Below, piece after piece: positions 1-64,000 of a stretch of 64,000 nucleotides of DNA. A program made the position numbers and the translations under genes. Origin of the DNA: Nocardioides piscis (GTDB taxonomy: Bacteria; Actinomycetota; Actinomycetes; Propionibacteriales; Nocardioidaceae); the NCBI RefSeq assembly GCF_011300215.1, contig NZ_CP049866.1:806001-870000 (forward strand). Direction: 5' to 3'. A model generated the notes under the pieces. That model did not search any database, was not told the origin of the DNA, and was given only the letters and a program-made list of their open reading frames with translations. Position 1 is the first letter of the stretch, and every line of letters starts with the position of its first letter.

Positions 1-2
1 CC

Positions 3-437
3 CGCGCGATCGTGGCCATGAGCTACCTGCAGGTGTTCACGGCCCACCCAGGCATCCACTGGCTGATGGGAGAGGCGGGCGGGGCTCTGCCCTACCTCGC
101 CTACCGCACCAGCCTGCTGCAGCTGTACCCGGCCGCAGCCCAGAACCTCGGGCTCAGCGACCTCGACGACCAGAACATCGACTACGGCGGGTTGTCCTTC
201 GACACGGCAGCAAGTGCAGCACCTGCTGCCATGTCCAGCGTCCGCGAAGTCGTGCCGGTCGAGCAGATCCTCTTCGGCACCGACTGGCCACTCCGTGCGC
301 CCGCACCACCCCGACGGGGAGCGACCCAACCAGCCCTGCGAAAAGTTTTCAACGAAGCCGAGCTGCGCCGAGTCACTCGCACCAACGCCTTGGAGCACTT
401 CCCGGCACTCGCTGCCCGGATGGCCCGAGCACGCTGA
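3..437 (+). CDS. Amidohydrolase family protein, C-terminal part (5' end outside window)
   Basis: The reading frame is open to the left edge, so only the last ~145 codons of the gene are present. The visible part resembles the C-terminal half of amidohydrolase-2 (ACMSD/resorcylate decarboxylase-like) TIM-barrel hydrolases or decarboxylases. The segment FGTDWP near residue 94 matches the conserved metal-binding aspartate region of that family, and the helix ending in NALEHFP is the usual C-terminal end (commonly NA..lf). It lies 56 bp upstream of a ring hydroxylase and so probably belongs to the same catabolic operon. Its substrate cannot be read from the sequence; removal of a carboxyl group from an aromatic or semialdehyde intermediate is one possibility. 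Family assignment is fairly secure, function is not. Confidence 0.75.
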   Translation, partial: RAIVAMSYLQVFTAHPGIHWLMGEAGGALPYLAYRTSLLQLYPAAAQNLGLSDLDDQNIDYGGLSFDTAASAAPAAMSSVREVVPVEQILFGTDWPLRAPAPPRRGATQPALRKVFNEAELRRVTRTNALEHFPALAARMARAR

Positions 438-493
438 CACCTGACCAATGACAAGCACGGACATAACGTGCACGAACCGAGCGGAGCGGTCCC

Positions 494-2149
494 ATGGCCG
501 AAGAAGTACAAGTGCGACCGACGCACGCCCCTATCATTGTCGCCGGCGCAGGGCCCGTCGGCACCTGCTTGGCGATAGACGCGGCCCTACGTGGCGTCGA
601 GGTGATCATCGTCGAGCCTCGCGCCGCCTGGGACCCGCCGGACGCGAAGTGCAACACCATCGCGGCCCGCACCATGGAGACGTTCCGGCGATTCGGCATC
701 GCCGACCAGGTGCGCGCAGCAGGTCTGCCCGATGACTACCCGACCGACACGATCTACGCGTCCAGCCTCTCCGGGCCCGAGCTTACTCGTATCGTCATGC
801 CGTCTCGTGTCGAGCGCTCCCAGCCCGGGTTCCACGACAGTGAGTGGCCCACTCCGGAGCCGATGGTCCGTGAGAGCCAGCTGTGGCTCGAGCCGATCCT
901 GCGCGCCAAGCTGACCAGCCTGCCGAACGTGCGCTTCATGCCGCGCACGCAGATCGAGGGCTACACCCAGGACGACGACGGCGTCACCGTTCACTGCCGG
1001 GCACTCGACGATGACCGAGCCTTCGACCTGCGCGGGGGCTACCTCGTGGGGTGCGACGGCGGCTCGAGCCAGGTTCGCAAGACCATGGGGGTGAAGCTGA
1101 CCGGGGACGCCGAGATCGCCCGGACCCGCACCAGCCTGGTGCGCTCGGGAGAGATCAGGAGCCTTTTCGGGGACCGCCGCCCCGCCTGGATGAGCTGGGT
1201 CGTGAACCACAAGGCCCGAGGCGTCGTCGTGGCAATCAATGGCGATGACCTCTGGTTGATCCACCGGGCCGTGCCTGCCGGAGAGACCGACTTCGAGGTC
1301 GTCGACCTCGAACAGTCGATTCGCGACGTGCTTGGCGTCGGACCCGACTTCGCCTTCGAAGTGCTCCGGCACGAGGACTGGGTGGGCCGCCGCCTCGTGG
1401 CGGATCGATTCCGAGACGGTCGTGTCTTCGTTGCGGGCGACGCCGCCCACCTGTGGGTTCCCTACGCCGGGTACGGCATGAACGCTGGCATCGCCGACGC
1501 GATGAACCTCTCGTGGTTGCTCAGCGCCGTCGTCAACGGCTGGGCCGAGCCGACGATCCTTGAAGCCTACGAAGCCGAGCGGCTCCCCATCACCGACCAG
1601 GTCTCGCGCCTGGCGATGGGCAAGCTGGAGGAGAACGCTGTGGCCATCTCCGCTCGGTCCATCCCCAAGGCTCTGGGCGCACGTCACGTGGTCGGACGCC
1701 TCATGCGGCGACGTCTCGGAGAGAAGCTGTTTAACATCAACCTCGCGCAGATGTCCCCCGAAGGCCTCAACTTCGGCTACTACTACGCCAGCTCGCCGAT
1801 CATCGTCAGCGACGGCGAGGATGCTCCCGCCTACGACATGGGCGGCCACGTCCCCTCCACAGTGCCGGGTTGCCGGCTTCCTCACTTTTGGATCGGCGAC
1901 AAGAGCATCCTCGACTTCCTCGGCCCTGACTACACCCTCATCCGCTTCGCACCGGAAGTGGATCTCACTGCGCTGCTTGACACGCGTCTACCACTGACGG
2001 TCGTCGATGTGCCCGTCCCAGCCGACCCGGCGTTCAAGCACAAGTTGCTCATTGTGCGTGCCGACACACATGTCGTGTGGCGAGCCGACGCTCTGCCCCG
2101 AGACATCGACGACCTGGCCTATCGACTCCGTGGCGGGAAGAGCGCCTGA
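494..2149 (+). CDS. FAD-dependent aromatic-ring monooxygenase (MhpA/phenol hydroxylase-like)
   Basis: 551-residue flavoprotein of the FAD_binding_3 family, which hydroxylates phenolic rings using NAD(P)H and O2. The N-terminal Rossmann motif is GAGPVG (about residues 18-23), the NAD(P)/FAD-linked DG motif is CDGGSSQVR (about 188-196), and the second FAD motif is GDAAHLW (about 315). Length agrees with 3-(3-hydroxyphenyl)propionate hydroxylases (about 550 residues), and a thioredoxin-like C-terminal extension is present as usual. It follows an amidohydrolase and precedes a TetR regulator and mhpDFE homologues, which points to the upper step of a meta-cleavage pathway. A second paralogue is encoded at 7050. 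Which phenol each uses is unknown. Confidence 0.9.
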   Translation: MAEEVQVRPTHAPIIVAGAGPVGTCLAIDAALRGVEVIIVEPRAAWDPPDAKCNTIAARTMETFRRFGIADQVRAAGLPDDYPTDTIYASSLSGPELTRIVMPSRVERSQPGFHDSEWPTPEPMVRESQLWLEPILRAKLTSLPNVRFMPRTQIEGYTQDDDGVTVHCRALDDDRAFDLRGGYLVGCDGGSSQVRKTMGVKLTGDAEIARTRTSLVRSGEIRSLFGDRRPAWMSWVVNHKARGVVVAINGDDLWLIHRAVPAGETDFEVVDLEQSIRDVLGVGPDFAFEVLRHEDWVGRRLVADRFRDGRVFVAGDAAHLWVPYAGYGMNAGIADAMNLSWLLSAVVNGWAEPTILEAYEAERLPITDQVSRLAMGKLEENAVAISARSIPKALGARHVVGRLMRRRLGEKLFNINLAQMSPEGLNFGYYYASSPIIVSDGEDAPAYDMGGHVPSTVPGCRLPHFWIGDKSILDFLGPDYTLIRFAPEVDLTALLDTRLPLTVVDVPVPADPAFKHKLLIVRADTHVVWRADALPRDIDDLAYRLRGGKSA

Positions 2150-2265
2150 TGGTGGGCGAGAGGTCGGCACCCGGGCGAGCCTTGGCGTGCCGGCCGGGGG
2201 CGCCGTGCGACCGGGCCGTGGCTCGGTAGGATGAGCAGGTCCGAGTGCCCACTGGAAGGTCGACG

Positions 2266-2922
2266 ATGAGCGCTGGACCAGATGCGCAGAGCGCACCTGC
2301 TCCTGGCAGGGTGGACCGCCGTAAGGCGCGCACCCGCCAGGCTTTGATTGCGGCGGCTCAAGGCTTCCTCGCCGAGGGGCGCACGACGGTGAGCATCCAG
2401 GACCTGACGGACCGAGCCGATGTGGGGTTTGGCTCCTTCTACAACCATTTCGAGTCCAAGGATGAGCTGTTCGAGGAGGCCGTTACCTCGACCCTCCAGG
2501 CCTACGCGCTACTGCGGGACGAACTGGTGGCCGGGATCGAGGACCCTGCTGAAGTGTTTGCGGCCAGCTTCAGGCTCACCGGTCGGCTGCAGCGCCGCCT
2601 GCCCGAACAGGTGAGGGTCCTGCTCCACAAGGGAACCCAGCTCCTTGTCCACGAGGAGGGCCTCGCACCGCGTGCGCGCCACGACCTGAAGGTCGCCTTC
2701 GATGCGGGACGTTTCGACCTCGACGACGTCGAACTCGGCCTCATGGCAGTAGGTGGGGCACTCCTCGGGCTGATGCAGATGCTCGAATCCGACCCCACCC
2801 TGGACGATGCAGATGTCTCGGACCGTTTCACCGAGAGGGTCCTGCGGGCCTTGGGTATGACCGCAGCGGAGGCAGCGGAGATCTGTCGGCGGCCTCTCCC
2901 CGAGCTTCCCGACTTTGAGTGA
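2266..2922 (+). CDS. TetR family transcriptional regulator
   Basis: 218-residue regulator with an N-terminal helix-turn-helix: the RRKARTRQALIAAA helix, then a segment ending SFYNHFESKDELF, which is the hallmark TetR recognition helix. The C-terminal ~150 residues are the variable ligand-binding and dimer domain. An in-frame GTG lies at 2245, but the ATG at 2266 is preceded by GGAAGG at good spacing, so I chose it. The stop overlaps the start of the next regulator gene by four bases (GTGA), so the two regulators are translated together. It most likely senses an aromatic acid or its CoA ester and controls the adjacent hydroxylase or the mhpDFE genes; that role is inferred from position only. 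Confidence 0.88.
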   Translation: MSAGPDAQSAPAPGRVDRRKARTRQALIAAAQGFLAEGRTTVSIQDLTDRADVGFGSFYNHFESKDELFEEAVTSTLQAYALLRDELVAGIEDPAEVFAASFRLTGRLQRRLPEQVRVLLHKGTQLLVHEEGLAPRARHDLKVAFDAGRFDLDDVELGLMAVGGALLGLMQMLESDPTLDDADVSDRFTERVLRALGMTAAEAAEICRRPLPELPDFE

Positions 2923-3704
2923 GACTCATGACGTCGCCGAGACATCCAGGGCCGGACGTGACGACGGTGCTCGGCAAGACCGTCCTTGTTCTCCGGGCCT
3001 TCACCCCTGAGGATCGTGGCGTTCGTCTGATCGAGCTGGGTCGTCGCACTGGATTGCCTAAAGGCACCCTGCACCGACTCTGCGGTGACCTCGTGGCGAC
3101 GGGCCTCCTAGAGCGTCATGACGACCGCTACCGGCTGGGTCGACTGATGTTCGAGCTCGGAATGCGGGCATCTGTCGAGCGCGACCTCTTGGAGGTAGCC
3201 ATGCCCTACCTCCAAGAGCTGCGGGCAGCGGTGGACGAGACCGTTCATCTGGGGGTGCGCGAAGGAGCGGAGGTCGTCTATGTCGCCAAGGTGGTGGGTC
3301 ATCGCCAGGTCACTGCACCGTCGCGCGCAGGAGGGCGTCTCGGCCTGCATTGCACAGCGGTCGGCAAGGCACTTCTCGCGCACGCCCCACCCGAGGTGGT
3401 GGAGAACGTCATCGCCGATGGCCTGCAGCGCCGGGCACCTCGGACCCTGACGGCTCCCGGCCTTCTCATGGCTCAGCTGCAGCAGGTTCGTGAAACCGGA
3501 GTCGCGTTCGAGTTTGAGGAGTCGACCGTGGGCTTGGTCTGCGTCGGTGCGCCAGTGTTCGGCCCCGACGACGACGTTGTGGCTGCCGTGAGCGTGGCAG
3601 GCCCGGTCACCCGGTTCAACCCTCGTTTGCACGCGACTCGCGTCGGCTCGACCGCCCAGCGAATTTCCGCCACGCTGATCCGCCAAGAGCTCTCCAGGAG
3701 CTGA
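2919..3704 (+). CDS. IclR family transcriptional regulator
   Basis: 261-residue regulator. The N-terminal winged helix-turn-helix (about residues 12-75) includes RTGLPKGTLHRLCGDL, typical of IclR proteins, followed by the effector-binding IclR domain with LHCTAVGKALLAH (about residues 145-157), also a family signature. IclR proteins commonly activate or repress aromatic catabolic operons (PcaR, PobR and MhpR are of this family). The GTG start overlaps the TetR stop; an ATG at 2928 is an alternative. The downstream mhpD-F-E operon is the natural target, about 70 bp away. Which regulator acts on which promoter cannot be told from sequence. Confidence 0.88.
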   Translation: MRLMTSPRHPGPDVTTVLGKTVLVLRAFTPEDRGVRLIELGRRTGLPKGTLHRLCGDLVATGLLERHDDRYRLGRLMFELGMRASVERDLLEVAMPYLQELRAAVDETVHLGVREGAEVVYVAKVVGHRQVTAPSRAGGRLGLHCTAVGKALLAHAPPEVVENVIADGLQRRAPRTLTAPGLLMAQLQQVRETGVAFEFEESTVGLVCVGAPVFGPDDDVVAAVSVAGPVTRFNPRLHATRVGSTAQRISATLIRQELSRS

Positions 3705-3775
3705 AGCGATCCATGTTCCACTGACTGGAACGTACTTGGCGACACGGCGGCACCATGGCCGGCAGGCTTCGTGAC

Positions 3776-4582
3776 ATGACCACAAACGCGCCCATGGACG
3801 AGCAGATCCGTTCCGCTGCGGCCAGACTTGGTGACGCCACTCTCCGGAGGGCGCCTTGCACACCCGTGCGAGACCTCATCGGAGGGAACGTCCACGCGGC
3901 CTACGCGGTGCAGCGCGCGGGTGTCGCCCGACGGGTAGCCGAGGGCGCCAGGATCACCGGTCGCAAGGTCGGCCTGACCTCTGACGCCGTGCAGGAACAG
4001 CTTGGCGTGGACCAGCCCGACTTCGGTGTCCTCCTGGACGACATGGCACACGCCAACGGCGCCGCGGTCCCTATCCGCGCGTTCCTGCAACCCAAGGTGG
4101 AGGCGGAGATCGCCTTCGTCCTCGAGCACGAGCTGGCCGAGGGTGACCTCGAGATCGAACAGGTCCGTGCGGCGGTCGCCTACGCAGTGGCAGCCCTGGA
4201 GATCTGCGACAGCCGCATCGCCGACTGGAACATCTCTTTCACCGACACTGTCGCTGACAACGCCTCATCGGGCGCATATGTGCTCGGGTCTGACCGTCGC
4301 ACCCTCGACGAGTTCGACCCACGTGACGTCGTGATGTCCATGACGGTCACGGATCAGGAGGAATCCGCCGGGACAGGAGCGGCCTGTATGGGCGACCCAC
4401 TACTGGCCCTTCAGTGGCTGGCCCGCAAGGCCCGCGACCTGGGTGAGCCGCTTGGCGCCGGTCAGGTCATCCTCTCCGGCGCACTCGGCCCCATGCGGCC
4501 GGTCACCGCTGGAGCCCTCGTCACCGCATCAGTCACGGATCTCGGATCCGTGTCGTGCACATTCACCCAGGAGGAATCATGA
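3776..4582 (+). CDS. mhpD: 2-keto-4-pentenoate hydratase
   Basis: Member of the fumarylacetoacetate-hydrolase-like fold that hydrates 2-hydroxypenta-2,4-dienoate to 4-hydroxy-2-oxovalerate, a step in meta-cleavage pathways. [23 protein letters not shown] (roughly residues 62-84) and the [12 protein letters not shown] segment that supplies metal ligands are characteristic of MhpD/XylJ hydratases. The open frame begins at 3755, but the ATG at 3776 gives about 268 residues, the usual length, and has an upstream AGG at acceptable spacing. The stop overlaps the mhpF start (ATGA), so it is translationally coupled in a D-F-E order. Confidence 0.93.
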
Positions 4583-5523
4583 GCAGGACAAAGGTTGCCA
4601 TCATCGGCTCGGGCAACATCGGCACCGACCTGATGATCAAGGTGCTACGCAACGCGCAGCACCTTGAGATGGGGGCCATGGTGGGCATCGACCCCGCCTC
4701 CGACGGGCTCTCCCGTGCCGCGCGGATGGGCGTCCGGACGACTCATGAAGGAGTGGCCGGACTGATGGCACTGCCGGACTTTCACGAGATCGACATCATC
4801 TTCGACGCCACCTCAGCCAAGGCCCACCAGGCGAACGCAGCACTGCTCGCGCCGCTGGGGAAGCGACTCATCGACCTCACTCCGGCCGCGGTCGGGCCGT
4901 ACGTCGTACCTGCAGTCAACCTTGAGGATCACCTGGAGGCACCCAACGTCAACATGGTCACCTGCGGCGGCCAAGCCACCATCCCGGTGGTGGCAGCCGT
5001 CGCCCGAGTCACCCCGGTGGCATACGCAGAGATCGTGGCCTCCATAGCCAGCAAGTCGGCCGGGCCCGGCACTCGAGCCAACATCGATGAGTTCACCGAG
5101 ACCACTTCGGCTGCTATCACCCAGGTCGGCGGAGCAGAGCGGGGCAAGGCAGTCATCATCCTCAACCCCGCCGAACCCCCGCTGATGATGCGCGACACCG
5201 TCTTCGCCCTCGTGCACGCGCCCGACCCCGTGGTCCGCGAGCAGATCATCTCGTCGGTGGAGAAGATGGTCGCCGACGTAGCGGCGTACGTGCCCGGCTA
5301 TCGCCTCAAGCAGCAGGTACAGATCAGCGAGATCCCGGACGACCAGCCCGTTGAGACGTTGCTTGCCGAGGGAACTCCTCGTCCCACTCACCAGGTGTCG
5401 GTGTTCCTCGAGGTCGAGGGCGCTGCGCACTACCTGCCGGCCTATGCGGGCAACCTCGACATCATGACCTCCGCCGCGCTGCAGGTGGCCGAGCGAATCG
5501 CTGCACGAAAGGCTTCAGCATGA
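4579..5523 (+). CDS. mhpF: Acetaldehyde dehydrogenase (acylating)
   Basis: 314-residue enzyme that converts acetaldehyde to acetyl-CoA using NAD+ and CoA, normally in a channelled complex with the MhpE aldolase. The N-terminal NAD-binding motif is [10 protein letters not shown] and the catalytic cysteine lies in NMVTCGGQA (about residue 127). Start at 4579 chosen because GAGGA lies just upstream and the ATG overlaps the mhpD stop; the open frame itself begins slightly earlier at 4555. It overlaps mhpE by four bases at its 3' end, consistent with stoichiometric production of the aldolase-dehydrogenase complex. Confidence 0.95.
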
Positions 5524-6536
5524 GCACCCCCATCTTCATCCAGGACGTCACACTGCGTGACGGCATGCACGCTGTTCGGCACCGGATCACTCCCAAGGAC
5601 GTGCAGAGGATCGTCGTCGCTCTCGACGACTCCGGAGTCGATGCCATCGAGGTCGCCCATGGAGATGGGCTGGCCGGGTCCTCGCTCAACTACGGTCCCG
5701 GTAGCCACACCGACTGGGACTGGATCGAGGCGGCCGCCTCGGTGTTGAAGAACGCTCGACTCACCACCCTGCTGCTTCCAGGCGTGGGCACCATCCATGA
5801 GCTGAGAAAGGCCTACGAGCTGGGGGTGAGGTCGGTCCGGGTCGCGACACACTGCACCGAGGCGGACATCTCCGCTCAGCACATCGCCGCTGCCCGTGAG
5901 CTGGGCATGGACGTCGCGGGGTTCCTGATGCTCTCCCACATGGCGCCGCCGGAGGAGCTGGCGCGCCAGGCCAAGCTAATGGAGTCCTACGGCGCCAGCT
6001 GTGTCTATGTCACCGACTCCGGCGGCCGACTCACCATGAACGACATCGCAACCCGCGTTCAGGCCTATCGTGACGTTTTGGACCCGCAGACCGAGATCGG
6101 CATCCACGCCCACGAGAACCTCTCCCTGTCGGTGGCGAACAGCATCGTCGCTGTCGAGAACGGCGCCTTTCGGGTTGACGCTTCGCTCGCGGGCCACGGC
6201 GCGGGGGCAGGGAACTGCCCCATTGAGCCGTTCGTCGCGGTCGCCGACTTGCTCGGCTTCAAGCACGGCTGCGACCTGTTCCGACTCCAGGATGCCGCCG
6301 ACGACATCGTGCGCCCCTTGCAGGACCGTCCGGTCCGGGTCGACCGCGAGACCCTGACGCTGGGGTACGCCGGGGTCTATTCGTCGTTCCTCCGGCACGC
6401 CGAAATCGCTGCCGAACGCCACGGTGTGGACGTTCGTGATCTCTTGATGGAGTGCGGTCGGCGCCGTCTCGTTGGCGGCCAAGAGGACTTGATCTACGAC
6501 ATCGCGCTCAACCTGGCAACACAACCAGTGGGTTAG
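5520..6536 (+). CDS. mhpE: 4-hydroxy-2-oxovalerate aldolase
   Basis: 338-residue class II (metal-dependent) aldolase of the DmpG/MhpE family that cleaves 4-hydroxy-2-oxovalerate to pyruvate and acetaldehyde. The N-terminal [10 protein letters not shown] motif carries the catalytic Arg and a metal-binding Asp, VTDSGG is the mid-barrel motif, and [10 protein letters not shown] supplies the two metal-binding histidines (about residues 195-200). The C-terminal helical domain that contacts the dehydrogenase partner is present. It is the last gene of the D-F-E set and is coupled to mhpF by an ATGA overlap. Confidence 0.95.
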
Positions 6537-7049
6537 TCCGTGCGGCCAACAACCGTCCCTATGGTCGTCGCCAGATCGGGTCGCGGCGCTGCCGTACAGC
6601 CTGGCGACGCTGCACTCTTTCTGTTGGCGAACGCCTAGCCCAACCGCTGTTCACAGCGGTCCACCAATGCCAGCGCAGCACTCGGCATGTTGTCGGATTG
6701 GCACGCAGATCTCAGCGATCAGTTGGCCGCCGCCCCCGGTCGATACCACGATGACGCGCTAGCCACGCACGGATCGTCGATGGCAGTTCACTCCGGCCCT
6801 CTCGTGGGCTCCGACGCGCCTAGCTCAGGGCTGGTCGTGTCACTGAGCTATCTGCAAGACCGGGTTCATCACGACCGAAGACCATGGACACGCCCAGGGG
6901 GCTCGCCCCCCCATCGTGTTGGCCCGACCTCTACGCGTGGGCGATCCCACTCCTCCTTGTGCCATAGACAGACTCATAGGCTTTGGGCAATGGAACGCGT
7001 ATGATTTTTGTCTTGGACCTATGTGGTGAACGCTACCTAGCCTTCTTCT
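6537..7049 (+). other. Intergenic region, no recognised gene
   Basis: About 510 bases separate mhpE from the second hydroxylase gene. Short open frames exist on both strands but none has a ribosome binding site, recognisable domain or codon bias that I would trust. A TTGGAC hexamer at 7013-7018 could be a -35 element for the gene starting at 7050, but no convincing -10 follows. It may carry the promoter of the 7050-11477 operon. Confidence 0.4.
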
Positions 7050-8774
7050 ATGACCTCCATCACACGTGAGCCGGCTGCTCGCTCCACCGAGCGCTACCCG
7101 GTCGTCGTCGTTGGCGCGGGCCCGGTGGGTATGACCCTGGCGCTCGATCTTGCCCGTCGAGGTACCCGGGTGCTCGTGCTCGACAGTTCCGAGACCACGA
7201 CGGTCAACCCGCGATGCAACACAACGAACGCTCGGTCCATGGAGTATTTCCGTCGTCTCGGACTCTCCGATGCCATTCGTCGCTCTGGATTGCCTGGTGA
7301 TCACGCCACCGACGTCGTCTACTGCACAAGCCTGACCGGACATGAGTTGACTCGGTTCCGGTTCTCTTCCAGTAACGAAATCCTCGCTGGCACCGCCCAC
7401 GAGTTCAGCGACTGGCCCACCCCGGAGCCCCAGCACCGCATTTCGCAGATTTTCCTGGAGCCCATCCTCGACGGAGCCGTGGCAAGCGCCGAGCATGCCG
7501 AACTGCGCCGGGGGCATGAGGTCGTGGCTGTGACTCAAACGGAGGACCGGGCCATGGTCACCGTCCGCGAGGTTGCGACCGGCCATGTCTATGAGGTCGA
7601 GGCTGACTACGTCGCCGGCTGTGACGGCGGCACCAGTGTGGTGCGCCGCTCTATCGGCGCTCAACTGCAAGGAGACGGCGAAGCCAGCGAGCGGCGCCAC
7701 TCGATCTACTTCCGATCGCCGGCCCTCGCCGCGCGACTCGGCGAGCGACCAGGCTGGATGTATTGGTGGTACGGCCAGACCTACCGAGGTAGCTGTCTAC
7801 GTCTCGACGGCTCAGGACTCTTCCTGTGTCACGCGAAGGTGCCTCACGGGTCCGACCCCGACGACGTCGACAGCACCGTCGTCCTCCACGAAGCACTGGG
7901 CGCCGAGTTCGATGTGGAGGTGTTCAGCGTCGTGCGCTGGACCGCTCGACGACTGGTGGCCGACACGTTCCGCAGTGGACGTGTCCTCCTGGCGGGTGAT
8001 GCCGCCCACTTGTGGTTGCCACTGGGCGGATTCGGCATGAACACAGGCATCGTTGACGCAATGTCCCTGTCCTGGCGCTTGAATGCTCTGCTGGGCGGCT
8101 GGGCGGATGATCGGGTGCTCGACGACTACGCCGCCGAGCGTCGGTCGGTAGGCGAAGCGACCAGCAGGGCCGCCCTCAAGATCGACGTCGACATGAGCAG
8201 CGTCGGGCGCGACCCCGCTTTGCGAGACACCGGAAGCGAAGCCGATGGCCTCCGAGCCGAGGTCGGTCGCCGCATCCAGCAGGTCGACCGGCAGCAATGG
8301 TTCAGCCAGGGAGTCCAGTTCGGTGCCCGTTACATCGGATCCCCCGGAATCGTCATGGACGAGCAAACCCCAGAAAGCGTCAGCGCTATCACTGCGATTG
8401 ACGAGTACGTGCCATCTGTGGACCCCGGCGCCCGGGTGCCGCACCACTGGCGCGCCGACGGCTCTTCGCTCTTTGACAGCCTCGGCGACGACTTCACCCT
8501 CATCGTCGTCGGAGACGACCCCTCCGTTGGCGAGGGGCTTGCAGCCGCCGCCGGGCAGCTCGACATTCCGCTTGAGGTCCTCCACCTCGAGGAGCCGGTT
8601 GACCCGCGGGTCTACTCCGGTCGTTCACTCGTCTTGGTTCGACCCGACCACGTCGTCGGATGGAGCGGTTCCGAACCGCCCACCGACCCAACGCACCTTT
8701 TTTGCACCATTCTCGGACGACCTCTTCCCGAACCCGACCGACGCACCGCCTACCTAGGAGAAACCACCAAATGA
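7050..8774 (+). CDS. FAD-dependent aromatic-ring monooxygenase (second copy)
   Basis: 574-residue paralogue of the hydroxylase at 494. It has GAGPVG near the N-terminus, CDGGTSVVRR as the DG motif and GDAAHLWLP as the distal FAD motif. The two enzymes share blocks such as RCNT.NAR.ME.FRRLG and EF.DWPTPEP, so they belong to the same subfamily. No clear Shine-Dalgarno sequence precedes the ATG. The gene overlaps the following ABC-transporter binding-protein gene by four bases, so uptake and hydroxylation of one substrate are probably co-produced. Different substrate or ring position compared with the first copy is likely but not shown. Confidence 0.9.
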   Translation: MTSITREPAARSTERYPVVVVGAGPVGMTLALDLARRGTRVLVLDSSETTTVNPRCNTTNARSMEYFRRLGLSDAIRRSGLPGDHATDVVYCTSLTGHELTRFRFSSSNEILAGTAHEFSDWPTPEPQHRISQIFLEPILDGAVASAEHAELRRGHEVVAVTQTEDRAMVTVREVATGHVYEVEADYVAGCDGGTSVVRRSIGAQLQGDGEASERRHSIYFRSPALAARLGERPGWMYWWYGQTYRGSCLRLDGSGLFLCHAKVPHGSDPDDVDSTVVLHEALGAEFDVEVFSVVRWTARRLVADTFRSGRVLLAGDAAHLWLPLGGFGMNTGIVDAMSLSWRLNALLGGWADDRVLDDYAAERRSVGEATSRAALKIDVDMSSVGRDPALRDTGSEADGLRAEVGRRIQQVDRQQWFSQGVQFGARYIGSPGIVMDEQTPESVSAITAIDEYVPSVDPGARVPHHWRADGSSLFDSLGDDFTLIVVGDDPSVGEGLAAAAGQLDIPLEVLHLEEPVDPRVYSGRSLVLVRPDHVVGWSGSEPPTDPTHLFCTILGRPLPEPDRRTAYLGETTK

Positions 8775-9820
8775 ACGCAATGAAGCGCCACAACACGAGG
8801 CGGACCACCAGCGCTCTTCTCGCGACGCTCGCGCTGGCCGTAGCCGGCCTGACGGCTTGCGGTTCAGACTCGGAGTCCGCAAGCCCTGGCGGTTCCAGCA
8901 TCACTATCGCCGAGCAATCCGTCGCCGGCATGACGACCGGACTTTGGCCTCATCTGGCTGAGGAACTCGGATACCTTGAGGACGAAGACATCACCGTCAA
9001 GGAGTACATCAGCGTCACCAAGGGTTCAGATGCCATTAGTGGGATGCAGTCAGGCGCGGTGCAGATCTCGCACATCGGCGTCGAGGGCATCTCCGCAGTA
9101 TCCAAGGGAGCTGACGTCGTCGGTTTGGCTGCCCAGATGGACGCCTCGATCTGGACGGTCATCGCCAATCCCGATATCACGTCCTGGGATCAACTCAAGG
9201 GCAAAACCATCGCTCTCGGCAGCACCTCCGACATCACTACGGTGATCTTCGATCGGTTGGCCGAGGCGGCTGGACTAGACCCAGCCAAGGACCTGACGTA
9301 CGTGGCACTGGGCGCCACACCAGATCGCATTGCAGCAGTTCAGAACGGGCAGGCCGCGGCAACGATCGCTACCTACCCTCCTGTCGAAACAGTGATCGCG
9401 TCCGGAGCCGTCAACGATTTGGGCTTCGCTCCGGAAGGCAGTGAGGTTCCCCGGATCATGACTACCGACATCGAGGCGTCGCGTAGTTGGGCCGAGGACA
9501 ACCCGGAGGTTGCCTCCGGATATCTGCGGGCAATGATCCGCACGACCGAATGGGTCAAGGACGAGACCAACCGAGAGGAGGCCGTGCGCATCATCTCCGA
9601 GCTGAGCGAGAACCCGCCCGAGGCCGTACTCGCCGGTCTAGAGACATACTTCTATGACCCGGTAGTAGAGGACGCCTACTTCCCCGAGAACTACCGTCAC
9701 GATCCGGCCGTCTTTGACGACACGGTCGCGGCCTACATGGACCTCGGCATCCTCTCAGAACCTGTTTCGGAAGAGGACTACATGGACTACAGCTACCTCG
9801 AGCAGGCGCAGGAGGACTGA
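8771..9820 (+). CDS. ABC transporter substrate-binding lipoprotein (NitT/TauT/SsuA type)
   Basis: 349-residue solute-binding protein of the NMT1/SsuA class. The N-terminus has a basic stretch, a hydrophobic segment and the lipobox LTAC (cysteine near residue 33), so it is expected to be lipid-anchored outside the membrane. The mature part begins with SITIAEQSVAGMTTGLWPHLAEELGY-like sequence typical of this class. Start at 8771 chosen because AGGAG sits about ten bases upstream and the ATG overlaps the hydroxylase stop; the longer frame starting at 8660 lies inside the hydroxylase. With the permease and ATPase that follow, it should import the aromatic substrate of the neighbouring hydroxylase. 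Confidence 0.9.
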   Translation: MNAMKRHNTRRTTSALLATLALAVAGLTACGSDSESASPGGSSITIAEQSVAGMTTGLWPHLAEELGYLEDEDITVKEYISVTKGSDAISGMQSGAVQISHIGVEGISAVSKGADVVGLAAQMDASIWTVIANPDITSWDQLKGKTIALGSTSDITTVIFDRLAEAAGLDPAKDLTYVALGATPDRIAAVQNGQAAATIATYPPVETVIASGAVNDLGFAPEGSEVPRIMTTDIEASRSWAEDNPEVASGYLRAMIRTTEWVKDETNREEAVRIISELSENPPEAVLAGLETYFYDPVVEDAYFPENYRHDPAVFDDTVAAYMDLGILSEPVSEEDYMDYSYLEQAQED

Positions 9821-10668
9821 TGCCAGTCACCAGCACGGACATCTCGAGAGCATCAGAGACCGAGAGACCACCGTCTGACCAAGGGGTGCCCACATCCCGG
9901 GTCCGTCGCTGGCGTCGCCACGTCGTCGACCGAACCCCCTACGGCCTCGTGTCAATTCTCTCGGGCCTTGTGCTGTGGGAGATCTTGGTCAGGGTCTTCC
10001 AGCCTGACCCTTTGACTGTCGTAGCCCCCACGACTATCGGGCAAACCCTGTCCGAGGTATTTCGGACCGGAAGCATCTGGCCCGATCTCACCATCAGCAT
10101 GCAAGGATTCGCGGCTGGCTACGCCCTCGCTGCCGCCGTGGCGATTCCGCTAGGGCTCTTCATCGGAGCCAGCACCCTCGCCTACCGGTGGGCCAATCCT
10201 TGGGTGAACGCGTTGTATGCCACGCCCATCGTGGGATTGGCACCGCTATTCATCATCATCTTCGGCTTCGGACTACAGGCCAAGGTCGCAGTTGTTGTTG
10301 CGCTGTGTGTCTTCCCCATCCTTATCAACACGGTCTCAGGCGCGCGGGCGGTCAGCGTGGACCACAAGGAGCTGGCGGTCGTCTTTCAAGCCTCCAAATT
10401 GGAGACATTTGGACGGGTTCTGTTCCCTGGAGCGATGCCATTCATCCTCACGGGACTACGGCTGGCCATCGGTCGGGGTTTGATCGGAGTCGTGGTCGCA
10501 GACCTGTTCGGTGCGTCGGCTGGCCTTGGCCTCAATCTCCAACGGTCCGCCCAGTCCTTCGACACCGCCAACATCTTCGCTGTCACGGTCTTGCTGGCGT
10601 TCCTCGGCATCGCCCTGACCTCCATCATTGAGTTCTTCGAACGCCGCGCTTATAGGGGGATGGCATGA
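9820..10668 (+). CDS. ABC transporter permease (SsuC/TauC type)
   Basis: 282-residue integral membrane protein with about six transmembrane segments after a ~35-residue polar N-terminus. The segment DHKELAVVFQASKLETFGRVLFPGAMPFI (positions about 184-212) is the EAA-type loop that docks the ATPase, placing it in the BPD_transp_1 family. Its ATG shares one base with the binding-protein stop, and its stop overlaps the ATPase start, giving a tightly coupled three-gene transporter. Confidence 0.9.
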   Translation: MPVTSTDISRASETERPPSDQGVPTSRVRRWRRHVVDRTPYGLVSILSGLVLWEILVRVFQPDPLTVVAPTTIGQTLSEVFRTGSIWPDLTISMQGFAAGYALAAAVAIPLGLFIGASTLAYRWANPWVNALYATPIVGLAPLFIIIFGFGLQAKVAVVVALCVFPILINTVSGARAVSVDHKELAVVFQASKLETFGRVLFPGAMPFILTGLRLAIGRGLIGVVVADLFGASAGLGLNLQRSAQSFDTANIFAVTVLLAFLGIALTSIIEFFERRAYRGMA

Positions 10669-11477
10669 CCACAACACCCACCACTCATTCCAGCCCCGCT
10701 CACGCGGTTAAGCCAGCTCTGGTGATCGACAATGTCGACAAGGTGTTCGACCCAGCCAAACAGGCGGTCCTCAAGAGCGTGTCTCTCAGCGTTCAGGCAG
10801 GGGAGTTCCTGGCCATTGTCGGACCCTCCGGCTGTGGCAAGACCACCCTGTTGCGCATCATCCAGGGACTCGACACAGCCACCTCGGGTCAGGTCAGCCT
10901 TCCCACGCAGTCTGGTAAGTCACCACGGCTGTCCTACGTGTTTCAGCGATCATCGCTGTTGCCCTGGTACACGGTCAGGAAGAACGTCGCCTTCGGGCTA
11001 TCGCTCCGCTCGGGCCGCGATATCTACGACTCTCGGAGCGCCCGCGACCGCGCCGTCGATGAGTTGCTTGAGCTGACCGGCCTGAGCCAATATGCAGACT
11101 ACCTGCCGAGTCAGATCTCAGGTGGCATGCAGCAGCGTGCGAACGTGGCGAGGGCTTTGGCTGTACGTCCCGATGTTCTGCTACTGGACGAGCCGTTCAG
11201 CGCGCTCGACGCCCTGACACGCGAGCGGTTGCAGATCGACGTGGCCTCGATCCTCTCGAGCATCAGGACGACGGCCGTCCTTGTCACCCACGATATCCGC
11301 GAGTCGGTCTTTATGGCCGACCGAGTAGCCATCATGTCGGCACACCCCGGCATGGTTAAGCAGATCGTCGACATTGATCAGCCCCGACCGCGGACTGAGG
11401 AGTTTCAGCACAGCCCCCAGCTGGCCGAAATCGAGCGGTTCATCTGGGGTTGCCTTCACCCCTCCAACCAACACTGA
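10665..11477 (+). CDS. ABC transporter ATP-binding protein (SsuB/TauB type)
   Basis: 270-residue ATPase. Walker A is GPSGCGKTT (about residues 55-63), Q-loop FQRSSLLPWYTV, signature ISGGMQQR (about 149-156) and Walker B VLLLDEPFSALD (about 171-182); all catalytic motifs are intact. It energises the permease encoded just upstream. It is the last gene of the hydroxylase-importer operon; the next gene, on the other strand, ends 65 bp away. Confidence 0.93.
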   Translation: MTTTPTTHSSPAHAVKPALVIDNVDKVFDPAKQAVLKSVSLSVQAGEFLAIVGPSGCGKTTLLRIIQGLDTATSGQVSLPTQSGKSPRLSYVFQRSSLLPWYTVRKNVAFGLSLRSGRDIYDSRSARDRAVDELLELTGLSQYADYLPSQISGGMQQRANVARALAVRPDVLLLDEPFSALDALTRERLQIDVASILSSIRTTAVLVTHDIRESVFMADRVAIMSAHPGMVKQIVDIDQPRPRTEEFQHSPQLAEIERFIWGCLHPSNQH

Positions 11478-11541
11478 AGGGCGGGCGGACCGCCAGCTGA
11501 CGTCGTCACCCCAGCTCGGTCAGCCCGGTCTACGCCTGGCA

Positions 11542-12498
11542 TCACAAGTCCACGAGGCCCGGCGTTCGCACCACGATGGCCTGCTTCAACTGACGCTGCG
11601 CCGGCGTCAACCGCTTGCCGGCGCGAGTCACGACGTAAAGCTTGTCGGGTTGCAAAGTGCCGTCGATGTGCACCTCGCGAAGTGCGCCTGAGGCCAACTC
11701 AGCCGCGGCGGAGATGCGCCACAACAGCGCGACGCCTAGCCCAGCGACCACCGCCTGCATGATCGCCTCGGCGCTTCCCAGTTCCAGTTCGACGCGTCGA
11801 TTGTGAACGCCGAGCTCCGCGAGTGCTGCCTCTTGGCTTCGGCGTATAGCGAGACCAGCGGGCGGGGTGATGAAGGGAAGCGTCGCCAAGTCCGTCGCCG
11901 AAACCCGATCCGGCACGGTGGTGTCCTCGACCGAGGCGATCAGGACGAAGCTCGGCCTGCCCACCAGCTCTGCCTCATAGGCGCGCGAGTCGAGAACGGC
12001 ATCGCTACCGACCAGACAGAAGTCCGCGCGGCCCGACTGGGTCAACTCCAGCGCCACCTCGACCGAAGAGTTCGTGACGGATACCCGCACATCTCGAAAG
12101 GCGCGCCGGAAGTCTATGAGGATCGGTGTCAACACGCTGTTCGCGGCTGACATGCTGGCCGCGACCGCCACTGAGCCTGCAGTCCCACCACGCAGATGCT
12201 GCAGGGTCTGCGAAAGCTCCCGACGACTGCGCAAGACGTCCAGCGCCCATCGGTGGACCTGCTCTCCGGCCTCCGTCAATCTGATTCCACGACCGTCCTT
12301 CTCGAAGAGCCGCGTCCCGAGTTTGTCCTCAAGCGAACGGATGTGGGCGCTGACGACGGGCTGGGACACGAACAGCTCGTCGGCGGCCCGGCCTACGCCG
12401 CCGTGAGCGACCACCGCGCAGAGAATTTCCAGCTTTTGGAGGGTGAAGGCGTTGTCGAGGGGCTTGTCGTGTGAGACCGGCTGGGGCGCTTCATCCAT
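11542..12498 (-). CDS. LysR family transcriptional regulator
   Basis: 318-residue regulator. The winged helix-turn-helix lies at about residues 17-75 with VGRAADELFVSQPVVSAHIRSLE as the DNA-reading part, followed by the type 2 periplasmic-binding-like effector domain. It is transcribed away from mhpB, the standard LysR layout in which the shared 100-bp gap holds both promoters and the regulator binding sites. It therefore probably activates the mhpB-mhpC-acyl-CoA dehydrogenase-thiolase-CoA-transferase genes in response to an aromatic acid or pathway intermediate. Confidence 0.92.
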   Translation of the reverse strand: MDEAPQPVSHDKPLDNAFTLQKLEILCAVVAHGGVGRAADELFVSQPVVSAHIRSLEDKLGTRLFEKDGRGIRLTEAGEQVHRWALDVLRSRRELSQTLQHLRGGTAGSVAVAASMSAANSVLTPILIDFRRAFRDVRVSVTNSSVEVALELTQSGRADFCLVGSDAVLDSRAYEAELVGRPSFVLIASVEDTTVPDRVSATDLATLPFITPPAGLAIRRSQEAALAELGVHNRRVELELGSAEAIMQAVVAGLGVALLWRISAAAELASGALREVHIDGTLQPDKLYVVTRAGKRLTPAQRQLKQAIVVRTPGLVDL

Positions 12499-12598
12499 AA
12501 CTACGAGCCTATCTATCTCTCAAAGATTTCGTCATAGACCTCATGATCCTACCGACTTAGGTTGCTGTGACAGCCGCCACCACTCAACGGAGGAACCA
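12499..12598. promoter_or_regulatory. Divergent LysR / mhpB control region with possible LysR boxes
   Basis: The 100-bp gap between divergent genes contains TCAT-N7-ATGA at 12532-12546, a T-N11-A dyad of the kind LysR proteins bind, and a second dyad ATCT-N5-AGAT at 12515-12527. A GGAGGA ribosome binding site (about 12589-12594) precedes mhpB. Assignment as LysR sites is inferred from arrangement and symmetry only. Confidence 0.45.
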
Positions 12599-13540
12599 AT
12601 GCTGGTCGGACTCGTCGGCACGTCACACTCCCCTCTGATGGGCGTGAACCATCCAGCGCCCGAGGTAGAAGCAGCGGTGGAGAACGAATTTCAGCGGGCC
12701 CGGAACTTCATCGCGGCTTGTGATCCTGAACTTGTCGTGGTTTTCGCACCGGACCACTACAACGGCGTCTTCTACGACATGATGCCGCCGTTCTGCGTCG
12801 GCCAGCAAGCAAGTGCGGTGGGCGACTACGGAACCCAGTCGGGGCCACTGAACGTGCCCGCAGATCTCTCGCGCGCGTTAGTCGAGCACGTCCTGCACAG
12901 CGGGGTGGATGTCGCCATGTCCGAACGGATGCACGTCGATCATGGGTTCTCCCAGCCCCTTCAGATCCTTTTCGGTGACATCGCCGCGATGCCGACCATC
13001 CCAGTCTTCATCAACTCGGTCGCGGTCCCCCTGGGACCAGCCAGCCGCGCACGCCAGCTCGGTCACGTTATGGGCAGCTTCCTGGAAGAACTCGATCAGC
13101 GAGTCCTGCTAGTGGGATCCGGAGGGCTTTCGCACGACCCGCCAGTTCCTGAACTCGCGACCGCGCCGCCCGCGATCGCCGAGCGTCTCATTGCTGGTCG
13201 GAATCCTACGGCGGAAGAGCGTGCAGCCCGCGAGAAGAAAGTCCTGCGTACTGGGCGCGAACTGGCTGCTGGAACTGCAAGCATCGCGCCGCTCAATCCT
13301 GATTGGGACGCCGACTTCCTCGCGCTCCTCGCCGAGAACCGGCTCTCCGACATCGACACGTGGAGCAATGAGTGGTGCGTCGATCAAGCCGGCCACTCCT
13401 CGCACGAGGTCCGCACCTGGATCGCAGCCTACGCAGCGCTCGCCAGCCGCGGAACGTACGAGGTGACTTCCTCCTTCTATCGCGCTGTCCCCGAGTGGAT
13501 TGCCGGGTTCTCAGTCACCACTGCGATCCCAGCCCGGTAG
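12599..13540 (+). CDS. mhpB: 2,3-dihydroxyphenylpropionate 1,2-dioxygenase (extradiol)
   Basis: 313-residue class III extradiol dioxygenase (LigB superfamily) that opens the ring of a 3-substituted catechol next to the diol using Fe(II). It follows E. coli MhpB closely over its length: SHSPL near the N-terminus, FAPDHYNG.FYD.MPPFC (about residues 46-65), VDHGFSQPL (about 115-123) with active-site histidine, LVGSGGLSHDPPVPEL (about 173-188) and the C-terminal PEWIAGF. The open frame starts far upstream at 12443, but the ATG at 12599 with GGAGGA before it is the right start. It opens the second catabolic operon. Confidence 0.96.
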   Translation: MLVGLVGTSHSPLMGVNHPAPEVEAAVENEFQRARNFIAACDPELVVVFAPDHYNGVFYDMMPPFCVGQQASAVGDYGTQSGPLNVPADLSRALVEHVLHSGVDVAMSERMHVDHGFSQPLQILFGDIAAMPTIPVFINSVAVPLGPASRARQLGHVMGSFLEELDQRVLLVGSGGLSHDPPVPELATAPPAIAERLIAGRNPTAEERAAREKKVLRTGRELAAGTASIAPLNPDWDADFLALLAENRLSDIDTWSNEWCVDQAGHSSHEVRTWIAAYAALASRGTYEVTSSFYRAVPEWIAGFSVTTAIPAR

Positions 13541-13589
13541 CCCTGAGGTCCCGTCGACCACAAGCCAGCCACCCCGAGGAGCACCGCCC

Positions 13590-14459
13590 ATGACTACCAC
13601 GCACGCACTCACTGAGTCCTCCACCAGCCACTTCGTCCAGACCGCGTCCTGGAAGTTGCACTACCACGACGCTGGCAAGGGAACCCCCATCTTGTTTCTG
13701 CACGGCAGCGGACCAGGGGCAACCGGGTGGAGCAATTTTCACCTGAACATCGGTCCGCTGGCCGAGCGGTTCCGGATACTGGCTTGGGATGCCCCAGGCT
13801 GGGGGAAGTCCGACTCTGCACCCTCGGCCGAGTACGACCATCCTGCCGCCGTCATTGAGTTCTTGGACGAGCTCGGCATCGAGAAGGTCGCCCTCGTCGG
13901 GAACTCCATGGGCGGTGCGGTCGCGGTCGCTACTGCTGCGCGCTACCCCGACCGGATCTCGCACCTGGTGACGATGGGCAGCGCCAGCTTTCCGGACGTT
14001 CCCCCCATGTTCGGCCCCGGAGACGGGCCGAGCGAGGGCCTGAAGGTACTCGTCGAGGGCTACCGCAACCCGACCCCCGACACCATGCGACGTCTCGTAG
14101 AGATCATGACCTACTCCCCCAGGTTCGCCACCGTGGAGCTCGCTGAGATGAGGGCCGCAGCCGCCCGTGCGCGACCAGACCACTTGGAGAACTTCCTGAA
14201 AGGCGTCGGCAAGCCCGGACCGGTGTCGCGACCGCCATCGCCCAGCGAGGTCCGCAGCATCGGCGTACCCGCTCTACTCATTCACGGGCGCGACGACAGA
14301 GTCGTGCACTTCGAGAACTCCCTGCGTCTCGTCTCGATGATTGCCAACTCCCGACTTGTTCTCATCAACAGGTGCGGACACTGGGCCCAGATCGAGCACG
14401 CTGAAGAGTTCAACCGCCTCGTGGCCGACTTCGTCACTGAAGGGGCGTCGACCGAGTGA
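13590..14459 (+). CDS. mhpC: 2-hydroxy-6-oxonona-2,4-dienedioate hydrolase (C-C hydrolase)
   Basis: 289-residue alpha/beta hydrolase that cleaves the meta ring-fission product to 2-hydroxypentadienoate and a dicarboxylate. The oxyanion-region motif is LHGSGPGATGW.NF (about residues 37-50), the nucleophile serine 106 lies in GNSMGG, the catalytic Asp is in IHGRDDRVV and the His is in CGHWAQ; the order and spacing match MhpC/BphD. The ATG at 13590 is preceded by GAGGAGC; the open frame begins at 13500 inside mhpB and was not used. Its stop overlaps the next gene (GTGA). Confidence 0.95.
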   Translation: MTTTHALTESSTSHFVQTASWKLHYHDAGKGTPILFLHGSGPGATGWSNFHLNIGPLAERFRILAWDAPGWGKSDSAPSAEYDHPAAVIEFLDELGIEKVALVGNSMGGAVAVATAARYPDRISHLVTMGSASFPDVPPMFGPGDGPSEGLKVLVEGYRNPTPDTMRRLVEIMTYSPRFATVELAEMRAAAARARPDHLENFLKGVGKPGPVSRPPSPSEVRSIGVPALLIHGRDDRVVHFENSLRLVSMIANSRLVLINRCGHWAQIEHAEEFNRLVADFVTEGASTE

Positions 14460-15646
14460 ACATAGACGGCATTCACACAGCCCGGGTCGATCCGCTGGAC
14501 GTTGCAGGCCTCGACGATTTGCTGACCGATGACGAAAAGGCAGTGCGGGCCTCGGTCCGCAACCTGAGCGAGCGTCGAATTGCTCCCTTCGTCGCCGATT
14601 GGTTCGAACGCGGCGAGATTGAAGACATCCGCGGCTTGACTGAGGACCTCGGCGCCGCGGGCCTACTCGGGATGCACCTAGAGGGTTACGGATGCGCCGG
14701 GATGTCGGCGGTCGACTACGGGTTGGCCTGCCTCGAGCTCGAATCGGCGGACTCTGGCGTGCGGTCCCTTGTCTCGGTCCAAGGCTCACTCGCCATGTAC
14801 GCCATCTGGCGATGGGGAAGCGAGGAGCAGAAAGAACAGTGGCTGCCTCAGATGGCCGCCGGTAAGGCGATCGGCTGCTTCGGCCTGACGGAACCTGACT
14901 CCGGTTCGGACCCTGGCAGCATGCGAACCAGAGCCGAACGAGATGGAGCCGACTGGGTCATCACCGGCCGGAAGATGTGGATCACCAACGGCACCATCGC
15001 TGACGTCGCCATCGTCTGGGCGACGACTCGCGATGGCGTACGAGGATTCGTCGTGCCGACTACGGCACCCGGGTTCTCTGCTCCGGAGATTCGACACAAG
15101 CAGTCGCTGCGCGCCTCAGTGACCAGTGAGCTTGTCCTCGACGCCGTCAGGGTGCCGGACTCGGCAGCTCTTGACGTCCTTGGGCTCAAGGGGCCACTCA
15201 GCTGCCTCAATGAGGCGCGCTATGGAATCGTCTGGGGAGCTGCAGGAGCGGCACGGACCGCCCTCAGCACGGCGCTGGACTATGCCGGCTCCCGGGTGCA
15301 ATTCGGTCAACCGATCGCCGCATTCCAATTGACCCAGCAGAAGCTGGTCGAGATGACCCTCGAGTACACGAAGGCGGTCCTCTTAGCCGTTCACCTGGGA
15401 CGACGAAAGGACGCCGGGACGCTGCGGCCGGAGCAGGTCAGCCTTGGCAAGCTCAACAACGTCCGATCAGCACTTGAGACCTGCAGGACGGCTCGCAGTG
15501 TGCTGGGGGCCAACGGCATCTCGGCGGAGTATCCGGTCATGCGCCATGCAAACAACCTCGAGTCGGTTCTCACCTACGAGGGCACGGTCGAGATGCACAC
15601 ACTGATCGTTGGACAAGCGCTCACAGGCCACGCAGCCTTTCGCTGA
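14456..15646 (+). CDS. Acyl-CoA dehydrogenase, glutaryl-CoA dehydrogenase-like
   Basis: 396-residue FAD acyl-CoA dehydrogenase with the three standard domains: helical N-terminal, central beta (GCFGLTEPDSGSDPGSM, WVITGRKMWITNG) and C-terminal helical. The catalytic glutamate is Glu375 in TYEGT. Motifs such as GVRSLVSVQGSLAMYAIWRWGSEEQK are those of glutaryl-CoA dehydrogenases, so the substrate is probably a dicarboxylyl-CoA, oxidised in the cytoplasm. GTG start, coupled to the mhpC stop, ties it to the ring-cleavage operon: it could process the dicarboxylate released by MhpC after CoA activation. Exact substrate is inferred. Confidence 0.85.
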   Translation: MNIDGIHTARVDPLDVAGLDDLLTDDEKAVRASVRNLSERRIAPFVADWFERGEIEDIRGLTEDLGAAGLLGMHLEGYGCAGMSAVDYGLACLELESADSGVRSLVSVQGSLAMYAIWRWGSEEQKEQWLPQMAAGKAIGCFGLTEPDSGSDPGSMRTRAERDGADWVITGRKMWITNGTIADVAIVWATTRDGVRGFVVPTTAPGFSAPEIRHKQSLRASVTSELVLDAVRVPDSAALDVLGLKGPLSCLNEARYGIVWGAAGAARTALSTALDYAGSRVQFGQPIAAFQLTQQKLVEMTLEYTKAVLLAVHLGRRKDAGTLRPEQVSLGKLNNVRSALETCRTARSVLGANGISAEYPVMRHANNLESVLTYEGTVEMHTLIVGQALTGHAAFR

Positions 15647-15695
15647 TCCGGCCCGTCAGACCGAACCATCCTGTAAGCGGCGCGGAGGAACAGAC

Positions 15696-16874
15696 ATGTA
15701 CAACGGCAACCCCCACGTCCCGGCGGACGTCTTCGTTGACGTGCTCGACCAGGTCCGGGCGTTCGTGCGACAGCACGTCGTTCCACGCGAAGTCGAGATC
15801 ATGCGCGGCGACCAGATCCCTTCCGACCTACGGACCCGTGCTGCCGACATGGGCTTGTTCGGCTACGCACTCCCGCAGGAGTGGGGCGGCCTTGGCCTCG
15901 ACCTAGTCCAAGATGTCGAGTTGGCGATGGAGCTCGGCTACACGTCACTTTCATTGCGGTCCATGTTCGGAACGAACAACGGGATCGCGGGTCAGGTCCT
16001 TGTCGGGTTCGGGACCGAGGCGCAGTGCAAAAGATGGCTACCCGGTCTCGCAGCCGGCGGGATCGTCGCGTCGTTCGCCCTGACCGAGCAGGGAGCCGGC
16101 TCCGACCCGTCTGGGTTGCGCACGACCGCCAGCCGCGAGGGCGACGAGTGGGTCTTGAACGGCGCCAAGCGTTTCATCACCAACGCGCCGGACGCCGGAC
16201 TGTTCGTGACCTTCGCTCGGGTCACGTCCACGGGGGGCGGGAGCGACATCGCAGTCTTTCTAGTGCCGGCGAATACGGCTGGAGTTGAGGTCGGACCCCA
16301 CGATTCAAAGATGGGCCAAGAAGGCTCGCGTACCGCTGACGTCACGTTCACTGGCGTGAGAGTCAGCGCCGAAGCCTTGGTGGGCACTGAGCCCAATGCC
16401 GGCTATCGGGCAGCGATGACCTCGTTGGCAAGGGGTCGAATCCACCTCGCGGCTCTCGCGGTCGGAGCAGCTCAGCGCGCCCACGATGAATCCGTGAGGT
16501 ACGCATCGTCCGCGAAGCAAGGCAGCGCCTCGATCGGCGACTTCCAGCTCGTACAGGCCATGCTGGCCGATCAGCGCACGGACTTGACCGCCGGTCGCGC
16601 GCTGGTTCGTGATGCCGCTCGCACGTACGTCTCTGGGGAGGACATCCGAATCGCGCCTTCGGTCGCCAAACTGTTCTGCACTGAGATGGTCGGTCGAGTA
16701 GCAGATCTCGCCGTTCAGGTTCACGGCGGAACCGGCTACATGCGGGAGACCCCCGTCGAACGCATCTACCGCGACGTTCGCCTGATGCGCCTCTACGAAG
16801 GGACGAGCGAGATTCAACGCCTCATCATCGGTGGCGGTCTGGTGGCAGCGGAGCGTAGGCGCATCTCGACATGA
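15696..16874 (+). CDS. Acyl-CoA dehydrogenase
   Basis: 392-residue acyl-CoA dehydrogenase. The central FAD-binding segment FALTEQGAGSDPSGLRTTA and WVLNGAKRFITNAP is clear, and the catalytic glutamate is Glu368 in LYEGTSEIQRLIIG. HGGTGYMRETPVERIYRDVR is the usual C-terminal flavin contact region. The start at 15696 has GGAGG upstream, 49 bp after the previous gene; the open frame from 15609 overlaps that gene and was rejected. A pair of dehydrogenases with a thiolase and a CoA-transferase suggests beta-oxidation of a side chain or dicarboxylate; the division of labour is unknown. Confidence 0.9.
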   Translation: MYNGNPHVPADVFVDVLDQVRAFVRQHVVPREVEIMRGDQIPSDLRTRAADMGLFGYALPQEWGGLGLDLVQDVELAMELGYTSLSLRSMFGTNNGIAGQVLVGFGTEAQCKRWLPGLAAGGIVASFALTEQGAGSDPSGLRTTASREGDEWVLNGAKRFITNAPDAGLFVTFARVTSTGGGSDIAVFLVPANTAGVEVGPHDSKMGQEGSRTADVTFTGVRVSAEALVGTEPNAGYRAAMTSLARGRIHLAALAVGAAQRAHDESVRYASSAKQGSASIGDFQLVQAMLADQRTDLTAGRALVRDAARTYVSGEDIRIAPSVAKLFCTEMVGRVADLAVQVHGGTGYMRETPVERIYRDVRLMRLYEGTSEIQRLIIGGGLVAAERRRIST

Positions 16875-17073
16875 GCGCCGACACGACCCGAGTTGTGAAC
16901 TCGAGAAGATGCACGGTGGCGTCATCGTTCCGAGACGGCCAGGGGGCGCGAAGTGCTCTCCGCCGAATGGTGTCGCCGAGCTCCCGGAGGACGCCGCGCA
17001 TGCCCGACAGGCTGAGTTCTTTGCCTGTGGTGATCGATCGATCCCACCCACCCTCGTCCGAGGCGGATCAGCC

Positions 17074-18285
17074 ATGACCCAGAGCGCCTACGTCTACGCG
17101 GCGGCTCGCACCCCCTTCGGGCGCTTCGGCGGTGCGCTGGCCGGCGTACGTCCCGATGACCTGGCGGCTGTGGCGATTCGGGGAGTGGTCGCACGAGCTC
17201 CCGGCCTCGACCCCGCGTGCATCGGCGACGTCGTCCTTGGTTGTGGAAACCAGGCGGGCGAGGACAACCGCAACGTTGCCCGGATGGCTACGCTCCTCGC
17301 TGGTCTCCCAACCAGCGTTCCGGGCACGACCGTCAATCGATTGTGCGGCTCCTCGCTGGAGGCTGCCCTTGTCGCATCCCGCACGATTGAGACAGGCGAC
17401 GCCGACATAGTGCTTGCGGGCGGCGTCGAGTCGATGACCCGAGCACCATGGGTCCTGCCAAAGCCGACTCACCCATTTCCCGCCGGCGACGTGTCCGCCG
17501 TCTCCACTACTCTTGGCTGGCGACTCGTCAACGAGGCGATGCCGCTCGAATGGACCACAAGCCTGGGCGAGTGCAACGAGCTATTGGGCGAGAAGTTCGG
17601 CATCAGCAGGGCACGACAGGACGAGTTCGCGGCTCGGTCCCAGGCCCTGGCTCACGAAGCCTGGGAGGGCGGGTTCTATGCTGACCTGATCGTCCCGATG
17701 GAGCAGTTGGCTCGCGATGAGGGCATACGGCCCGGCACGACCGCCGAAATGCTCGCCACCCTTCCCACCGCTTTTCGGTCCGCAGGTGCAGGTGGCACCA
17801 TCAGCGCTGGGAACGCTTCTCCCTTGAGCGATGGAGCCTCCGCTCTCCTTCTGGCTTCCGGCCAGATCGATCTGGGCGTAGACCCGCTCGCACGCGTCGC
17901 CGGCCGGGGTGCCCACGCGCTGGCACCGCAGGATTTCGGCTATGCCCCAGTGGAAGCAGCCGAGAAGGCGCTGCGTCGCGCCGGGATCTCGTGGGGTGAG
18001 GTTTCCGCGGTCGAGCTCAACGAGGCCTTCGCCGTCCAGGCTTTGGCTTGCATAGACGCCTGGCTGGACCGTGGCCTTCGCGACCCCAACCTGGTCAACT
18101 CCTGTGGCGGAGCGATCGCACTCGGACACCCGTTGGGCGCATCCGGCGGCCGAATCATCGGCACTTTGGCGCATCGGCTTCGTGAATCCGGCGATCGATG
18201 GGGAGTCGCAGCTATCTGTATTGGTGTTGGACAGGGCCTCGCAGTTGTGCTGGAGAACGTCGCCAGGACCGGAGGTCCCCGATGA
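17074..18285 (+). CDS. Thiolase (acetyl-CoA acyltransferase / 3-oxoadipyl-CoA thiolase-like)
   Basis: 403-residue degradative thiolase. The acyl-accepting cysteine is Cys91 in NRLCGSSLEA, the GxH histidine is in NEAFAVQ / GGAIALGHPLGASGGR, and the second cysteine is in ICIGVGQG near the end. ARTPFGRFGG at the N-terminus is usual for thiolases of the PcaF/AtoB group. The open frame begins at 16831 within the previous gene; the ATG at 17074 matches the family start. The ~200 bp before it hold no recognised gene. It is coupled by ATGA to the CoA-transferase genes, so it probably cleaves a 3-oxoacyl-CoA made in this pathway to acetyl-CoA. Confidence 0.92.
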   Translation: MTQSAYVYAAARTPFGRFGGALAGVRPDDLAAVAIRGVVARAPGLDPACIGDVVLGCGNQAGEDNRNVARMATLLAGLPTSVPGTTVNRLCGSSLEAALVASRTIETGDADIVLAGGVESMTRAPWVLPKPTHPFPAGDVSAVSTTLGWRLVNEAMPLEWTTSLGECNELLGEKFGISRARQDEFAARSQALAHEAWEGGFYADLIVPMEQLARDEGIRPGTTAEMLATLPTAFRSAGAGGTISAGNASPLSDGASALLLASGQIDLGVDPLARVAGRGAHALAPQDFGYAPVEAAEKALRRAGISWGEVSAVELNEAFAVQALACIDAWLDRGLRDPNLVNSCGGAIALGHPLGASGGRIIGTLAHRLRESGDRWGVAAICIGVGQGLAVVLENVARTGGPR

Positions 18286-18941
18286 GAGCCGTGATCTGCC
18301 AAGACGCCGACGAGGCAGTGGCAGACATCGCCGATGGAGCGACCGTGCTGGTCGGCGGATTCGGACCAGCCGGTATGGCCGAGACCCTCATTGACGCACT
18401 CATCCGCCAGGGCGCCACCGAGCTCACCGTCGTGTCTAACAATGCCGGCAACGGCACGACGGGCCTCGCCGCGCTGCTTGCCGAGGGGCGGGTCCGCAAA
18501 ATGGTCTGCTCCTACCCGCGCCAAGCAGACTCGTGGGTCTTCGACGATCTCTTCCGGACGGGCAAGATCCAGCTTGAGCTCGTGACACAGGGCAATCTGG
18601 CCGAGCGCATGCGTGCCGCCGGCGCCGGGATCGGTGGCTTCTACTGCCCCGTCACGGTGGGCACCCCGCTCGCCGAGGGCAAGGAGTCGCGGCTCATCGA
18701 CGGCCGCATCCATGTCCTCGAGCACCCGCTCCGGGGAGACGTCGCCCTCATTGGCGCCCATCAAGCTGACGGCTTGGGCAACGTCGTATACCGCAAGACC
18801 GCCCGCAACTTCGGACCCGTCATGGCAACCGCCGCCGCGACGGTCATCGTCGAGGTCGCCCAAGTGGTTCCTACCGGCGCCCTGGACCCCGAGACCATTG
18901 TCACGCCCTGCATCTATGTCGACCGGGTCGTTACCAGATGA
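18282..18941 (+). CDS. 3-oxoacid CoA-transferase subunit A (PcaI/ScoA-like)
   Basis: 219-residue family I CoA-transferase alpha subunit. The glycine-rich VLVGGFGPAGMAETLIDAL near residues 21-39 and the segment IGGFYCPVTVGTPLAEGKE are typical of ScoA/PcaI. It transfers CoA, usually from succinyl-CoA, to a 3-oxoacid or dicarboxylate together with subunit B, which follows with a four-base overlap. The start at 18282 overlaps the thiolase stop. It provides CoA activation for the acyl-CoA dehydrogenase and thiolase steps; the true acceptor acid is not evident. Confidence 0.9.
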   Translation: MRAVICQDADEAVADIADGATVLVGGFGPAGMAETLIDALIRQGATELTVVSNNAGNGTTGLAALLAEGRVRKMVCSYPRQADSWVFDDLFRTGKIQLELVTQGNLAERMRAAGAGIGGFYCPVTVGTPLAEGKESRLIDGRIHVLEHPLRGDVALIGAHQADGLGNVVYRKTARNFGPVMATAAATVIVEVAQVVPTGALDPETIVTPCIYVDRVVTR

Positions 18942-19573
18942 CTGCCCCCCGCACACGCGCCCAGCTGGCTCGCGCCGTTGCCCGGGACATCCCGCCAGGA
19001 TCCTTCGTCAACCTTGGTATCGGCCAACCCACCAGCGTCGCCAACTACCTTCCACCAGACTCCGGCATCGTCCTCCACACCGAGAACGGCATGCTGAACA
19101 TGGGACCTGAGGCCATCGGTGACCAGGTCGATCGCGATCTCACCAACGCCGGCAAGGCGCCGGTGACGGAGCTGCCTGGGTCGTCGTACTTCCACCATGC
19201 CGACTCCTTCGCCATGATGCGTGGTGGCCACTTGGACGTTGCCGTTCTCGGCGCGTTTCAGGTGTCGCATGCCGGCGACATCGCGAACTGGCACACCGGC
19301 GAGTCCGATGCGATCCCCGCTGTGGGCGGGGCTATGGAGCTCGCGGTCGGCGCCAAGCAGGTGTTCGTGATGATGTCGCTCTTCACTCGCGACGGTGACC
19401 AGAAGCTGGTGCCCTCGTGCACCTATCCACTGACCGGACTGGGATGCGTCTCTCGGATATACACCGAGCTTGCGACCTTCGACCTGACCAGAGGTCGGGT
19501 ACGCGTAGTCGATACGTTCGGAATCACGCGCGAAGCGATCATCGAGCGTCTGGGACTTCCAGTAGACGCATGA
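18938..19573 (+). CDS. 3-oxoacid CoA-transferase subunit B (PcaJ/ScoB-like)
   Basis: 211-residue beta subunit. NLGIGQPT is the N-terminal motif, and HTENGMLNMG (about residues 46-55) carries the catalytic glutamate that forms the CoA thioester intermediate. The C-terminal part GGAMELAVGAKQVFVMMSLFT followed by CTYPLTG is complete. It is coupled to subunit A by ATGA. A decayed C-terminal fragment of a related beta subunit is found separately at 49151. Confidence 0.92.
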   Translation: MTAPRTRAQLARAVARDIPPGSFVNLGIGQPTSVANYLPPDSGIVLHTENGMLNMGPEAIGDQVDRDLTNAGKAPVTELPGSSYFHHADSFAMMRGGHLDVAVLGAFQVSHAGDIANWHTGESDAIPAVGGAMELAVGAKQVFVMMSLFTRDGDQKLVPSCTYPLTGLGCVSRIYTELATFDLTRGRVRVVDTFGITREAIIERLGLPVDA

Positions 19574-19607
19574 CGCTTCCACGCTGTTCGCCGTACGAGA
19601 AGTCACC

Positions 19608-20327
19608 GTGAAGTCTCAACGACCCCGAATGCTCGTGACCGGCGGCGCCGCGGGCATCGCAGTGAGCGTCGCCCGACTCGGGATTGCGCGGGATTGGGAT
19701 GTCGTCGTACTGAGCGACGACCGGGCGAGCGTCGGGACGTCTGTCCGGGTCAACCTCACAAACACAGATGAAGTAAACGAGGCACTGGAATCCGTTCTCC
19801 ACGCTGGGCGGGTCACAAGACTCGTCAACAGCGTTCACCCTGACCTCTCGGCACGTCTTGAGGGACGGTGGAGCGAGGATAACGAAAGAATCCACCAGCA
19901 GAGTGTGCAGCTCGCCGTGCAATGCGCTCGAGCCGTGTTGCCCGGGATGACATCGAGTGGATTCGGTCGGATTGTGAGCGTCTCCGCCGGGGCAACACCC
20001 GGGAAGGAGCGACGGACGGCGTATGCGCCATCCGAGCCGCACTCGCGCATGATGGACCGCACTTGGGCGCTAGAGCTTGGCCACCACGGCGTCAGCGTCC
20101 ATGCGATCAAACCTGGTCCGGTCGCCATTGACCTGCACCTCGCGGCGAACGCACGCGCATCGTCCCTGACTCACGCGACCGCCCAGAAGGTTGTGACGCT
20201 CAGGCGGGGCAGCTACGAGGACGACGTACCCACCCCCGAACTCCTTTGCGCCGATGCTACGGCGCTCGTGACCAGGCAGGTGCTCTACGCGTGTGGCGGG
20301 TTGAGGGTTCGGCTGTCGTCAGTCTGA
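19608..20327 (+). CDS. Short-chain dehydrogenase/reductase-like protein with altered catalytic motifs
   Basis: 239 residues with the SDR Rossmann layout: TGGAAGIA at the N-terminus (the usual last glycine of TGxxxGIG is alanine), NSV in place of NNAG, GRIVSVSAGAT with the serine-bearing strand, a YxxxK position reading YAPSE (lysine replaced by glutamate), and the following helix and IKPGPV. The catalytic lysine is therefore missing by simple reading, so normal oxidoreductase activity is doubtful. GTG start 34 bp after the CoA-transferase, same strand, so probably the last gene of the operon. It may be a decaying or repurposed FabG-like protein. Confidence 0.72.
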   Translation: MKSQRPRMLVTGGAAGIAVSVARLGIARDWDVVVLSDDRASVGTSVRVNLTNTDEVNEALESVLHAGRVTRLVNSVHPDLSARLEGRWSEDNERIHQQSVQLAVQCARAVLPGMTSSGFGRIVSVSAGATPGKERRTAYAPSEPHSRMMDRTWALELGHHGVSVHAIKPGPVAIDLHLAANARASSLTHATAQKVVTLRRGSYEDDVPTPELLCADATALVTRQVLYACGGLRVRLSSV

Positions 20328-20529
20328 TCTACGGGCGCTCGACTAGCTATGGGCGTGCGTCGCCAGCGTCGACCTCCACACTCACGGATTGCCGATACGA
20401 GTCGGATGCCCAAGGCCCTGGGGTCGACGTTCCCCCGTCACGGTCCTCCGCAGCATGCGCTCGACGAAGCAGGGCGAGCGCGTACGCATTGGTTCGTTAC
20501 CGCTGGGTCCCCAACACTCGGGCGAGGAC

Positions 20530-22221
20530 TCAGCGGCTCAACAAGGTAGAAGCCAGGATGTTGAGGATGTCTCCTGGTTGCAGTACCTGATGAGCGCCTC
20601 GATAATATGCGTTCTCTTCCGAAGTCGCGGCGATCTGCTGCAGGGACCCCAGGTCTGCGTCCGCGCTGAGGCCGATAGCGATGATGCGCACTGGCCTATC
20701 GGGGTTCTGCATCTTCTGCAGCTCAAGCTTGAGCTCCTCGAGTGAGATCGAGGCCGGGTCGTCGTTGGGGCCGTCGGTGAAGATCACCAAGGAGTTCTGG
20801 TAGTACGGGTTGTACTGCCGCACGGCCTCCTGGTAAGCGGCCAAGATGGAGTCGTAGAGACCGGCTCCGCCGCGAGTCTGGCTGGGGAGAGCATCAATCT
20901 GTTGTTTGAGGAGGTCCTTGTGGATGCGCCCAGGCCCCACCGGGGCATCGAGTCGACGTAGCGGGGCCACCTCGCGCCAGTCCTGGCCGTTGGGCGCCTG
21001 GTTGGTCGAGAAGACCCGGAACCCGAGACGCACCGCGTCTGGGAAGACCTCCAGTGCGGTCTTGGAGGCGTCAGCCGCCAACTCGATCTTGCTCATGACT
21101 CCGAACTGAGTTGCCATGGAGTCCGAGGTCTCGACGAGTGCCAGGATGCTGGAGGGGACCTTGAGTGCGTTGAAGCGCTTTATCACCGCGTCGACCTGTG
21201 TTTGCGGCACCGTAGCCAACTGCTTCTCTGCGCTTGCGTCCTGACTCTCAGGGAGCGGAGCGCCATCGGGGCCTCGGAGGTGGTCTTCGGCAATGGCCCG
21301 CACGCCCTCCGTGGTCTTGAACCAATCAGCAATCCGCTCACCGGTGCGGGCCACTACGTCCACCCCTGCCGCACTGTTGATCGCGAAGCTGACGCCAACT
21401 GGTTCGGCGACCTGGACGAGCGGGTAGTTGAGAACGGCGAACCCGTCGCCAGGCACGCGCCACTGAAGGGAGTCGTTGCCGCGCTTGGCGATCAGGAAAT
21501 CACGCTCCGTGACAGGCACCATCTTGGCGCTCCCGAGCTCGAGGTTGTCAACGGTCACCTTGCCGACGGTGCCCGAGGCGAGGTTGTCGCCAAACCGTTG
21601 GGCAAGGGGAACCATGGTTTCCTGCGCCGCCGTCGGGTCGCCCTCGCCGAAGGGTGTGACGAGCGCCATGGCAGACGCGCCGTCACTGCTGGGGTCAGAG
21701 ATCTCCAGGTGAGGTGAGGCGAGGACGTCCGACCAGGCTGCGCCCGCTTGTTCCTTGATTCCACCAGCCAGCGCGACCGGCGTCGTCGCGAGTGTTGGGA
21801 CAAGGACGGTGCCGGCGCGGTCGTGGGTCACAAGCACGCTGTGCCAAGCCGGAGAGTCGGGGACCCAAAGATCGGGCAGCGCACTGTCGTCGTCGGGAGC
21901 CTCCTCCAGACCTACCGCGACGTCAGCGACCGTAGCGGTCGTGACGTTGATCTCGACGCATCGACTGTCGGTGGAAAGGGAGTCCACTGCCTCCTCGACC
22001 AGGTCCGCCATGGCTGGGGCCACGGCCACGTTGACGCTGGAGGTTTGGCAGTTCACGCCTGCGCTTTCGTCGCCGCCTAGCGCCTGGGCTCCTGCCCAAC
22101 CGAGGGTCCCGATCAAGATCAGGGTGACGACTCCGACTCTCACCCGACGCGAGGCGCTGCGCTGTGTTGCAGCGGGCTCGCGGTGGTCGTCGGTGTCATT
22201 GTGCAGGTGGCTGCCGAACAT
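20530..22221 (-). CDS. Secreted/membrane-anchored solute-binding plus VWA-domain protein
   Basis: 563 residues. A basic N-terminus is followed by one hydrophobic segment (about residues 28-50, signal anchor), a type 2 solute-binding-like region (about 60-320) and a C-terminal von Willebrand A domain (about 355-563). In the MIDAS metal site the usual DxSxS reads ETSDS at 364-368, so the first aspartate is glutamate; the later TDG (near 483) and the glycine-rich TRGGAGLYDS are present. Proteins of this SBP-VWA architecture occur in actinobacteria but their role is not established; surface ligand binding is inferred. The promoter carries the palindrome TGAKGAWWTCMTCA shared with the neighbouring envelope genes. 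Confidence 0.8.
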   Translation of the reverse strand: MFGSHLHNDTDDHREPAATQRSASRRVRVGVVTLILIGTLGWAGAQALGGDESAGVNCQTSSVNVAVAPAMADLVEEAVDSLSTDSRCVEINVTTATVADVAVGLEEAPDDDSALPDLWVPDSPAWHSVLVTHDRAGTVLVPTLATTPVALAGGIKEQAGAAWSDVLASPHLEISDPSSDGASAMALVTPFGEGDPTAAQETMVPLAQRFGDNLASGTVGKVTVDNLELGSAKMVPVTERDFLIAKRGNDSLQWRVPGDGFAVLNYPLVQVAEPVGVSFAINSAAGVDVVARTGERIADWFKTTEGVRAIAEDHLRGPDGAPLPESQDASAEKQLATVPQTQVDAVIKRFNALKVPSSILALVETSDSMATQFGVMSKIELAADASKTALEVFPDAVRLGFRVFSTNQAPNGQDWREVAPLRRLDAPVGPGRIHKDLLKQQIDALPSQTRGGAGLYDSILAAYQEAVRQYNPYYQNSLVIFTDGPNDDPASISLEELKLELQKMQNPDRPVRIIAIGLSADADLGSLQQIAATSEENAYYRGAHQVLQPGDILNILASTLLSR

Positions 22222-22272
22222 GTGTGGCCTCTCGCGTTGCTCGGAATCGTGGATCCACGGTGACGATAGTAT

Positions 22273-22301
22273 CTATAACTGAGGAAATCATCAGTTCTCA
22301 A
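22273..22301 (-). promoter_or_regulatory. Promoter of the SBP-VWA gene with palindromic operator (site A)
   Basis: On the minus strand TTGAGA (plus 22296-22301) and TTATAG (plus 22273-22278) are separated by 17 bases. The 14-bp palindrome occupying plus 22280-22293 (TGAGGAAATCATCA) fills that spacer, a position that would block RNA polymerase. Promoter hexamers are matches by eye, not mapped. Confidence 0.6.
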
Positions 22302-22420
22302 AGATCACAAGGAGCGCCCCCTGGGCGAACGACAGCGCCCGCGCCCCGCGCCCGGGAGCCGCACATCCGCTCTCGGTCCATGAGGGCTGTCTTGCCAAGT
22401 GGCCGAGGGTCGGACCTGCC

Positions 22421-22457
22421 TTGACAGATCACCCAGGCGAAGTTGATGATTTCATCA
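22421..22457 (+). promoter_or_regulatory. Promoter with palindromic operator (site B) for the 22517/22638 genes
   Basis: TTGACA at 22421-22426 is a perfect -35 hexamer. About 17-18 bases later comes GATGAT, a fair -10, which lies inside the palindrome TGATGATTTCATCA at 22444-22457. The palindrome is identical in form to sites A, C and D, so a repressor would cover the -10 region. Confidence 0.6.
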
Positions 22458-22516
22458 CTTCCAGTGGATGAGGAGGCCGTGTCGTGGCATGGACGAGGCG
22501 CGAGGAGGTGTGCGCG

Positions 22517-22618
22517 ATGGCGTTGCGCGTTGACGGAGTCGTGCTCGCGGCCGCTGGCGGCGACGAGTCCTTGCGCACGCCGATGACATTCAGTCGCGCC
22601 GCGCACACTGTCGTGTAG
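22517..22618 (+). CDS. Small ORF of 33 codons, possibly an ABC-ATPase N-terminal relic
   Basis: A 33-codon frame (MALRVDGVVLAAAGG...) has an excellent ribosome binding site GAGGAGG at 22502-22508, nine bases from the ATG, and follows promoter/operator site B. The pattern 'LRVDGVVL..GG-ESLRTPMTFS' resembles the first strands of an ABC ATPase domain such as that fused to the MMPL protein at 30296, so it could be the remnant of an ATPase partner of the ABC-2-like protein encoded next, or a translated leader. I cannot tell which, and it may also be noise. Confidence 0.35.
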   Translation: MALRVDGVVLAAAGGDESLRTPMTFSRAAHTVV

Positions 22619-22637
22619 AGCCCAGGACCTCAGCAGC

Positions 22638-24980
22638 ATGGACAAACTTCTCGACAGACTGCGATCTACCCGCCACGACAATCGGTCGACGGCGGGCTGT
22701 CGGGGGCATCGTTGGGTGCGGCGTGCCTTTCCCGCACCTGTGGTCGCCGGGTGCGTGCTGCTTCTTGGGGCACACGCCGTACTGGTGAGCATGCTGGTGG
22801 GTCCTGGACAGGACGCGAGACTGCACGAGGCTCCACTGTTGATTGTGGCGTCGCCCGTGGTGAGCTCGGCGTTGGCTGAGCGAGCGAACGCGCTGCCTGA
22901 CCGTCCATTGGCCGTCTTGGCCGGCGATGCCGGCGACGGTGTCGACGCCGCTGAAGACCAGGTCATCGAGGGTGTGGTGGTTGCCGCTCTGGTGATGGAT
23001 TTGTCGGGCACTACTGACCGTCTCGTCCTCAACGCCAGCCGTGACGAGGAACTGAACGGCGCGGTGGAGGATCACGTCCGCCAAGTGTTGGCCAGCAACG
23101 GACGGAGAGTGCAGGTCACGCGTGTGTCCGCTACCACCATGAGTGGTGAGCGTGTGTCCGCAGCGGCGTTGGCGAGCAGCGCGGCGGGCTTCGCCATGGC
23201 GCTGCTGGTGTCGGTGCTGTTGGGTCCGGCACCGAACCGGCTGCGGCTGGGTGCCGGACGAGTCGTGACGTTGGTGTTGGTGTGCGGAATCTTGGGCCTG
23301 GTCGGAGCGTCGTGGCTCTCGCCCCCCTCCACGGCGAGACGAATCGAGATGGCGGCCGTCGTGGGCCTCAGCATCTTGATGCCTGCGCTGTTGACGCTGG
23401 CGTTGGGGGCGCTCGCGGGTCTGGCCGGACTGGCTGTGGGCTTGACCTTGTTCGTGGTGGTCGCCTCCCCGTTGTTGTGGGGCATCGACTCGCACCTGCT
23501 TCCCGAACCGTTCAACAAGCTCGTGGACTGGACGCCAGCGGGTGCGACGGTGAACGCCCTCGACAGCGTGGTGCTGTTCACCGGTACGGGGCTGCGTCAA
23601 CCTCTGGCCGTGTTGATGGGGTGGCTGGTGGTGGCCGTCGTGGCGATGCTGGTGGCACGGCGCGAACGAGTCCGCGCTCACGTCACCCTCGGTGACGGCA
23701 TCATCGGCTCGCGCAAGCAGACGTCACCTCAAGGTTTGGCTACGGCCGCATCATCCATTGGCGCCAGCCCCCGAGGGGATGCAGATTCGCCGCCGAAACG
23801 ACGCCTTACACGTCGCTGGCGCTTGCGCGTGGCCGCAGTCGTACTTCCCAGCGCGATCATGGTGGCCGGACTTGTCGCGTTCATCCCCAGCGATCGATCG
23901 CCCTCGGCTGCTGTCGTCGTCGACAGCGCTATGCAAACCCCGTGCGTGGCCACGGGTCGGGTGAGTTCGGTCTCGGACCTCAACCGGATCTCTGCCCGCT
24001 TACGGGGCGAGGGTCAGTTCGAGGGCGGTGATGTCGGCGCCAGCGCCGCCCTGCAAGACGGTCGTCGGCTACTCGTGTTCGGCGACACGCTGCGTAGGCT
24101 GCCCACCGGTCAGCGCACGTTCGTGCGCAACTCGATGCTGCTGTTCGACCCGGGCTGCATCCAGGCGGTGCTGCCAGCCGACTCCGGTGCTCTCATCCCG
24201 AACCGCGCAGGTACCGGCGTCGACGTCGGCTACTGGCCCATGTCGGTGAATGTCGCCACTCGGCCCGGATACGACCTCGTCTCGGTCATGGCTCAGCGAG
24301 TTCGTAGCACCGGTAGCGGTCCCTTCGATTTCGAGAACATCGGACCCGCGGTCGCGGTGTTCATCGTGCCTCGCGAAGGCGCACCGCAGCTCATCTCGGT
24401 TACTGACCTCGGCCCGGACGACGCCGACGTCACGCGCCCGACATGGGGGGCAGCGTCGGTGGTCGAGGCAGGGTGGACCTACCTGTACGGGACAGCCGGC
24501 AGCACAGAAGAGCTCACGTTCGGCTACTCGCTGCACCTGGCGCGCGTTCGCCCTGACAGCGTTCACGACCAGCAAGCCTGGGAGTACTGGACCGGGACAC
24601 GCTGGTCCCGCGCGGAGCACGAGGCAGTGGCACTGATCGACAATCAGGCGGGAACCTCGCAAACCCTGTCGGTCTTCGAGCGTGATGGCACCTGGTATGC
24701 GTTGAGCAAGCGCGACGACTTCCTCGGCTCCAAGGTCACTGTGTGGACCGGCCCACATCCTTGGGGTCCGTTCGATGTGGGCCGCGATGTTGCCCACCTG
24801 GAGTCCAACATCGTCACCGGGCAACTGCGCTACATGCCGTTGGCGCACCCCGACCTGTTCGCGCGGCCCGGCGATGTCGTGGTGTCCTACAGCCGCAATC
24901 GAACGGACGTGGGCAGCATCGTGAACGACCCGATGCAGTACCGCCCACGCTTCCTGAGGGTGCCGCTGCCCGATCAATGA
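22638..24980 (+). CDS. ABC-2-like membrane domain fused to a DUF4185-like extracytoplasmic domain
   Basis: 780 residues in two parts. Residues ~30-345 form an ABC-2/YhgE-like membrane unit: one transmembrane helix near 33-55, a ~130-residue external loop, then about five hydrophobic helices between ~180 and 345. After a basic linker a further transmembrane helix (~393-415) leads to a ~360-residue domain that resembles DUF4185 beta-propeller proteins ([22 protein letters not shown], then a repeat pattern of W/Y-rich strands such as WTYLYGTAG and [12 protein letters not shown]). DUF4185 domains are related to carbohydrate-active propellers, but no catalytic residue can be assigned here. The fusion is unusual. 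Placed behind operator site B, it probably belongs with the MMPL/YhgE proteins in export or modification of an envelope component. Confidence 0.75.
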
Positions 24981-25139
24981 TCGTCATCGCAGCGCGGGCG
25001 CCCGCCGCAACTGCGGTTCCTGCCGAATCGGAGCAGTCGGGACGCGCACCTGCATGGAACCCGCGAAGCGCCGCCCGCGTCGCCAGTCGGCGCAGCGCGA
25101 ACGACGCGCTGGGGTGCCTTCCAGAAGGCGGCGGGCTTC

Positions 25140-25172
25140 TTGACATGATGAAATCCTCATTAGTGATATATA
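25140..25172 (+). promoter_or_regulatory. Promoter with palindromic operator (site C) upstream of acyl-CoA dehydrogenase
   Basis: TTGACA at 25140-25145 is immediately followed by the palindrome TGATGAAATCCTCA (25146-25159) and then an extended -10-like TGATATATA (25164-25172). The rest of the ~310-bp gap (24981-25294) holds no other recognised feature. The operator lies between the promoter hexamers, as at site A. Confidence 0.6.
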
Positions 25173-25294
25173 TTGCCACCAACGCCTGTCATCACGTTGC
25201 CGCAATCAGCGTGGGTCATGACGTCGCCCCAGGCGAGCTGTTTCGTCAAGGTCTGGCGCCGCGGCGGCGCTCACGAGAAAGGAACCGAAGTCCG

Positions 25295-27169
25295 GTGAGT
25301 CACTACAGGAGCAACGTGCGTGACATCGAGTTCAACCTCTTCGAGGTCCTCGGACGCGACGACATCCTCGGGCAGGGCCCCTTCGCCGAGATCGACGGCG
25401 GAACCGCCCGCGAGATCCTCGCCGAGGTCGACCGCCTGGCGCGTGATGACCTGGCCGCGTCCTACGTCGACAGCGACCGCAACCCGCCCGTCTTCGACCC
25501 TGGCACGCACACAGCCCCGGTACCGCCCTTGTTCAAGAAGGGCTACGACGCCTGGATTGCGTCCGGCTTCTGGACCATGAACGCACCCGCCGCGTTGGGC
25601 GGCATGGAAGTCCCCAGCTCCGTGCTGTGGGCTGCCAACGAGATGCTCCTTGGGGCGAACCCCGCCATCTGGATGTACGCGACCGGTGGCGGATCGGCGG
25701 ACGTCTTGTTCCGCAACGGCATCGAGCGAGACAAGCTGATGGCCGCGCACATCATCGAACGGCAATGGGGTTCGACGATGATGCTGACCGAGCCGGACGC
25801 GGGCTCCGACGTCGGCGCCGGACGCACGAAGGCCACCCTCAACGAGGACGGCTCGTGGAACATCACGGGCGTCAAGCGCTTCATCACATCCGCAGAATCG
25901 GACCTGCAACAAAACATCATGCACATGGTCCTCGCGCGCCCCGAGGGCGTCGAGGGCGTGGGCGGGCCGGGCACCAAGGGCCTCTCGCTGTTCCTGGTTC
26001 CCAAGTACCACTTCGACCACGAGACCGGCGAGCTGACCGGCGAGCGCAACGGCGTCTACGTCACCAACGTCGAGCACAAGATGGGCATCAAGGTCTCCAA
26101 CACCTGCGAGGTCACCTTCGGCGACCCGCAGGTCGGCGGCGGCGAGCCCGCGAAGGGCTGGCTGCTCGGCGAGGTGCACGACGGCATCGCGCAGATGTTC
26201 CAGGTCATCGAGAACGCGCGGATGATGGTCGGCACCAAGGCCATCGCCACGCTCTCCACCGGCTACCTCAACGCCCTCGACTACGCCAAGACGCGCGTCC
26301 AGGGTGCCGACCTGACGCAGGCGGCCGACAAGACCGCACCCCGCGTCACCATCACCCACCACCCCGACGTGCGCCGTTCGCTGATGACGCAGAAGTCGTT
26401 CTCCGAGGCCATGCGTTCGCTGGTGCTCTACACCGCGTCCTGGCAGGACAAGGTGATGCTGGCCGAGCACGCCGGCGAGACCGACGAGCTGGCGGCTGCG
26501 GTCAACGACCTGCTCCTGCCGATCGTCAAGGGCTACGGCTCGGAGCGCTCGTGGGTGCTGCTGGGCACCGAGTCGCTGCAGACCTTCGGCGGCTCCGGGT
26601 TCCTCCAGGAATACCCGATCGAGCAGTACGTCCGCGACGCCAAGATCGACACCCTCTACGAGGGCACCACCGCGATCCAGGGCCAGGACTTCTTCTTCCG
26701 CAAGATCGTCAAGGACCAGGGCCGCGCGCTGGGTCACCTGGCCAAGGAGATCGAGTCGTTCATCGGCGCCGAGTCCGGCAACGCACTGCTCAAGAACGAG
26801 CGCGCGCTGCTGGCCACCGCGCTCGAGGACGCCAACGCGATCGTCGCCCACATGATCAACGACCTCATGTCGGCCGACACCTCCTCCGAGGGCGGCGACC
26901 TGCGCAACATCTACAAGGTCGGCCTCAACACCAGCCGCCTGCTGATGGCGCTCGGTGACGTCGTGTGCGCCTGGCTGCTGCTGCACCAGGCCGAGATCGC
27001 CCTGGAGAAGCTCGCCGGGGACCCCGGCAAGGACAAGGCCTTCTACGAGGGCAAGGTCGCGGCCGCGCAGTTCTTCGCGCAGACCAACCTGCCGCGGATC
27101 ACCGCCGAGCGCGCCATCGCCGAGGCCACCGACCTCGCCCTGATGGACCTCGACGAGGCCGCGTTCTAG
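25295..27169 (+). CDS. Acyl-CoA dehydrogenase with C-terminal extension (FadE/DmdC-like)
   Basis: 624-residue acyl-CoA dehydrogenase of the long type. N-terminal helical domain to ~150, flavin-binding [19 protein letters not shown] (about 165-185) and [16 protein letters not shown], catalytic glutamate in [15 protein letters not shown] (about residue 467), then an extra ~130-residue helical C-terminal domain as in 3-methylmercaptopropionyl-CoA dehydrogenase-like and long-chain enzymes. GTG start at 25295 chosen because AAAGGA lies upstream and the family start [13 protein letters not shown] follows; the frame open from 24743 overlaps the previous gene. Codon choice is very GC-rich and regular, more like the core chromosome than its neighbours. 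Operator site C suggests it is co-regulated with the envelope genes, linking fatty-acyl metabolism to them. Confidence 0.9.
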
Positions 27170-27189
27170 GCCGCCTCTCCCCCGAACGG

Positions 27190-27228
27190 CGGGCAGCCGG
27201 CCGACCCCCGAAGTCGGCTGCCCGCTCT
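27190..27228 (+). terminator. Hairpin after the acyl-CoA dehydrogenase gene
   Basis: CGGGCAGCCG (27190-27199) pairs perfectly with CGGCTGCCCG (27215-27224) around a 15-base loop, 20 bp past the stop codon. It is followed by CTCTCTC rather than a T run, so it is an atypical GC-rich terminator. Confidence 0.6.
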
Positions 27229-28053
27229 CTCAACAACTCGCCTCATTGTTCCGAGGCGGTTCATTCGATCCGTGCAAGGATCGCTGGAGGCGCCGCGTGC
27301 GCCCGGACTCGATCCCCGCAGTTGACCTGAACTCACGACACACCGAACACGCAGTCCCGTGTGCGACCAAACGGCTGAACATCCATGACAGATGCATCCG
27401 ACCGTGGGTTCGCTCGCGATCGGTTCAAAAGACCGATGGCCGGCGCGCTCAAGATCGAGCGAAGCCAGCGTGCCGATGACGGCCGTGACGACGCTCACCC
27501 CCCAACCAGTTCCCGCGCGGCACCCACAGCGAGCAGGCGGAGACCGATGAGGTGTCCCTGGATGTGGGAGGCGTGCTGATCGCAGGTGCGCTGCTCGGCG
27601 CGGTCGAAGACGATGTGAGCGACGAAGAAGAGGAGACTTACTCCTCTCGTCTTGGCGAACACCGACCTGCCAAGGCTCCGAATCCAATGTGTACACCACT
27701 ACCGACGTCACTCGCCGAGGATGTCCTCAGGCGCAGCGCGTTCGACTGCTCCGGGTTTGCCGGCAGCATTCCTCCCCAGTCAACTTTGTGTGACGGTTCG
27801 CGGCGTCGCGGCCCAGGACCAGAGGTCACCAACGCCCAGCAGTGCCGGATCCGCCGCACGACTGCCGCGCGCAGACATCTACACGGAAGCGCGACTGCGT
27901 ACCTCGGGCTGCGATGTCCGGCTCCTGCGCCGCAGGCACAAGGACTTCTTCATCCCGTTGGGGCGCCGACTCGCCGATGCACCGCGCATCCTCACGACCG
28001 CTGCGGTCCATGAGCCCGCAATCCGCTGCGCCCCAGACCCAGATGGCGCCTGA
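27229..28053. other. Gene-poor stretch, possibly decayed coding sequence
   Basis: About 825 bases lie between the terminator and the end of the YhgE-like gene. Open frames exist in several registers but none has a credible start, ribosome binding site or domain. On the minus strand, 27535-27640 reads through as a short helical peptide (FFVAHIVFD then QGHLIGLRLLAVGAARE) ending in a stop, which looks like the end of a broken gene; I cannot name its family. Nothing else is recognised. Confidence 0.4.
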
Positions 28054-30288
28054 CTACATCACCAACGCCGGGTGCAGGGCATGCTGCGTCACGTTGCGGC
28101 GCTTGCTCGCGGCCAGCGTCGAGACCACCAGCGCCGCGACCATCCACAAGACCAGTGCGGCCACATCCCCGGCCATCGCGGCGTCTCCGCCGGCGATCGC
28201 GTTCCGCATGGCCTGCACGGCATGAGTCATCGGCATCCACGCACTGATGGCGGAGAAGAACCCCGGTGCGGTCTCTACCGGATACGTCCCACCGGCCGCC
28301 GTCAGCTGCAAGGCGACGAAGATGAGCGCCAAGAACCGTCCCGCGGACCCGAACAGCGCGATCAACGCCTGGTTGATGGCTACGAACGTGACGCTCGTGA
28401 CCACAGCGACACCCAGCAGACGCCAAGGATCGGCCGCCTCGATTCCCACCACAAGCTCCAGGACCCCGACGAGCAGGCCTACCTGCACGAGCGCCAGCGT
28501 GGCGCCGGGCACGAACCCAGCCAGCGCGACACGCCACGCGGGCGTTGTGGTGCCGAGCAGCCGTGCCGACAGGGGGCGCAACATCAAGTAGATCGCCAAC
28601 GCACCGACCCACAGGGCCAACGACGAAAAATACGGCGCCAGTGCGGCTCCGTTGTTCTTCACCGCATGGGCACGCACCACGTCCGCTTGCACCGGTTCGG
28701 CAGCTGCCTGCGCCAAAGTGATCCGATCTTCCGCCTTGTACGTCGGCACGTCCAACACACCTTGCGCCAATCCCGCGTCCAGATCGCGACTCCCAGTGGC
28801 GACATCATCGCTTCCGGCGGCCACCTCGTCCGCGCCGGCGGCAACCTCGACGCCGCCCGCGGCGAGCTGGGTCGACTTGCTGGCCAGCGTTCCCGTGCCC
28901 TGCTGCAACTGACCGAGGCCCGAGGTGAGTTGTGCGGCGCCATCATCGGTGCGGCCAGCACCCTCGTTGAGACGTCGCGCCCCTTGGCTCAACCGCCCGG
29001 CGCCCGCGGCCACGTCTCGAGTTCCGCTCGCCACCGAACTGGCACCCTCACTCAACGTCGCCGCCCCGTCGGCCAGATCGTCGGCGCCGGAGGCAACCCG
29101 CGCCGACCCTGCCACGAGCGGGTCGGCCCCGGTGGCCAACGTGCTTACTCCCGTCGCGAGCGCGGTCGTGCTCACAGCCAGTTGGTCGGCTCCCGCAGCA
29201 GCCTGCCGCACGTTCGCGCAGTACGTGGCCAATGCCGGAGAGGGCGGGCATGCATCCGCAAGCTGACGCATTTGTGCGGCATAACTGCCGGCACCTGCGG
29301 ACACCTGGTTCGCCGAACCACTGGTCGTGTCGAGTCCCCTGCTCAACTGGTCCGCGCCGCTGGCGACGTTGGTTGCACCGTCGCGCAACGCGTCAGCGTT
29401 GGTGGCCAGCTTGCGTGACCCGGCCGCGACCTGGCCGGCTCCCCGACTCACCTTGGTGGCTCCCTGATCGAGCTGACGGGCACTCGAACTCAGCGCGGAT
29501 GCACCCTGAGCCAACTGAGTCGTCGCATCACTGAGTTCGCCGGACCCGCCTGCGAGCTGACGCGCGCTGGCATCCAGCGTCCCTGCTCCGACGGCTAGCT
29601 CCGTCGTACCTATGGACACCTGCCTGGCACCGTCACTGACTCGGCCCGCCCCCGAGGCCAAGCTGACACTCCCGGCGGCCAGATCCGCCGCACCGACAGA
29701 CGCCTGCTTCAAAGACTTGTGAGTATCGTTGAACCCTTGGTACAGGCCGTCGAGGTACTGCTCGGTGACCTGGTCCGACAGCGAGCCGGTAGCCCTAGCA
29801 GCCAGCGATGATGTGATGTTGCCATTGATGTAGTTGTACGCGTCGTTGGTCTCCCACCCGAGGTGGCCGGTTCGTGTATCGGTCGCATCGTTGCCGCTGA
29901 CCGAGACCGCGTCGGCGGAGAATTCCGCGGGAATGGTCAAGACGGCCGCGTAGTCACCGTCAGCCAATCCGGCTGCGGCATCCTTAGCATTCGTCAGACG
30001 CCAGTCGTAGTTGTTCTCGTCGTCGCTGGACACCAGTTCTGCCGCCAGGACACGACCGAGCGCCACATCGGTCTCGTCCTTGCCGGACCCGACGGTGACG
30101 ATCTCGTCGTTGTTAACGACCGCGGCGTGCAGTCGATCCAGGTTGTCCGAAGGATTCCAGTTCGCCAGCACGTACAGCGACCCGTAGATCAGCGGCACCA
30201 GCACAATGGCTACCACGGCGCCCTTGGTCGCACGGCTCCTGCGGAACCGCGCAAGCTCGAACCAGGGCACGGACGGGGAAGGAAACAT
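28054..30288 (-). CDS. YhgE/Pip-type membrane protein (ABC-2 superfamily, EsaA-like architecture)
   Basis: 744 residues. One N-terminal transmembrane helix (about 22-44) is followed by VVNNDE, a conserved feature of YhgE/Pip proteins, then a large extracytoplasmic region rich in alanine/glycine/serine in which a seven-residue pattern (A-x-x-L-A/S-x-G) repeats from about 195 to 500 and should form a long helical stalk. About five transmembrane helices follow in the last 220 residues. Family members include phage-infection protein Pip and the type VII secretion component EsaA. The gene starts seven bases after the MMPL stop, so the two are one operon under operator site D. A surface-spanning or export role is likely, substrate unknown. 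Confidence 0.85.
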   Translation of the reverse strand: MFPSPSVPWFELARFRRSRATKGAVVAIVLVPLIYGSLYVLANWNPSDNLDRLHAAVVNNDEIVTVGSGKDETDVALGRVLAAELVSSDDENNYDWRLTNAKDAAAGLADGDYAAVLTIPAEFSADAVSVSGNDATDTRTGHLGWETNDAYNYINGNITSSLAARATGSLSDQVTEQYLDGLYQGFNDTHKSLKQASVGAADLAAGSVSLASGAGRVSDGARQVSIGTTELAVGAGTLDASARQLAGGSGELSDATTQLAQGASALSSSARQLDQGATKVSRGAGQVAAGSRKLATNADALRDGATNVASGADQLSRGLDTTSGSANQVSAGAGSYAAQMRQLADACPPSPALATYCANVRQAAAGADQLAVSTTALATGVSTLATGADPLVAGSARVASGADDLADGAATLSEGASSVASGTRDVAAGAGRLSQGARRLNEGAGRTDDGAAQLTSGLGQLQQGTGTLASKSTQLAAGGVEVAAGADEVAAGSDDVATGSRDLDAGLAQGVLDVPTYKAEDRITLAQAAAEPVQADVVRAHAVKNNGAALAPYFSSLALWVGALAIYLMLRPLSARLLGTTTPAWRVALAGFVPGATLALVQVGLLVGVLELVVGIEAADPWRLLGVAVVTSVTFVAINQALIALFGSAGRFLALIFVALQLTAAGGTYPVETAPGFFSAISAWMPMTHAVQAMRNAIAGGDAAMAGDVAALVLWMVAALVVSTLAASKRRNVTQHALHPALVM

Positions 30289-30295
30289 CAGTCAG

Positions 30296-33200
30296 TCACC
30301 TCGTGGTCGAGACGGGGCCGGGGCTGGCCGTCGGTCGGGTGGTGGTCGTTCGGTCAGCCGCCCGGCCGGTCCGCGGCCGGCGGGTGGCGACAAGTTCGCA
30401 ACGCCGAACGTGGTCGGGAGCCAGCAGCCCCGGCTGGGCGGACAAGACGATGGCCGCTGCCGCACGACCCGTTGGTGATCCGGTGGCGACGTCGTGAGGG
30501 CTGGTCAGTAGGTCCAAGACGCGCCAGAACGTGTCCAGGTCATCGGGGTCTCGCACCACGTCGATGGCGTCGACGACGATCACATCGGGATCGGACAGGC
30601 CCGCGAGGGCCACGCCGAGGCTCAACCGCTGCAACGGGGTCAACTGGCTGACCAAGCAGTCGCCGGCGAGGGCCTCGAACGTGTCGTTGCCAGTGGCGGA
30701 CGCCGCGTCGTGAACCAAGTCGTTGAGGCTGTCGCGGACCGCGTCGACGCGCCGGCGCCGCACCCAGAGTCCCAGGCTCGCCGAACCGAGCCGCTCGGCA
30801 ATGTGCTGGTCAACGCTCAACGCCTCCTCGAGCGGATTGACCAGTGCGAACTCGGCAAGGCTTACCCGGTGCCGCACTGCGACACGCTCGTGCGGCAGCA
30901 AATGGCCGCTGACCTTGAGACGACCCTCGAAAGCGGCCATGCGGCCGGCAAGAGTGAGCAGAAGCGACGTCTTGCCGACTCCCTGGGTGCCCTCGACCAG
31001 CAGCCATTGGCCGCGCTCGACCGTCAGATCAACAGGATCGAACATTGCCTCGCGGTCCTCGTCCAAGACGGTGAGTCCTTGCGCGGCAACCGCCGGTGGT
31101 GTTCCCGGGCGCGGCCACGAGCGCAGCTCCATCGCCTCCTCAACCGCCGCGCCCTCGACGTCGACGTGCGGTACAAGCCCGTCCAGGCGAGCGGGCAGGC
31201 GCCACGCCTGTTCGCCGACCAACGCCAGCACCGCCGGGATGAGCGTCATCCGCACTACGAACGCGTCAACCACGACGCCCACAGCCAACCCGAGTGCGAT
31301 CGGCTTAACTGTCACGTCCTCACCCAGGACGAAGGCCGCGAAGACGCTCGCCATGATGAGCGCCGCAGCAGCTACAACCGGGGCAACCCCTACGAAGCCA
31401 CTGATGACGGCCTCACGTGCGGCCGCGCCGCGCGCGTGGTCCTCCTTCATCCTCGAGACGAGGAAGATGTGATAGTCCATCGCCAGCCCGAACAACACAC
31501 CCATCAAGATGATCGGCAGAAAGCTGATCACCGGTCCCGTCCGTTCCACACCCAACACATCGGCGAACCAGCCCCACTCGAACACGGCCACCACCGCACC
31601 GAACGCGGCCCCGACCGAGAGCAGATAACCGGCTGCGGCACTGAGCGGAATGAGGACCGAGCGGAACACCACGGTGAGCAGGGCTAGACACACGCTCACC
31701 ACCAGCAAACCAAACGGAATGAGAGCGTCGAAGAGCCGAGCCGAGGCATCGATCTGCACCGCCGTCTGACCGGTCACTGCGCTGTTGATACCCCACCTCT
31801 CCTCCCACCTCGTCGACCGGTCGCGAATGTCGCGGGCCAAGTTGGCAGTGGCCTCAGTGCTGCCGCCGCTGGTCGGAATGAGGACGACTACGCCTGTGTC
31901 ACCACGTTCGTTCGGGGTCGCCAACACCACCTCGGCGACCCCGGGAACGCCCGCTATCTCCTCACCGAGATCCCGCATCACACGCTGTGGGTCGGTGGTG
32001 CTGAGAATGTCGGCATAGACCAGCAACGGAGCGTTGTAGCCGGGACCGAACTCAGCGCTGATGAGGTCGTAAGCCGTGCGTTCGGACGAACCTAGCTCAG
32101 CCGAACCGGTGTCAGGCAGGGCCAACCGGAGGTCAACGGCGGGATAGGCCAGCACACCCAGACCCACGACACACACGACGATCGTCGCGGCCGGCCAGCG
32201 GATGACGGCGCGCACCCAACGCCCCTGCCGGGCGCGGGTGTGCGCACTGGCATTGCGACCACGCCGCAGCCGAGTCATCAGGGTCTGACCGGGCCGGCAA
32301 CCAGGGCTGGTCCGGGCTGGAAGCAGACGCCCACCAAACACCCCGAGGAACGCCGGAAGGAGGGTGACTGCAGCAGCGACCGCGGTCGCCACCGCGAGCG
32401 CGGCGAACACACCCATCGTGCGAAGGAAAGGGATGCCAGGGACGGCCAACGCAAGCAGGGCAGTCATCACGGTGACACCGGCGAACACGACCGCGGACCC
32501 GGCCGTGGCGTTGGCGCGCGCGGCCGCCTCCTGACCCGCAAGACCCTCCCCGAGAAGCTCGCGGTAACGCCAGACCAGGAACAGGGCGTAGTCGATGCCA
32601 ACCGCCAGACCGACCATTAGCCCGAGCAGCGGCGTCGTGGACGAGACGTCTATCCAACCCGTCGCACCCATCGTCAGAGCCGTCGCGAGTCCCACACCGA
32701 CCACCGAGGTGATCACGGGCAGGACTGCCGGCACGATGGCGCGGAACGTGACGAGCAAGATGAGCAACGCAACCACGACGCCCAGGGCTTCGGTTGGCGA
32801 CAGACCGGGCCCGGTGCTGATGAACGCCTGACCGCCCACCGCGGTCGTGTATCCCTCGGACGTCAACTCCGAGGCGACCTGCTGCAGCGCCTGCTTTTGG
32901 CTCTGCGACACCTGCGCTGCCGCAACGTCGAATTGGACCTGGACCAGAGCAGTGCGCTCGTCGCCGGAGATCAGTCCGCCCTCGGCGTATGGCGAGAGGA
33001 CCTGAACGACTCCCTCCACCGTGCGCAGCTCACGCACCAGCGCGCGTATGTCGCGGCGCGCGCCGTCGGAGACCATCGTCGAGTCGGGCACGGACACGAC
33101 GACCTGCGCGGTTGCACCAGCAACTTCGGGAAACGTTCGCTCCAACGCTTCCAACGCCGACTGACTCTCGGTCCCCGGCACCTCAAACGTGTTGCTCGTA

Positions 33201-33319
33201 CCGGCAGAAACCACGGTCGAAATGACTCCGACACTCAGAACAACCGCCAGCCACGCGACGATGACTCTCCACGGGTGCCCAAAGGCAGCACTCCCCCACC
33301 GGTACAGCGCGTTCGCCAT
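30296..33319 (-). CDS. MMPL-family transporter fused to a degenerate ABC ATPase domain
   Basis: 1007 residues. Residues 1-700 form a standard RND/MMPL unit: 12 predicted helices, two external domains, and the proton-relay Asp-Tyr pairs in GLAVGIDY (about 237-244) and GLAMDY (about 611-616). Residues ~745-960 look like an ABC nucleotide-binding domain: Walker A GTQGVGKT (777-784) is intact, but the signature reads LTPLQ (893-897) and Walker B ends in VVDAID, with alanine at the position of the catalytic glutamate. It may therefore bind but not hydrolyse ATP. MMPL proteins export lipids or glycolipids to the envelope; the fused domain may regulate transport or dock the YhgE partner encoded next. 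Operator site D lies 27 bp before the ATG. Confidence 0.88.
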   Translation of the reverse strand: MANALYRWGSAAFGHPWRVIVAWLAVVLSVGVISTVVSAGTSNTFEVPGTESQSALEALERTFPEVAGATAQVVVSVPDSTMVSDGARRDIRALVRELRTVEGVVQVLSPYAEGGLISGDERTALVQVQFDVAAAQVSQSQKQALQQVASELTSEGYTTAVGGQAFISTGPGLSPTEALGVVVALLILLVTFRAIVPAVLPVITSVVGVGLATALTMGATGWIDVSSTTPLLGLMVGLAVGIDYALFLVWRYRELLGEGLAGQEAAARANATAGSAVVFAGVTVMTALLALAVPGIPFLRTMGVFAALAVATAVAAAVTLLPAFLGVFGGRLLPARTSPGCRPGQTLMTRLRRGRNASAHTRARQGRWVRAVIRWPAATIVVCVVGLGVLAYPAVDLRLALPDTGSAELGSSERTAYDLISAEFGPGYNAPLLVYADILSTTDPQRVMRDLGEEIAGVPGVAEVVLATPNERGDTGVVVLIPTSGGSTEATANLARDIRDRSTRWEERWGINSAVTGQTAVQIDASARLFDALIPFGLLVVSVCLALLTVVFRSVLIPLSAAAGYLLSVGAAFGAVVAVFEWGWFADVLGVERTGPVISFLPIILMGVLFGLAMDYHIFLVSRMKEDHARGAAAREAVISGFVGVAPVVAAAALIMASVFAAFVLGEDVTVKPIALGLAVGVVVDAFVVRMTLIPAVLALVGEQAWRLPARLDGLVPHVDVEGAAVEEAMELRSWPRPGTPPAVAAQGLTVLDEDREAMFDPVDLTVERGQWLLVEGTQGVGKTSLLLTLAGRMAAFEGRLKVSGHLLPHERVAVRHRVSLAEFALVNPLEEALSVDQHIAERLGSASLGLWVRRRRVDAVRDSLNDLVHDAASATGNDTFEALAGDCLVSQLTPLQRLSLGVALAGLSDPDVIVVDAIDVVRDPDDLDTFWRVLDLLTSPHDVATGSPTGRAAAAIVLSAQPGLLAPDHVRRCELVATRRPRTGRAADRTTTTRPTASPGPVSTTR

Positions 33320-33345
33320 GCTGTCTACTCGCTATCAGGGTTAGT

Positions 33346-33359
33346 TGATGATTTCCTCA
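33346..33359 (-). promoter_or_regulatory. Palindromic operator (site D) upstream of the MMPL-YhgE operon
   Basis: TGATGATTTCCTCA, the exact reverse complement of site A. Read on the minus strand, a TTGAGG hexamer overlaps its edge, but no good -10 follows, so the transcription start is unclear. It sits just before the MMPL start codon. Confidence 0.55.
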
Positions 33360-33396
33360 AGTGTGAGCATACGCGTCCTTTTCCCGCACGCACCAT

Positions 33397-33672
33397 TCAC
33401 CAACGGGCCCTTCCCCTAGCGGAGCCTCGTCCTCGGGCATCCTTCTTGGCAAGCGTCATGCGAACGAGTTCGTGGACGGCGAGTACACGGAAGTTGAGCG
33501 CGTCCCAGGCAAGGATGAGAACGACGAAGTTCAGCCCGCCAGGCGCACCGGCGGCCACCGCCTCGGCAAGTTGATGCATGACTACGAGCACCGTCGCGGC
33601 CAGGAGCGCCACGCTCACGACGGCCCCGGATCGCGGAACGCTGCGCGCACCCGGGTGATGAGCCGGCTCCAC
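33397..33672 (-). CDS. Small predicted membrane protein, unknown function
   Basis: 91 residues with two hydrophobic stretches (VVSVALLAATVLVVMHQL and LNFVVLILAWDALNF) that could span the membrane, and a basic C-terminus. No family recognised. The start is uncertain: the neighbouring frame (33615-33863) carries protein-like sequence upstream (TPIFYVGRRVHACLQQY), so a frameshifted longer gene is possible. It lies at the junction between the envelope module and the accessory island. Confidence 0.4.
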   Translation of the reverse strand: MEPAHHPGARSVPRSGAVVSVALLAATVLVVMHQLAEAVAAGAPGGLNFVVLILAWDALNFRVLAVHELVRMTLAKKDARGRGSARGRARW

Positions 33673-33787
33673 GGTGCGTACTGCTGCAGGCAGGCGTGCA
33701 CGCGCCTACCTACGTAGAAGATGGGGGTGACCAGGAGCTGAGCGCGCTCGCCCGAAGGCGCCGCGGCCCAATCGCGTCTTTGCGCAG

Positions 33788-34159
33788 CTAGCTTGCCCAG
33801 CGGTGGGCTGCGTGCCGTGCCAGTCGAAGCACGAAGGCGTGCGGACGGCCGGCCCGGATCCACTCGACTGGCGACAGGCCGCCCAGGTCGTCGTCCGCAG
33901 TGGAGAGCCAGACCGCTGCGCTCCAGGGTGGCGAGTCACGAAGAACACGAAGGACTGGGAGGACGCGGGGATCGACGCGACCCTGGGAAAACTGGAATGT
34001 GGGGTAGCACCAATTTTGGTCGGATGTCAGCACTCCCAGCAGCGCACCTTCCTCTCTTGCGACTTGCAGCGCCTCTGAAGGAAGCCCGAGGAGTTCCGAA
34101 ACTCCGTCGTTGTCGTAGAACGGGCCGACAAGTTCGGCCATGGCGTTCGGCTCACTCAT
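33788..34159 (-). CDS. Orphan antitoxin-like protein (Xre/MbcA/ParS toxin-binding type)
   Basis: 123 residues from the ATG at 34159, which has GGGAGAG upstream; a longer frame from 34198 is possible. The layout is an N-terminal helix-turn-helix-like part (VSELLGLPSEALQVAREEG), a central YPTFQF segment, and a C-terminal WSAAVWLSTADDDLGGLSPVEWIRAGR block. The last block resembles the MbcA/ParS toxin-binding domain (W-L-x-P..L.G..P.dl...G). No RES-type toxin gene follows, so it is either an orphan antitoxin or a related DNA-binding protein. It is divergent from the serine recombinase and shares its promoter palindrome, so it could regulate that gene. Confidence 0.55.
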   Translation of the reverse strand: MSEPNAMAELVGPFYDNDGVSELLGLPSEALQVAREEGALLGVLTSDQNWCYPTFQFSQGRVDPRVLPVLRVLRDSPPWSAAVWLSTADDDLGGLSPVEWIRAGRPHAFVLRLARHAAHRWAS

Positions 34160-34208
34160 GACAGCTCTCCCTCGAGATGTATCGCGCTGCTCGCCCAAGT
34201 GCCACCGC

Positions 34209-34242
34209 TTGACAGATTACGCTGACTGCGTAATCGTTTCAA
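34209..34242. promoter_or_regulatory. Face-to-face promoters over a perfect palindrome
   Basis: GATTACGC-N5-GCGTAATC at 34215-34235 is a perfect 8+8 dyad. TTGACA (34209-34214) abuts it for the rightward recombinase gene, and TTGAAA on the minus strand (plus 34237-34242) abuts it for the leftward gene, with TAATCT/TAATCG as weak -10s at each end. A dimer bound here would block both. The core TTACGC-N5-GCGTA recurs at 44932 and 49365. Confidence 0.6.
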
Positions 34243-34302
34243 GGTCAAGTGGTCAGGTGAGGTGCCGATACCGGTCATGCCATCCCCCACTGAAGGACTG
34301 CC

Positions 34303-37284
34303 ATGACCGCCATGTACGCCATCCAGCCACCCGCATTTGACGATGCGGTGCGAGCCTTGAGGCTGATCATTGTTCGCCAGTCGAGCGTGACCGCGCACTC
34401 GGATCTGCGAACGCTGCTCGAGCGCACCCTGTCCCTGTATCCGTTTCTGCCCGGGTGCGATGAGATCGGCCGCCTTGGCATCGAGCCTGTCCTCAACCCT
34501 CGCACGACAGACCAGCACTGGACATTGCCGGATGGCGGAGCCGCTTGCCTTTACGAAGTGGACGGGACCTGGGTACTGCTCATCCTGGGTTCCGCCGCAG
34601 CACGAAACGCGGCTAGCACCGAGATCGACCAGAAGAACGAGAACGCTGTCGTCAATCTGATGAGCCACGTCTTGTCAGCGTTGCGTCCCGTTGAGGTCTT
34701 CATCGGGCCGTTCGATCGTGTCAATCGCGCTCATGGTTATGCGACCAAGACTCTAGAAGCGTTCAAAGCCGCCAATGTGGAGGTGCTCTACCTAGAGGAC
34801 GAGCCCGGCGAGATCTGGTTCGACACCGAACATGCTGAGCAGTCTTGGTACTCCCTGTCCAACAGCGCAGCCACGAACTGCAAGGTGACGGTCAAACGGA
34901 CCACCGGCGGCAAGGTCAGCATGGCGCGCCGCAACCTGTGGTTCCTGGGCGAAAGCTCGACTCCGGTGGGGCTCACTACGGACGATGCGAACCGCCTAAT
35001 TGTCGATCAGCGTGACCGCGCAGCAGTGGAAGTAATCGTCAAGGGCTTCGCTGCGGGGGACACGGATGCAGCCATCGCGCGGAGACTCGTACAGCAGGGA
35101 CTGCTTCGCAGACGAAAGACCATGCGCAAGTCAACACAGGGCTCCGCCGTCTTCATTCTGGACCAGAACGAGCACAACCGCGTCCAACGTGCCGTTCGGC
35201 TCTTTCGGGGGCGCATGCTCGACCTGGCCATGGGCAAGCACGTCATGGAAGTGACTGAACCCGCTTCCACAAACTTTACCCACCGTGGAGTACGCCGCGA
35301 GAAGTCGGCCCGCAACCTTTGGCAGCATGTGCTCGTGTGGGATGTGCCGGACATCTTCGACCACGTCAACCAGGCCGACCTTGACGCTGCGCTCATCACA
35401 ACAGCGCGCAAACGCATCCGAGCCGGAAAGCGTGCCAGCCTCTGGGTCCACGAACGCGAACAGCGCGAGCGGATCCAGGCTGACCTGACGGCACCAGTTG
35501 ATTCCCAAGACGCCCGGGAGACAGCAAAGCGCAACCAACTGACGTTGGAGATGTCGCGTCCGATCGGGTCCGGTCCAGAGCACTCTCGCAGTGCCCGCGT
35601 GCGAGAAATCCTGTCCTTGGTGACCGGAGAGGAACCGCGTAGCAACTCCAACACGAGCATCCCTGAATCCGCGCGTCTTTTCTCCGGATACTCGGCCTGG
35701 AGTCAGGAAGACGGGACTGAGTTCAAGATCGCTTGCCACTTAGGCGACACGTACGCCGTCCTGCGACGGACCTCAGACTCACAACTCAAACCAACGGAGT
35801 CGCTCAACCGCGCGTGGGGAATCGCAAGTGGCTCGAAGGGGGTAATGAAGCATGCCGTGGCCCAGATTCGATGCCAGACCTTCCATGCCGCAATCGCCGA
35901 CGCAGCAGCGAGCCACATCGACCAGGGCGTCAGCGTTCTCTCTGGGCAACGCGCCGCAGCCAGTGGCATCATCCAAGCCGGCCAGCACCTCCAGACCGAG
36001 CGAACCCTTCGACGTCAGCGGCTGGTTCAAAACCTCGATGCTGCACGACGGGAGGTGCGCAGCGCCGAAAGCCGCGTGCGCCTGCTCACGGACTATGGAC
36101 AAGCCCAGTCCAACTCACCAGGGGGAGCCGAAGACGCCTGGCAAGCCGTCAACGAGGATGTCCAGCGAGCGGCGCTTCGGGAAGAGGTGCAGGCTCGCGC
36201 ACGGGAAAAGCGTCTCCAAGAAGACCTCACATGCCTGCATGACGAGGCGAGCGCGACTCTGCCGGAAGTGATGCCCGACTTGGATGACCTGGACCTCGCG
36301 CTTCGCACCTTGGTGGCCCTGCGTACTCGCGTCACCGCGCGCAGCGAACAGGTCCGAGCCATTCAGGCTCTCATCCCGAGGATGCGGGTCATTGGAGTGA
36401 CAGCATTTGAAGTGGAGTTCGAGATCGACCTGCTCCTGCCAACGACAAGTGAAACCAGTCTCCCGGTTGGGCCTATCCGCTTCACGGTCCCAACAGCCGG
36501 CGTACGTCCGCCCGGCTACGAGAGTTGGTCACATGCTGAGTGTGAGGAACTCGCGTACCGGCGACTCACTATGGAGGACACCAAGGCCACACGTCACGGA
36601 GCGTCACTCGTAAACGACGGGCTCGCTGCCAAGTCGTACGTCGCCTATCACGCTGCACAGCACCTCATCAGCCGTGGCCTCACCCAAGGCCAGGCTCGCT
36701 ACCTTCTGCAAACCACGCTTCTCCTCCCTCGAACCGTGACCTACAACCTCGCCCAGGGGATCCCCATCGACCATCACGAGCTGGGAACCAGCGAGGCATA
36801 CGTCGAGGTCATCCGACGGACCTATCTGCAACCCAACTCGACGTTTCCTTTCAGGGCACCGATGCTGTCTAGCCGAACCGAGATGCAACGACTGCTCAAC
36901 GCCATACGAAACAGTTCGCTCCCCTATTGGCGACCCACCGAGATTGCCGACCACTTGGGGCTAGCGACTGACAGCGACCCCAAAGGGCGGTATCAACGAG
37001 CCCGCGTCTGGGCCACACTCAAACGCGAGAACCTGCCGCACCTCCTCAGCAGGATCGACGTGTCCGGATTGTCCCGCCACGGCAAGCGAATGAAGAACCT
37101 GTCGGGCTACGTGCTGCAACCCTGCCCCCACTGCGCCGAAACGGGCACCCCAATGCCGGTCGACATCGTCGTCTGGAACGCCGAAGTCCCTGGAGGACTC
37201 CTCTGCTCCACTTGCCTGCGAACACCCGCACCCGACAGCATCACGTATCCACACGCCTACCGGGCGTTGCTCGAGGTCGACTAG
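34303..37284 (+). CDS. Divergent large serine recombinase-like protein
   Basis: 993 residues, much longer than phage serine integrases (450-650). The N-terminal part reads like a distant resolvase domain: IIVRQSS (Arg25, candidate nucleophile Ser27) corresponds to YxRxS, and FDRVNR (Asp138, Arg139, Arg142) to the conserved DRxxR motif. Residues ~215-310 resemble the recombinase domain (AAVEVIVKGFAAGDTDAAIARRLVQQG). A coiled coil follows (about 570-640, RRQRLVQNLDAARREVRSAESRVRLL). A zinc-ribbon-like pair CPHC (941-944) and CSTC (968-971) closes the protein. Function in excision or integration is inferred; the low sequence similarity to typical members makes me cautious. Start at 34303 has GAAGGA upstream. 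Confidence 0.6.
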   Translation: MTAMYAIQPPAFDDAVRALRLIIVRQSSVTAHSDLRTLLERTLSLYPFLPGCDEIGRLGIEPVLNPRTTDQHWTLPDGGAACLYEVDGTWVLLILGSAAARNAASTEIDQKNENAVVNLMSHVLSALRPVEVFIGPFDRVNRAHGYATKTLEAFKAANVEVLYLEDEPGEIWFDTEHAEQSWYSLSNSAATNCKVTVKRTTGGKVSMARRNLWFLGESSTPVGLTTDDANRLIVDQRDRAAVEVIVKGFAAGDTDAAIARRLVQQGLLRRRKTMRKSTQGSAVFILDQNEHNRVQRAVRLFRGRMLDLAMGKHVMEVTEPASTNFTHRGVRREKSARNLWQHVLVWDVPDIFDHVNQADLDAALITTARKRIRAGKRASLWVHEREQRERIQADLTAPVDSQDARETAKRNQLTLEMSRPIGSGPEHSRSARVREILSLVTGEEPRSNSNTSIPESARLFSGYSAWSQEDGTEFKIACHLGDTYAVLRRTSDSQLKPTESLNRAWGIASGSKGVMKHAVAQIRCQTFHAAIADAAASHIDQGVSVLSGQRAAASGIIQAGQHLQTERTLRRQRLVQNLDAARREVRSAESRVRLLTDYGQAQSNSPGGAEDAWQAVNEDVQRAALREEVQARAREKRLQEDLTCLHDEASATLPEVMPDLDDLDLALRTLVALRTRVTARSEQVRAIQALIPRMRVIGVTAFEVEFEIDLLLPTTSETSLPVGPIRFTVPTAGVRPPGYESWSHAECEELAYRRLTMEDTKATRHGASLVNDGLAAKSYVAYHAAQHLISRGLTQGQARYLLQTTLLLPRTVTYNLAQGIPIDHHELGTSEAYVEVIRRTYLQPNSTFPFRAPMLSSRTEMQRLLNAIRNSSLPYWRPTEIADHLGLATDSDPKGRYQRARVWATLKRENLPHLLSRIDVSGLSRHGKRMKNLSGYVLQPCPHCAETGTPMPVDIVVWNAEVPGGLLCSTCLRTPAPDSITYPHAYRALLEVD

Positions 37285-37306
37285 CCCGGTCAACGGCTGA
37301 CCCAGG

Positions 37307-37332
37307 TGTCAGCGCTCGTCGAAAGTTCGGCC
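37307..37332. repeat. IS21 left terminal inverted repeat
   Basis: Begins TGTCAGCGCTCGTCGAAAG and ends CGGCC. It pairs with the right repeat 39476-39501, and the target duplication CCAGG precedes it directly. Confidence 0.85.
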
Positions 37333-37370
37333 GGTTCTGCTCTTTGAAAGTTAGGCCACTTCGGTGTTGG

Positions 37371-38195
37371 TCATTGTGCCGTGTTCTCGGCTCTGGCGGA
37401 TGGCAGCGTGTCGATGCCGCTGTCCTTGAGTCGATACGAGCTGCCTTTGAGGGTGAGGACGTCGGCGTGGTGGACGATCCGGTCGATCATCGCGGCGGCA
37501 ACGACCTGGTCGCCGAACACGTCGCCCCAGCGGGCGAAGGGCAGGTTCGATGTGAGGATCAGCGAGGCGTGTTCGTAGCGGCTGCTGACGAGTTGGAAGA
37601 ACAGGTTCGCGGCGTCTTGCTCGAACGGGATGTAGCCGACTTCGTCGACCACGATGAGGCCGTAGCGGCGTAGCCGTGCGAGCTCGTGGCTCAGCCGGCC
37701 GGTGGCGTGCGCGTGCTGGAGTCGGGTGACCCATTCGGTCGCGGTCGCGAACAGGACCCGGTGTCCGGCGTGGGCTGCTTTGATCCCGAGCCCGATCGCG
37801 AGGTGGGTCTTCCCGGTCCCGGGCGGGCCGAGGAGCACGAGGTTCTGGGCGGCGTCGATGAAGGTCGCGGTGCCTAGGTGCGCGATCGTGTCGCGCTTGA
37901 GTGCGGGCTGGTGGTCGAGGTTGAAGTCCTCGAGTGACTTGCGGCCCGGGAACCCCGCGGCCCGGATCCGGAGCTCGGCACCGGATCCTTCCCGGGCTGA
38001 GACCTCACGCGACAGCACGGCAGCGAGGTACTCCTCGTGGGTCCACGACGCATCGCGCGCCTGATCACCCAGCCTGGCCGCGGCTTCACGGATCCGTGGT
38101 GCCTTCAGTGCCCGGGAGAGGTACTCGATCTGCTTGGCCGTGTCCTTCGTGACCGTCGTCGTGGGTGTCGTTGAGGTTGCGGGGTTCGTGGCCAT
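37371..38195 (-). CDS. istB: IS21 helper ATPase IstB
   Basis: 274-residue AAA+ (DnaA-like) ATPase that assists the IstA transposase and selects target DNA. Walker A is GPPGTGKTH (about residues 123-131), Walker B is LIVVDEVGYIPF (about 184-195), and the sensor region ILTSNLPFARWGDVFGD is typical of IstB. Its ATG directly adjoins the end of istA (shared base at 38195). Length is slightly over the usual ~250 because of a Thr/Pro-rich N-terminus. Confidence 0.95.
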   Translation of the reverse strand: MATNPATSTTPTTTVTKDTAKQIEYLSRALKAPRIREAAARLGDQARDASWTHEEYLAAVLSREVSAREGSGAELRIRAAGFPGRKSLEDFNLDHQPALKRDTIAHLGTATFIDAAQNLVLLGPPGTGKTHLAIGLGIKAAHAGHRVLFATATEWVTRLQHAHATGRLSHELARLRRYGLIVVDEVGYIPFEQDAANLFFQLVSSRYEHASLILTSNLPFARWGDVFGDQVVAAAMIDRIVHHADVLTLKGSSYRLKDSGIDTLPSARAENTAQ

Positions 38196-39439
38196 CAGGC
38201 GACCTGCCCATCAGCTTCGGCGCGAGGGTCGAGGTCGACACCGAACGCGGTGTCGTAGTCGGCCAGGTCCCGCAGCATCGGGTCGGGCGCGACGGCTGGT
38301 GGGCCCAAGATCGCTTGTCGCAGCCGCCGTGCGGTAGCGACGTGGTCGGGATCGGTGATCGTCTGGGCGGTGGCCCAACACCGCCGGTGGGTCGCGACGG
38401 CGCGGCCATCGCAGGTCACCCCCACCGAGGTGAGGTCGGCGTGGACCTCGACCATCCTCCCGATCACGACCGGGTCGACCGAGTAGTCGTTGCCGGCGAC
38501 CCGGACGTAGTAGTCACGCGGGAGCCGGACCCGGGCACTGAAACCGGTCGCTGGCGGCATCGGTGGCAGGGCCAGCATCGCGGCCCGGTCGATCCCGGCC
38601 AGCTCGACCGGACGGGCACCCAAGCGGCGCACGATGCGTGCATTCGCGACCGGGAGCCACTTCGTGAGTTGGGTGTTGAAGTCGGCTGGGCTGGTGAAGG
38701 TTCGCCCGGGTAGGAACGAGGTTTCCAGATAGCCGTTGGCGCGTTCGACGATGCCCTTGGACTCAGGGTCGAAAGGTCTGAGTTGCACGATCCTGGTGGC
38801 TAGGGTGCCGCAGAACCCGGCCACACCTTCGGCGTAGCGGTTGCGCCGTCCGATGCCGGCCTCGTTGTCCCAGATCAGGCGGTGCGGGACCGCGCCGAGC
38901 TGGCTGGACATCAGTTCCCACATCCCGGTGAGCAGGTCGCCGGTGGTCCGCGAGGGCAGCATCATCGCGGTGATGAACCGGGAGTAGGACGACACGATCA
39001 CCAGCACCGGCGGCGTTCCGCACTGCCCCGACCCCAGCGGAATCTTGACCGGCGGGAACCACAGGTCGCACTGGGCCTGGTCCCCGGGGCGGTACTCCAA
39101 ACGATCGGCCGGGTCACGGGGCGCGTAGTCGACCCGCAGGCCTGCGACCCGTTTGCGGAACCACGACGCCGACCCGTCCCAGCCGACCCGCTCGGCGATC
39201 ACCGTGGCCGGCATCGTCGGGAAGTCCTTCAACAGCTCCCGCACCCGTGGCTCGTAGGCGTCGAAACGCGACACCACCGGTGGCCGCACGTACTGCGGTG
39301 GCCGCTGCGCGACCACCGCCCTGGCAACGGTGTCGCGCGCGATCCCCAAATGCTTCGCGATCGCCCTGATCGACAACTGCTCCTGCGCATGCAGCCGCCG
39401 GATCTCAGCCCAGTCCTCCACTGTCATCACCCAATCCAT
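38195..39439 (-). CDS. istA: IS21 transposase IstA
   Basis: 414-residue DDE transposase. An N-terminal helix-turn-helix (LSIRAIAKHLGIARDTVARAV, about residues 22-42) binds the ends. The catalytic core carries the first Asp in AQCDLWFP, the second Asp in LIWDNEAG and the Glu in KGIVERANGYLE, so the triad is complete. The C-terminal Mu-like beta-barrel domain includes YSVDP. Start may be the first ATG (39439) or the second four codons later. Confidence 0.95.
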   Translation of the reverse strand: MDWVMTVEDWAEIRRLHAQEQLSIRAIAKHLGIARDTVARAVVAQRPPQYVRPPVVSRFDAYEPRVRELLKDFPTMPATVIAERVGWDGSASWFRKRVAGLRVDYAPRDPADRLEYRPGDQAQCDLWFPPVKIPLGSGQCGTPPVLVIVSSYSRFITAMMLPSRTTGDLLTGMWELMSSQLGAVPHRLIWDNEAGIGRRNRYAEGVAGFCGTLATRIVQLRPFDPESKGIVERANGYLETSFLPGRTFTSPADFNTQLTKWLPVANARIVRRLGARPVELAGIDRAAMLALPPMPPATGFSARVRLPRDYYVRVAGNDYSVDPVVIGRMVEVHADLTSVGVTCDGRAVATHRRCWATAQTITDPDHVATARRLRQAILGPPAVAPDPMLRDLADYDTAFGVDLDPRAEADGQVA

Positions 39440-39475
39440 CGTGGTCGGGTGGCCTACTTTTCGAAGAGCGCTACT

Positions 39476-39501
39476 GGCCTAGGTTTCGAGGAGCGTCGAC
39501 A
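39476..39501. repeat. IS21 right terminal inverted repeat
   Basis: Read inward on the minus strand it begins TGTCGACGCTCCTCGAAAC, matching the left repeat at most positions. The CCAGG duplication follows immediately at 39502-39506. Confidence 0.85.
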
Positions 39502-39675
39502 CCAGGCACCATCTTCACACACCTTGGCCGACGGCGGCGGTCAAGCTAGGCGTCGGATTGAGTCGTGGGCAGTCACGTTCGCGAACAAAAACCGCGCGCA
39601 ACGACGCCGCCGCGCCGTCCGTTCATGCTGTCCGCTCGCCGCTGGGGGCGGCCTCACTTCTCCGTCGAGGCACGA

Positions 39676-40176
39676 TCAGGCCCGTAGCGCTGCCAGCAGG
39701 TGTAGCCCTTCAATCATCTCGCGCGCAAGTCGGCCGTCGGTGTCACGGACGGCCATCTTGCTCGCCTCGGCGACCGTCACTCCGGCTGCTGAGAACGCGA
39801 GAGCTTCCTCAGACGCGAATCCCTCTACCCGCCACCGTGCGATCCGCCGCAAGACCCGGTCCCCCTGTGTGATCCCGTGCGCCCCGCGCCCATTGGAGGT
39901 GGCCTTGACCCACGCCCAGACCTCTTGCGGCTCAACCCCATCCATGGCGAGCGTGCCGAGAAAGGCTGCGCTTCCCGCGCCGCAGTATCGCCAAATGGAT
40001 GGTTCGATGCTCTCATCCGTACAAACGCTTCGAAACTCCCTCTCCCACGTCTGATCGATCATCGCGAACACGTCCGTCGTGGGTGAGCCGTCGGAATCCG
40101 CCGGGAACCGATGACATCCGTCGCTCGGCGTGACCCGACGCTGCATGTCGTGCTGATAAGCATTGGGACTGCTCAT
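39676..40176 (-). CDS. Hypothetical protein
   Basis: 166 residues with no family that I recognise. The protein is mixed helical, with a C-terminal half containing RVLRRIARWRVEGFASEEALAFSAAGVTVAEASKMA, compatible with a small helical DNA-binding or adaptor fold. It ends EGLHLLAALRA, and the unrelated-looking protein at 41726 ends YEMLAALRL. ATG start with an open frame throughout. It lies beside the IS21 element in the accessory island. Confidence 0.6.
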   Translation of the reverse strand: MSSPNAYQHDMQRRVTPSDGCHRFPADSDGSPTTDVFAMIDQTWEREFRSVCTDESIEPSIWRYCGAGSAAFLGTLAMDGVEPQEVWAWVKATSNGRGAHGITQGDRVLRRIARWRVEGFASEEALAFSAAGVTVAEASKMAVRDTDGRLAREMIEGLHLLAALRA

Positions 40177-40359
40177 GGGACCCTCTTCTATCGAGTGTGA
40201 CGCCGCTGCTGGTGGCTGGATTCGAGTCGGGATGAGCTCAAGGCGTAGACGTAGCCAAGGTTGCTTTAACGCTCACAACATGGCGGGCAAGGCGGCTTTC
40301 AACCCCCGCCGCGCGCTTAGGCGACGGGACTTCTTCGCAGTGGAGCGCCGGGCCTGCCT

Positions 40360-40890
40360 CTACGGCCGCTTGGACTGACCGCGCAGTGCGTCCCACCACG
40401 CGGCCGCTTGCTCTACTTCCTCGGCGGTCGTGTCGATCGTGACGTAGGAACCACCCGGGTCACGTCGATCGTCGACGGCGACGTGGCCTTGATGGTCGTA
40501 GTCGTAGTCGATGATTGGGCGTGCTGCGTCGGGGTTGCTCAGGACGAGGACGTCGATGCCATAGTCAGCTCCGCTATGGGGGTGAACGCGACCAAACGCG
40601 ATGCCGCCTCCAAACCAGACGTGACGCTCGTCCTCCGGCTCGACGTTTGCTGCGACGTCCCGCCACCATCTGGCGGCGGCCACGATCTCGTTGTGGGTCC
40701 AAGGAAAAGCCTCACCCATGGCCTCTCCGACCGCGTAGTGGGGCTCGTTGAAGCCGTCTTCGCGACAGAGCGGACGAAGAAGAACGTCACCTCCTGAGGT
40801 GACGGTGGGCTCCAACAGAAAGCTCATACTGGTAAGGCCGGACAGCTTCATGATCGTTGCTCCTTCGTCGTGGGAATCTTGGTCTGTCAT
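40360..40890 (-). CDS. Hypothetical protein
   Basis: About 176 residues from the ATG at 40890 (the open frame extends to 41049; a start at 40851 is also possible). It is acidic and aromatic-rich: FPWTHNEIVAAARWWRDVA, DERHVWFGGGIAFGRVHPHSGADYGIDVLVLS, IIDYDYDHQGHVAVDD. No domain recognised. A cytoplasmic protein with an alpha/beta fold is the most I can say. Confidence 0.55.
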   Translation of the reverse strand: MTDQDSHDEGATIMKLSGLTSMSFLLEPTVTSGGDVLLRPLCREDGFNEPHYAVGEAMGEAFPWTHNEIVAAARWWRDVAANVEPEDERHVWFGGGIAFGRVHPHSGADYGIDVLVLSNPDAARPIIDYDYDHQGHVAVDDRRDPGGSYVTIDTTAEEVEQAAAWWDALRGQSKRP

Positions 40891-41049
40891 CGGCATCTCG
40901 CCGAGCGGATGCCACCGCTTGCGGGGATCAGTTGTACGGCTTGGGTTCCAACTACTGGTATCGGGCACGGGCTCGTCCGAGCAGACATGCGCTGTCACGC
41001 CCGCGAGCGGAGTCCCTTCGAGTCGGCGTAGCTGGTGACGGCGTCGCAC

Positions 41050-41725
41050 TCGTAGCAGGCAGCCTCGAAATGGTCAGCGCTCCGCGTTGGCCCGTCCCCT
41101 GTGTCGAACCGGCGAACCGGCGGGGTGGACGGGACGGCCGCTGCGCAAACGCACGGCAGCCGATGCTGTCTCCTGGACACATCGAAGAGTCGCTCCTTGC
41201 TTGACGGCGTGTATGCAGTCCCTAGGAAATGACAGAAGCCCCTCCACGCAGTGGAGAGGCGCTCCCGAGACCGGGACAGCACGCACGATACCCCGCCCCG
41301 CGGCCACGCTGCGGAGCGTCGCGTCACGCCCCCTCATGTAGCCGCGCGCGATGCATCGACTCAGACAAAGGAGTGACAACGCCGGTCCGCGTCGGCGCAC
41401 GGCCGCCCACCTAGTGCTCGACCCACTTGGGCAGTAGCAGAGCCTGCCCACTGAGTATTAGCGTCGTAGGCAGGGTGAGGACCGTCGTCAAAGAGTGCTC
41501 CCTGGCAGAGATGGCGACGCCGTGCGATGGGGCAACACGACGAGCGCCGACGCTGAGGCCAACCCAAGGACTTCGATGACGGTGAGCTCTGCTCGCGGCC
41601 GCTGCTGACGGGCACATGTAGCTCGACTCCTCGGGGGCTGCCTTGCCTCGAACCGCGGCATGCCCGAGCAGATAGGACGCGCGATTGGCCGAACTCGCCG
41701 TCCCTGTTGAGAGTGGGCCAAGAGA
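41050..41725. other. Gene-poor stretch in the island
   Basis: About 675 bases with no convincing gene on either strand. A small hairpin (CTCCAC-GCA-GTGGAG around 41247-41262) is present but has no T run. The open frames here are arginine-rich shadow translations of GC-rich DNA. The region may be degraded. Confidence 0.4.
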
Positions 41726-42319
41726 TCAGAGGCGAAGGGCTGCCAGCATTTCGTAGGCGGCGAGCTGTTCTGGAGTGGGGTGGCCGCCGGTCGCGGCGGC
41801 GACTACTAGGGCGTCCATGCGACCCTTCATCAGAGCTCGTGACACGTTCTCGGGAAGTCCGGTCGCCCGTGCGAAGTAGCCCCACTGGCGGTCAACTCGA
41901 GCCTCGAGAACTCCGGAGGTCATGGGCTCCTTGTGGGGATCGTCTTCGTAATCCTCGTCGTCGAAGTAGACGTCGCCGTGGGACGCGCACAGCCGCCGCC
42001 ACCCCGATTCGGCCTCCTCTTGGCTGGCGAACATGTGGACGCTGCCGGGGGTCACCTCGTAGCCCTCGGTTGTCCAGACGAACCAGCGCCGTTCCCCGAG
42101 CAGCTCGACTTCGCCGATGTGGTCCCCGTAGGTGGCGTCCTCTGGGTCATACGTCTCCCAGTCGGATCGTTGGTGCACCAACTCATCGACCATGTTGACC
42201 ACCTTGAGGCGAGGAACTGGGGTTTCCTCAAACTCCTTCTCAAACAGGCGGTCACGTTCTTCGGGGTCGGTGGCGGCCGCCTGCCGTTCGGCCATGGACG
42301 GCTCGTGCGGGTCGGGCAT
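41726..42319 (-). CDS. Hypothetical acidic protein
   Basis: 197 residues from the ATG at 42319; the frame extends further to a TTG at 42376. A charged N-terminus (AERQAAATDPEERDRLFEKEFEE) precedes a probable alpha/beta domain with VELLGERRWFVWTTEGYEVTPGSVHMFASQEEAESGWRRL and an acidic run DVYFDDEDYEDD. The C-terminal ~60 residues are helical and end YEMLAALRL. No family recognised. Next gene in the same direction is a DNA methyltransferase about 310 bp upstream. Confidence 0.6.
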   Translation of the reverse strand: MPDPHEPSMAERQAAATDPEERDRLFEKEFEETPVPRLKVVNMVDELVHQRSDWETYDPEDATYGDHIGEVELLGERRWFVWTTEGYEVTPGSVHMFASQEEAESGWRRLCASHGDVYFDDEDYEDDPHKEPMTSGVLEARVDRQWGYFARATGLPENVSRALMKGRMDALVVAAATGGHPTPEQLAAYEMLAALRL

Positions 42320-42633
42320 CGGGATGCTCGGCGACACTTCGTACTCACTTCTTCTTTGGGGCCGGAACTGCCGCAAGTGTGCCGGGACTGATGGGTTGGG
42401 CTGTCAATGGTCGCACTCGCGGTTGGGCGCCTGTGCCGGGCGAGTCGATGGCGCTCTTCCGTCGACCTGGTGCAGTTCAGCCCCTTCGGCGTTGGGACCG
42501 CGGGTTTGAGGCGCAACAGAATGGTAGGGCTCGGGTAGGCGGTCACCTGTGTGACGATCCGCTGGTCGGTGCCGGTTCAGCTCTCACTGCAGGGGTTTCA
42601 CCGCGGCCAGATCAGTGGCTAGGGCGCGACGGC

Positions 42634-43749
42634 TCAGAAGAGATGGATCACGTCGTCACTGGTCGCCGGGGGTTCGTCGCGCGTCTGGCGTGCTACTCGT
42701 TTCTGAATGAGCGGCAGGTATGCCGGGTCACGTTCAATACCGACGGCGTGCACGTCCTCGAGGAGGCAGGCTTCGAGGGTGGTTCCAGAGCCGACGAATG
42801 GATCGAGCACGAGGCCACCCTTGGGGACGGTCAGCCGCACCATGCGGCGCAGTAGGTCTAGCGGCTTGACGGTTGGGTGTGCGACGCCATCGACGACGAC
42901 GCGCTCGTGCTTGTTTGGCTTTGACACCCAGAAGACGCGTCGCGGGTCTTGGGTTGTGTGATGGGTGAGGGCGCGGGCGGACGAGTCGTCCATGTGGACG
43001 TTCGAGGGCCATCGCGGAATTGCGTCAGCGTCGCCGGGTTGTTCGGTCACTCCGGCGAGGTTGATTGGGCCGAGGTTCCAGGACGTGACGTTGTTCGCCA
43101 TTGTGCCTTCGAGAGGTCGGCGCGCGAGGACGATTGGTTCGAAGGCGGGTCGGAGGGTTGTTCCCCAGCCGGACCAGTTTCTGGCTGATGCGTTCTGGCC
43201 AGCCGTAGCCAGGGCCCGTTCTACGTTCTGGGACTTGGGCATGCCACTTGAGTAGAGCCATGCGAGGCTGTCGCGGATCTCGAAGCCTGTGTCTTCGGCG
43301 GCGGTGGCGAGTCGATGCCACGTGCGGGTGCCGCCGAAGGCGACTAGGTGGCCGCCGGGCTTTAGGAGGCGGAGGCACTCCTGGAGCCAGAGTGCGCACC
43401 AGTACTGGAACTGGACGGGATCGTTGTCGGCATATCCACGCGAGTGAGTTTCCTGAGCGTGCCAGTTCTGCGACTGCTGTCCGAGCATCGGTGCCGCTGA
43501 GAACTTGGCTACGGCGTCGGCGCGGAGGCATTCGGAGCAGACACGATCGGCGGAGCACTGGTCGATGACGCATTGGGGGCGACGGGTCGCGGGACGTGTG
43601 TACCGACTGGCAGGGACGCGCTTGAGGGCGTAGGGCGGGTCAGTGACAACGGCGTCTACGGATGTCGAGGGCAGTGAGGCCAAGACGTCGAGTGCATCGC
43701 CGACGTGGACTGTGGTGGCTGGGCCGAGGAGGAGGGGAGAGAGGGTCAT
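42634..43749 (-). CDS. Site-specific DNA methyltransferase (N4-cytosine/N6-adenine, beta class)
   Basis: 371 residues. The catalytic motif IV TDPPYALKR (about residues 36-44) comes first, and the S-adenosylmethionine-binding motif I DPFVGSGTTLEACLLEDVHAVGIERD (about 316-341) is near the C-terminus, the order of beta-class DNA methylases. PTVKPLDLLRRMVRL precedes motif I as usual. No restriction-enzyme gene is adjacent, so it is probably an orphan or phage-type enzyme. An unusual cysteine-rich insert (CVIDQCSADRVCSEC, about 60-75) follows motif IV and could bind zinc. Confidence 0.9.
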   Translation of the reverse strand: MTLSPLLLGPATTVHVGDALDVLASLPSTSVDAVVTDPPYALKRVPASRYTRPATRRPQCVIDQCSADRVCSECLRADAVAKFSAAPMLGQQSQNWHAQETHSRGYADNDPVQFQYWCALWLQECLRLLKPGGHLVAFGGTRTWHRLATAAEDTGFEIRDSLAWLYSSGMPKSQNVERALATAGQNASARNWSGWGTTLRPAFEPIVLARRPLEGTMANNVTSWNLGPINLAGVTEQPGDADAIPRWPSNVHMDDSSARALTHHTTQDPRRVFWVSKPNKHERVVVDGVAHPTVKPLDLLRRMVRLTVPKGGLVLDPFVGSGTTLEACLLEDVHAVGIERDPAYLPLIQKRVARQTRDEPPATSDDVIHLF

Positions 43750-44078
43750 GACATGGTGATCGGCATGGTGACGCCGTCACCGGAACGTCGGCCGAACGCG
43801 TTCCCTTTGGGGCTGGGTGTGCCTGCCCGCCAGGGGGTGCTTCCCAGCTCCGATAACAGCTGCACTACGAGGTGTCGAGCGTCGCGGTTGAGGCGACCCG
43901 CTTCAGGACGCCGGCGCGCACAGTTTTCGTGGCTGGGCGCAAATGCGTCCTTGGCGACGACGTCCCTGTGTTCGGACGGCTACCCGTACGTCCTGGTCGC
44001 GCGGATGCCGATAGCGATGTCAGAGCGGTTCACATCAGGTGTGCCGCCTGCCCTCAAGGGCCATCTGACGACGGAGAC
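43750..44078. other. Intergenic, divergent promoter region
   Basis: About 330 bases between the divergent methyltransferase gene and the next gene. The frame of the rightward gene is open back to 43872, but this part reads as arginine-rich low-complexity sequence and was not included. No clear operator or promoter was found. Confidence 0.35.
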
Positions 44079-44900
44079 ATGATGCAAGACGACAACCACC
44101 TGCCCAGCCCACTCACGATCCACCTGGTCCGAACTGCCGCAGAGAGCGACGATTGGGGTGGGCCGCGTTTCGTGGCTATGAGTCCGCAGTTCGTTGGGCT
44201 GGCCGGGGAGTCCCAATCATCCGAGGGAGCCGTCACCGAACTTCTCTGGGAGATCCTGAACTCGCAGAGCCTCGCTCCCGACATGATCGACGCCTTCCGT
44301 GGGGCGGGCTACTCGGAAGAAGTGGCCCAGGCTTGGGACGCGCTAGCGAAGGGGGCCAACAACCGTCGCTACCGATACGACCCCCATGCAGCCGTGGAGA
44401 TCCTGCAGCGGTTTACCACTGGTGGTGTACCCGCGCTTGCCGCCTGCGAGTACCTCGCCATGGGGATTCAGCCGCCACTGGCCATCGCTGCTCACGCCGT
44501 TGGCGGCACTCCAGACGAAGCACACTCCTACATTCGTGACTCTGAGACACCCAAGTGGTGGGAGGGGGCCTTCGACGTCGACCCTTGGATCGCCTCCGGT
44601 TTTCCCTTCAAGCGAGGGCGGCTCTACGCACATCACTGCTCGGTTGAAGAAGCGCGCGAGTGGGAGGCAGTGGTACTCGCGTGCGGGATCGCCGACGAAG
44701 ACATCCGGGCCATCCTGCGAGCCAACTTCACACCGGAACTCGCAACTGTTCACGTCGAGACCGCCGGTCAGGATGCCTGGTCGCTCGCAGTTGAGGCGAG
44801 GCGGCTCATCGAAGAACGCAACCGTACGCATTGGGCCAATGCGCCATCGCCCGCGGGTACGCACCCTTGGGCAGTCGACGGCTCCGAACCACCGTTCTAG
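44079..44900 (+). CDS. Hypothetical protein
   Basis: About 273 residues starting at the first of two tandem ATGs (44079 or 44082). Mostly helical with short repeated helix-turn elements: VTELLWEILNSQSLAPDMIDAFRGAGYSEEVAQAWDALAKG, LQRFTTGGVPALAACEYLAMGIQP and VVLACGIADEDIRAILRANFTPELA. These resemble stacked small helical units, each starting with a 'leucine-G-I/V' turn. No family recognised. It sits directly upstream of the palindromic promoter at 44932. Confidence 0.6.
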   Translation: MMQDDNHLPSPLTIHLVRTAAESDDWGGPRFVAMSPQFVGLAGESQSSEGAVTELLWEILNSQSLAPDMIDAFRGAGYSEEVAQAWDALAKGANNRRYRYDPHAAVEILQRFTTGGVPALAACEYLAMGIQPPLAIAAHAVGGTPDEAHSYIRDSETPKWWEGAFDVDPWIASGFPFKRGRLYAHHCSVEEAREWEAVVLACGIADEDIRAILRANFTPELATVHVETAGQDAWSLAVEARRLIEERNRTHWANAPSPAGTHPWAVDGSEPPF

Positions 44901-44931
44901 CCGTGAGTGGGCAACTCGAATCCACGCCTCT

Positions 44932-44960
44932 TTACGCTCTCCGCGTAACAGGCGTAGATT
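44932..44960 (+). promoter_or_regulatory. Leaderless promoter with TTACGC-N5-GCGTAA palindrome
   Basis: TTACGC (44932-44937) and GCGTAA (44943-44948) form a dyad with the same 5-bp spacer as at 34215 and 49365. The left arm stands at -35 relative to a TAGATT -10 element (44955-44960), which ends six bases before the ATG at 44967, the geometry of a leaderless actinobacterial promoter. Confidence 0.55.
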
Positions 44961-44966
44961 CGAGGC

Positions 44967-45089
44967 ATGCATCCTCCCGCCATCTCCGCATCGAAAGATC
45001 GTGTTGCACGGCTCTGGGCATACTTGTATGTCTCGCTGGTCCTTGAGTCCGACGGTTCGTCATCCAAGACTCCCAGCACGGAGCCTTGA
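44967..45089 (+). CDS. Small ORF of 40 codons behind a leaderless promoter
   Basis: 40 residues (MHPPAISASKDRVARLW...). It starts exactly where transcription from the TAGATT promoter should begin, which supports a leaderless small protein. The middle contains a hydrophobic-aromatic helix (VARLWAYLYVSLVLE). Its stop abuts the possible TTG start of the NYN gene, suggesting co-transcription. No homologue recognised. Confidence 0.4.
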   Translation: MHPPAISASKDRVARLWAYLYVSLVLESDGSSSKTPSTEP

Positions 45090-45185
45090 TTGAGCCCAAC
45101 GCGTCCCTGCGCCACCACTGACTCGTCGGATGAGCCACGTCGGCTGGTCGAGTCACCAGCAATCGTCGGAAGTACGGCCCGGGAC

Positions 45186-45614
45186 ATGGTTCAGACTGCG
45201 CTCCTTTGGGACTTCGACAACGTGATCGTCGGCAAGGCGCACCTCCGAGAACTCGCTTCCACGCTTGGCGCGTTGGTCGATTCCGGTGCTCCCCGGATCG
45301 CTGCCGCGCACCGCCACCGGTATCTGGCTTACCGGCTACTGCTGTCCGAGCACGGATTCGAGGTGCTCTCGGGTGGCCGACGCGCCTCCGGGGCCGACAG
45401 AGAACTCCTGAAGCGAGGACGGCATCTCCTCGGCCTCGGGACCAGAAGGTTCGTAGTGGCAAGCAACGATGGCAGGTTCTCCGCATTGGCCCCACCGGGC
45501 GAGCTCCAAGTCGTCACCATGGACCCTCGTCAAGTGAGCCGCCGGCTCGCGCGGGCAGCGATCGACGTGCGCGTGCTGCATATTCCGAATGTTGGCAACC
45601 GACCCGAGGGCTGA
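45186..45614 (+). CDS. NYN-domain (PIN-like) nuclease
   Basis: 142 residues from the ATG at 45186; an upstream TTG at 45090 would add 32 residues. The NYN fold is evident from LLWDFDNVIVGKA (first acidic residues, D-x-D-N), SGADRELLKRG (second acidic site) and RFVVASNDGRFSALAPPG (third). NYN proteins cleave RNA and occur in maturation and defence. It is in an island with mobile and nuclease-like genes, under the palindromic promoter at 44932. Its substrate is unknown. Confidence 0.75.
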   Translation: MVQTALLWDFDNVIVGKAHLRELASTLGALVDSGAPRIAAAHRHRYLAYRLLLSEHGFEVLSGGRRASGADRELLKRGRHLLGLGTRRFVVASNDGRFSALAPPGELQVVTMDPRQVSRRLARAAIDVRVLHIPNVGNRPEG

Positions 45615-45894
45615 CCGGTGACGCACCGCAAGAAGCCGACGCCACCGAATCGATCGCCGAGTTGGCCGGCCCCCGTTCTACTCGGCGAGACGGTGTGCGA
45701 TCTCATTGTGGACGAGAGCTCCTTGTGGACGAGTCGACCGCCTCGCGCTTTCTGCGCCGACGCATAGCGCTGCTCGGACTGCACGCGTCCTGCGCACGTG
45801 AGGCTGCGCAAACCGACGGCGCTTCTCGTGAGCTCTACTCTGCCGTAGCTGCAGCAAGAAGGAGTCGACCTTGGAGACAGGGTCCCGAACCTGG

Positions 45895-46194
45895 CTAACC
45901 TGAACCTAGCCTTCTCCGCGCGTCGGGTGGGGGCATGGGAGCTTCGATGAGTTCGACTGCGTCCCAGGGGTATGTGCCCTTGAGCAGGCCGATGATCGTG
46001 GTCCCCAGGGCGACGGCAATCAGGTCGAGCACTTCGAGGCTCGGCAACCGACGACCCCGCTCAACGTCGCTCAGATAGCTGTAGGAGATGCCGGCTTGCC
46101 TCGCACCGTCCGCCAGCGAGACACCAGCAGCTTCGCGGACCTCACGGATGCGCACGCCAAGAGCAACTCGACCCGCATCGATTCGACTAGCCAC
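45895..46194 (-). CDS. XRE-family helix-turn-helix regulator
   Basis: 99 residues with a Cro/C1-type HTH: IREVREAAGVSLADGARQAGISYSYLSDVERGRRLPSLEVLDLIAVALG (about residues 16-64). A short C-terminal tail may mediate dimerisation. GTG start. As the only clear small repressor in the island it is a candidate to bind the TTACGC-N5-GCGTA sites, whose 10-11 bp half-site spacing would suit an XRE dimer; this is inference. About 280 bp without a recognised gene separate it from the NYN gene. Confidence 0.88.
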   Translation of the reverse strand: MASRIDAGRVALGVRIREVREAAGVSLADGARQAGISYSYLSDVERGRRLPSLEVLDLIAVALGTTIIGLLKGTYPWDAVELIEAPMPPPDARRRLGSG

Positions 46195-46580
46195 AACTCA
46201 AGACACTATCCGGGCAAACGCCCACTGGGGTTCACCGACAGCAGGGACTGAAGTATCTCCGCCGCCTATGGGGCTCGTCGCATGGAGTATTGAACGGCCA
46301 GGCCAGGGAGCTCCTCTGTCTGTGTGTTCAATCCCTCACGGCCCTCCCGGCCCTTTCGGCCCGCGGCCCGTCGGGCTTTCCGATCTCCCAGACGCCGGAC
46401 GCCGCATAGCGTTCGGAAGATGACCGAACCGCGAATCGAACTGATGCTCGGCATCGTCGTGTCTTGGGACAACGGGTATCGCAACACACTGAGCCGTTCC
46501 CCGGCGCCGACTGGCACCCGCGGCGCACCCGGACGGCAACTGGTTACCTCGCGGCGAGCGGCACGCGCAGAGGTCTGTAC
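46195..46580. other. Intergenic region between divergent genes
   Basis: About 385 bases upstream of both the XRE gene and the DUF6615-like gene. Open frames are shadows of GC-rich sequence. A C/G-rich stretch near 46335-46380 is locally repetitive (CCC/GGCC words). No operator copy of either palindrome was found. Confidence 0.35.
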
Positions 46581-47543
46581 ATGAAAGCGGACCCGTCCCC
46601 GTTCATCGAGACGCTGCACGAGGCACTGGTGACGGTGCGCCAGTCGGCCGAGGCCGAGATGGACAAACTCGACATTCAAGGTCTCACCTGGCACGAGGAC
46701 CACATCACCCAGACGTGCTGGTCAGCTGGCTGGCCGGTTCTGAAGGTCGTCCCCTTCACCCAGCCGCAGGAGGGTGTCGTTGGCGCGGATTGGCTGTGGT
46801 GGTGGGTTGATGACAGTTCCGGCGAATGCTTCGGGATGCTCATCCAGGCCAAGCGCCTCAAGCACGAGGGCAGCCGTTGGACGGTTGATGTTCGGTACAG
46901 GAATGGGGAGCAGTATCGGGCGTTGTTAGCTGCCGCTGGGTACTTCAAGGTTCCTGCCATCTACACCGTCTACCTTGGCGGCAAGATCTTGCGAGCTGAA
47001 CGGGACTGTTCGCACTCACCCGAGAGTCCTCCGGAATGCGTCTCGTGCGATCGCTCGGCCATCTCAGTGATCTCTGCGTACGAGCTCTCAGCCACCAGCA
47101 GTCCGGCAGACAGCGCTGCCCAGATTCTGGGCGACGGAGTTCCGCTTGAGGACCTGGCCGATCCCGATAGGCCGGCTGGGGACGTCTGGGACCTGAACCG
47201 GTCGGACCTGTCCTTCGAGCTGCGCGAGTTCCTATCCCGCCCTCAGGAGGGGCCGAAGGAGGTAGCGAAACGCATCTTCGGAGCCGTGAGTCGGATGCGG
47301 GCGCTCCAGTACTCAGTGGACGTTGAAGTGCTCGACTCGACCGACTTCGGGCAGATGTTTCATGACTTGCCGGACGATCAGGGCCACTTTCCAGGTGCGT
47401 ACTACCCGCACATCCTTGACGGTCTTCGCAAGTCGCTGCCCGCCGGCTTTCAAGCTTTGCGTGATGGTGGAGAACCTCCCGCGGAACTACTCGAACGCCT
47501 CGCCGGAGTCGTCTTCATCACGATGGGCTCCCCGACCTCATGA
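46581..47543 (+). CDS. DUF6615-like protein with PD-(D/E)XK-type motif
   Basis: 320 residues from the ATG at 46581 (AGAGG upstream); the frame from 46464 was rejected as having no ribosome site. The N-terminal half carries LTWHEDHITQTCW, VVGADWLWWWVDDSSGE and CFGMLIQAKRL, which together look like the E ... D ... Q-x-K active site of a PD-(D/E)XK nuclease and match what I know of DUF6615 proteins. A CxxC-like pair (CSHSPESPPECVSCD, about 145-160) may bind metal. The C-terminal half is helical. A defence or DNA-processing role is plausible by neighbours, not proven. Confidence 0.6.
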   Translation: MKADPSPFIETLHEALVTVRQSAEAEMDKLDIQGLTWHEDHITQTCWSAGWPVLKVVPFTQPQEGVVGADWLWWWVDDSSGECFGMLIQAKRLKHEGSRWTVDVRYRNGEQYRALLAAAGYFKVPAIYTVYLGGKILRAERDCSHSPESPPECVSCDRSAISVISAYELSATSSPADSAAQILGDGVPLEDLADPDRPAGDVWDLNRSDLSFELREFLSRPQEGPKEVAKRIFGAVSRMRALQYSVDVEVLDSTDFGQMFHDLPDDQGHFPGAYYPHILDGLRKSLPAGFQALRDGGEPPAELLERLAGVVFITMGSPTS

Positions 47544-47606
47544 GGTTCCGAGCTGACGCGACACTCCCCGTGGATGCACTGCAGCGGCGCCCGTTAGAAA
47601 TGTGTT

Positions 47607-47867
47607 TCAGACGCCTGGTGGTGTGCGGCGGCGGGAACGCCTGAAGTAGAACCAGACGGACCGGTCGCTGTCGCACTCGGCGAGTTTGCCGGCAAGTTCA
47701 ATGAGCGCGACGACCACGACGACCACGACGACCACGGCGCCCAGCAGGCAGACAATTACTTGCGTCGCCGCGCCAACATCCGGAACGTTGACCCCAGCCA
47801 TGCGCGCGCCCGACTGTCCAAGGACGAACGTCACGACTGAGGCCGCGACAGGCACCGTCCTGACCAT
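47607..47867 (-). CDS. Small membrane protein with a polyvaline helix
   Basis: 86 residues from the ATG at 47867, with GAGGAG at good spacing, so the start is well supported (the frame is open to 48020). Two hydrophobic segments: VPVAASVVTFVLG near the N-terminus and VIVCLLGAVVVVVVVVVALIELAG, followed by a basic tail (RRSRRRTPPG). Nine valines in a row come from a triplicated 9-bp DNA repeat. It lies opposite in direction between two nuclease-like genes. Function unknown. Confidence 0.6.
   Translation of the reverse strand: MVRTVPVAASVVTFVLGQSGARMAGVNVPDVGAATQVIVCLLGAVVVVVVVVVALIELAGKLAECDSDRSVWFYFRRSRRRTPPGV
47709..47735. repeat. Three tandem copies of GACGACCAC
   Basis: Three exact 9-bp units encode the polyvaline stretch of the membrane protein on the minus strand. 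Such tracts can change length by slippage, altering the transmembrane helix without shifting the frame. Confidence 0.8.
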
Positions 47868-48093
47868 GTGTACTGCTCCTCGAACTCGCTGTGGATATCG
47901 ACGGTGTCTTGACCGCCGAGGTTGGTGCGGGACGCGGCGGGTGTCGGTCTGACCGCTGAGGAGTTTGTAGACGCTGGTGTCAGTTAGTGTCGCGCGCTGG
48001 CCGGTGCCCCTCAGCTCCACAGTTAGAGCACCCGGTGTCAGCGTTCAAGGTGCTTGTCCAAGTCAGCGCGCGCTTACACGAAAGGCAATCAAG

Positions 48094-49092
48094 ATGACCG
48101 ACGCATTCGCCAAGCACGCTGCCCACCTGCTGAAGGACATCCAGGACGGTCCAATCCGGACAGGCTGGCATTGGCTGAACTACAACTTCACGCCCGGGAC
48201 TCCCGAATTCGTCTCGGTCGCGCACCCAACCGCCATGGCTCTGGCGGCCGGCGACGCAGTGATGCCGGGGTTCGCTGCAGAGCAAGTGAAGAGGCTGGAG
48301 TCTCTCGGTGGGACCGACCGAGACATGGGGCACTACCGCCAGATCATGTCTTGGTACTGCGAGATGCTGGTGATTGGTCACCTGGCGTCCTACCAATGGC
48401 CGGCTGAAGTGACGTTCGCCATGGAACCGGTTGTAGGTGAGTCGGAGAAGAACCCCGAGATCCTCATACGTCTTGACGACGTCGGCGCTCTCGGAGTTGA
48501 GGTCAAGGCTCCAGACCTAGGGCGGCATCAGCTCAATCGCAAGACGAATGACTGGCAACTGGTCGGTCGAGTCCCCGCAGATCTTGCTGACCTCGATGGT
48601 GGGGTGACCTTTCCGAGAGACAACCCGGTGAAGGACTTCCTCATCAGCGCGGACGCCAAGTTCGCCGGGTTCCGGGCGGCCGATCCGGCCTTCCGTTCGG
48701 TGCTCGTCATCGTGTGGGACGACTTCGTGAATGAGCCGCTAACCGCGCTGATGGCTCCCGGGTCAGGGCTATTCACCCCGAACTCGTTCTTCCAGAACAA
48801 CGGGAAACCGGTCGAGTTCCCAAACGTCGACGCCGCACTTCTAGTCCGTCACCAGCATCAGGTGATCGAGGGTCTTGCTGGACGCAAGCTGGGCGATGGA
48901 CGTCAGCACCTGCTCGACTACGGCCTACCGGGACAGTTCCCTCCACCAGCGTTAGTGACCAACCCGTTCGGCCAGGCGTTGCCAGAAGAGTTTCTTGACT
49001 CTCTCCACGCGGTCCCGGCTGAGAAGCTGAGCACTGCCGCCGAGTACAACCCGAGTGAGATCGTCATGTGGTTCGACACCACTCCGAACTAG
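48094..49092 (+). CDS. Hypothetical protein with PD-(D/E)XK-like motif
   Basis: 332 residues from the ATG at 48094, which follows AAAGG; the frame open from 47977 is not supported. The segment NPEILIRLDDVGALGVEVKAPDL (about residues 116-138) fits the P-E/D ... E-x-K core of the PD-(D/E)XK nuclease fold. The rest is mixed and unfamiliar: a helical N-terminus with HWLNYNFTPGTPEFVSVAHPTAMALAAGD and a C-terminal half with VLVIVWDDFVNEPLTALM. Nuclease activity is inferred from the motif alone. Confidence 0.55.
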   Translation: MTDAFAKHAAHLLKDIQDGPIRTGWHWLNYNFTPGTPEFVSVAHPTAMALAAGDAVMPGFAAEQVKRLESLGGTDRDMGHYRQIMSWYCEMLVIGHLASYQWPAEVTFAMEPVVGESEKNPEILIRLDDVGALGVEVKAPDLGRHQLNRKTNDWQLVGRVPADLADLDGGVTFPRDNPVKDFLISADAKFAGFRAADPAFRSVLVIVWDDFVNEPLTALMAPGSGLFTPNSFFQNNGKPVEFPNVDAALLVRHQHQVIEGLAGRKLGDGRQHLLDYGLPGQFPPPALVTNPFGQALPEEFLDSLHAVPAEKLSTAAEYNPSEIVMWFDTTPN

Positions 49093-49150
49093 GTGTCGAG
49101 TAACGGCGATGGCTGGCGATCTCGCCAACTAGATGGTCCGGCGCTCCATG

Positions 49151-49300
49151 ATCACGGGCATGGTCGGCGCGATGGACCTCGTCAGCGGCGCGCGCCGGGT
49201 GATCGTGCTGACGGAGCACTCTGTCAGGAGCGGCGCCCCGAAGCTGGTGGAGGCGTGCGACCCGCCCTCGGCCGGGCACAGCGTCGTGTCCCGGGCGCAT
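49151..49300 (+). pseudogene. C-terminal fragment of a CoA-transferase subunit B gene
   Basis: Fifty codons read ITGMVGAMDLVSGARRVIV then EHSVRSGAPKLVEAC, which line up with the conserved GMGGAMDLV.GA+.VIV and HT...G.PKI...C region of 3-oxoacid CoA-transferase beta subunits. Both sides break off: no catalytic ENG region upstream, and the frame turns into unrelated sequence after SRAH. It is therefore a remnant, not related by position to the intact genes at 18282-19573. Confidence 0.65.
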
Positions 49301-49729
49301 CCGCGGTCATCGCTCCCTCGCATTCAACCGTGTGGCGCCGAGGACACCCCCTTCCGTTGCGGCATTACGCTCATAGCGTATCCTTCTCTTCATGCGATGG
49401 CCCGCCGATGACGTAGTTGCGGTGCGGCATCGCGGTACGACGCGTCGAACCTCCACATCTACGTGGACTCGGCTAGCCACGAATGCCGCGCCGCCGTCAT
49501 GGTCCGATGAACGAGCTCCACTCGTGCCGCAGAAACGGAGCTCGAACGTCCGCGCCGGCCTCTATGCCAGCGGCGCCTCCTCAGCCCTGGTGTCGTGCTG
49601 CGAGTGTCGATGTTGGACACACCCTGGACACACTGCACTACCTCGATCTGCGTCAATCTGCCTCGATCTGCTCGCGGCCGCACGTGGCTCTCGCTCGATC
49701 AAGCGCGGAATGGGGCTGCAACCTTCTCC
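49301..49729. other. Non-coding remnant next to the attachment site
   Basis: No credible gene. It contains the palindrome at 49365 and short broken frames; one reads RYDASNLHIYVDSASHEC (about 49433-49486), which looks like former coding sequence but cannot be named. The stretch ends where tRNA-like sequence begins. Confidence 0.4.
49365..49381. promoter_or_regulatory. Third copy of the TTACGC-N5-GCGTA palindrome
   Basis: TTACGC-TCATA-GCGTAT, with arms TACGC/GCGTA and the same 5-bp spacer as the sites at 34215 and 44932. An ATG at 49392 follows, but its frame (49392-49802) runs through the tRNA fragment and is unlikely to be real, so the target gene is unclear. Confidence 0.5.
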
Positions 49730-49773
49730 CTACGGATCAGAAGGTTTGGGGTTCGAATCCCTACAGGCGCGCA
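49730..49773 (+). tRNA. 3' fragment of tRNA-Arg (anticodon loop to 3' end); probable attachment site
   Basis: From CTACGGA (a 7-base anticodon loop containing ACG) through TCAGAAGG, the T arm (GGTTCGAATCC) and the acceptor strand CAGGCGC ending GCA, the sequence matches the 3' half of actinobacterial tRNA-Arg(ACG). Upstream of the loop the anticodon stem no longer pairs (CTCC instead of CTGA), and there is no D arm or 5' acceptor (GCGCCTG). It is thus not a functional tRNA but the copy left at one end of an integrated element. Confidence 0.75.
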
Positions 49774-49783
49774 GATCGAGAAG

Positions 49784-49813
49784 CCGCAGGTCAGCCCGCT
49801 GACCTGCGGTTTT
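49784..49813 (+). terminator. Rho-independent terminator of the tRNA-Arg locus
   Basis: A perfect 11-bp stem (CCGCAGGTCAG / CTGACCTGCGG) with a four-base loop is followed by TTTT. It directly follows the tRNA fragment, showing that the original tRNA's downstream flank is preserved here. Confidence 0.88.
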
Positions 49814-49895
49814 CTGTTTCCCGACGGAGCCGCGGAATACCCTGGGGGGTATGCACGTTGTGCCGACGCAGACTACGACAGCGAAGGAGGGCCTC

Positions 49896-50267
49896 ATGGC
49901 CACCACCGACCTCAGTGCAGCGAACTTCGAAGCAACCATCACCAGCAACGACATCGTGCTCGTCGACTTCTGGGCGTCCTGGTGCGGCCCATGCCGCATG
50001 TTCGCCCCCATCTACGAGAAGGCGTCCCTCGCGAACGCCGACATCGTGTTCGGCAAGGTGGACACCGAGGCCGAGCAGTCCCTCTCGGCCGCCGCGCAGA
50101 TCACCTCGATCCCCACCCTGATGGCCTTCAAGGGCGGCACACTGGTCTTCTCGCAACCTGGCGCCCTCCCGGCGGCCGCGCTGGACCAGGTCATCGCCGC
50201 GGTCCGCGACCTCGACGTCGAGGCCGCTCTCACCGAGCAGCAGCCCGACCAGCCGCGGAGCGCGTGA
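49896..50267 (+). CDS. Thioredoxin
   Basis: 123 residues with the thioredoxin fold: IVLVDFWASWCGPCRMFAP (active-site WCGPC, about residues 29-33), a cis-proline in TSIPTLMAFKGG, and a slightly extended C-terminus. Cytoplasmic disulfide reductase. The ATG at 49896 is preceded by AGGAGGG; the frame open from 49851 was not used. It is the first gene past the island end. Confidence 0.93.
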   Translation: MATTDLSAANFEATITSNDIVLVDFWASWCGPCRMFAPIYEKASLANADIVFGKVDTEAEQSLSAAAQITSIPTLMAFKGGTLVFSQPGALPAAALDQVIAAVRDLDVEAALTEQQPDQPRSA

Positions 50268-50384
50268 GGACCGGTCCGATTCGTCCACATACGCCCCACC
50301 CTTCCCAAGATCGGTTGAAAATCGGATAATCGGTGCGGAACAGGCGGGACCGGTCACGGTCCCGCGATGGCGGAGAGGTCCTGC

Positions 50385-51308
50385 ATGCTCCACAGCGAGC
50401 ACAAGGTTGCGGCGTACGACGATGTCGCCGCGCTGGTGGAGCGCGTCGCGGACTTCGTCGCGGAGTCGCTGGCGGATGACGTCCCGGTCGTCACGGTCTG
50501 CCGGCCCGCCCTGCGTCGTGCCGTCGACGACCGGCTGGTCGAGCGCGGGGTCGACACCGTCCGGGCGAGCGCGGATGCCGCCTTCCTCGCTCTCGACGCC
50601 GAGGAGACCTTGCGGTCGTTCATGGTCGACGGGCGACCCGACCCCGTGCGCTTCGCGCGCCTCGTCGACGACCTGGTGCCGGCTGATGGACGCCCCGTCA
50701 ACGCCTTCGGCGAGATGGTGGCGGTGCTCTGGGAGCGGGGCGAGGTGATCGCCGCCCTCGAGCTGGAGGCCTTGTGGAACAGCGCCATCGAGGCGCACTC
50801 CATCCGCCTGCTGTGCGCGTACCCGTCCACCCTGCTCGCAGGGGCGGACCTGCACGACGTGTCCCGCATGTGCGACCTCCACGACGAGGTCAGCCTCCTC
50901 GGCGCACACCCGGACTCCGGTGAGATCCGGGTCGATGCGGACACCGCGACATCCAGCGTGCACCTGCCGGTCCCGGCAGCCGTCGGATCCGCCCGCCGCT
51001 TCGTCCGCGACGCCGTGACCACGTGGGGTCTCGCCGACCTCGCGGGCGACGTCGCGCTGATCACTTCCGAGCTCGCCACCAATGCCGTCAAGCACGGCGC
51101 CTCCCCCTTCAGGACGACGCTGGTTCGCGCCGATGGCGGCGTGCTGGTCGCGGTCGAGGACGGGTCGAGCGCCTGGCCCGAGCTGCAGGACGCCCTCCCG
51201 GGCGACCAGGACGGCCGGGGCATGGCCATCATCGCGACCCTGTCCCGGCGGTCGGGCTGCCAGTCCACGCCCGGCGGCAAGGTCGCGTGGGCCGAGCTGC
51301 GCGCCTGA
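50385..51308 (+). CDS. MEDS-domain / HATPase anti-sigma-type regulator
   Basis: About 307 residues. The N-terminal ~175 residues resemble the MEDS sensory domain (VAALVERVADFVAESLADDVPVVTVC, then LLCAYPSTLL) and the C-terminal ~110 residues an RsbW-type HATPase domain, with N-box LITSELATNAVKHG and G-box DGRGMAIIATLS. Such proteins bind sigma factor antagonists or phosphorylate STAS proteins in actinobacterial stress responses. An ATG at 50367 precedes, but GGAGAGG sits six bases before 50385. Confidence 0.82.
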   Translation: MLHSEHKVAAYDDVAALVERVADFVAESLADDVPVVTVCRPALRRAVDDRLVERGVDTVRASADAAFLALDAEETLRSFMVDGRPDPVRFARLVDDLVPADGRPVNAFGEMVAVLWERGEVIAALELEALWNSAIEAHSIRLLCAYPSTLLAGADLHDVSRMCDLHDEVSLLGAHPDSGEIRVDADTATSSVHLPVPAAVGSARRFVRDAVTTWGLADLAGDVALITSELATNAVKHGASPFRTTLVRADGGVLVAVEDGSSAWPELQDALPGDQDGRGMAIIATLSRRSGCQSTPGGKVAWAELRA

Positions 51309-51314
51309 GGGTCC

Positions 51315-52130
51315 TCAGACCTTCTTCCACTGGTCAGCCACGCGGGCGACGCCGAGCCACTTCACACCCAGCCGCTCGGTGTCGAGCAGCGCGAGGTTGC
51401 CGCCCTGGCCGTCGGCGTGCAGCGAGACGATGCGGCACGACCGGCCGTCGTGCTCGATGACGGTCTCGTCGACGAGGTGGTAGTGACCGTGGATGAGCAG
51501 GGACGGCTTGACGCCCTCGACGGCCATGGTGAGCACCCGTCGGCCGTGGGCCGCATAGGCGAGCGCTTCCTGTGGCCAGCCCCAGTCGTTGGTCGCGCAG
51601 AGCTCGGCGACCCTGGGTGTCCACCACGGCCCCATGGGGCTGTCGTGGGTGAGCATGACGTCGGCCGGACCGGCGGCCGCGACGGCTGCCGCCTCGAGCT
51701 CGGTGATCGCTTCCTCCGCCCACCAGTCGTGCCCCTGCGAGCGATACTGGAAGTCCACCGACGGAGCTCCGCCGAGGGAGACGAAGGATCGTCCGTTGAG
51801 GGTGAAGCGATGTCCCCGCGGGAGTACGGCGATGTGGTTGGTGAGCCACCCGACCCGGCCGACGGTGTCGCGCTCCTCGATGGGCACCCGGTTGATGTGG
51901 CGCCAGTCCTCGTGGTTGCCGGGCGTCACGAGCACCCGCACGCCGAAGTCGGCGCAGACCCGTTCCATTGCATCGAGATAGGCCTCACCGTCGGGGCCCG
52001 GCGAGATGCCGAAGTCGCCCGCGTGCAACAGCGTCGTGACGCCGTGGTCGGTGGCGAGACGACGGATGGACGCGCGCGCCCATGTCTGGTTTCCGTGCCA
52101 GTCGCCGGCAAGACCGATGCGCTCAGCCAT
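51315..52130 (-). CDS. Calcineurin-like metallophosphoesterase
   Basis: 271 residues. All metal-binding motifs are present in order: GDWHGN, LHAGDFG, TPGNHEDW, MLTHDSP and LIHGHYH. The domain occupies the whole protein; a cytoplasmic phosphohydrolase is expected. Substrate unknown. It is convergent with the preceding gene, seven bases apart. Confidence 0.9.
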   Translation of the reverse strand: MAERIGLAGDWHGNQTWARASIRRLATDHGVTTLLHAGDFGISPGPDGEAYLDAMERVCADFGVRVLVTPGNHEDWRHINRVPIEERDTVGRVGWLTNHIAVLPRGHRFTLNGRSFVSLGGAPSVDFQYRSQGHDWWAEEAITELEAAAVAAAGPADVMLTHDSPMGPWWTPRVAELCATNDWGWPQEALAYAAHGRRVLTMAVEGVKPSLLIHGHYHLVDETVIEHDGRSCRIVSLHADGQGGNLALLDTERLGVKWLGVARVADQWKKV

Positions 52131-52289
52131 TCGCCAACCCTTCAGTGGTCGGGTGCCGTCACTCAGGCATCCGGCCAGAAACGGCGAGGACTCACCTCAA
52201 CTAGTTGAATGTGGTCGCTCACCACAGACGCTAGCCGCCAGGAGCGCGCCGCGTGGCGAGTTGACGAGACTGGCACCGGCGGCCGGCTG

Positions 52290-53405
52290 CTAGCGGCGCA
52301 CCCCGCGATAGATGCCGCGGCGCACGATCCAGGGCTGCAGGACGCTGTCGAGGCTCCAGCCGGGGAACCTGAACGCGCGGCCGGCGGGGGCGAAGACGCG
52401 AAGCCCGTCGGGTTCCACACCCAGCACCGACCCCCACCTCCGGCGGGGCGGCTCGAAGCTGGCGAGCCGACCGCCAGCCAGGTGGGCGCGAATGTTGCGT
52501 GCCACCAGTCGGTCGGCGCGGTTGCGAGCCGAGGAGCGGAGCGGGTCGGTGGCGGCGACGTCCCCGACGGCGAAGATCTCCGGGTGGCCCGGCAGCTGCA
52601 GGCTCGGTGTGACGACGACGAACCCGCGCTCGTCCAGCAGCCCCGGTGGCAACCAGGCCGTGTTGGGACGGACGCGTCCGATCGCCCAGACCACGGCGTC
52701 CGCCGTGCTCGGCGCCTGCCCACTGGCCCAGGACACGGGAGCGTCAGTGACGGCGTCCAGGGCGAACCCCTCCGGCACGACGGCGCGATGGCCGGCTCGG
52801 AGCTCGACGCCGGCCGCTGCCAGCCGGGCGCTGACCTGTGTCCAGACACGCCGGGAGTGCTGGGGCAGGGCGGCATCGCCCGGGAAGCACAGCGCCACCC
52901 GCGTCGTCGGGAACCGCGTGGCGAGCTGGAAGGCGCTGCTGACGGCGGCCGCCCCGCCGCCGATGACCAGGACCGACCCGGCCGAGGCCAGCCGCTCATG
53001 GGCAGCGGCCAGGGACGCCGAGACCTCGTCGGCGGTCTGCACGTCGGGACGGCGCCAGAACCCGTTGGTGACACCCGAGGCCACCACCAGCACGTCGTAG
53101 GGCTCGACCTGCTCCACACCATCACTTCGGCGTACGACGACGCGCCGCTCGGCCGGGTCGAGGCCGACGGCCTCCCCGTGGATCAGCCTGGCCCGGTCGA
53201 GGCGTCGATAGCGCCCGAACTCCACCCAGTAGTCCCGCGCCCACCGCTGAGGCGTGGCCAGCCGCATCCCGAGCTCCTGGCCGCTGAGGAGCCCGGGCTT
53301 GGTCGAGATGCCGACCACGTCGGCGTGACGCGACAGGTGGATGGCGCTCAGCAGACCGGTGTCCCCGACGCCGGCGATCACCACGCGTGGAGGGCTGGAG
53401 CTCAC
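52290..53405 (-). CDS. NAD(P)/FAD-dependent oxidoreductase
   Basis: 371 residues. Rossmann motif VVIAGVGDTGLL at the N-terminus for FAD, second nucleotide motif VLVIGGGAAAVSSAFQLA (about residues 145-162) for NAD(P)H, and FAVGDVAATDP (about 278) as the distal FAD contact, as in NDH-2/FSP1-like enzymes. The GTG at 53405 overlaps the stop of the DUF1295 gene (GTGA), so the two are coupled; the far longer frame is an artefact. It may reduce a quinone or lipid-type substrate. Confidence 0.85.
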   Translation of the reverse strand: MSSSPPRVVIAGVGDTGLLSAIHLSRHADVVGISTKPGLLSGQELGMRLATPQRWARDYWVEFGRYRRLDRARLIHGEAVGLDPAERRVVVRRSDGVEQVEPYDVLVVASGVTNGFWRRPDVQTADEVSASLAAAHERLASAGSVLVIGGGAAAVSSAFQLATRFPTTRVALCFPGDAALPQHSRRVWTQVSARLAAAGVELRAGHRAVVPEGFALDAVTDAPVSWASGQAPSTADAVVWAIGRVRPNTAWLPPGLLDERGFVVVTPSLQLPGHPEIFAVGDVAATDPLRSSARNRADRLVARNIRAHLAGGRLASFEPPRRRWGSVLGVEPDGLRVFAPAGRAFRFPGWSLDSVLQPWIVRRGIYRGVRR

Positions 53406-54289
53406 CGCGCGCGCCGCGGCGGGCGGGGCAGCAGCATCGGCACGCGGTCGACCACGTCCTGGTAGGCCGGTCGTCGCTCGAGGCTGCGCTCCTCCATCAT
53501 CGGGATGCTGGCTCCGAGGAACATCGCCACCATCGCCACTGCTCCGACCGGGAGCCACCACCAGTCCCCCGGCGAGGCCGCGATGCCGAAGAGGGCCAAG
53601 GAGACCCAGAACGCGATCTCGCCGAGATAGTTGGGGTGCCGGGACCAGGCCCAGAGCCCACGGTCCATCACCTCGCCCGGGCTGCGGGTGCGGACGAACC
53701 GATGCATCTGCACGTCGGCCACCAGCTCGAGCACCACAGCGCCGACACCGACGCTCGCCGCGACCAGGTCGAGCCAGCCCAGGTCGCGTCCGGGCCGGGC
53801 GACGGCGACATAGACGGGCAGCATCCCGAGGAAGACCTGCAGGGTCGGGAAGACGTGGATGGCGCCCAGGTCGACCCACAGCTCGTAGCGTCCTGCGCGC
53901 CCACGCAGGAGCGGGTAGCGCCAGTCCTCGTGGTGCAGCCCGGGGAAGGTCTGCACCCAGTTGGCGGTCAGCCGCACCGCCCAGAGACCGATCACCGTCA
54001 GCACGAGCGCGACGCGCACCGGGTCGACGCCGGCGTCGGCTGCGACCCACCAATACACGGCCAGGAAGGGCGGCAGGACGCTCCAGTAGGCGTCATAGAA
54101 GCTCGAGTTGTGGTGTGCGCGGCTGGCGGCGAAGACCACCAGCGTCGCGATCAGGTCGGCGACCAGGCCGTCCAGCCACAGCCAGGCCGTGTCTGGACCC
54201 ACCAGCAGCCAGGCCAGGGCCGCGCCGAGCGCGAGCACGTAGGCGACAAGGACACGCACGAGCGACTCGGTCCGGCTCACGCGTCGCAC
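53402..54289 (-). CDS. DUF1295 family integral membrane protein (steroid 5-alpha-reductase-like)
   Basis: 295 residues with six or more hydrophobic helices. The C-terminal signature WAWSRHPNYLGEI (about residues 213-225) is the NADPH-binding motif shared with the isoprenylcysteine methyltransferase/5-alpha-reductase superfamily. It is encoded upstream of, and coupled to, the FAD oxidoreductase, which could act as its partner. Substrate unknown. Confidence 0.88.
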   Translation of the reverse strand: MRRVSRTESLVRVLVAYVLALGAALAWLLVGPDTAWLWLDGLVADLIATLVVFAASRAHHNSSFYDAYWSVLPPFLAVYWWVAADAGVDPVRVALVLTVIGLWAVRLTANWVQTFPGLHHEDWRYPLLRGRAGRYELWVDLGAIHVFPTLQVFLGMLPVYVAVARPGRDLGWLDLVAASVGVGAVVLELVADVQMHRFVRTRSPGEVMDRGLWAWSRHPNYLGEIAFWVSLALFGIAASPGDWWWLPVGAVAMVAMFLGASIPMMEERSLERRPAYQDVVDRVPMLLPRPPRRAR

Positions 54290-54290
54290 C

Positions 54291-54794
54291 CTAGTGGAAC
54301 GTGTTCTCCCTCGATCCGGATCGCGCCCTCGAGGCCACCACGTGGGGCACCAGCACCAGGAGCACCATCAGCACGGTCAGGACGCCGAGACCGGCCACCG
54401 CTGCGACCGTCCGGTCGATCACGACGTCGACGACCAGGAAGGCGCTGCTGGCGAGCAGCAAGGCGATCAGTGCCAGAGCGAGGCCGGTCAGGACGTGCGC
54501 CGCCGCCACGATCTGCGGCTTGGCGCCGCCCTGGAACATCAGGCGATGGATGGCCACGGGCGAGAGGATGACTCCGACCGTCAGCAGGGCCAGACCGAGG
54601 ACGCCGAGATACCACTGCTTCTGGAAGGCGTCGAGGTCGTCGAACCTGGACTGGAAGGGCAACGAGATCAAGAACCCCGCGAGGATCTGGACCCCCGTCT
54701 GGCTGACCCTCAGCTCCTGCAGCAGGTCTCCCCAGTTCCGATCGGCCCGCTCGTGCGGCGTCTCGTTCCTGCTGTTCGCGGGCTCGTCGTCCAT
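54291..54794 (-). CDS. DUF6328 family membrane protein
   Basis: 167 residues: a charged N-terminus (NETPHERADRNWGDLLQELRVSQTGVQIL) followed by four hydrophobic helices, then a basic tail. The start region and LLQELRVSQTGVQIL..FL...PF match what I recall of DUF6328. Function unknown. It ends one base before the neighbouring gene's coding frame starts, same strand. Confidence 0.75.
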   Translation of the reverse strand: MDDEPANSRNETPHERADRNWGDLLQELRVSQTGVQILAGFLISLPFQSRFDDLDAFQKQWYLGVLGLALLTVGVILSPVAIHRLMFQGGAKPQIVAAAHVLTGLALALIALLLASSAFLVVDVVIDRTVAAVAGLGVLTVLMVLLVLVPHVVASRARSGSRENTFH

Positions 54795-54880
54795 CCGGCG
54801 ATCCTAGGAGCGCGTGCAGCCGCGCTCCTCCCCCTGAGGGGGGTGGTCGGAGTCGTGGGCGCCGACCAATAGTGAGGAGC

Positions 54881-55867
54881 ATGGACGAGCAGAGGCAATC
54901 ACCGACGAGGTTCGGCTACTTCCTCTCCAGCGAGGAATACACCCCCGCACAGCTGGTCGAGCAGGCCAAGCTGGCCCAGGAGGCCGGGTTCGAGGCGCTC
55001 TGGATCAGCGACCACTTCCATCCGTGGAACGACGAGCAGGGACAGAGTCCCTTCGTGTGGTCGGTCATCGGCGCGATCGCCGAGGCGACCGACCTGCCGG
55101 TCACGACGGCGGTCACGTGTCCGACGTACCGCATCCATCCCGCAGTGATCGCGCAGGCAGCAGCCACCAGCGCCGTCATGCTCGAGGGCCGTTTCACCCT
55201 GGGGCTCGGCTCGGGCGAGGCACTCAACGAGCACATCCTCGGCCAGGCCTGGCCGACGGCGCAGAAGCGGCTCGACATGCTCGAGGAGGCGGTCGACGTG
55301 ATCCGCCAGCTCTTCACCGGTGAGGTGGTGCGACACGAAGGGCGCTACTACACCGTCGACACGGCCCGCATCTACACGCTGCCCGACGAGCCGCCGCCCA
55401 TCTACATCTCCGGCTTCGGCCCGCACGCCACCGATCTCGCGGCGCGGATCGGCGACGGCTATGTCACCACCTCCCCGGACACCGAGCTGCTCGAGCGCTT
55501 CAGGAAGGGCTCGGGCGGCAAGCCGGCCCAGATCGGCCAGAAGGTCAGCTGGGCGGCCACCCGCGACGAGGGCGTCGACATCGCCCATCGCCTGTGGGCC
55601 AACAGCGGCCTGCCCGGCGAGCTCGCGCAGGTCCTGCCGTCCCCCCAGCACTTCGAGCAGGCCTCCGAGCTGGTCACGAAGGAGATGACCGCTGACAGCG
55701 TGCCCTGCGGCAGCGACGTGGAGACCCATGTGGAGGGCCTGCGCGCCGCCGTCGAGGCCGGCTTCGACGAGGTCTATGTCGCCAACATGGGCCCCAACTA
55801 CGCCGAGATGATCACGACGTACGGCGCCGAGGTGCTGCCCGCGCTCCGCGAGATCGCGGCCAGCTGA
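54881..55867 (+). CDS. LLM-class F420-dependent oxidoreductase (G6PDH-related family)
   Basis: 328 residues of the bacterial luciferase-like TIM-barrel type. FGYFLSSEEYTPAQLVEQA at the N-terminus, ALWISDHFHPW (F420 contact region, about residues 38-48) and LGLGSGEALNEH are typical of the F420-dependent glucose-6-phosphate dehydrogenase-related group. A GTG at 54872 lies three codons before the ATG, but GAGGAG immediately precedes 54881. F420 use suggests an actinobacterial host. Confidence 0.9.
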   Translation: MDEQRQSPTRFGYFLSSEEYTPAQLVEQAKLAQEAGFEALWISDHFHPWNDEQGQSPFVWSVIGAIAEATDLPVTTAVTCPTYRIHPAVIAQAAATSAVMLEGRFTLGLGSGEALNEHILGQAWPTAQKRLDMLEEAVDVIRQLFTGEVVRHEGRYYTVDTARIYTLPDEPPPIYISGFGPHATDLAARIGDGYVTTSPDTELLERFRKGSGGKPAQIGQKVSWAATRDEGVDIAHRLWANSGLPGELAQVLPSPQHFEQASELVTKEMTADSVPCGSDVETHVEGLRAAVEAGFDEVYVANMGPNYAEMITTYGAEVLPALREIAAS

Positions 55868-55884
55868 TCAACGAAGGAGGACTC

Positions 55885-56160
55885 ATGCCCGCGAAGAAGA
55901 AGGATCCAGGTCCGTCCGTCAAGGACCCCGAGCTCTACGAGAAGCTCCGCGACGAGGGCAACAGCAAGGAGAAGTCGGCGCGCATCGCCAACGCGGCGGC
56001 CGCGGAGGGCCGTTCCGCGGTCGGCGAACGGGGTGGGCACGCCGGTGACTACGAGGACCGCACGGTCGAGGAGCTGCGCGAACGGGCAGCGGAGCTCGAC
56101 ATCGAGGGACGCTCGTCGATGTCGAAGAGCGAGCTCATCGACGCGCTGCGCAACCACTGA
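55885..56160 (+). CDS. Small DUF7218/Rho-N-like protein
   Basis: 91 residues, highly charged. The first half (PGPSVKDPELYEKLRDEGNSKEKSARIANA) fits the DUF7218 pattern, and the last ~40 (RTVEELRERAAELDIEGRSSMSKSELIDALR) a Rho termination factor N-terminal-like helix bundle that may bind nucleic acid. GAAGGAGG ribosome site; 17 bp after the F420 gene, probably co-transcribed. Confidence 0.8.
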   Translation: MPAKKKDPGPSVKDPELYEKLRDEGNSKEKSARIANAAAAEGRSAVGERGGHAGDYEDRTVEELRERAAELDIEGRSSMSKSELIDALRNH

Positions 56161-56282
56161 GCGGGCGGCCGTGACGAACGCGGTGGCGTGACCTGGCCAC
56201 GGTTGTGTCGTTGGTCACGGCACGCAATGCCGCGCGCCCTCGGTGCGCGGCGCCAGCCATCTCTCGGAGGTCCGACCACACC

Positions 56283-57728
56283 GTGCGACTCAAGACCACT
56301 CTCACCATGGGGGCGGCCGCCCTCGCCGCAGCCGCCAGCCTGGCGGCACCCACCATGGCCACCGCCGCGGACGACCGGGCCAACGTGTCCGACTTCCTGG
56401 CCTCCGAGCTGACGTCTCTCCCAGCGGGCGCCCGCGCGGCCGTCATGGTGCACGGCGCCACCCTGCAGGACGCGCAGGCAGCTGTGCGTGACGCCGGCAT
56501 GCGCGCGGTCACGAGCTTCGACAAGATCGGCGTCGTTGTCGCGACCGGCACCACCTCCCAGATCCAGGCAGTGCGCAGCGAGCCCGGCGTGACCTATGTC
56601 GAGGGCAACCAGCCGATCGAGTTCTTCTCCGACAGCTCCAACGTCGCCACCCGCGGATTCGAGGCCACACAAACGCTGACCGGCGCGGACGGCACCAGGC
56701 TGACCGGCAACGGCGTGAGCGTCGCCGTCATCGACTCCGGCGTCGACCCGACCCACCCCTACTTCAAGCAGGCCGACGGCAGCAGCGCCGTGGTGGCCAA
56801 CCTGAAGACGGTGTGCGACCCGTTCGAGGCGTTCTGCTCGGTCCAGAAGGTTCCCAGCTCCATCGACACCGACACCCTGTCGGTGGGTGGCCACGGCACC
56901 CACGTCAGCGGGATCGTCGCGGGACGACCGACCACGCTGACGAGCGGGAAGAAGCTCCAGGGAGCAGCCCCCGGGGCCAAGCTCGTGTCGGTCTCCACGG
57001 GCGCGGGCATCGTGATCATCGGCGCCGACGCCGCGCTCAACTGGGTCCTGGAGAACCACTCGACCCCCTGTGGCGCCGGCGTCCCTGCCACGACCTGCCC
57101 GCCGATCAAGGTCACCAACAACTCCTACGGCCCCAGCGGCGGCGGCGAGTTCGACCCGGAGTCGGCGACCGTCAAGCTCCAGCGTGCGCTCGCGGCCGAG
57201 GGCGTGGTCACGGTCTGGGCCGCCGGCAACGACGGCGGCAACGGTTCCGAGAGCCTGACCAACCCGCCCGGTCAGGACCCGACCGGCGGCATCATCAGCG
57301 TCGCCTCCTACTTCGACCAGAACACCGGGACCCGCGACGGCGTCGTCTCCGACTTCTCCTCGCGCGGTGACGCGGCGCGGACCAGCACCTGGCCCGACGT
57401 GTCGGCGCCCGGGGAGGACATCGTGTCGTCGTGCCGCCTCTATCTCGCGATCTGCTCGACCGGCTTCGCTCCCGAGAACGGCCCCGGTCTCCTCGACATC
57501 GGCACCTTCAACACGATCTCGGGCACGTCGATGGCCGCACCGCACATCGCCGGCATCGTGGCCCAGCTCTTCCAGGCCAACCCGGGCGCCACCCCGGCCC
57601 AGGTCGAGCAGGCGATCACGACCACTGCCCACAAGTACGCCGACGGCGCGGCCTACGTCGACGGCACCTCGTTCGACAAGGGCCACGGCCTGGTCGACGT
57701 CGTGGCCGCGGCCGCGGCCGTTCGTTGA
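56283..57728 (+). CDS. Secreted subtilisin-like serine protease (S8)
   Basis: 481 residues from the GTG at 56283 (CGGAGG upstream). Signal peptide LTMGAAALAAAASLAAPTMATAA ends near residue 30. An inhibitor-like I9 propeptide follows to ~120. The catalytic triad is Asp in VAVIDSGVDPTHP (about residue 151), His in GGHGTHVSGIVAG (about 206) and Ser in SGTSMAAPH (about 418), with oxyanion Asn in TNNSYGP. It should be exported and self-processed. Confidence 0.93.
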   Translation: MRLKTTLTMGAAALAAAASLAAPTMATAADDRANVSDFLASELTSLPAGARAAVMVHGATLQDAQAAVRDAGMRAVTSFDKIGVVVATGTTSQIQAVRSEPGVTYVEGNQPIEFFSDSSNVATRGFEATQTLTGADGTRLTGNGVSVAVIDSGVDPTHPYFKQADGSSAVVANLKTVCDPFEAFCSVQKVPSSIDTDTLSVGGHGTHVSGIVAGRPTTLTSGKKLQGAAPGAKLVSVSTGAGIVIIGADAALNWVLENHSTPCGAGVPATTCPPIKVTNNSYGPSGGGEFDPESATVKLQRALAAEGVVTVWAAGNDGGNGSESLTNPPGQDPTGGIISVASYFDQNTGTRDGVVSDFSSRGDAARTSTWPDVSAPGEDIVSSCRLYLAICSTGFAPENGPGLLDIGTFNTISGTSMAAPHIAGIVAQLFQANPGATPAQVEQAITTTAHKYADGAAYVDGTSFDKGHGLVDVVAAAAAVR

Positions 57729-57880
57729 CGGGGCCCATGACACAGCGGCCGGCGCTCGAGACGGGGGCGTGCGCCGGCCGCTGGCCAACGCCGACCTTCA
57801 CCCACAGGGGTGTTGGTTGTCATCAGGCGGAAGTGGCAGGTTTGACATAGCCCGTTCGGGCTATTGACGAAGGGAAGCTC

Positions 57881-58054
57881 ATGGGACTCGACGACAAGAT
57901 CAAGAACAAGACCGAGGATCTCTCCGGGAAGGCCAAGGAGCACACCGGCAAGGCCACCGACGACAAGAGCCTCGAGAACGAGGGCAAGGGCGACCAGATG
58001 TCCTCGGACATCAAGCAGGCCGGCGAAAAGGTCAAGGACGCCTTCAAGCACTGA
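57881..58054 (+). CDS. CsbD-like stress protein
   Basis: 57 residues: MGLDDKIKNKTEDLSGKAKE then KGDQMSSDIKQAGEKVKDAF. Lysine/glutamate-rich helices with repeated G-K-A/T turns are typical of the CsbD family, small soluble proteins induced by stress. Short purine-rich AAGGGAAG precedes the ATG. A strong hairpin terminator follows. Confidence 0.88.
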   Translation: MGLDDKIKNKTEDLSGKAKEHTGKATDDKSLENEGKGDQMSSDIKQAGEKVKDAFKH

Positions 58055-58086
58055 CCTTCTCCGTTGTCGCCTTGCGACAACGCCTC

Positions 58087-58124
58087 ACGAGACACCGACT
58101 TGCGCAGTTCGGTGTCTCGTTCGG
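58087..58124 (+). terminator. Hairpin terminator after the csbD-like gene
   Basis: ACGAGACACCGA (58087-58098) pairs with TCGGTGTCTCGT (58109-58120) over a ten-base loop and is followed by TCGG. It separates the CsbD gene from recC. Confidence 0.75.
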
Positions 58125-58194
58125 CATTTCCGGACCGAGCAGTCCCGGTGGTGGTGTCGGCACGGCTGTCGGTGCCGGATGACAGGGTGAGGCC

Positions 58195-61100
58195 ATGACC
58201 CTGCACGTCCACGTCGCCGAGCGGACCGACGTCCTGGCCGACGGGCTGGCGGACATGCTCGCGACCCCGCTGGCCGACCCGTTCGCGCGCGAGGTCGTCG
58301 TCGTGCCGGCGCGCGGCGTGGAGAGGTGGCTCACCCAGCGCCTCTCACACCGGCTCGGCGTCGGGCCGCGGGCCGGCGACGGGGTCTGCGCCGGGGTCGA
58401 CTTCGTGACTCCCGGCTCCCTGGTCTCGATGCTCCTCGACCGCACGAGCGAAGACCCCTGGCAGCCCGAGCAGCTGGCCTGGCCGCTGCTCGAGACCATC
58501 GACTCGGTGATGGGCGCCCCCGGCTTCGCAGACCTGACCGCCCACCTCGGCGGCGGTGACGCAGGTGACGACCGGTCGAACCGACGTTATGCCGTGGCCC
58601 GCAGGCTGGCCGGGCTCTTCAGCTCCTATGCCGTCCAGCGCCCCGGCCTCATCGCCGACTGGCGCGAGGGTCGCGACACCGACGGCACGGGCGCGACCCT
58701 CGACGGCGACCTGCTGTGGCAGGCCGAGCTGTGGCGACGACTGCTCGGGCGGATCGAAGCCGATCCGCCCGACGTCCGGCACACACAGACCCTCGAGAGG
58801 CTGCGCTCCGGTGACGGCGCCGACCTCGACCTCCCGCCACGACTCTCGCTCTTCGGCCACACCAGGCTGCCCGAGACCGAGGTCGCCCTGCTCGAGGCGC
58901 TGGCAGCGCTGCGAGACGTCCACCTCTGGCTCCCGCAGGCGTCGGCGACCTTGTGGCGCTCGCTCGAGCCGACCACCCAAGGAGGACCGGTTCCCCGCGC
59001 CGACGACAGGTCCGCCGGCCTGGTCGACCATCCGCTGCTCGGATCGCTGGGCCGCGACTCCCGCGAGCTGCGACGCACCCTCGGGCTCAACCCCTCCGAG
59101 GCCTTGGCCGACACCTCGCCCCCCGCAGACACCCTGCTCGGCTGGCTCCAGGCCGACCTGCGCGCCAACGCCACCCCGTCGCCCGCCGTCCGGGCCGGCC
59201 GCACCCGACGTGACAGCTCCATCCAGATCCACGCGTGTCACGGCGCGGCCCGGCAGGTCGACGTGCTCCGGGAGGTCCTCGTCGGGCTCCTCGCCGACGA
59301 CCCCAGCCTCGAGCCGCGAGACATCCTGGTCATGTGTCCAGACATCGAGGCCTACGCCCCGCTGATCTCGGCCGGCTTCGGCCTGGCAGACATCACCGAC
59401 CAGGGGGGTGGCGGCCGGGACGGACACCCGGCCCACCAGCTGCGAGTGCGCCTGGCCGACCGCGCGCTCGGTGCCACCAACCCACTGCTCGGCGTCGCAG
59501 CCCAGCTGGTCGAGCTGGTGCACGGCCGGTTGAGTGCCACCCAGGTGCTCGACGTGGCGGGTGCCGAGCCCGTGCGCGCGCGGTTCGGCCTCGGCGACGA
59601 CGAGCTCGAGCGCATCACCCAGTGGGTCGGCGAAGCGGAGATCCGGTGGGGCTACGACGCCGAGCACCGAGCGCCATACGGACTGGGGAGCCTCGACTCC
59701 AACACCTGGGCCGCTGGCCTGCGCCGCGTCCTCCTCGGGGCCGCGATGTCCGGTCTCGACCACCGCCAGGTCGGTGGCGCCCTGCCGGTCGACGACGTCA
59801 GCGACAGCGACCTCGAGACGGCCGGCCGGTTCGCCGAGCTCATCGACCGGCTCCACACGTTCCTCGCCGCGGCCGAGGCCGCGCGCACCGTGACCGACTG
59901 GACCTCGGCGCTCGCCAGCGGCGTCCACGCGTTGACGTGGACACCTCCGTCGGAGGTATGGCAGGTGGCGCAGCTCGACCGGGAGCTCTCCCGGATCTCG
60001 GCGGGGGCTGCCGACCGCGACACCCTGCTGAGACAGTCCGACGTCCGCGCGCTGCTCCAGCAGCGCCTGCGGGGTCGGCCCACCCGGTCCAACTTCCGCA
60101 CCGGCACGCTCACCGTCTGCACCATGGTGCCGATGCGGTCGGTCCCCCACCGGGTGGTGTGCCTGGTCGGGCTCGACGACGGCGTCTTCCCGCGCGCGAC
60201 GACCATCGACGGCGACGACGTGCTGGCCCGTCGTCCGCGCACGGGCGAGCGCGACGCACGCTCGGAGGACCGCCAGCTGTTGCTCGACGCCATCGGGGCG
60301 GCGACCGAGACCCTGGTGATCACCTACACCGGCCGCGGCGAGCACAACGGCGCCGAACGCCCGCCGGCCGTGCCCCTCGGCGAGCTGATCGACGCCCTCG
60401 ACCGCACGGCCGCCGCGCCGGTGCGCGACCACGTCGTGACCCACCACCCGCTGCAGCCCTTCGACGAGTCCAACCTGGTCCCCGGCAGGCTGCGGGGCAC
60501 CACTCCCTTCACCTTCGACCGTTCGGCACTGGCCGGCGCCCGGGCCGCGCGCCGCGAACGGGTGGCCGTGCGCGAGCTCGTGCCGACGCCGCTCGCCCCA
60601 CCCGTGCCGACCGCGACCGACGTCTCGCTCGCCGACCTCCACGACTTCTTCCGCCACCCGGTCCAGGGCTTCCTGCGCCGGCGGCTCCGCGTGACCAAGC
60701 CGGCCGACGCGAGTGAGGTCAAGGACTCGATCCCGATCATGCTCGACAACCTCGAGCAGTGGGCGGTGGGCGACCATCTCGCCACGGCCGTGCTCGGCGG
60801 AGCCGACGCAGGCGCCGTCTTCGAGGCGCTGCGCGTGAGCGGTCAGCTGCCCCCCGGAGCGCTCGGGCGTGCAGTGCTGGAGGACATCAAGAAGAAGGCC
60901 GGACCCCTCGTGCTCGCTGCGCGCGCCCTCCAGGTCGGTCCCGTTCGCACACTCGACCTCGACATCGACCTGGGCGACCGGCGGCTGACCGGCACCGTCG
61001 GTGACGTCTTCGGCAACAACCTGGTCGCGGTGTCGTTCTCCAACCTCGGGGCCAAGCACCGGCTGGCGGCCTGGCTCGACTCGCTGGCGCTCGCCGCGGC

Positions 61101-61575
61101 ACACCCCGACGAGAACTGGACCGCCCACACCATCGGCAAGCACCGCTCCGGTGGTCAGATCGCGATGATCCGGCCCCTGCCCCAGCACGAGGCGCGTGAC
61201 TGGCTGCGCGACCTCGTCGCGATCTACGAGGCCGGCCTGTGCGAGCCGCTGCCCCTGCCGGTCAAGACGTCGCTGGCGTGGGCAGAGGAGTTCCGGCGCG
61301 TCCAGTCCGGCACCGACGGCGACCCCGACGCCAAGGCCCGCGCCGAGTGGGAGACCCCGCGCTTCAACGACTCCGGCTTCCCCAAGGAGGACGCCGACGT
61401 CTGGCACGTCCGGGCCTTCGGCCACCACGGCGACTACGCGCTGCTGGCCGCCCCGCTGCGTCCCCACGAGACCGGCCCGGCTCCGCACCGCCTCGGCCAC
61501 TACGCCTGCCGGTTGTGGTCACCGCTCATCGGCAGCGGCGACACTGCGGGCACTGAACAGATCCGGGGCATCTGA
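58195..61575 (+). CDS. recC: Exodeoxyribonuclease V gamma subunit RecC
   Basis: 1126 residues, the expected size. RecC recognises Chi-type sequences and splits the DNA strands in the RecBCD complex for double-strand-break repair. RERADLFSSY-type segments (residues ~120-160), PRLSLFGHTRLPE (about 206) and ILVMCPDIEAYAPLI (about 370-384) are RecC landmarks, and CTMVPMRSVPHRVVCLVGLDDGVFPR (about 640-665) is the conserved core motif. Start at 58195 after a good spacing. It shares one base with recB (TGATG), so the pair is translationally coupled. Confidence 0.9.
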   Translation: MTLHVHVAERTDVLADGLADMLATPLADPFAREVVVVPARGVERWLTQRLSHRLGVGPRAGDGVCAGVDFVTPGSLVSMLLDRTSEDPWQPEQLAWPLLETIDSVMGAPGFADLTAHLGGGDAGDDRSNRRYAVARRLAGLFSSYAVQRPGLIADWREGRDTDGTGATLDGDLLWQAELWRRLLGRIEADPPDVRHTQTLERLRSGDGADLDLPPRLSLFGHTRLPETEVALLEALAALRDVHLWLPQASATLWRSLEPTTQGGPVPRADDRSAGLVDHPLLGSLGRDSRELRRTLGLNPSEALADTSPPADTLLGWLQADLRANATPSPAVRAGRTRRDSSIQIHACHGAARQVDVLREVLVGLLADDPSLEPRDILVMCPDIEAYAPLISAGFGLADITDQGGGGRDGHPAHQLRVRLADRALGATNPLLGVAAQLVELVHGRLSATQVLDVAGAEPVRARFGLGDDELERITQWVGEAEIRWGYDAEHRAPYGLGSLDSNTWAAGLRRVLLGAAMSGLDHRQVGGALPVDDVSDSDLETAGRFAELIDRLHTFLAAAEAARTVTDWTSALASGVHALTWTPPSEVWQVAQLDRELSRISAGAADRDTLLRQSDVRALLQQRLRGRPTRSNFRTGTLTVCTMVPMRSVPHRVVCLVGLDDGVFPRATTIDGDDVLARRPRTGERDARSEDRQLLLDAIGAATETLVITYTGRGEHNGAERPPAVPLGELIDALDRTAAAPVRDHVVTHHPLQPFDESNLVPGRLRGTTPFTFDRSALAGARAARRERVAVRELVPTPLAPPVPTATDVSLADLHDFFRHPVQGFLRRRLRVTKPADASEVKDSIPIMLDNLEQWAVGDHLATAVLGGADAGAVFEALRVSGQLPPGALGRAVLEDIKKKAGPLVLAARALQVGPVRTLDLDIDLGDRRLTGTVGDVFGNNLVAVSFSNLGAKHRLAAWLDSLALAAAHPDENWTAHTIGKHRSGGQIAMIRPLPQHEARDWLRDLVAIYEAGLCEPLPLPVKTSLAWAEEFRRVQSGTDGDPDAKARAEWETPRFNDSGFPKEDADVWHVRAFGHHGDYALLAAPLRPHETGPAPHRLGHYACRLWSPLIGSGDTAGTEQIRGI

Positions 61576-64000
61576 TGCTGGAGACCTTCGACATCACCCG
61601 CGACCTCGAGCCGGGCATCACCCTGCTCGAGGCGAGCGCCGGGACGGGCAAGACCTGGACCATCGCAGCCCTGGTCACCAAGCACGTCGCTGACGGCAGC
61701 TTCACCCTCGACGAGATGCTGGTCGTGACCTTCACGAGAGCGGCGAGCCAGGAGCTGCGCGAACGCTGTCGTCGACAGCTCGACGAGGCGGTCGAGGTGC
61801 TCGCGGACGAGGGGGTCCGCGAGGCCGACAACCGGCTCCACGACTGGCTCCTCGACGCTGACGCGGCCACGCTCGAGGACCGTCGGCGACGGCTCACCGC
61901 GGCGCTGGTCTCCTTCGACGGCGCCACCATCGCGACCATCCACCAGTTCTGCCAGCAGGTCCTGCGGAGCCTGGGGGTGGCGGGCGACACCGACGCCGAC
62001 GCCACCCTGGTCGAGGACCTCGAGGACCTGACCGGTGAGGTCGTGGACGACCTCTATCTCGCCCGCTTCGGCGGCGACGAACGGCCCCCCTGGACGCGCG
62101 ACCAGGCCCTGCAGCTGGCGCGGGCCGTCGTCGGCGACCCACGCGCCGCGATCGAGCCCCTCGAGGTCCTCGAGCAGGCCCCCGACTCGACGCCCGCGAT
62201 GCGGGTGGGTTTCGCCCGCGAGGTGCTCGTCGAGGTCCAGCGCCGCAAGCGCCGACTCGGCGTGCTCAGCTATGACGACCTGCTCGGCCAGCTCGCCGAC
62301 GCACTCGAGGCGACGACTGCCCCAGCCCGCGCGCGCATGCGGGCCCGCTGGAAGTTCGTGCTGATCGACGAGTTCCAAGACACCGACCCCGTCCAGTGGC
62401 AGGTCTTCCAGCGCGCCTTCGCCGACACCACCACGATGGTGCTGATCGGAGACCCCAAGCAGGCCATCTATGCGTTCCGCGGCGGTGACATCGTCACCTA
62501 TCTCGAGGCCCGGGCAGCCGCCGACGTCACCCAGACGCTCGGGGTCAACTGGCGCTGCGACAAGCCCCTGCTCGACTCTCTCCAGGCGATGCTGGAGGGC
62601 GCGGCCCTCGGCGACCCCCGCATCGTGGTCCACCCGGTCGAAGCACGGCACCCCGAGTCCAGGCTGGTCGGCGCGGGCGAGCCGTTCCGGCTGCGGGTCG
62701 TGCGCCGTCACGAGCTGGGGAAGGGCCCGAGGTCCAAGCCGCCCGTGGCTGTGTGGCGCGACCACGTCATCACCGACACCGCCCACGACATCAAGAGGCT
62801 CATCGGCTCCGGCGCGACCTTCGAGGGGAGAGACCTCGTCCCCGGCGACATCGCCGTCCTGGCTGCGCGCCGCAACGAGCTCGAGGCGACACAGGTCGCG
62901 CTCGCGGCGGTCGGCGTGCCGTCGGTGATCAATGCCGGCGGCTCCGTCTTCCACACCGAGGCCGCCACCGAGTGGCTGACCCTGCTCGAGGCGCTGGAGC
63001 AGCCCCACCGTGCCGACCGGGTCCGGGCCGTGGCGCTGACCTCCTTCTTCGGCCACACGGCAGCCGGGCTCGACACCGGTGGCGACGAGCTCACCGACGA
63101 CCTGGCCGACCAGGTCCGCACCCTCACCGACGTCCTGACCACCCGCGGGGTCGCGGCCGTGCTCGAGGTCACCGTGGTCGCCGGCCTGACGGCTCGGGTC
63201 CTGGCCCGTGTGGGGGCGAGCGGACCCTCACCGACATCCGTCACATCGGCGAGGCCCTGCACAGGGTCAGCGTCGAGGAGCGGCTCGGCATCGTCGGCCT
63301 GCTCGGCTGGCTGCGCGAGCAGATGGCCGACGACAAGCTGGAGGTCGCCTCCGAGCGGACGCGGCGTCTCGACTCGGACGCCGCGGCGGTGCAGCTCGTG
63401 ACGATCCACGGCAGCAAGGGCCTGCAATACCCGGTCGTCTACCTCCCGACGCTGTGGAACCGCTACGTCGGCCGGGATCCCGAGATCCCGCTGTTCCACG
63501 ACGAGGCCGGACGGCGTTGTCTCGACGTGGGCGGGCCGAGCCCGTTCCACCGCGAGGCCGTCGCCCGCTATCGCCGGGAGGACGCCGGCGAGTCGCTGCG
63601 CCTGCTCTACGTCGCGCTGACCCGCGCCCAGTCGCAGGTCGTTGCCTGGTATTCCGCTGCCGAGCACAACACGCCTGCCTCTCCCCTGCACCGGATGCTG
63701 TTCGGGCGCCGGCCGGGCGCCGACGTGGTGCCCGACGAGCAGGCCCTGGTCGCCGAGGACCGACTCCCCGAGATCCTCGGCCACTGGCGAGAGGCGGGCG
63801 GGCCCAGCCTCGAGCTCGCGACACTCGTGCCGCCAGACCCGGCGCCATTGACCCGCTCCACCGACGAGCTCGCGGTCCGCGCCTTCACCCGCGTGGTCGA
63901 CACGGCGTGGCGCCGTACGTCCTACTCCTCATTGTCAGCGGCCTCGCTGGCGCACGCCCACGACGCCGGCCTCGCTCCGCTCTCGGAGCCGGAGGAGGTG
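61575..64000 (+). pseudogene. recB: Exodeoxyribonuclease V beta subunit RecB, apparent frameshift, 3' end outside window
   Basis: The first ~545 codons are clear RecB helicase: Walker A LLEASAGTGKTWT (Lys26), LVVTFTRAA, LIDEFQDTDPVQW (motif II) and IGDPKQAIYAFRGGD. Within GTGTGGGGGCG near 63212-63216 the frame goes wrong: frame 0 turns into low-complexity sequence and stops at 63401, while the +2 frame continues with GERTLTDIRHIGEALH, VTIHGSKGLQYPVVYLP and LLYVALTRA (helicase motifs V-VI) to the window end. Adding one G restores an intact RecB. A homopolymer sequencing error is the likeliest cause; a real mutation cannot be excluded. Confidence 0.85.

Follow-up and report, generated by a model that had tools for sequence, protein, structure and literature searches.

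A palindrome shared by five promoters of a Nocardioides piscis catabolic island is a probable operator of a RolR-type TetR repressor

Introduction

Phenylpropionate gene clusters of the mhp/hpp kind have regulators of the IclR or GntR type. The closest described relative of the regulator considered here is RolR (NCgl1110) of Corynebacterium glutamicum, a TetR repressor that is described as resorcinol-responsive, with structures 3aqs and 3aqt in the PDB and, in the same account, a ligand motif formed by Asp94-Arg145-Arg148-Asp149 (PMC3086911).

We analysed a 64,000-bp stretch of the Nocardioides piscis genome (positions 806001-870000, hereafter the window), in which an initial annotation had described a 14-bp palindrome at four promoters and proposed an envelope/lipid regulon. 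We consider it likely, by a good margin, that a RolR-type TetR protein encoded in the window uses the palindrome as its operator and that the palindrome defines a phenolic-inducible regulon of five promoters.

Results

Sites A to D were all recovered from the window letters as exact matches (Table 1), and site A is, as had been claimed, the exact reverse complement of site D. A scan of the whole 3,784,668-bp genome returned exactly five exact matches, all within positions 800607-839359; the motif is therefore not scattered but confined to one 39-kb island. The reversed pattern, used as a control, gave no match, and the earlier statement that the sites are far beyond chance was borne out by 100 dinucleotide shuffles of the window, none of which contained a match. 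The fifth site, E, precedes an aromatic ring-cleavage operon by 37 bp. When one mismatch was allowed, only two further places were found in the genome (3120477 and 3331749; none in the control). The pattern TGANGANNTCNTCA with one mismatch was discarded as too loose, with 219 genome places versus 65 in the reversed control. In the 104-kb region searched for weaker sites, the next best scored 14.3, versus 25.2, and the best of these is inside a coding sequence. In the printed 20-bp flanks, sites C and E have TCATTAGTGA in common; otherwise the flanks differ around intact palindromes, and long shared sequence is absent.

Table 1. Positions of predicted operators, their target units and genes of the catabolic island (window coordinates unless stated)
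Feature	Position	Strand	Remark
Predicted operator A, TGATGATTTCCTCA	22280..22293	-	exact match; read toward the VWA-SBP gene
Predicted operator B, TGATGATTTCATCA	22444..22457	+	exact match; precedes the DUF4185 membrane protein gene
Predicted operator C, TGATGAAATCCTCA	25146..25159	+	exact match; promoter of the acyl-CoA dehydrogenase gene (presumed FadE5-like)
Predicted operator D, TGAGGAAATCATCA	33346..33359	-	exact match; read toward the MMPL-ABC/YhgE operon
Site E	genome 800607-800620 (L006:14607-14620)		outside the window, 5.4 kb to its left
Unit A, SBP-VWA protein	20530..22221	-	563 aa
Unit B, protein with C-terminal DUF4185	22638..24980	+	780 aa
Unit C, acyl-CoA dehydrogenase	25295..27169	+	624 aa; most likely GTG start
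Unit D gene 1, fusion of MMPL permease and ABC ATPase	30296..33319	-	1007 aa
Unit D gene 2, YhgE/Pip-type ABC-2 membrane protein	28054..30288	-	744 aa
FAD monooxygenase	494..2149	+	in the + strand gene run starting behind site E
TetR-family repressor, RolR-like	2266..2922	+	218 aa; TetR_C_40; proposed regulator of the five sites
IclR-family regulator, PcaR/PobR-like	2958..3704	+
Lower meta-cleavage genes	3755..6536	+	gene calls; 2-keto-4-pentenoate hydratase-like, then two more

At site B, the palindrome overlaps the -10 element of a TTGACA-18-GATGAT promoter, which was the sole match of a promoter scan versus 1.0 expected in shuffles, so that the scan alone is no proof. By eye, site E has the same layout with a spacer of 17 nt, and sites A and C lie directly behind a TTGAGA/TTGACA hexamer. 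Site D is located 27-40 nt upstream of the start codon of the MMPL gene, where no clear promoter is recognized.

The downstream units are those initially annotated, except that the ABC-2 half assigned to unit B is without Pfam support and only DUF4185 is recognized; the N-terminal half of this protein appears by eye to be membrane-embedded. Unit A has a paralog at genome positions 1796255-1797922 (73% identical), and unit C, an acyl-CoA dehydrogenase that we take to be FadE5-like, is a duplicate of the gene at 1262595-1264463 (89% identity). No site was found in 15 scanned loci of VWA homologs, the paralog of unit A included, in 29 acyl-CoA dehydrogenase loci, or in 20 DUF4185 loci (1.5-kb flanks; many of these are partial matches, with some promoters maybe outside). 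Sites were present in 2 of 29 MMPL-ABC loci. The MMPL-ABC and YhgE genes are adjacent in all 29 loci from other actinobacteria, as they are here, but 27 of these loci lack TGANGANNTCNTCA, whereas the pair studied here is predicted to be under a RolR-type operator. Among twelve stretches compared, the MMPL-ABC promoter has a GATAC...GTATC palindrome instead in L013, L015 and L022 and a similar one in L012 and L014, while L011 and L016-L018 show the other end of the locus and not the promoter.

The reading of the palindrome as a TetR-type operator received strong support, and a candidate repressor gene was found in the same window. Its product exceeds the Pfam cut-offs for TetR_N (24 bits) and TetR_C_40 (27 bits), with scores of 35.3 and 105.3 bits, and, judging from comparison with other genomes, is very probably the regulator of the sites. 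In genomes G122 and G140, TGACGATWTCGTCA is present in the promoter of the orthologous MMPL-ABC/YhgE pair. In G140, a divergent TetR gene lies beside this pair; the encoded protein is 51% identical to the window TetR over 199 aa, and its best match in the N. piscis genome is the window TetR (9.7e-62; next, 1.5e-13). The 29 loci of TetR orthologs contain 41 exact copies of TGANGANNTCNTCA versus 0.06 expected, with a site in 23 loci. In a survey of named genome loci that encode this TetR, TGANGANNTCNTCA was present in 68 of 80 and no exact site in the other 12; 94 of the 117 sites lie no more than 300 bp upstream of the tetR match, a 227-fold enrichment over the rest, while 29 control loci gave no site and five shuffles gave 0 or 1. 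At the level of whole genomes, TGAYGAWWTCRTCA was found in 26 of 46 with the TetR, that of N. piscis among them, versus 66 of 348 without it (P 2e-7); the strict pattern is absent in 20 of the 46. Matches of two further kinds were set aside. Viral contigs contained 45 stretches matching a pattern, none of which encodes a relative of the window TetR, and the copies of TGAGGAWWTCCTCA at four loci of other genomes (L164, L172, L175 and L176) have no homolog of a regulon gene within 1.5 kb and look like chance.

The RolR-like TetR group was found in Nocardia, Mycobacterium, Amycolatopsis, Nocardioides, Streptomyces and others, and its usual targets elsewhere are aromatic catabolic operons. In the family, the palindromic operator is present at the promoters of both tetR and the aromatic catabolic operon; in N. 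piscis, it is at the catabolic operon and not directly at tetR. It speaks against the assignment that no site lies directly upstream of the window tetR, the nearest being 7.6 kb off at the head of a gene run, in which the gaps between that site and tetR are 152, 56 and 116 bp. The tetR gene may be co-transcribed with operon E.

A clade of 31 rows with Phe at recognition-helix residue 40 (ADVG-X-GSFYNHF) includes the window TetR. Of its other rows, 16 have a callable variable base in TGAxGA, and this is T in 15 of them (in 16 of 17 once the window is counted); most sites of the clade read TGATGA, as the window motif does. Half-sites have C in 171 of 242 cases for Met-type proteins, T in 33 of 44 for the Phe type, and A in 13 of 22 for Ile/Val. 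It is conceivable, though we hold this only tentatively, that residue 40 sets the base (Phe, T; Met, C; Ile/Val, A) and so lets Phe and Met paralogs coexist without cross-talk. Both types occur in one locus in four cases (L111, L114, L122 and L137). An independent-pairs test on supported branches had no power, with one Phe/Met contrast and two Ile-Val/Met contrasts, one of which agrees and one of which shows no difference. If true, the rule would place one paralog on a hydrolase/meta-cleavage operon and the other on a dioxygenase/FAH operon, and the Phe type could draw transport genes and duplicates of lipid genes into a regulon for phenolics.

RolR is the best solved relative of the window TetR by sequence (E 9e-29), and it occupies Foldseek ranks 1-4 for the AlphaFold model of the window TetR (pLDDT 91), although the two proteins are only about 31% identical. 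Three of the four ligand-motif residues are kept: Asp94, Arg145 and Asp149 of RolR align with D70, R121 and D125 (203-aa numbering), of which D70 and D125 are invariant and R121 nearly so in the 10 rows of an alignment that includes the window protein. Because of this conservation and because RolR is the nearest solved structure, we consider the window TetR to be probably a RolR-type, phenol-induced repressor of aromatic catabolism and of envelope/lipid genes; regulation of aromatic catabolism would be a further likeness to RolR. In contrast, the fourth motif residue, Arg148, is His124, and pocket residues Leu114 and Phe172 are replaced by Thr90 and Gly148; the ligand is therefore probably not resorcinol.

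Homologs of the operon-E hydrolase carry a site no more than 200 bp upstream in 11 of 20 cases, and all 13 of these sites have T at base 4 as written. Farther along, the hydratase-like gene matches its family below the cut-offs, and the two genes behind it are presumably of the MhpF and MhpE types; homologs of these lower meta-cleavage genes are linked in relatives, at the named TetR loci.

Discussion

We propose that a dimer of the window TetR binds TGAKGAWWTCMTCA at the five promoters of the 39-kb island, covering the -35/-10 region and blocking RNA polymerase. Its targets would be a run of genes behind site E for a hydrolase, an extradiol dioxygenase, an MhpA-like hydroxylase and an amidohydrolase, a run that may reach tetR itself, and the SBP-VWA, DUF4185, duplicated acyl-CoA dehydrogenase and MMPL-ABC plus YhgE genes behind sites A to D. 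A phenolic substrate or intermediate would enter the C-terminal pocket and release the repressor, so that ring catabolism is switched on together with transport and lipid functions. We infer that the envelope genes may serve in handling or tolerating a hydrophobic aromatic, e.g., a phenolic lipid.

The idea of an envelope/lipid regulon was half right: by their sites, the transport and lipid units are predicted targets, but the usual aromatic targets of the family, the kinship with RolR, and site E at the head of a ring-cleavage operon add an aromatic half. A regulon restricted to lipid and envelope genes was rejected in view of site E and of the survey across the family. MMPL-ABC/YhgE, MMPL and Mce/ABC-2 partners of the operator recur in some other genomes, and MMPL or other transport genes are under the same type of operator in G122, G140, Glycomyces, Nocardiopsis and Nocardia. 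Since such partners recur, the membrane-transport half of the regulon is probably not accidental.

This recurrence also bears on the view that control by the TetR is confined to the aromatic operon, sites A to D being by-products of promoter copying or rearrangement without regulatory weight. We regard this as unlikely, even though targets A to C lack the site in every related locus scanned and D has it in so few, two targets have paralogs in other parts of the genome, and sites C and E share a flank: against it stand the recurring transport targets, the intact palindromes within otherwise different printed flanks, and the promoter-like positions of the sites, mostly judged by eye. Chance or a repeat artefact, for which we found no support, has a negligible probability: it is refuted by the shuffles, the confinement of all five sites with an empty control, and the excess of exact sites at TetR-ortholog loci, and the printed flanks lack long shared sequence.

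It is also very improbable that another local regulator binds the palindrome. A second TetR (L006:12641-13234), the IclR-family protein and a LysR (11542-12498) are all encoded in the same catabolic island, and the IclR protein resembles aromatic regulators of the PcaR/PobR type, below the cut-off of that model. However, the operator tracks orthologs of the TetR at 2266-2922 in dozens of genomes, and in G122 and G140 it is such a TetR that adjoins the sites. The second TetR was rejected because it shares no more than 25-32% identity with the G140 TetR and has a different palindrome, TGAACACCTATGTTCA, before its own gene.

Assignment to the RolR-type TetR would define, at the sequence level, operator and regulator for a large group of RolR-like proteins, connect aromatic catabolism with an MMPL-ABC/YhgE transport pair, suggest a testable specificity rule of one residue for one base, and place duplicated chromosomal genes under an apparent catabolic repressor. 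Among the literature matches listed, none tied MMPL or YhgE to a RolR-like TetR, and of the motif strings searched for in the literature, one was matched, in an unrelated context.

As regards the KstR/KstR2 steroid regulons, the HsaD and HsaC cut-offs were failed, KstR2 is only a weak sequence match to the window TetR (5e-5), and the KstR operator motif differs from the island palindrome. The closest counterparts of the catabolic genes are clusters of the mhp/hpp kind. The MhpA-like hydroxylase scores above one HPP-hydroxylase subfamily cut-off, the MhpB-type dioxygenase passes one cut-off, and a BphC/HsaC-like extradiol dioxygenase, a BphD/HsaD-like hydrolase and a hydratase-like protein are present. 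Unlike in such clusters, neither the hydrolase nor the dioxygenase of operon E reaches any of its best equivalog cut-offs, and control is predicted to be exerted by a TetR of the RolR type.

Distribution of the palindrome in the genome

The initial annotation had described four exact 14-bp palindromes in the window as lying beyond chance. All four are indeed exact, and a chance match is not expected. The genome scan that it proposed was carried out and revealed five matches in the single 3,784,668-bp contig (window at 806001-870000), all located at 800607-839359 (the four window sites, A to D, and a fifth, E, to the left); a control scan with the reversed pattern gave none. When one mismatch was allowed, two extra places appeared, both far from this island. 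The pattern is present in 3 of 58 genomes of the relatives search (own genome included; 2 of 57 others) and in 1 of 36 other genomes of the genus. This genus is probably Nocardioides, since the TetR stretch matched in one of its genomes, G141, is identical to that of Nocardioides silvaticus. We conclude that the five-site set is a probable local regulon. Among the half-sites of this set, base 4 is T in seven cases and G in three.

As judged by eye, the fifth site belongs to a TTGACA-17-GATGAT promoter, whose -10 region it partly covers. The hydrolase and dioxygenase of the gene run behind it (Table) scored below all their best equivalog cut-offs, and their substrate is therefore left unnamed. 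The second TetR gene of this region diverges from a set of extradiol dioxygenase/FAH hydrolase genes, the usual target of Met-type TetRs (see below) in other genomes; TGAACACCTATGTTCA, found once in the 104-kb region searched, is possibly its own operator. The 993-aa ORF of the window had no Pfam match.

Table. Coordinates of features in the five-site region and of paralogs in the same genome (L006, extracted locus that includes DNA left of the window)
Feature	Position	Strand	Remark
Extradiol dioxygenase gene	L006:10864-11985		
Palindrome TGAACACCTATGTTCA	L006:12576-12591 (genome 798576-798591)		upstream of second TetR gene
Second TetR gene (TetR_C_40)	L006:12641-13234		
Fifth site, TGATGATTTCATCA	L006:14607-14620 (genome 800607)		37 bp before gene run
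Gene run, first part		+	BphD/HsaD-like hydrolase, BphC/HsaC-like extradiol dioxygenase, MhpA-like FAD hydroxylase, amidohydrolase
Gene run, continued		+	one more gene, FAD monooxygenase, TetR, IclR, hydratase-like gene, two more genes
Window TetR (TetR_C_40)	window 2266-2922	+	
SBP-VWA gene (unit A)	window 20530-22221		
SBP-VWA paralog	genome 1796255		73% identity; other neighbourhood
DUF4185 gene (unit B)	window 22638-24980		
Acyl-CoA dehydrogenase gene (unit C)	window 25295-27169		second copy
Acyl-CoA dehydrogenase paralog	genome 1262595-1264463		89% identity
Palindrome ATTACGCTGACTGCGTAAT	window 34216-34234		upstream of 993-aa ORF
993-aa ORF	window 34303-37284		
IS21-type pair	window 37371-39439		adjoins 993-aa ORF

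Association of the operator with a TetR regulator

The MMPL-ABC protein of unit D was searched in 147 genomes of the order. Its gene is adjacent to YhgE in 29/29 loci; in two genomes, G122 and G140, the MMPL-ABC promoter contains two TGACGATWTCGTCA palindromes and a TetR gene is divergent, while TGANGANNTCNTCA is absent from the remaining 27 of the 29 loci. The G140 TetR also has next to it an extradiol dioxygenase gene that bears two sites and is a homolog (62%) of the L006 gene in the Table. This TetR is 51% identical to the window TetR over 199 aa and, when searched in the own genome, retrieved the latter as its best match (9.7e-62; runner-up, 1.5e-13). In three loci of other genera (L013, L015, and L022), a GATAC...GTATC palindrome, possibly an operator of another regulator, lies upstream of MMPL-ABC/YhgE in the stretch inspected.

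A TetR of the window type (E 1e-25 or better) was found in 46 of 394 genomes of the class. In 29 TetR loci (own excluded), 23 of which have at least one site, exact TGANGANNTCNTCA occurred 41 times versus 0.06 expected from first-order Markov shuffles, and 54 times versus 2.08 with one mismatch. Among 80 named loci, the best 80 of at least 509 confirmed relatives, 68 contained TGANGANNTCNTCA, with 117 sites in total; 94 of these were located no more than 300 bp upstream of where a tetR match starts. Five shuffles gave 0 or 1. The two locus sets overlap, and since four pairs of identical TetR rows occur among the 118 rows of the tree, some species are probably counted twice. At the level of whole genomes (394 genomes, 137 genera; TetR and motif lists taken as the same sample), the stricter TGAYGAWWTCRTCA was present in 26/46 genomes with the TetR, own genome included, versus 66/348 without it (Fisher P 2e-7). 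Among the 66 are small genomes, for which chance matches are likely, and there may also be genomes with more distant TetR relatives.

Recognition-helix residue 40 and half-site base 4

Residue 40 of the recognition helix covaries with base 4 of the half-site: Met with C (171/242 half-sites), Phe with T (33/44), and Ile/Val with A (13/22), where the window was excluded and all sites of a locus were assigned to its TetR if there was only one, and otherwise those within 500 bp upstream. Majority bases, callable in 89 of 118 rows (ties resolved without G; remaining ties and site-less rows left out), gave Met/C in 59/62 and Phe/T in 16/17, window included, the exceptions to the pairing being L134 (Ile/C), L143 (Phe/C), L116 (Met/A), and L100 and L146 (Met/T). 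The window TetR has Phe40 and is placed within the Phe clade. Because Phe and Met types lie on opposite sides of a single branch (SH-aLRT 99) in a tree built without the recognition helix, descent and cause are inseparable for this pairing.

The subtypes also differ in targets. A site within 200 bp upstream was found for 11/20 matches of the operon-E hydrolase (13 sites, all T at base 4 on the locus strand, one of them, in L086, with C in its other half) and for 49/56 dioxygenase matches (58/77 sites with C); a few of these matches reach the locus end, so that their upstream DNA falls outside the scan. In four loci (L111, L114, L122, and L137), a Phe-type TetR occurs together with a Met-type one, and these pairs may be insulated sister repressors; a TGATGA-type site is within the locus only in L111 and L114.

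Genes under the putative operator

The acyl-CoA dehydrogenase of unit C is a second copy; each of the 14 genomes of the genus that gave a match contains a single one at the cut-off used (77-83% identity). The two own copies are alike from the start codon onward, and the site-bearing promoter is not common to both. The acyl-CoA dehydrogenase and SBP-VWA paralogs stem from two separate chromosomal places, and the island copies have new promoters. No operator site was found in either paralog region of the own genome, in 15 VWA loci, or in 20 DUF4185 loci (1.5-kb flanks; some promoters may fall outside), and no TGANGANNTCNTCA in 29 acyl-CoA dehydrogenase loci (141 kb). Since these related regions were scanned without a site being found, units A to C look like captures specific to the own lineage. 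Because 18/20 DUF4185 matches align C-terminally alone, only from about residue 370-460, the N-terminal half of the window protein is, on these alignments, unusual.

In other genomes, the operator type is found upstream of an MMPL gene beside a Met-type TetR (Nocardiopsis alba), heads an MMPL gene (Nocardia lijiangensis, L104), and occurs as two sites where MMPL-ABC/YhgE adjoins a TetR (Glycomyces). In Nocardia alba, it heads an LmeA-like and ABC-2/DUF3533 gene pair, to which an acyl-CoA dehydrogenase gene (60%) is convergent, and also a Mce-type lipoprotein gene. Since the same operator type heads other transport genes elsewhere, the pairing of ring catabolism and envelope transport is recurrent, with different genes.

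Comparison with RolR

By kind, the five-site system is a putative regulon of a TetR of the type of RolR, the resorcinol repressor of Corynebacterium glutamicum. Judging from site position, the TetR would repress by promoter occlusion and, by likeness to RolR, would be released by binding a phenol. Promoter occlusion and release by ligand are the standard logic of TetR repressors. In the openly accessible literature searched, including the available text of PMC3086911 and PMC9662819, no account of the operator family, of the MMPL-ABC/YhgE link, or of the residue/base correlation came up.

RolR is the best solved relative of the window TetR by sequence (9e-29) and occupies Foldseek ranks 1-4 for its model (mean pLDDT 91). 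According to the available text of PMC3086911, RolR holds resorcinol by Asp94, Arg145, Arg148, and Asp149, together with Phe107, Leu111, Leu114, Leu142, and Phe172; with a numbering offset of 16, all nine match the RolR sequence. In an alignment read by eye, the former correspond to D70, R121, H124, and D125 of the window TetR, and the latter to F83, F87, T90, L118, and G148. Compared with RolR, the window TetR retains three of the four residues of the polar ligand anchor and has an opened hydrophobic side. Because the anchor is mostly retained while the hydrophobic side is opened, these residue changes suggest that the ligand may be a larger phenolic than resorcinol.
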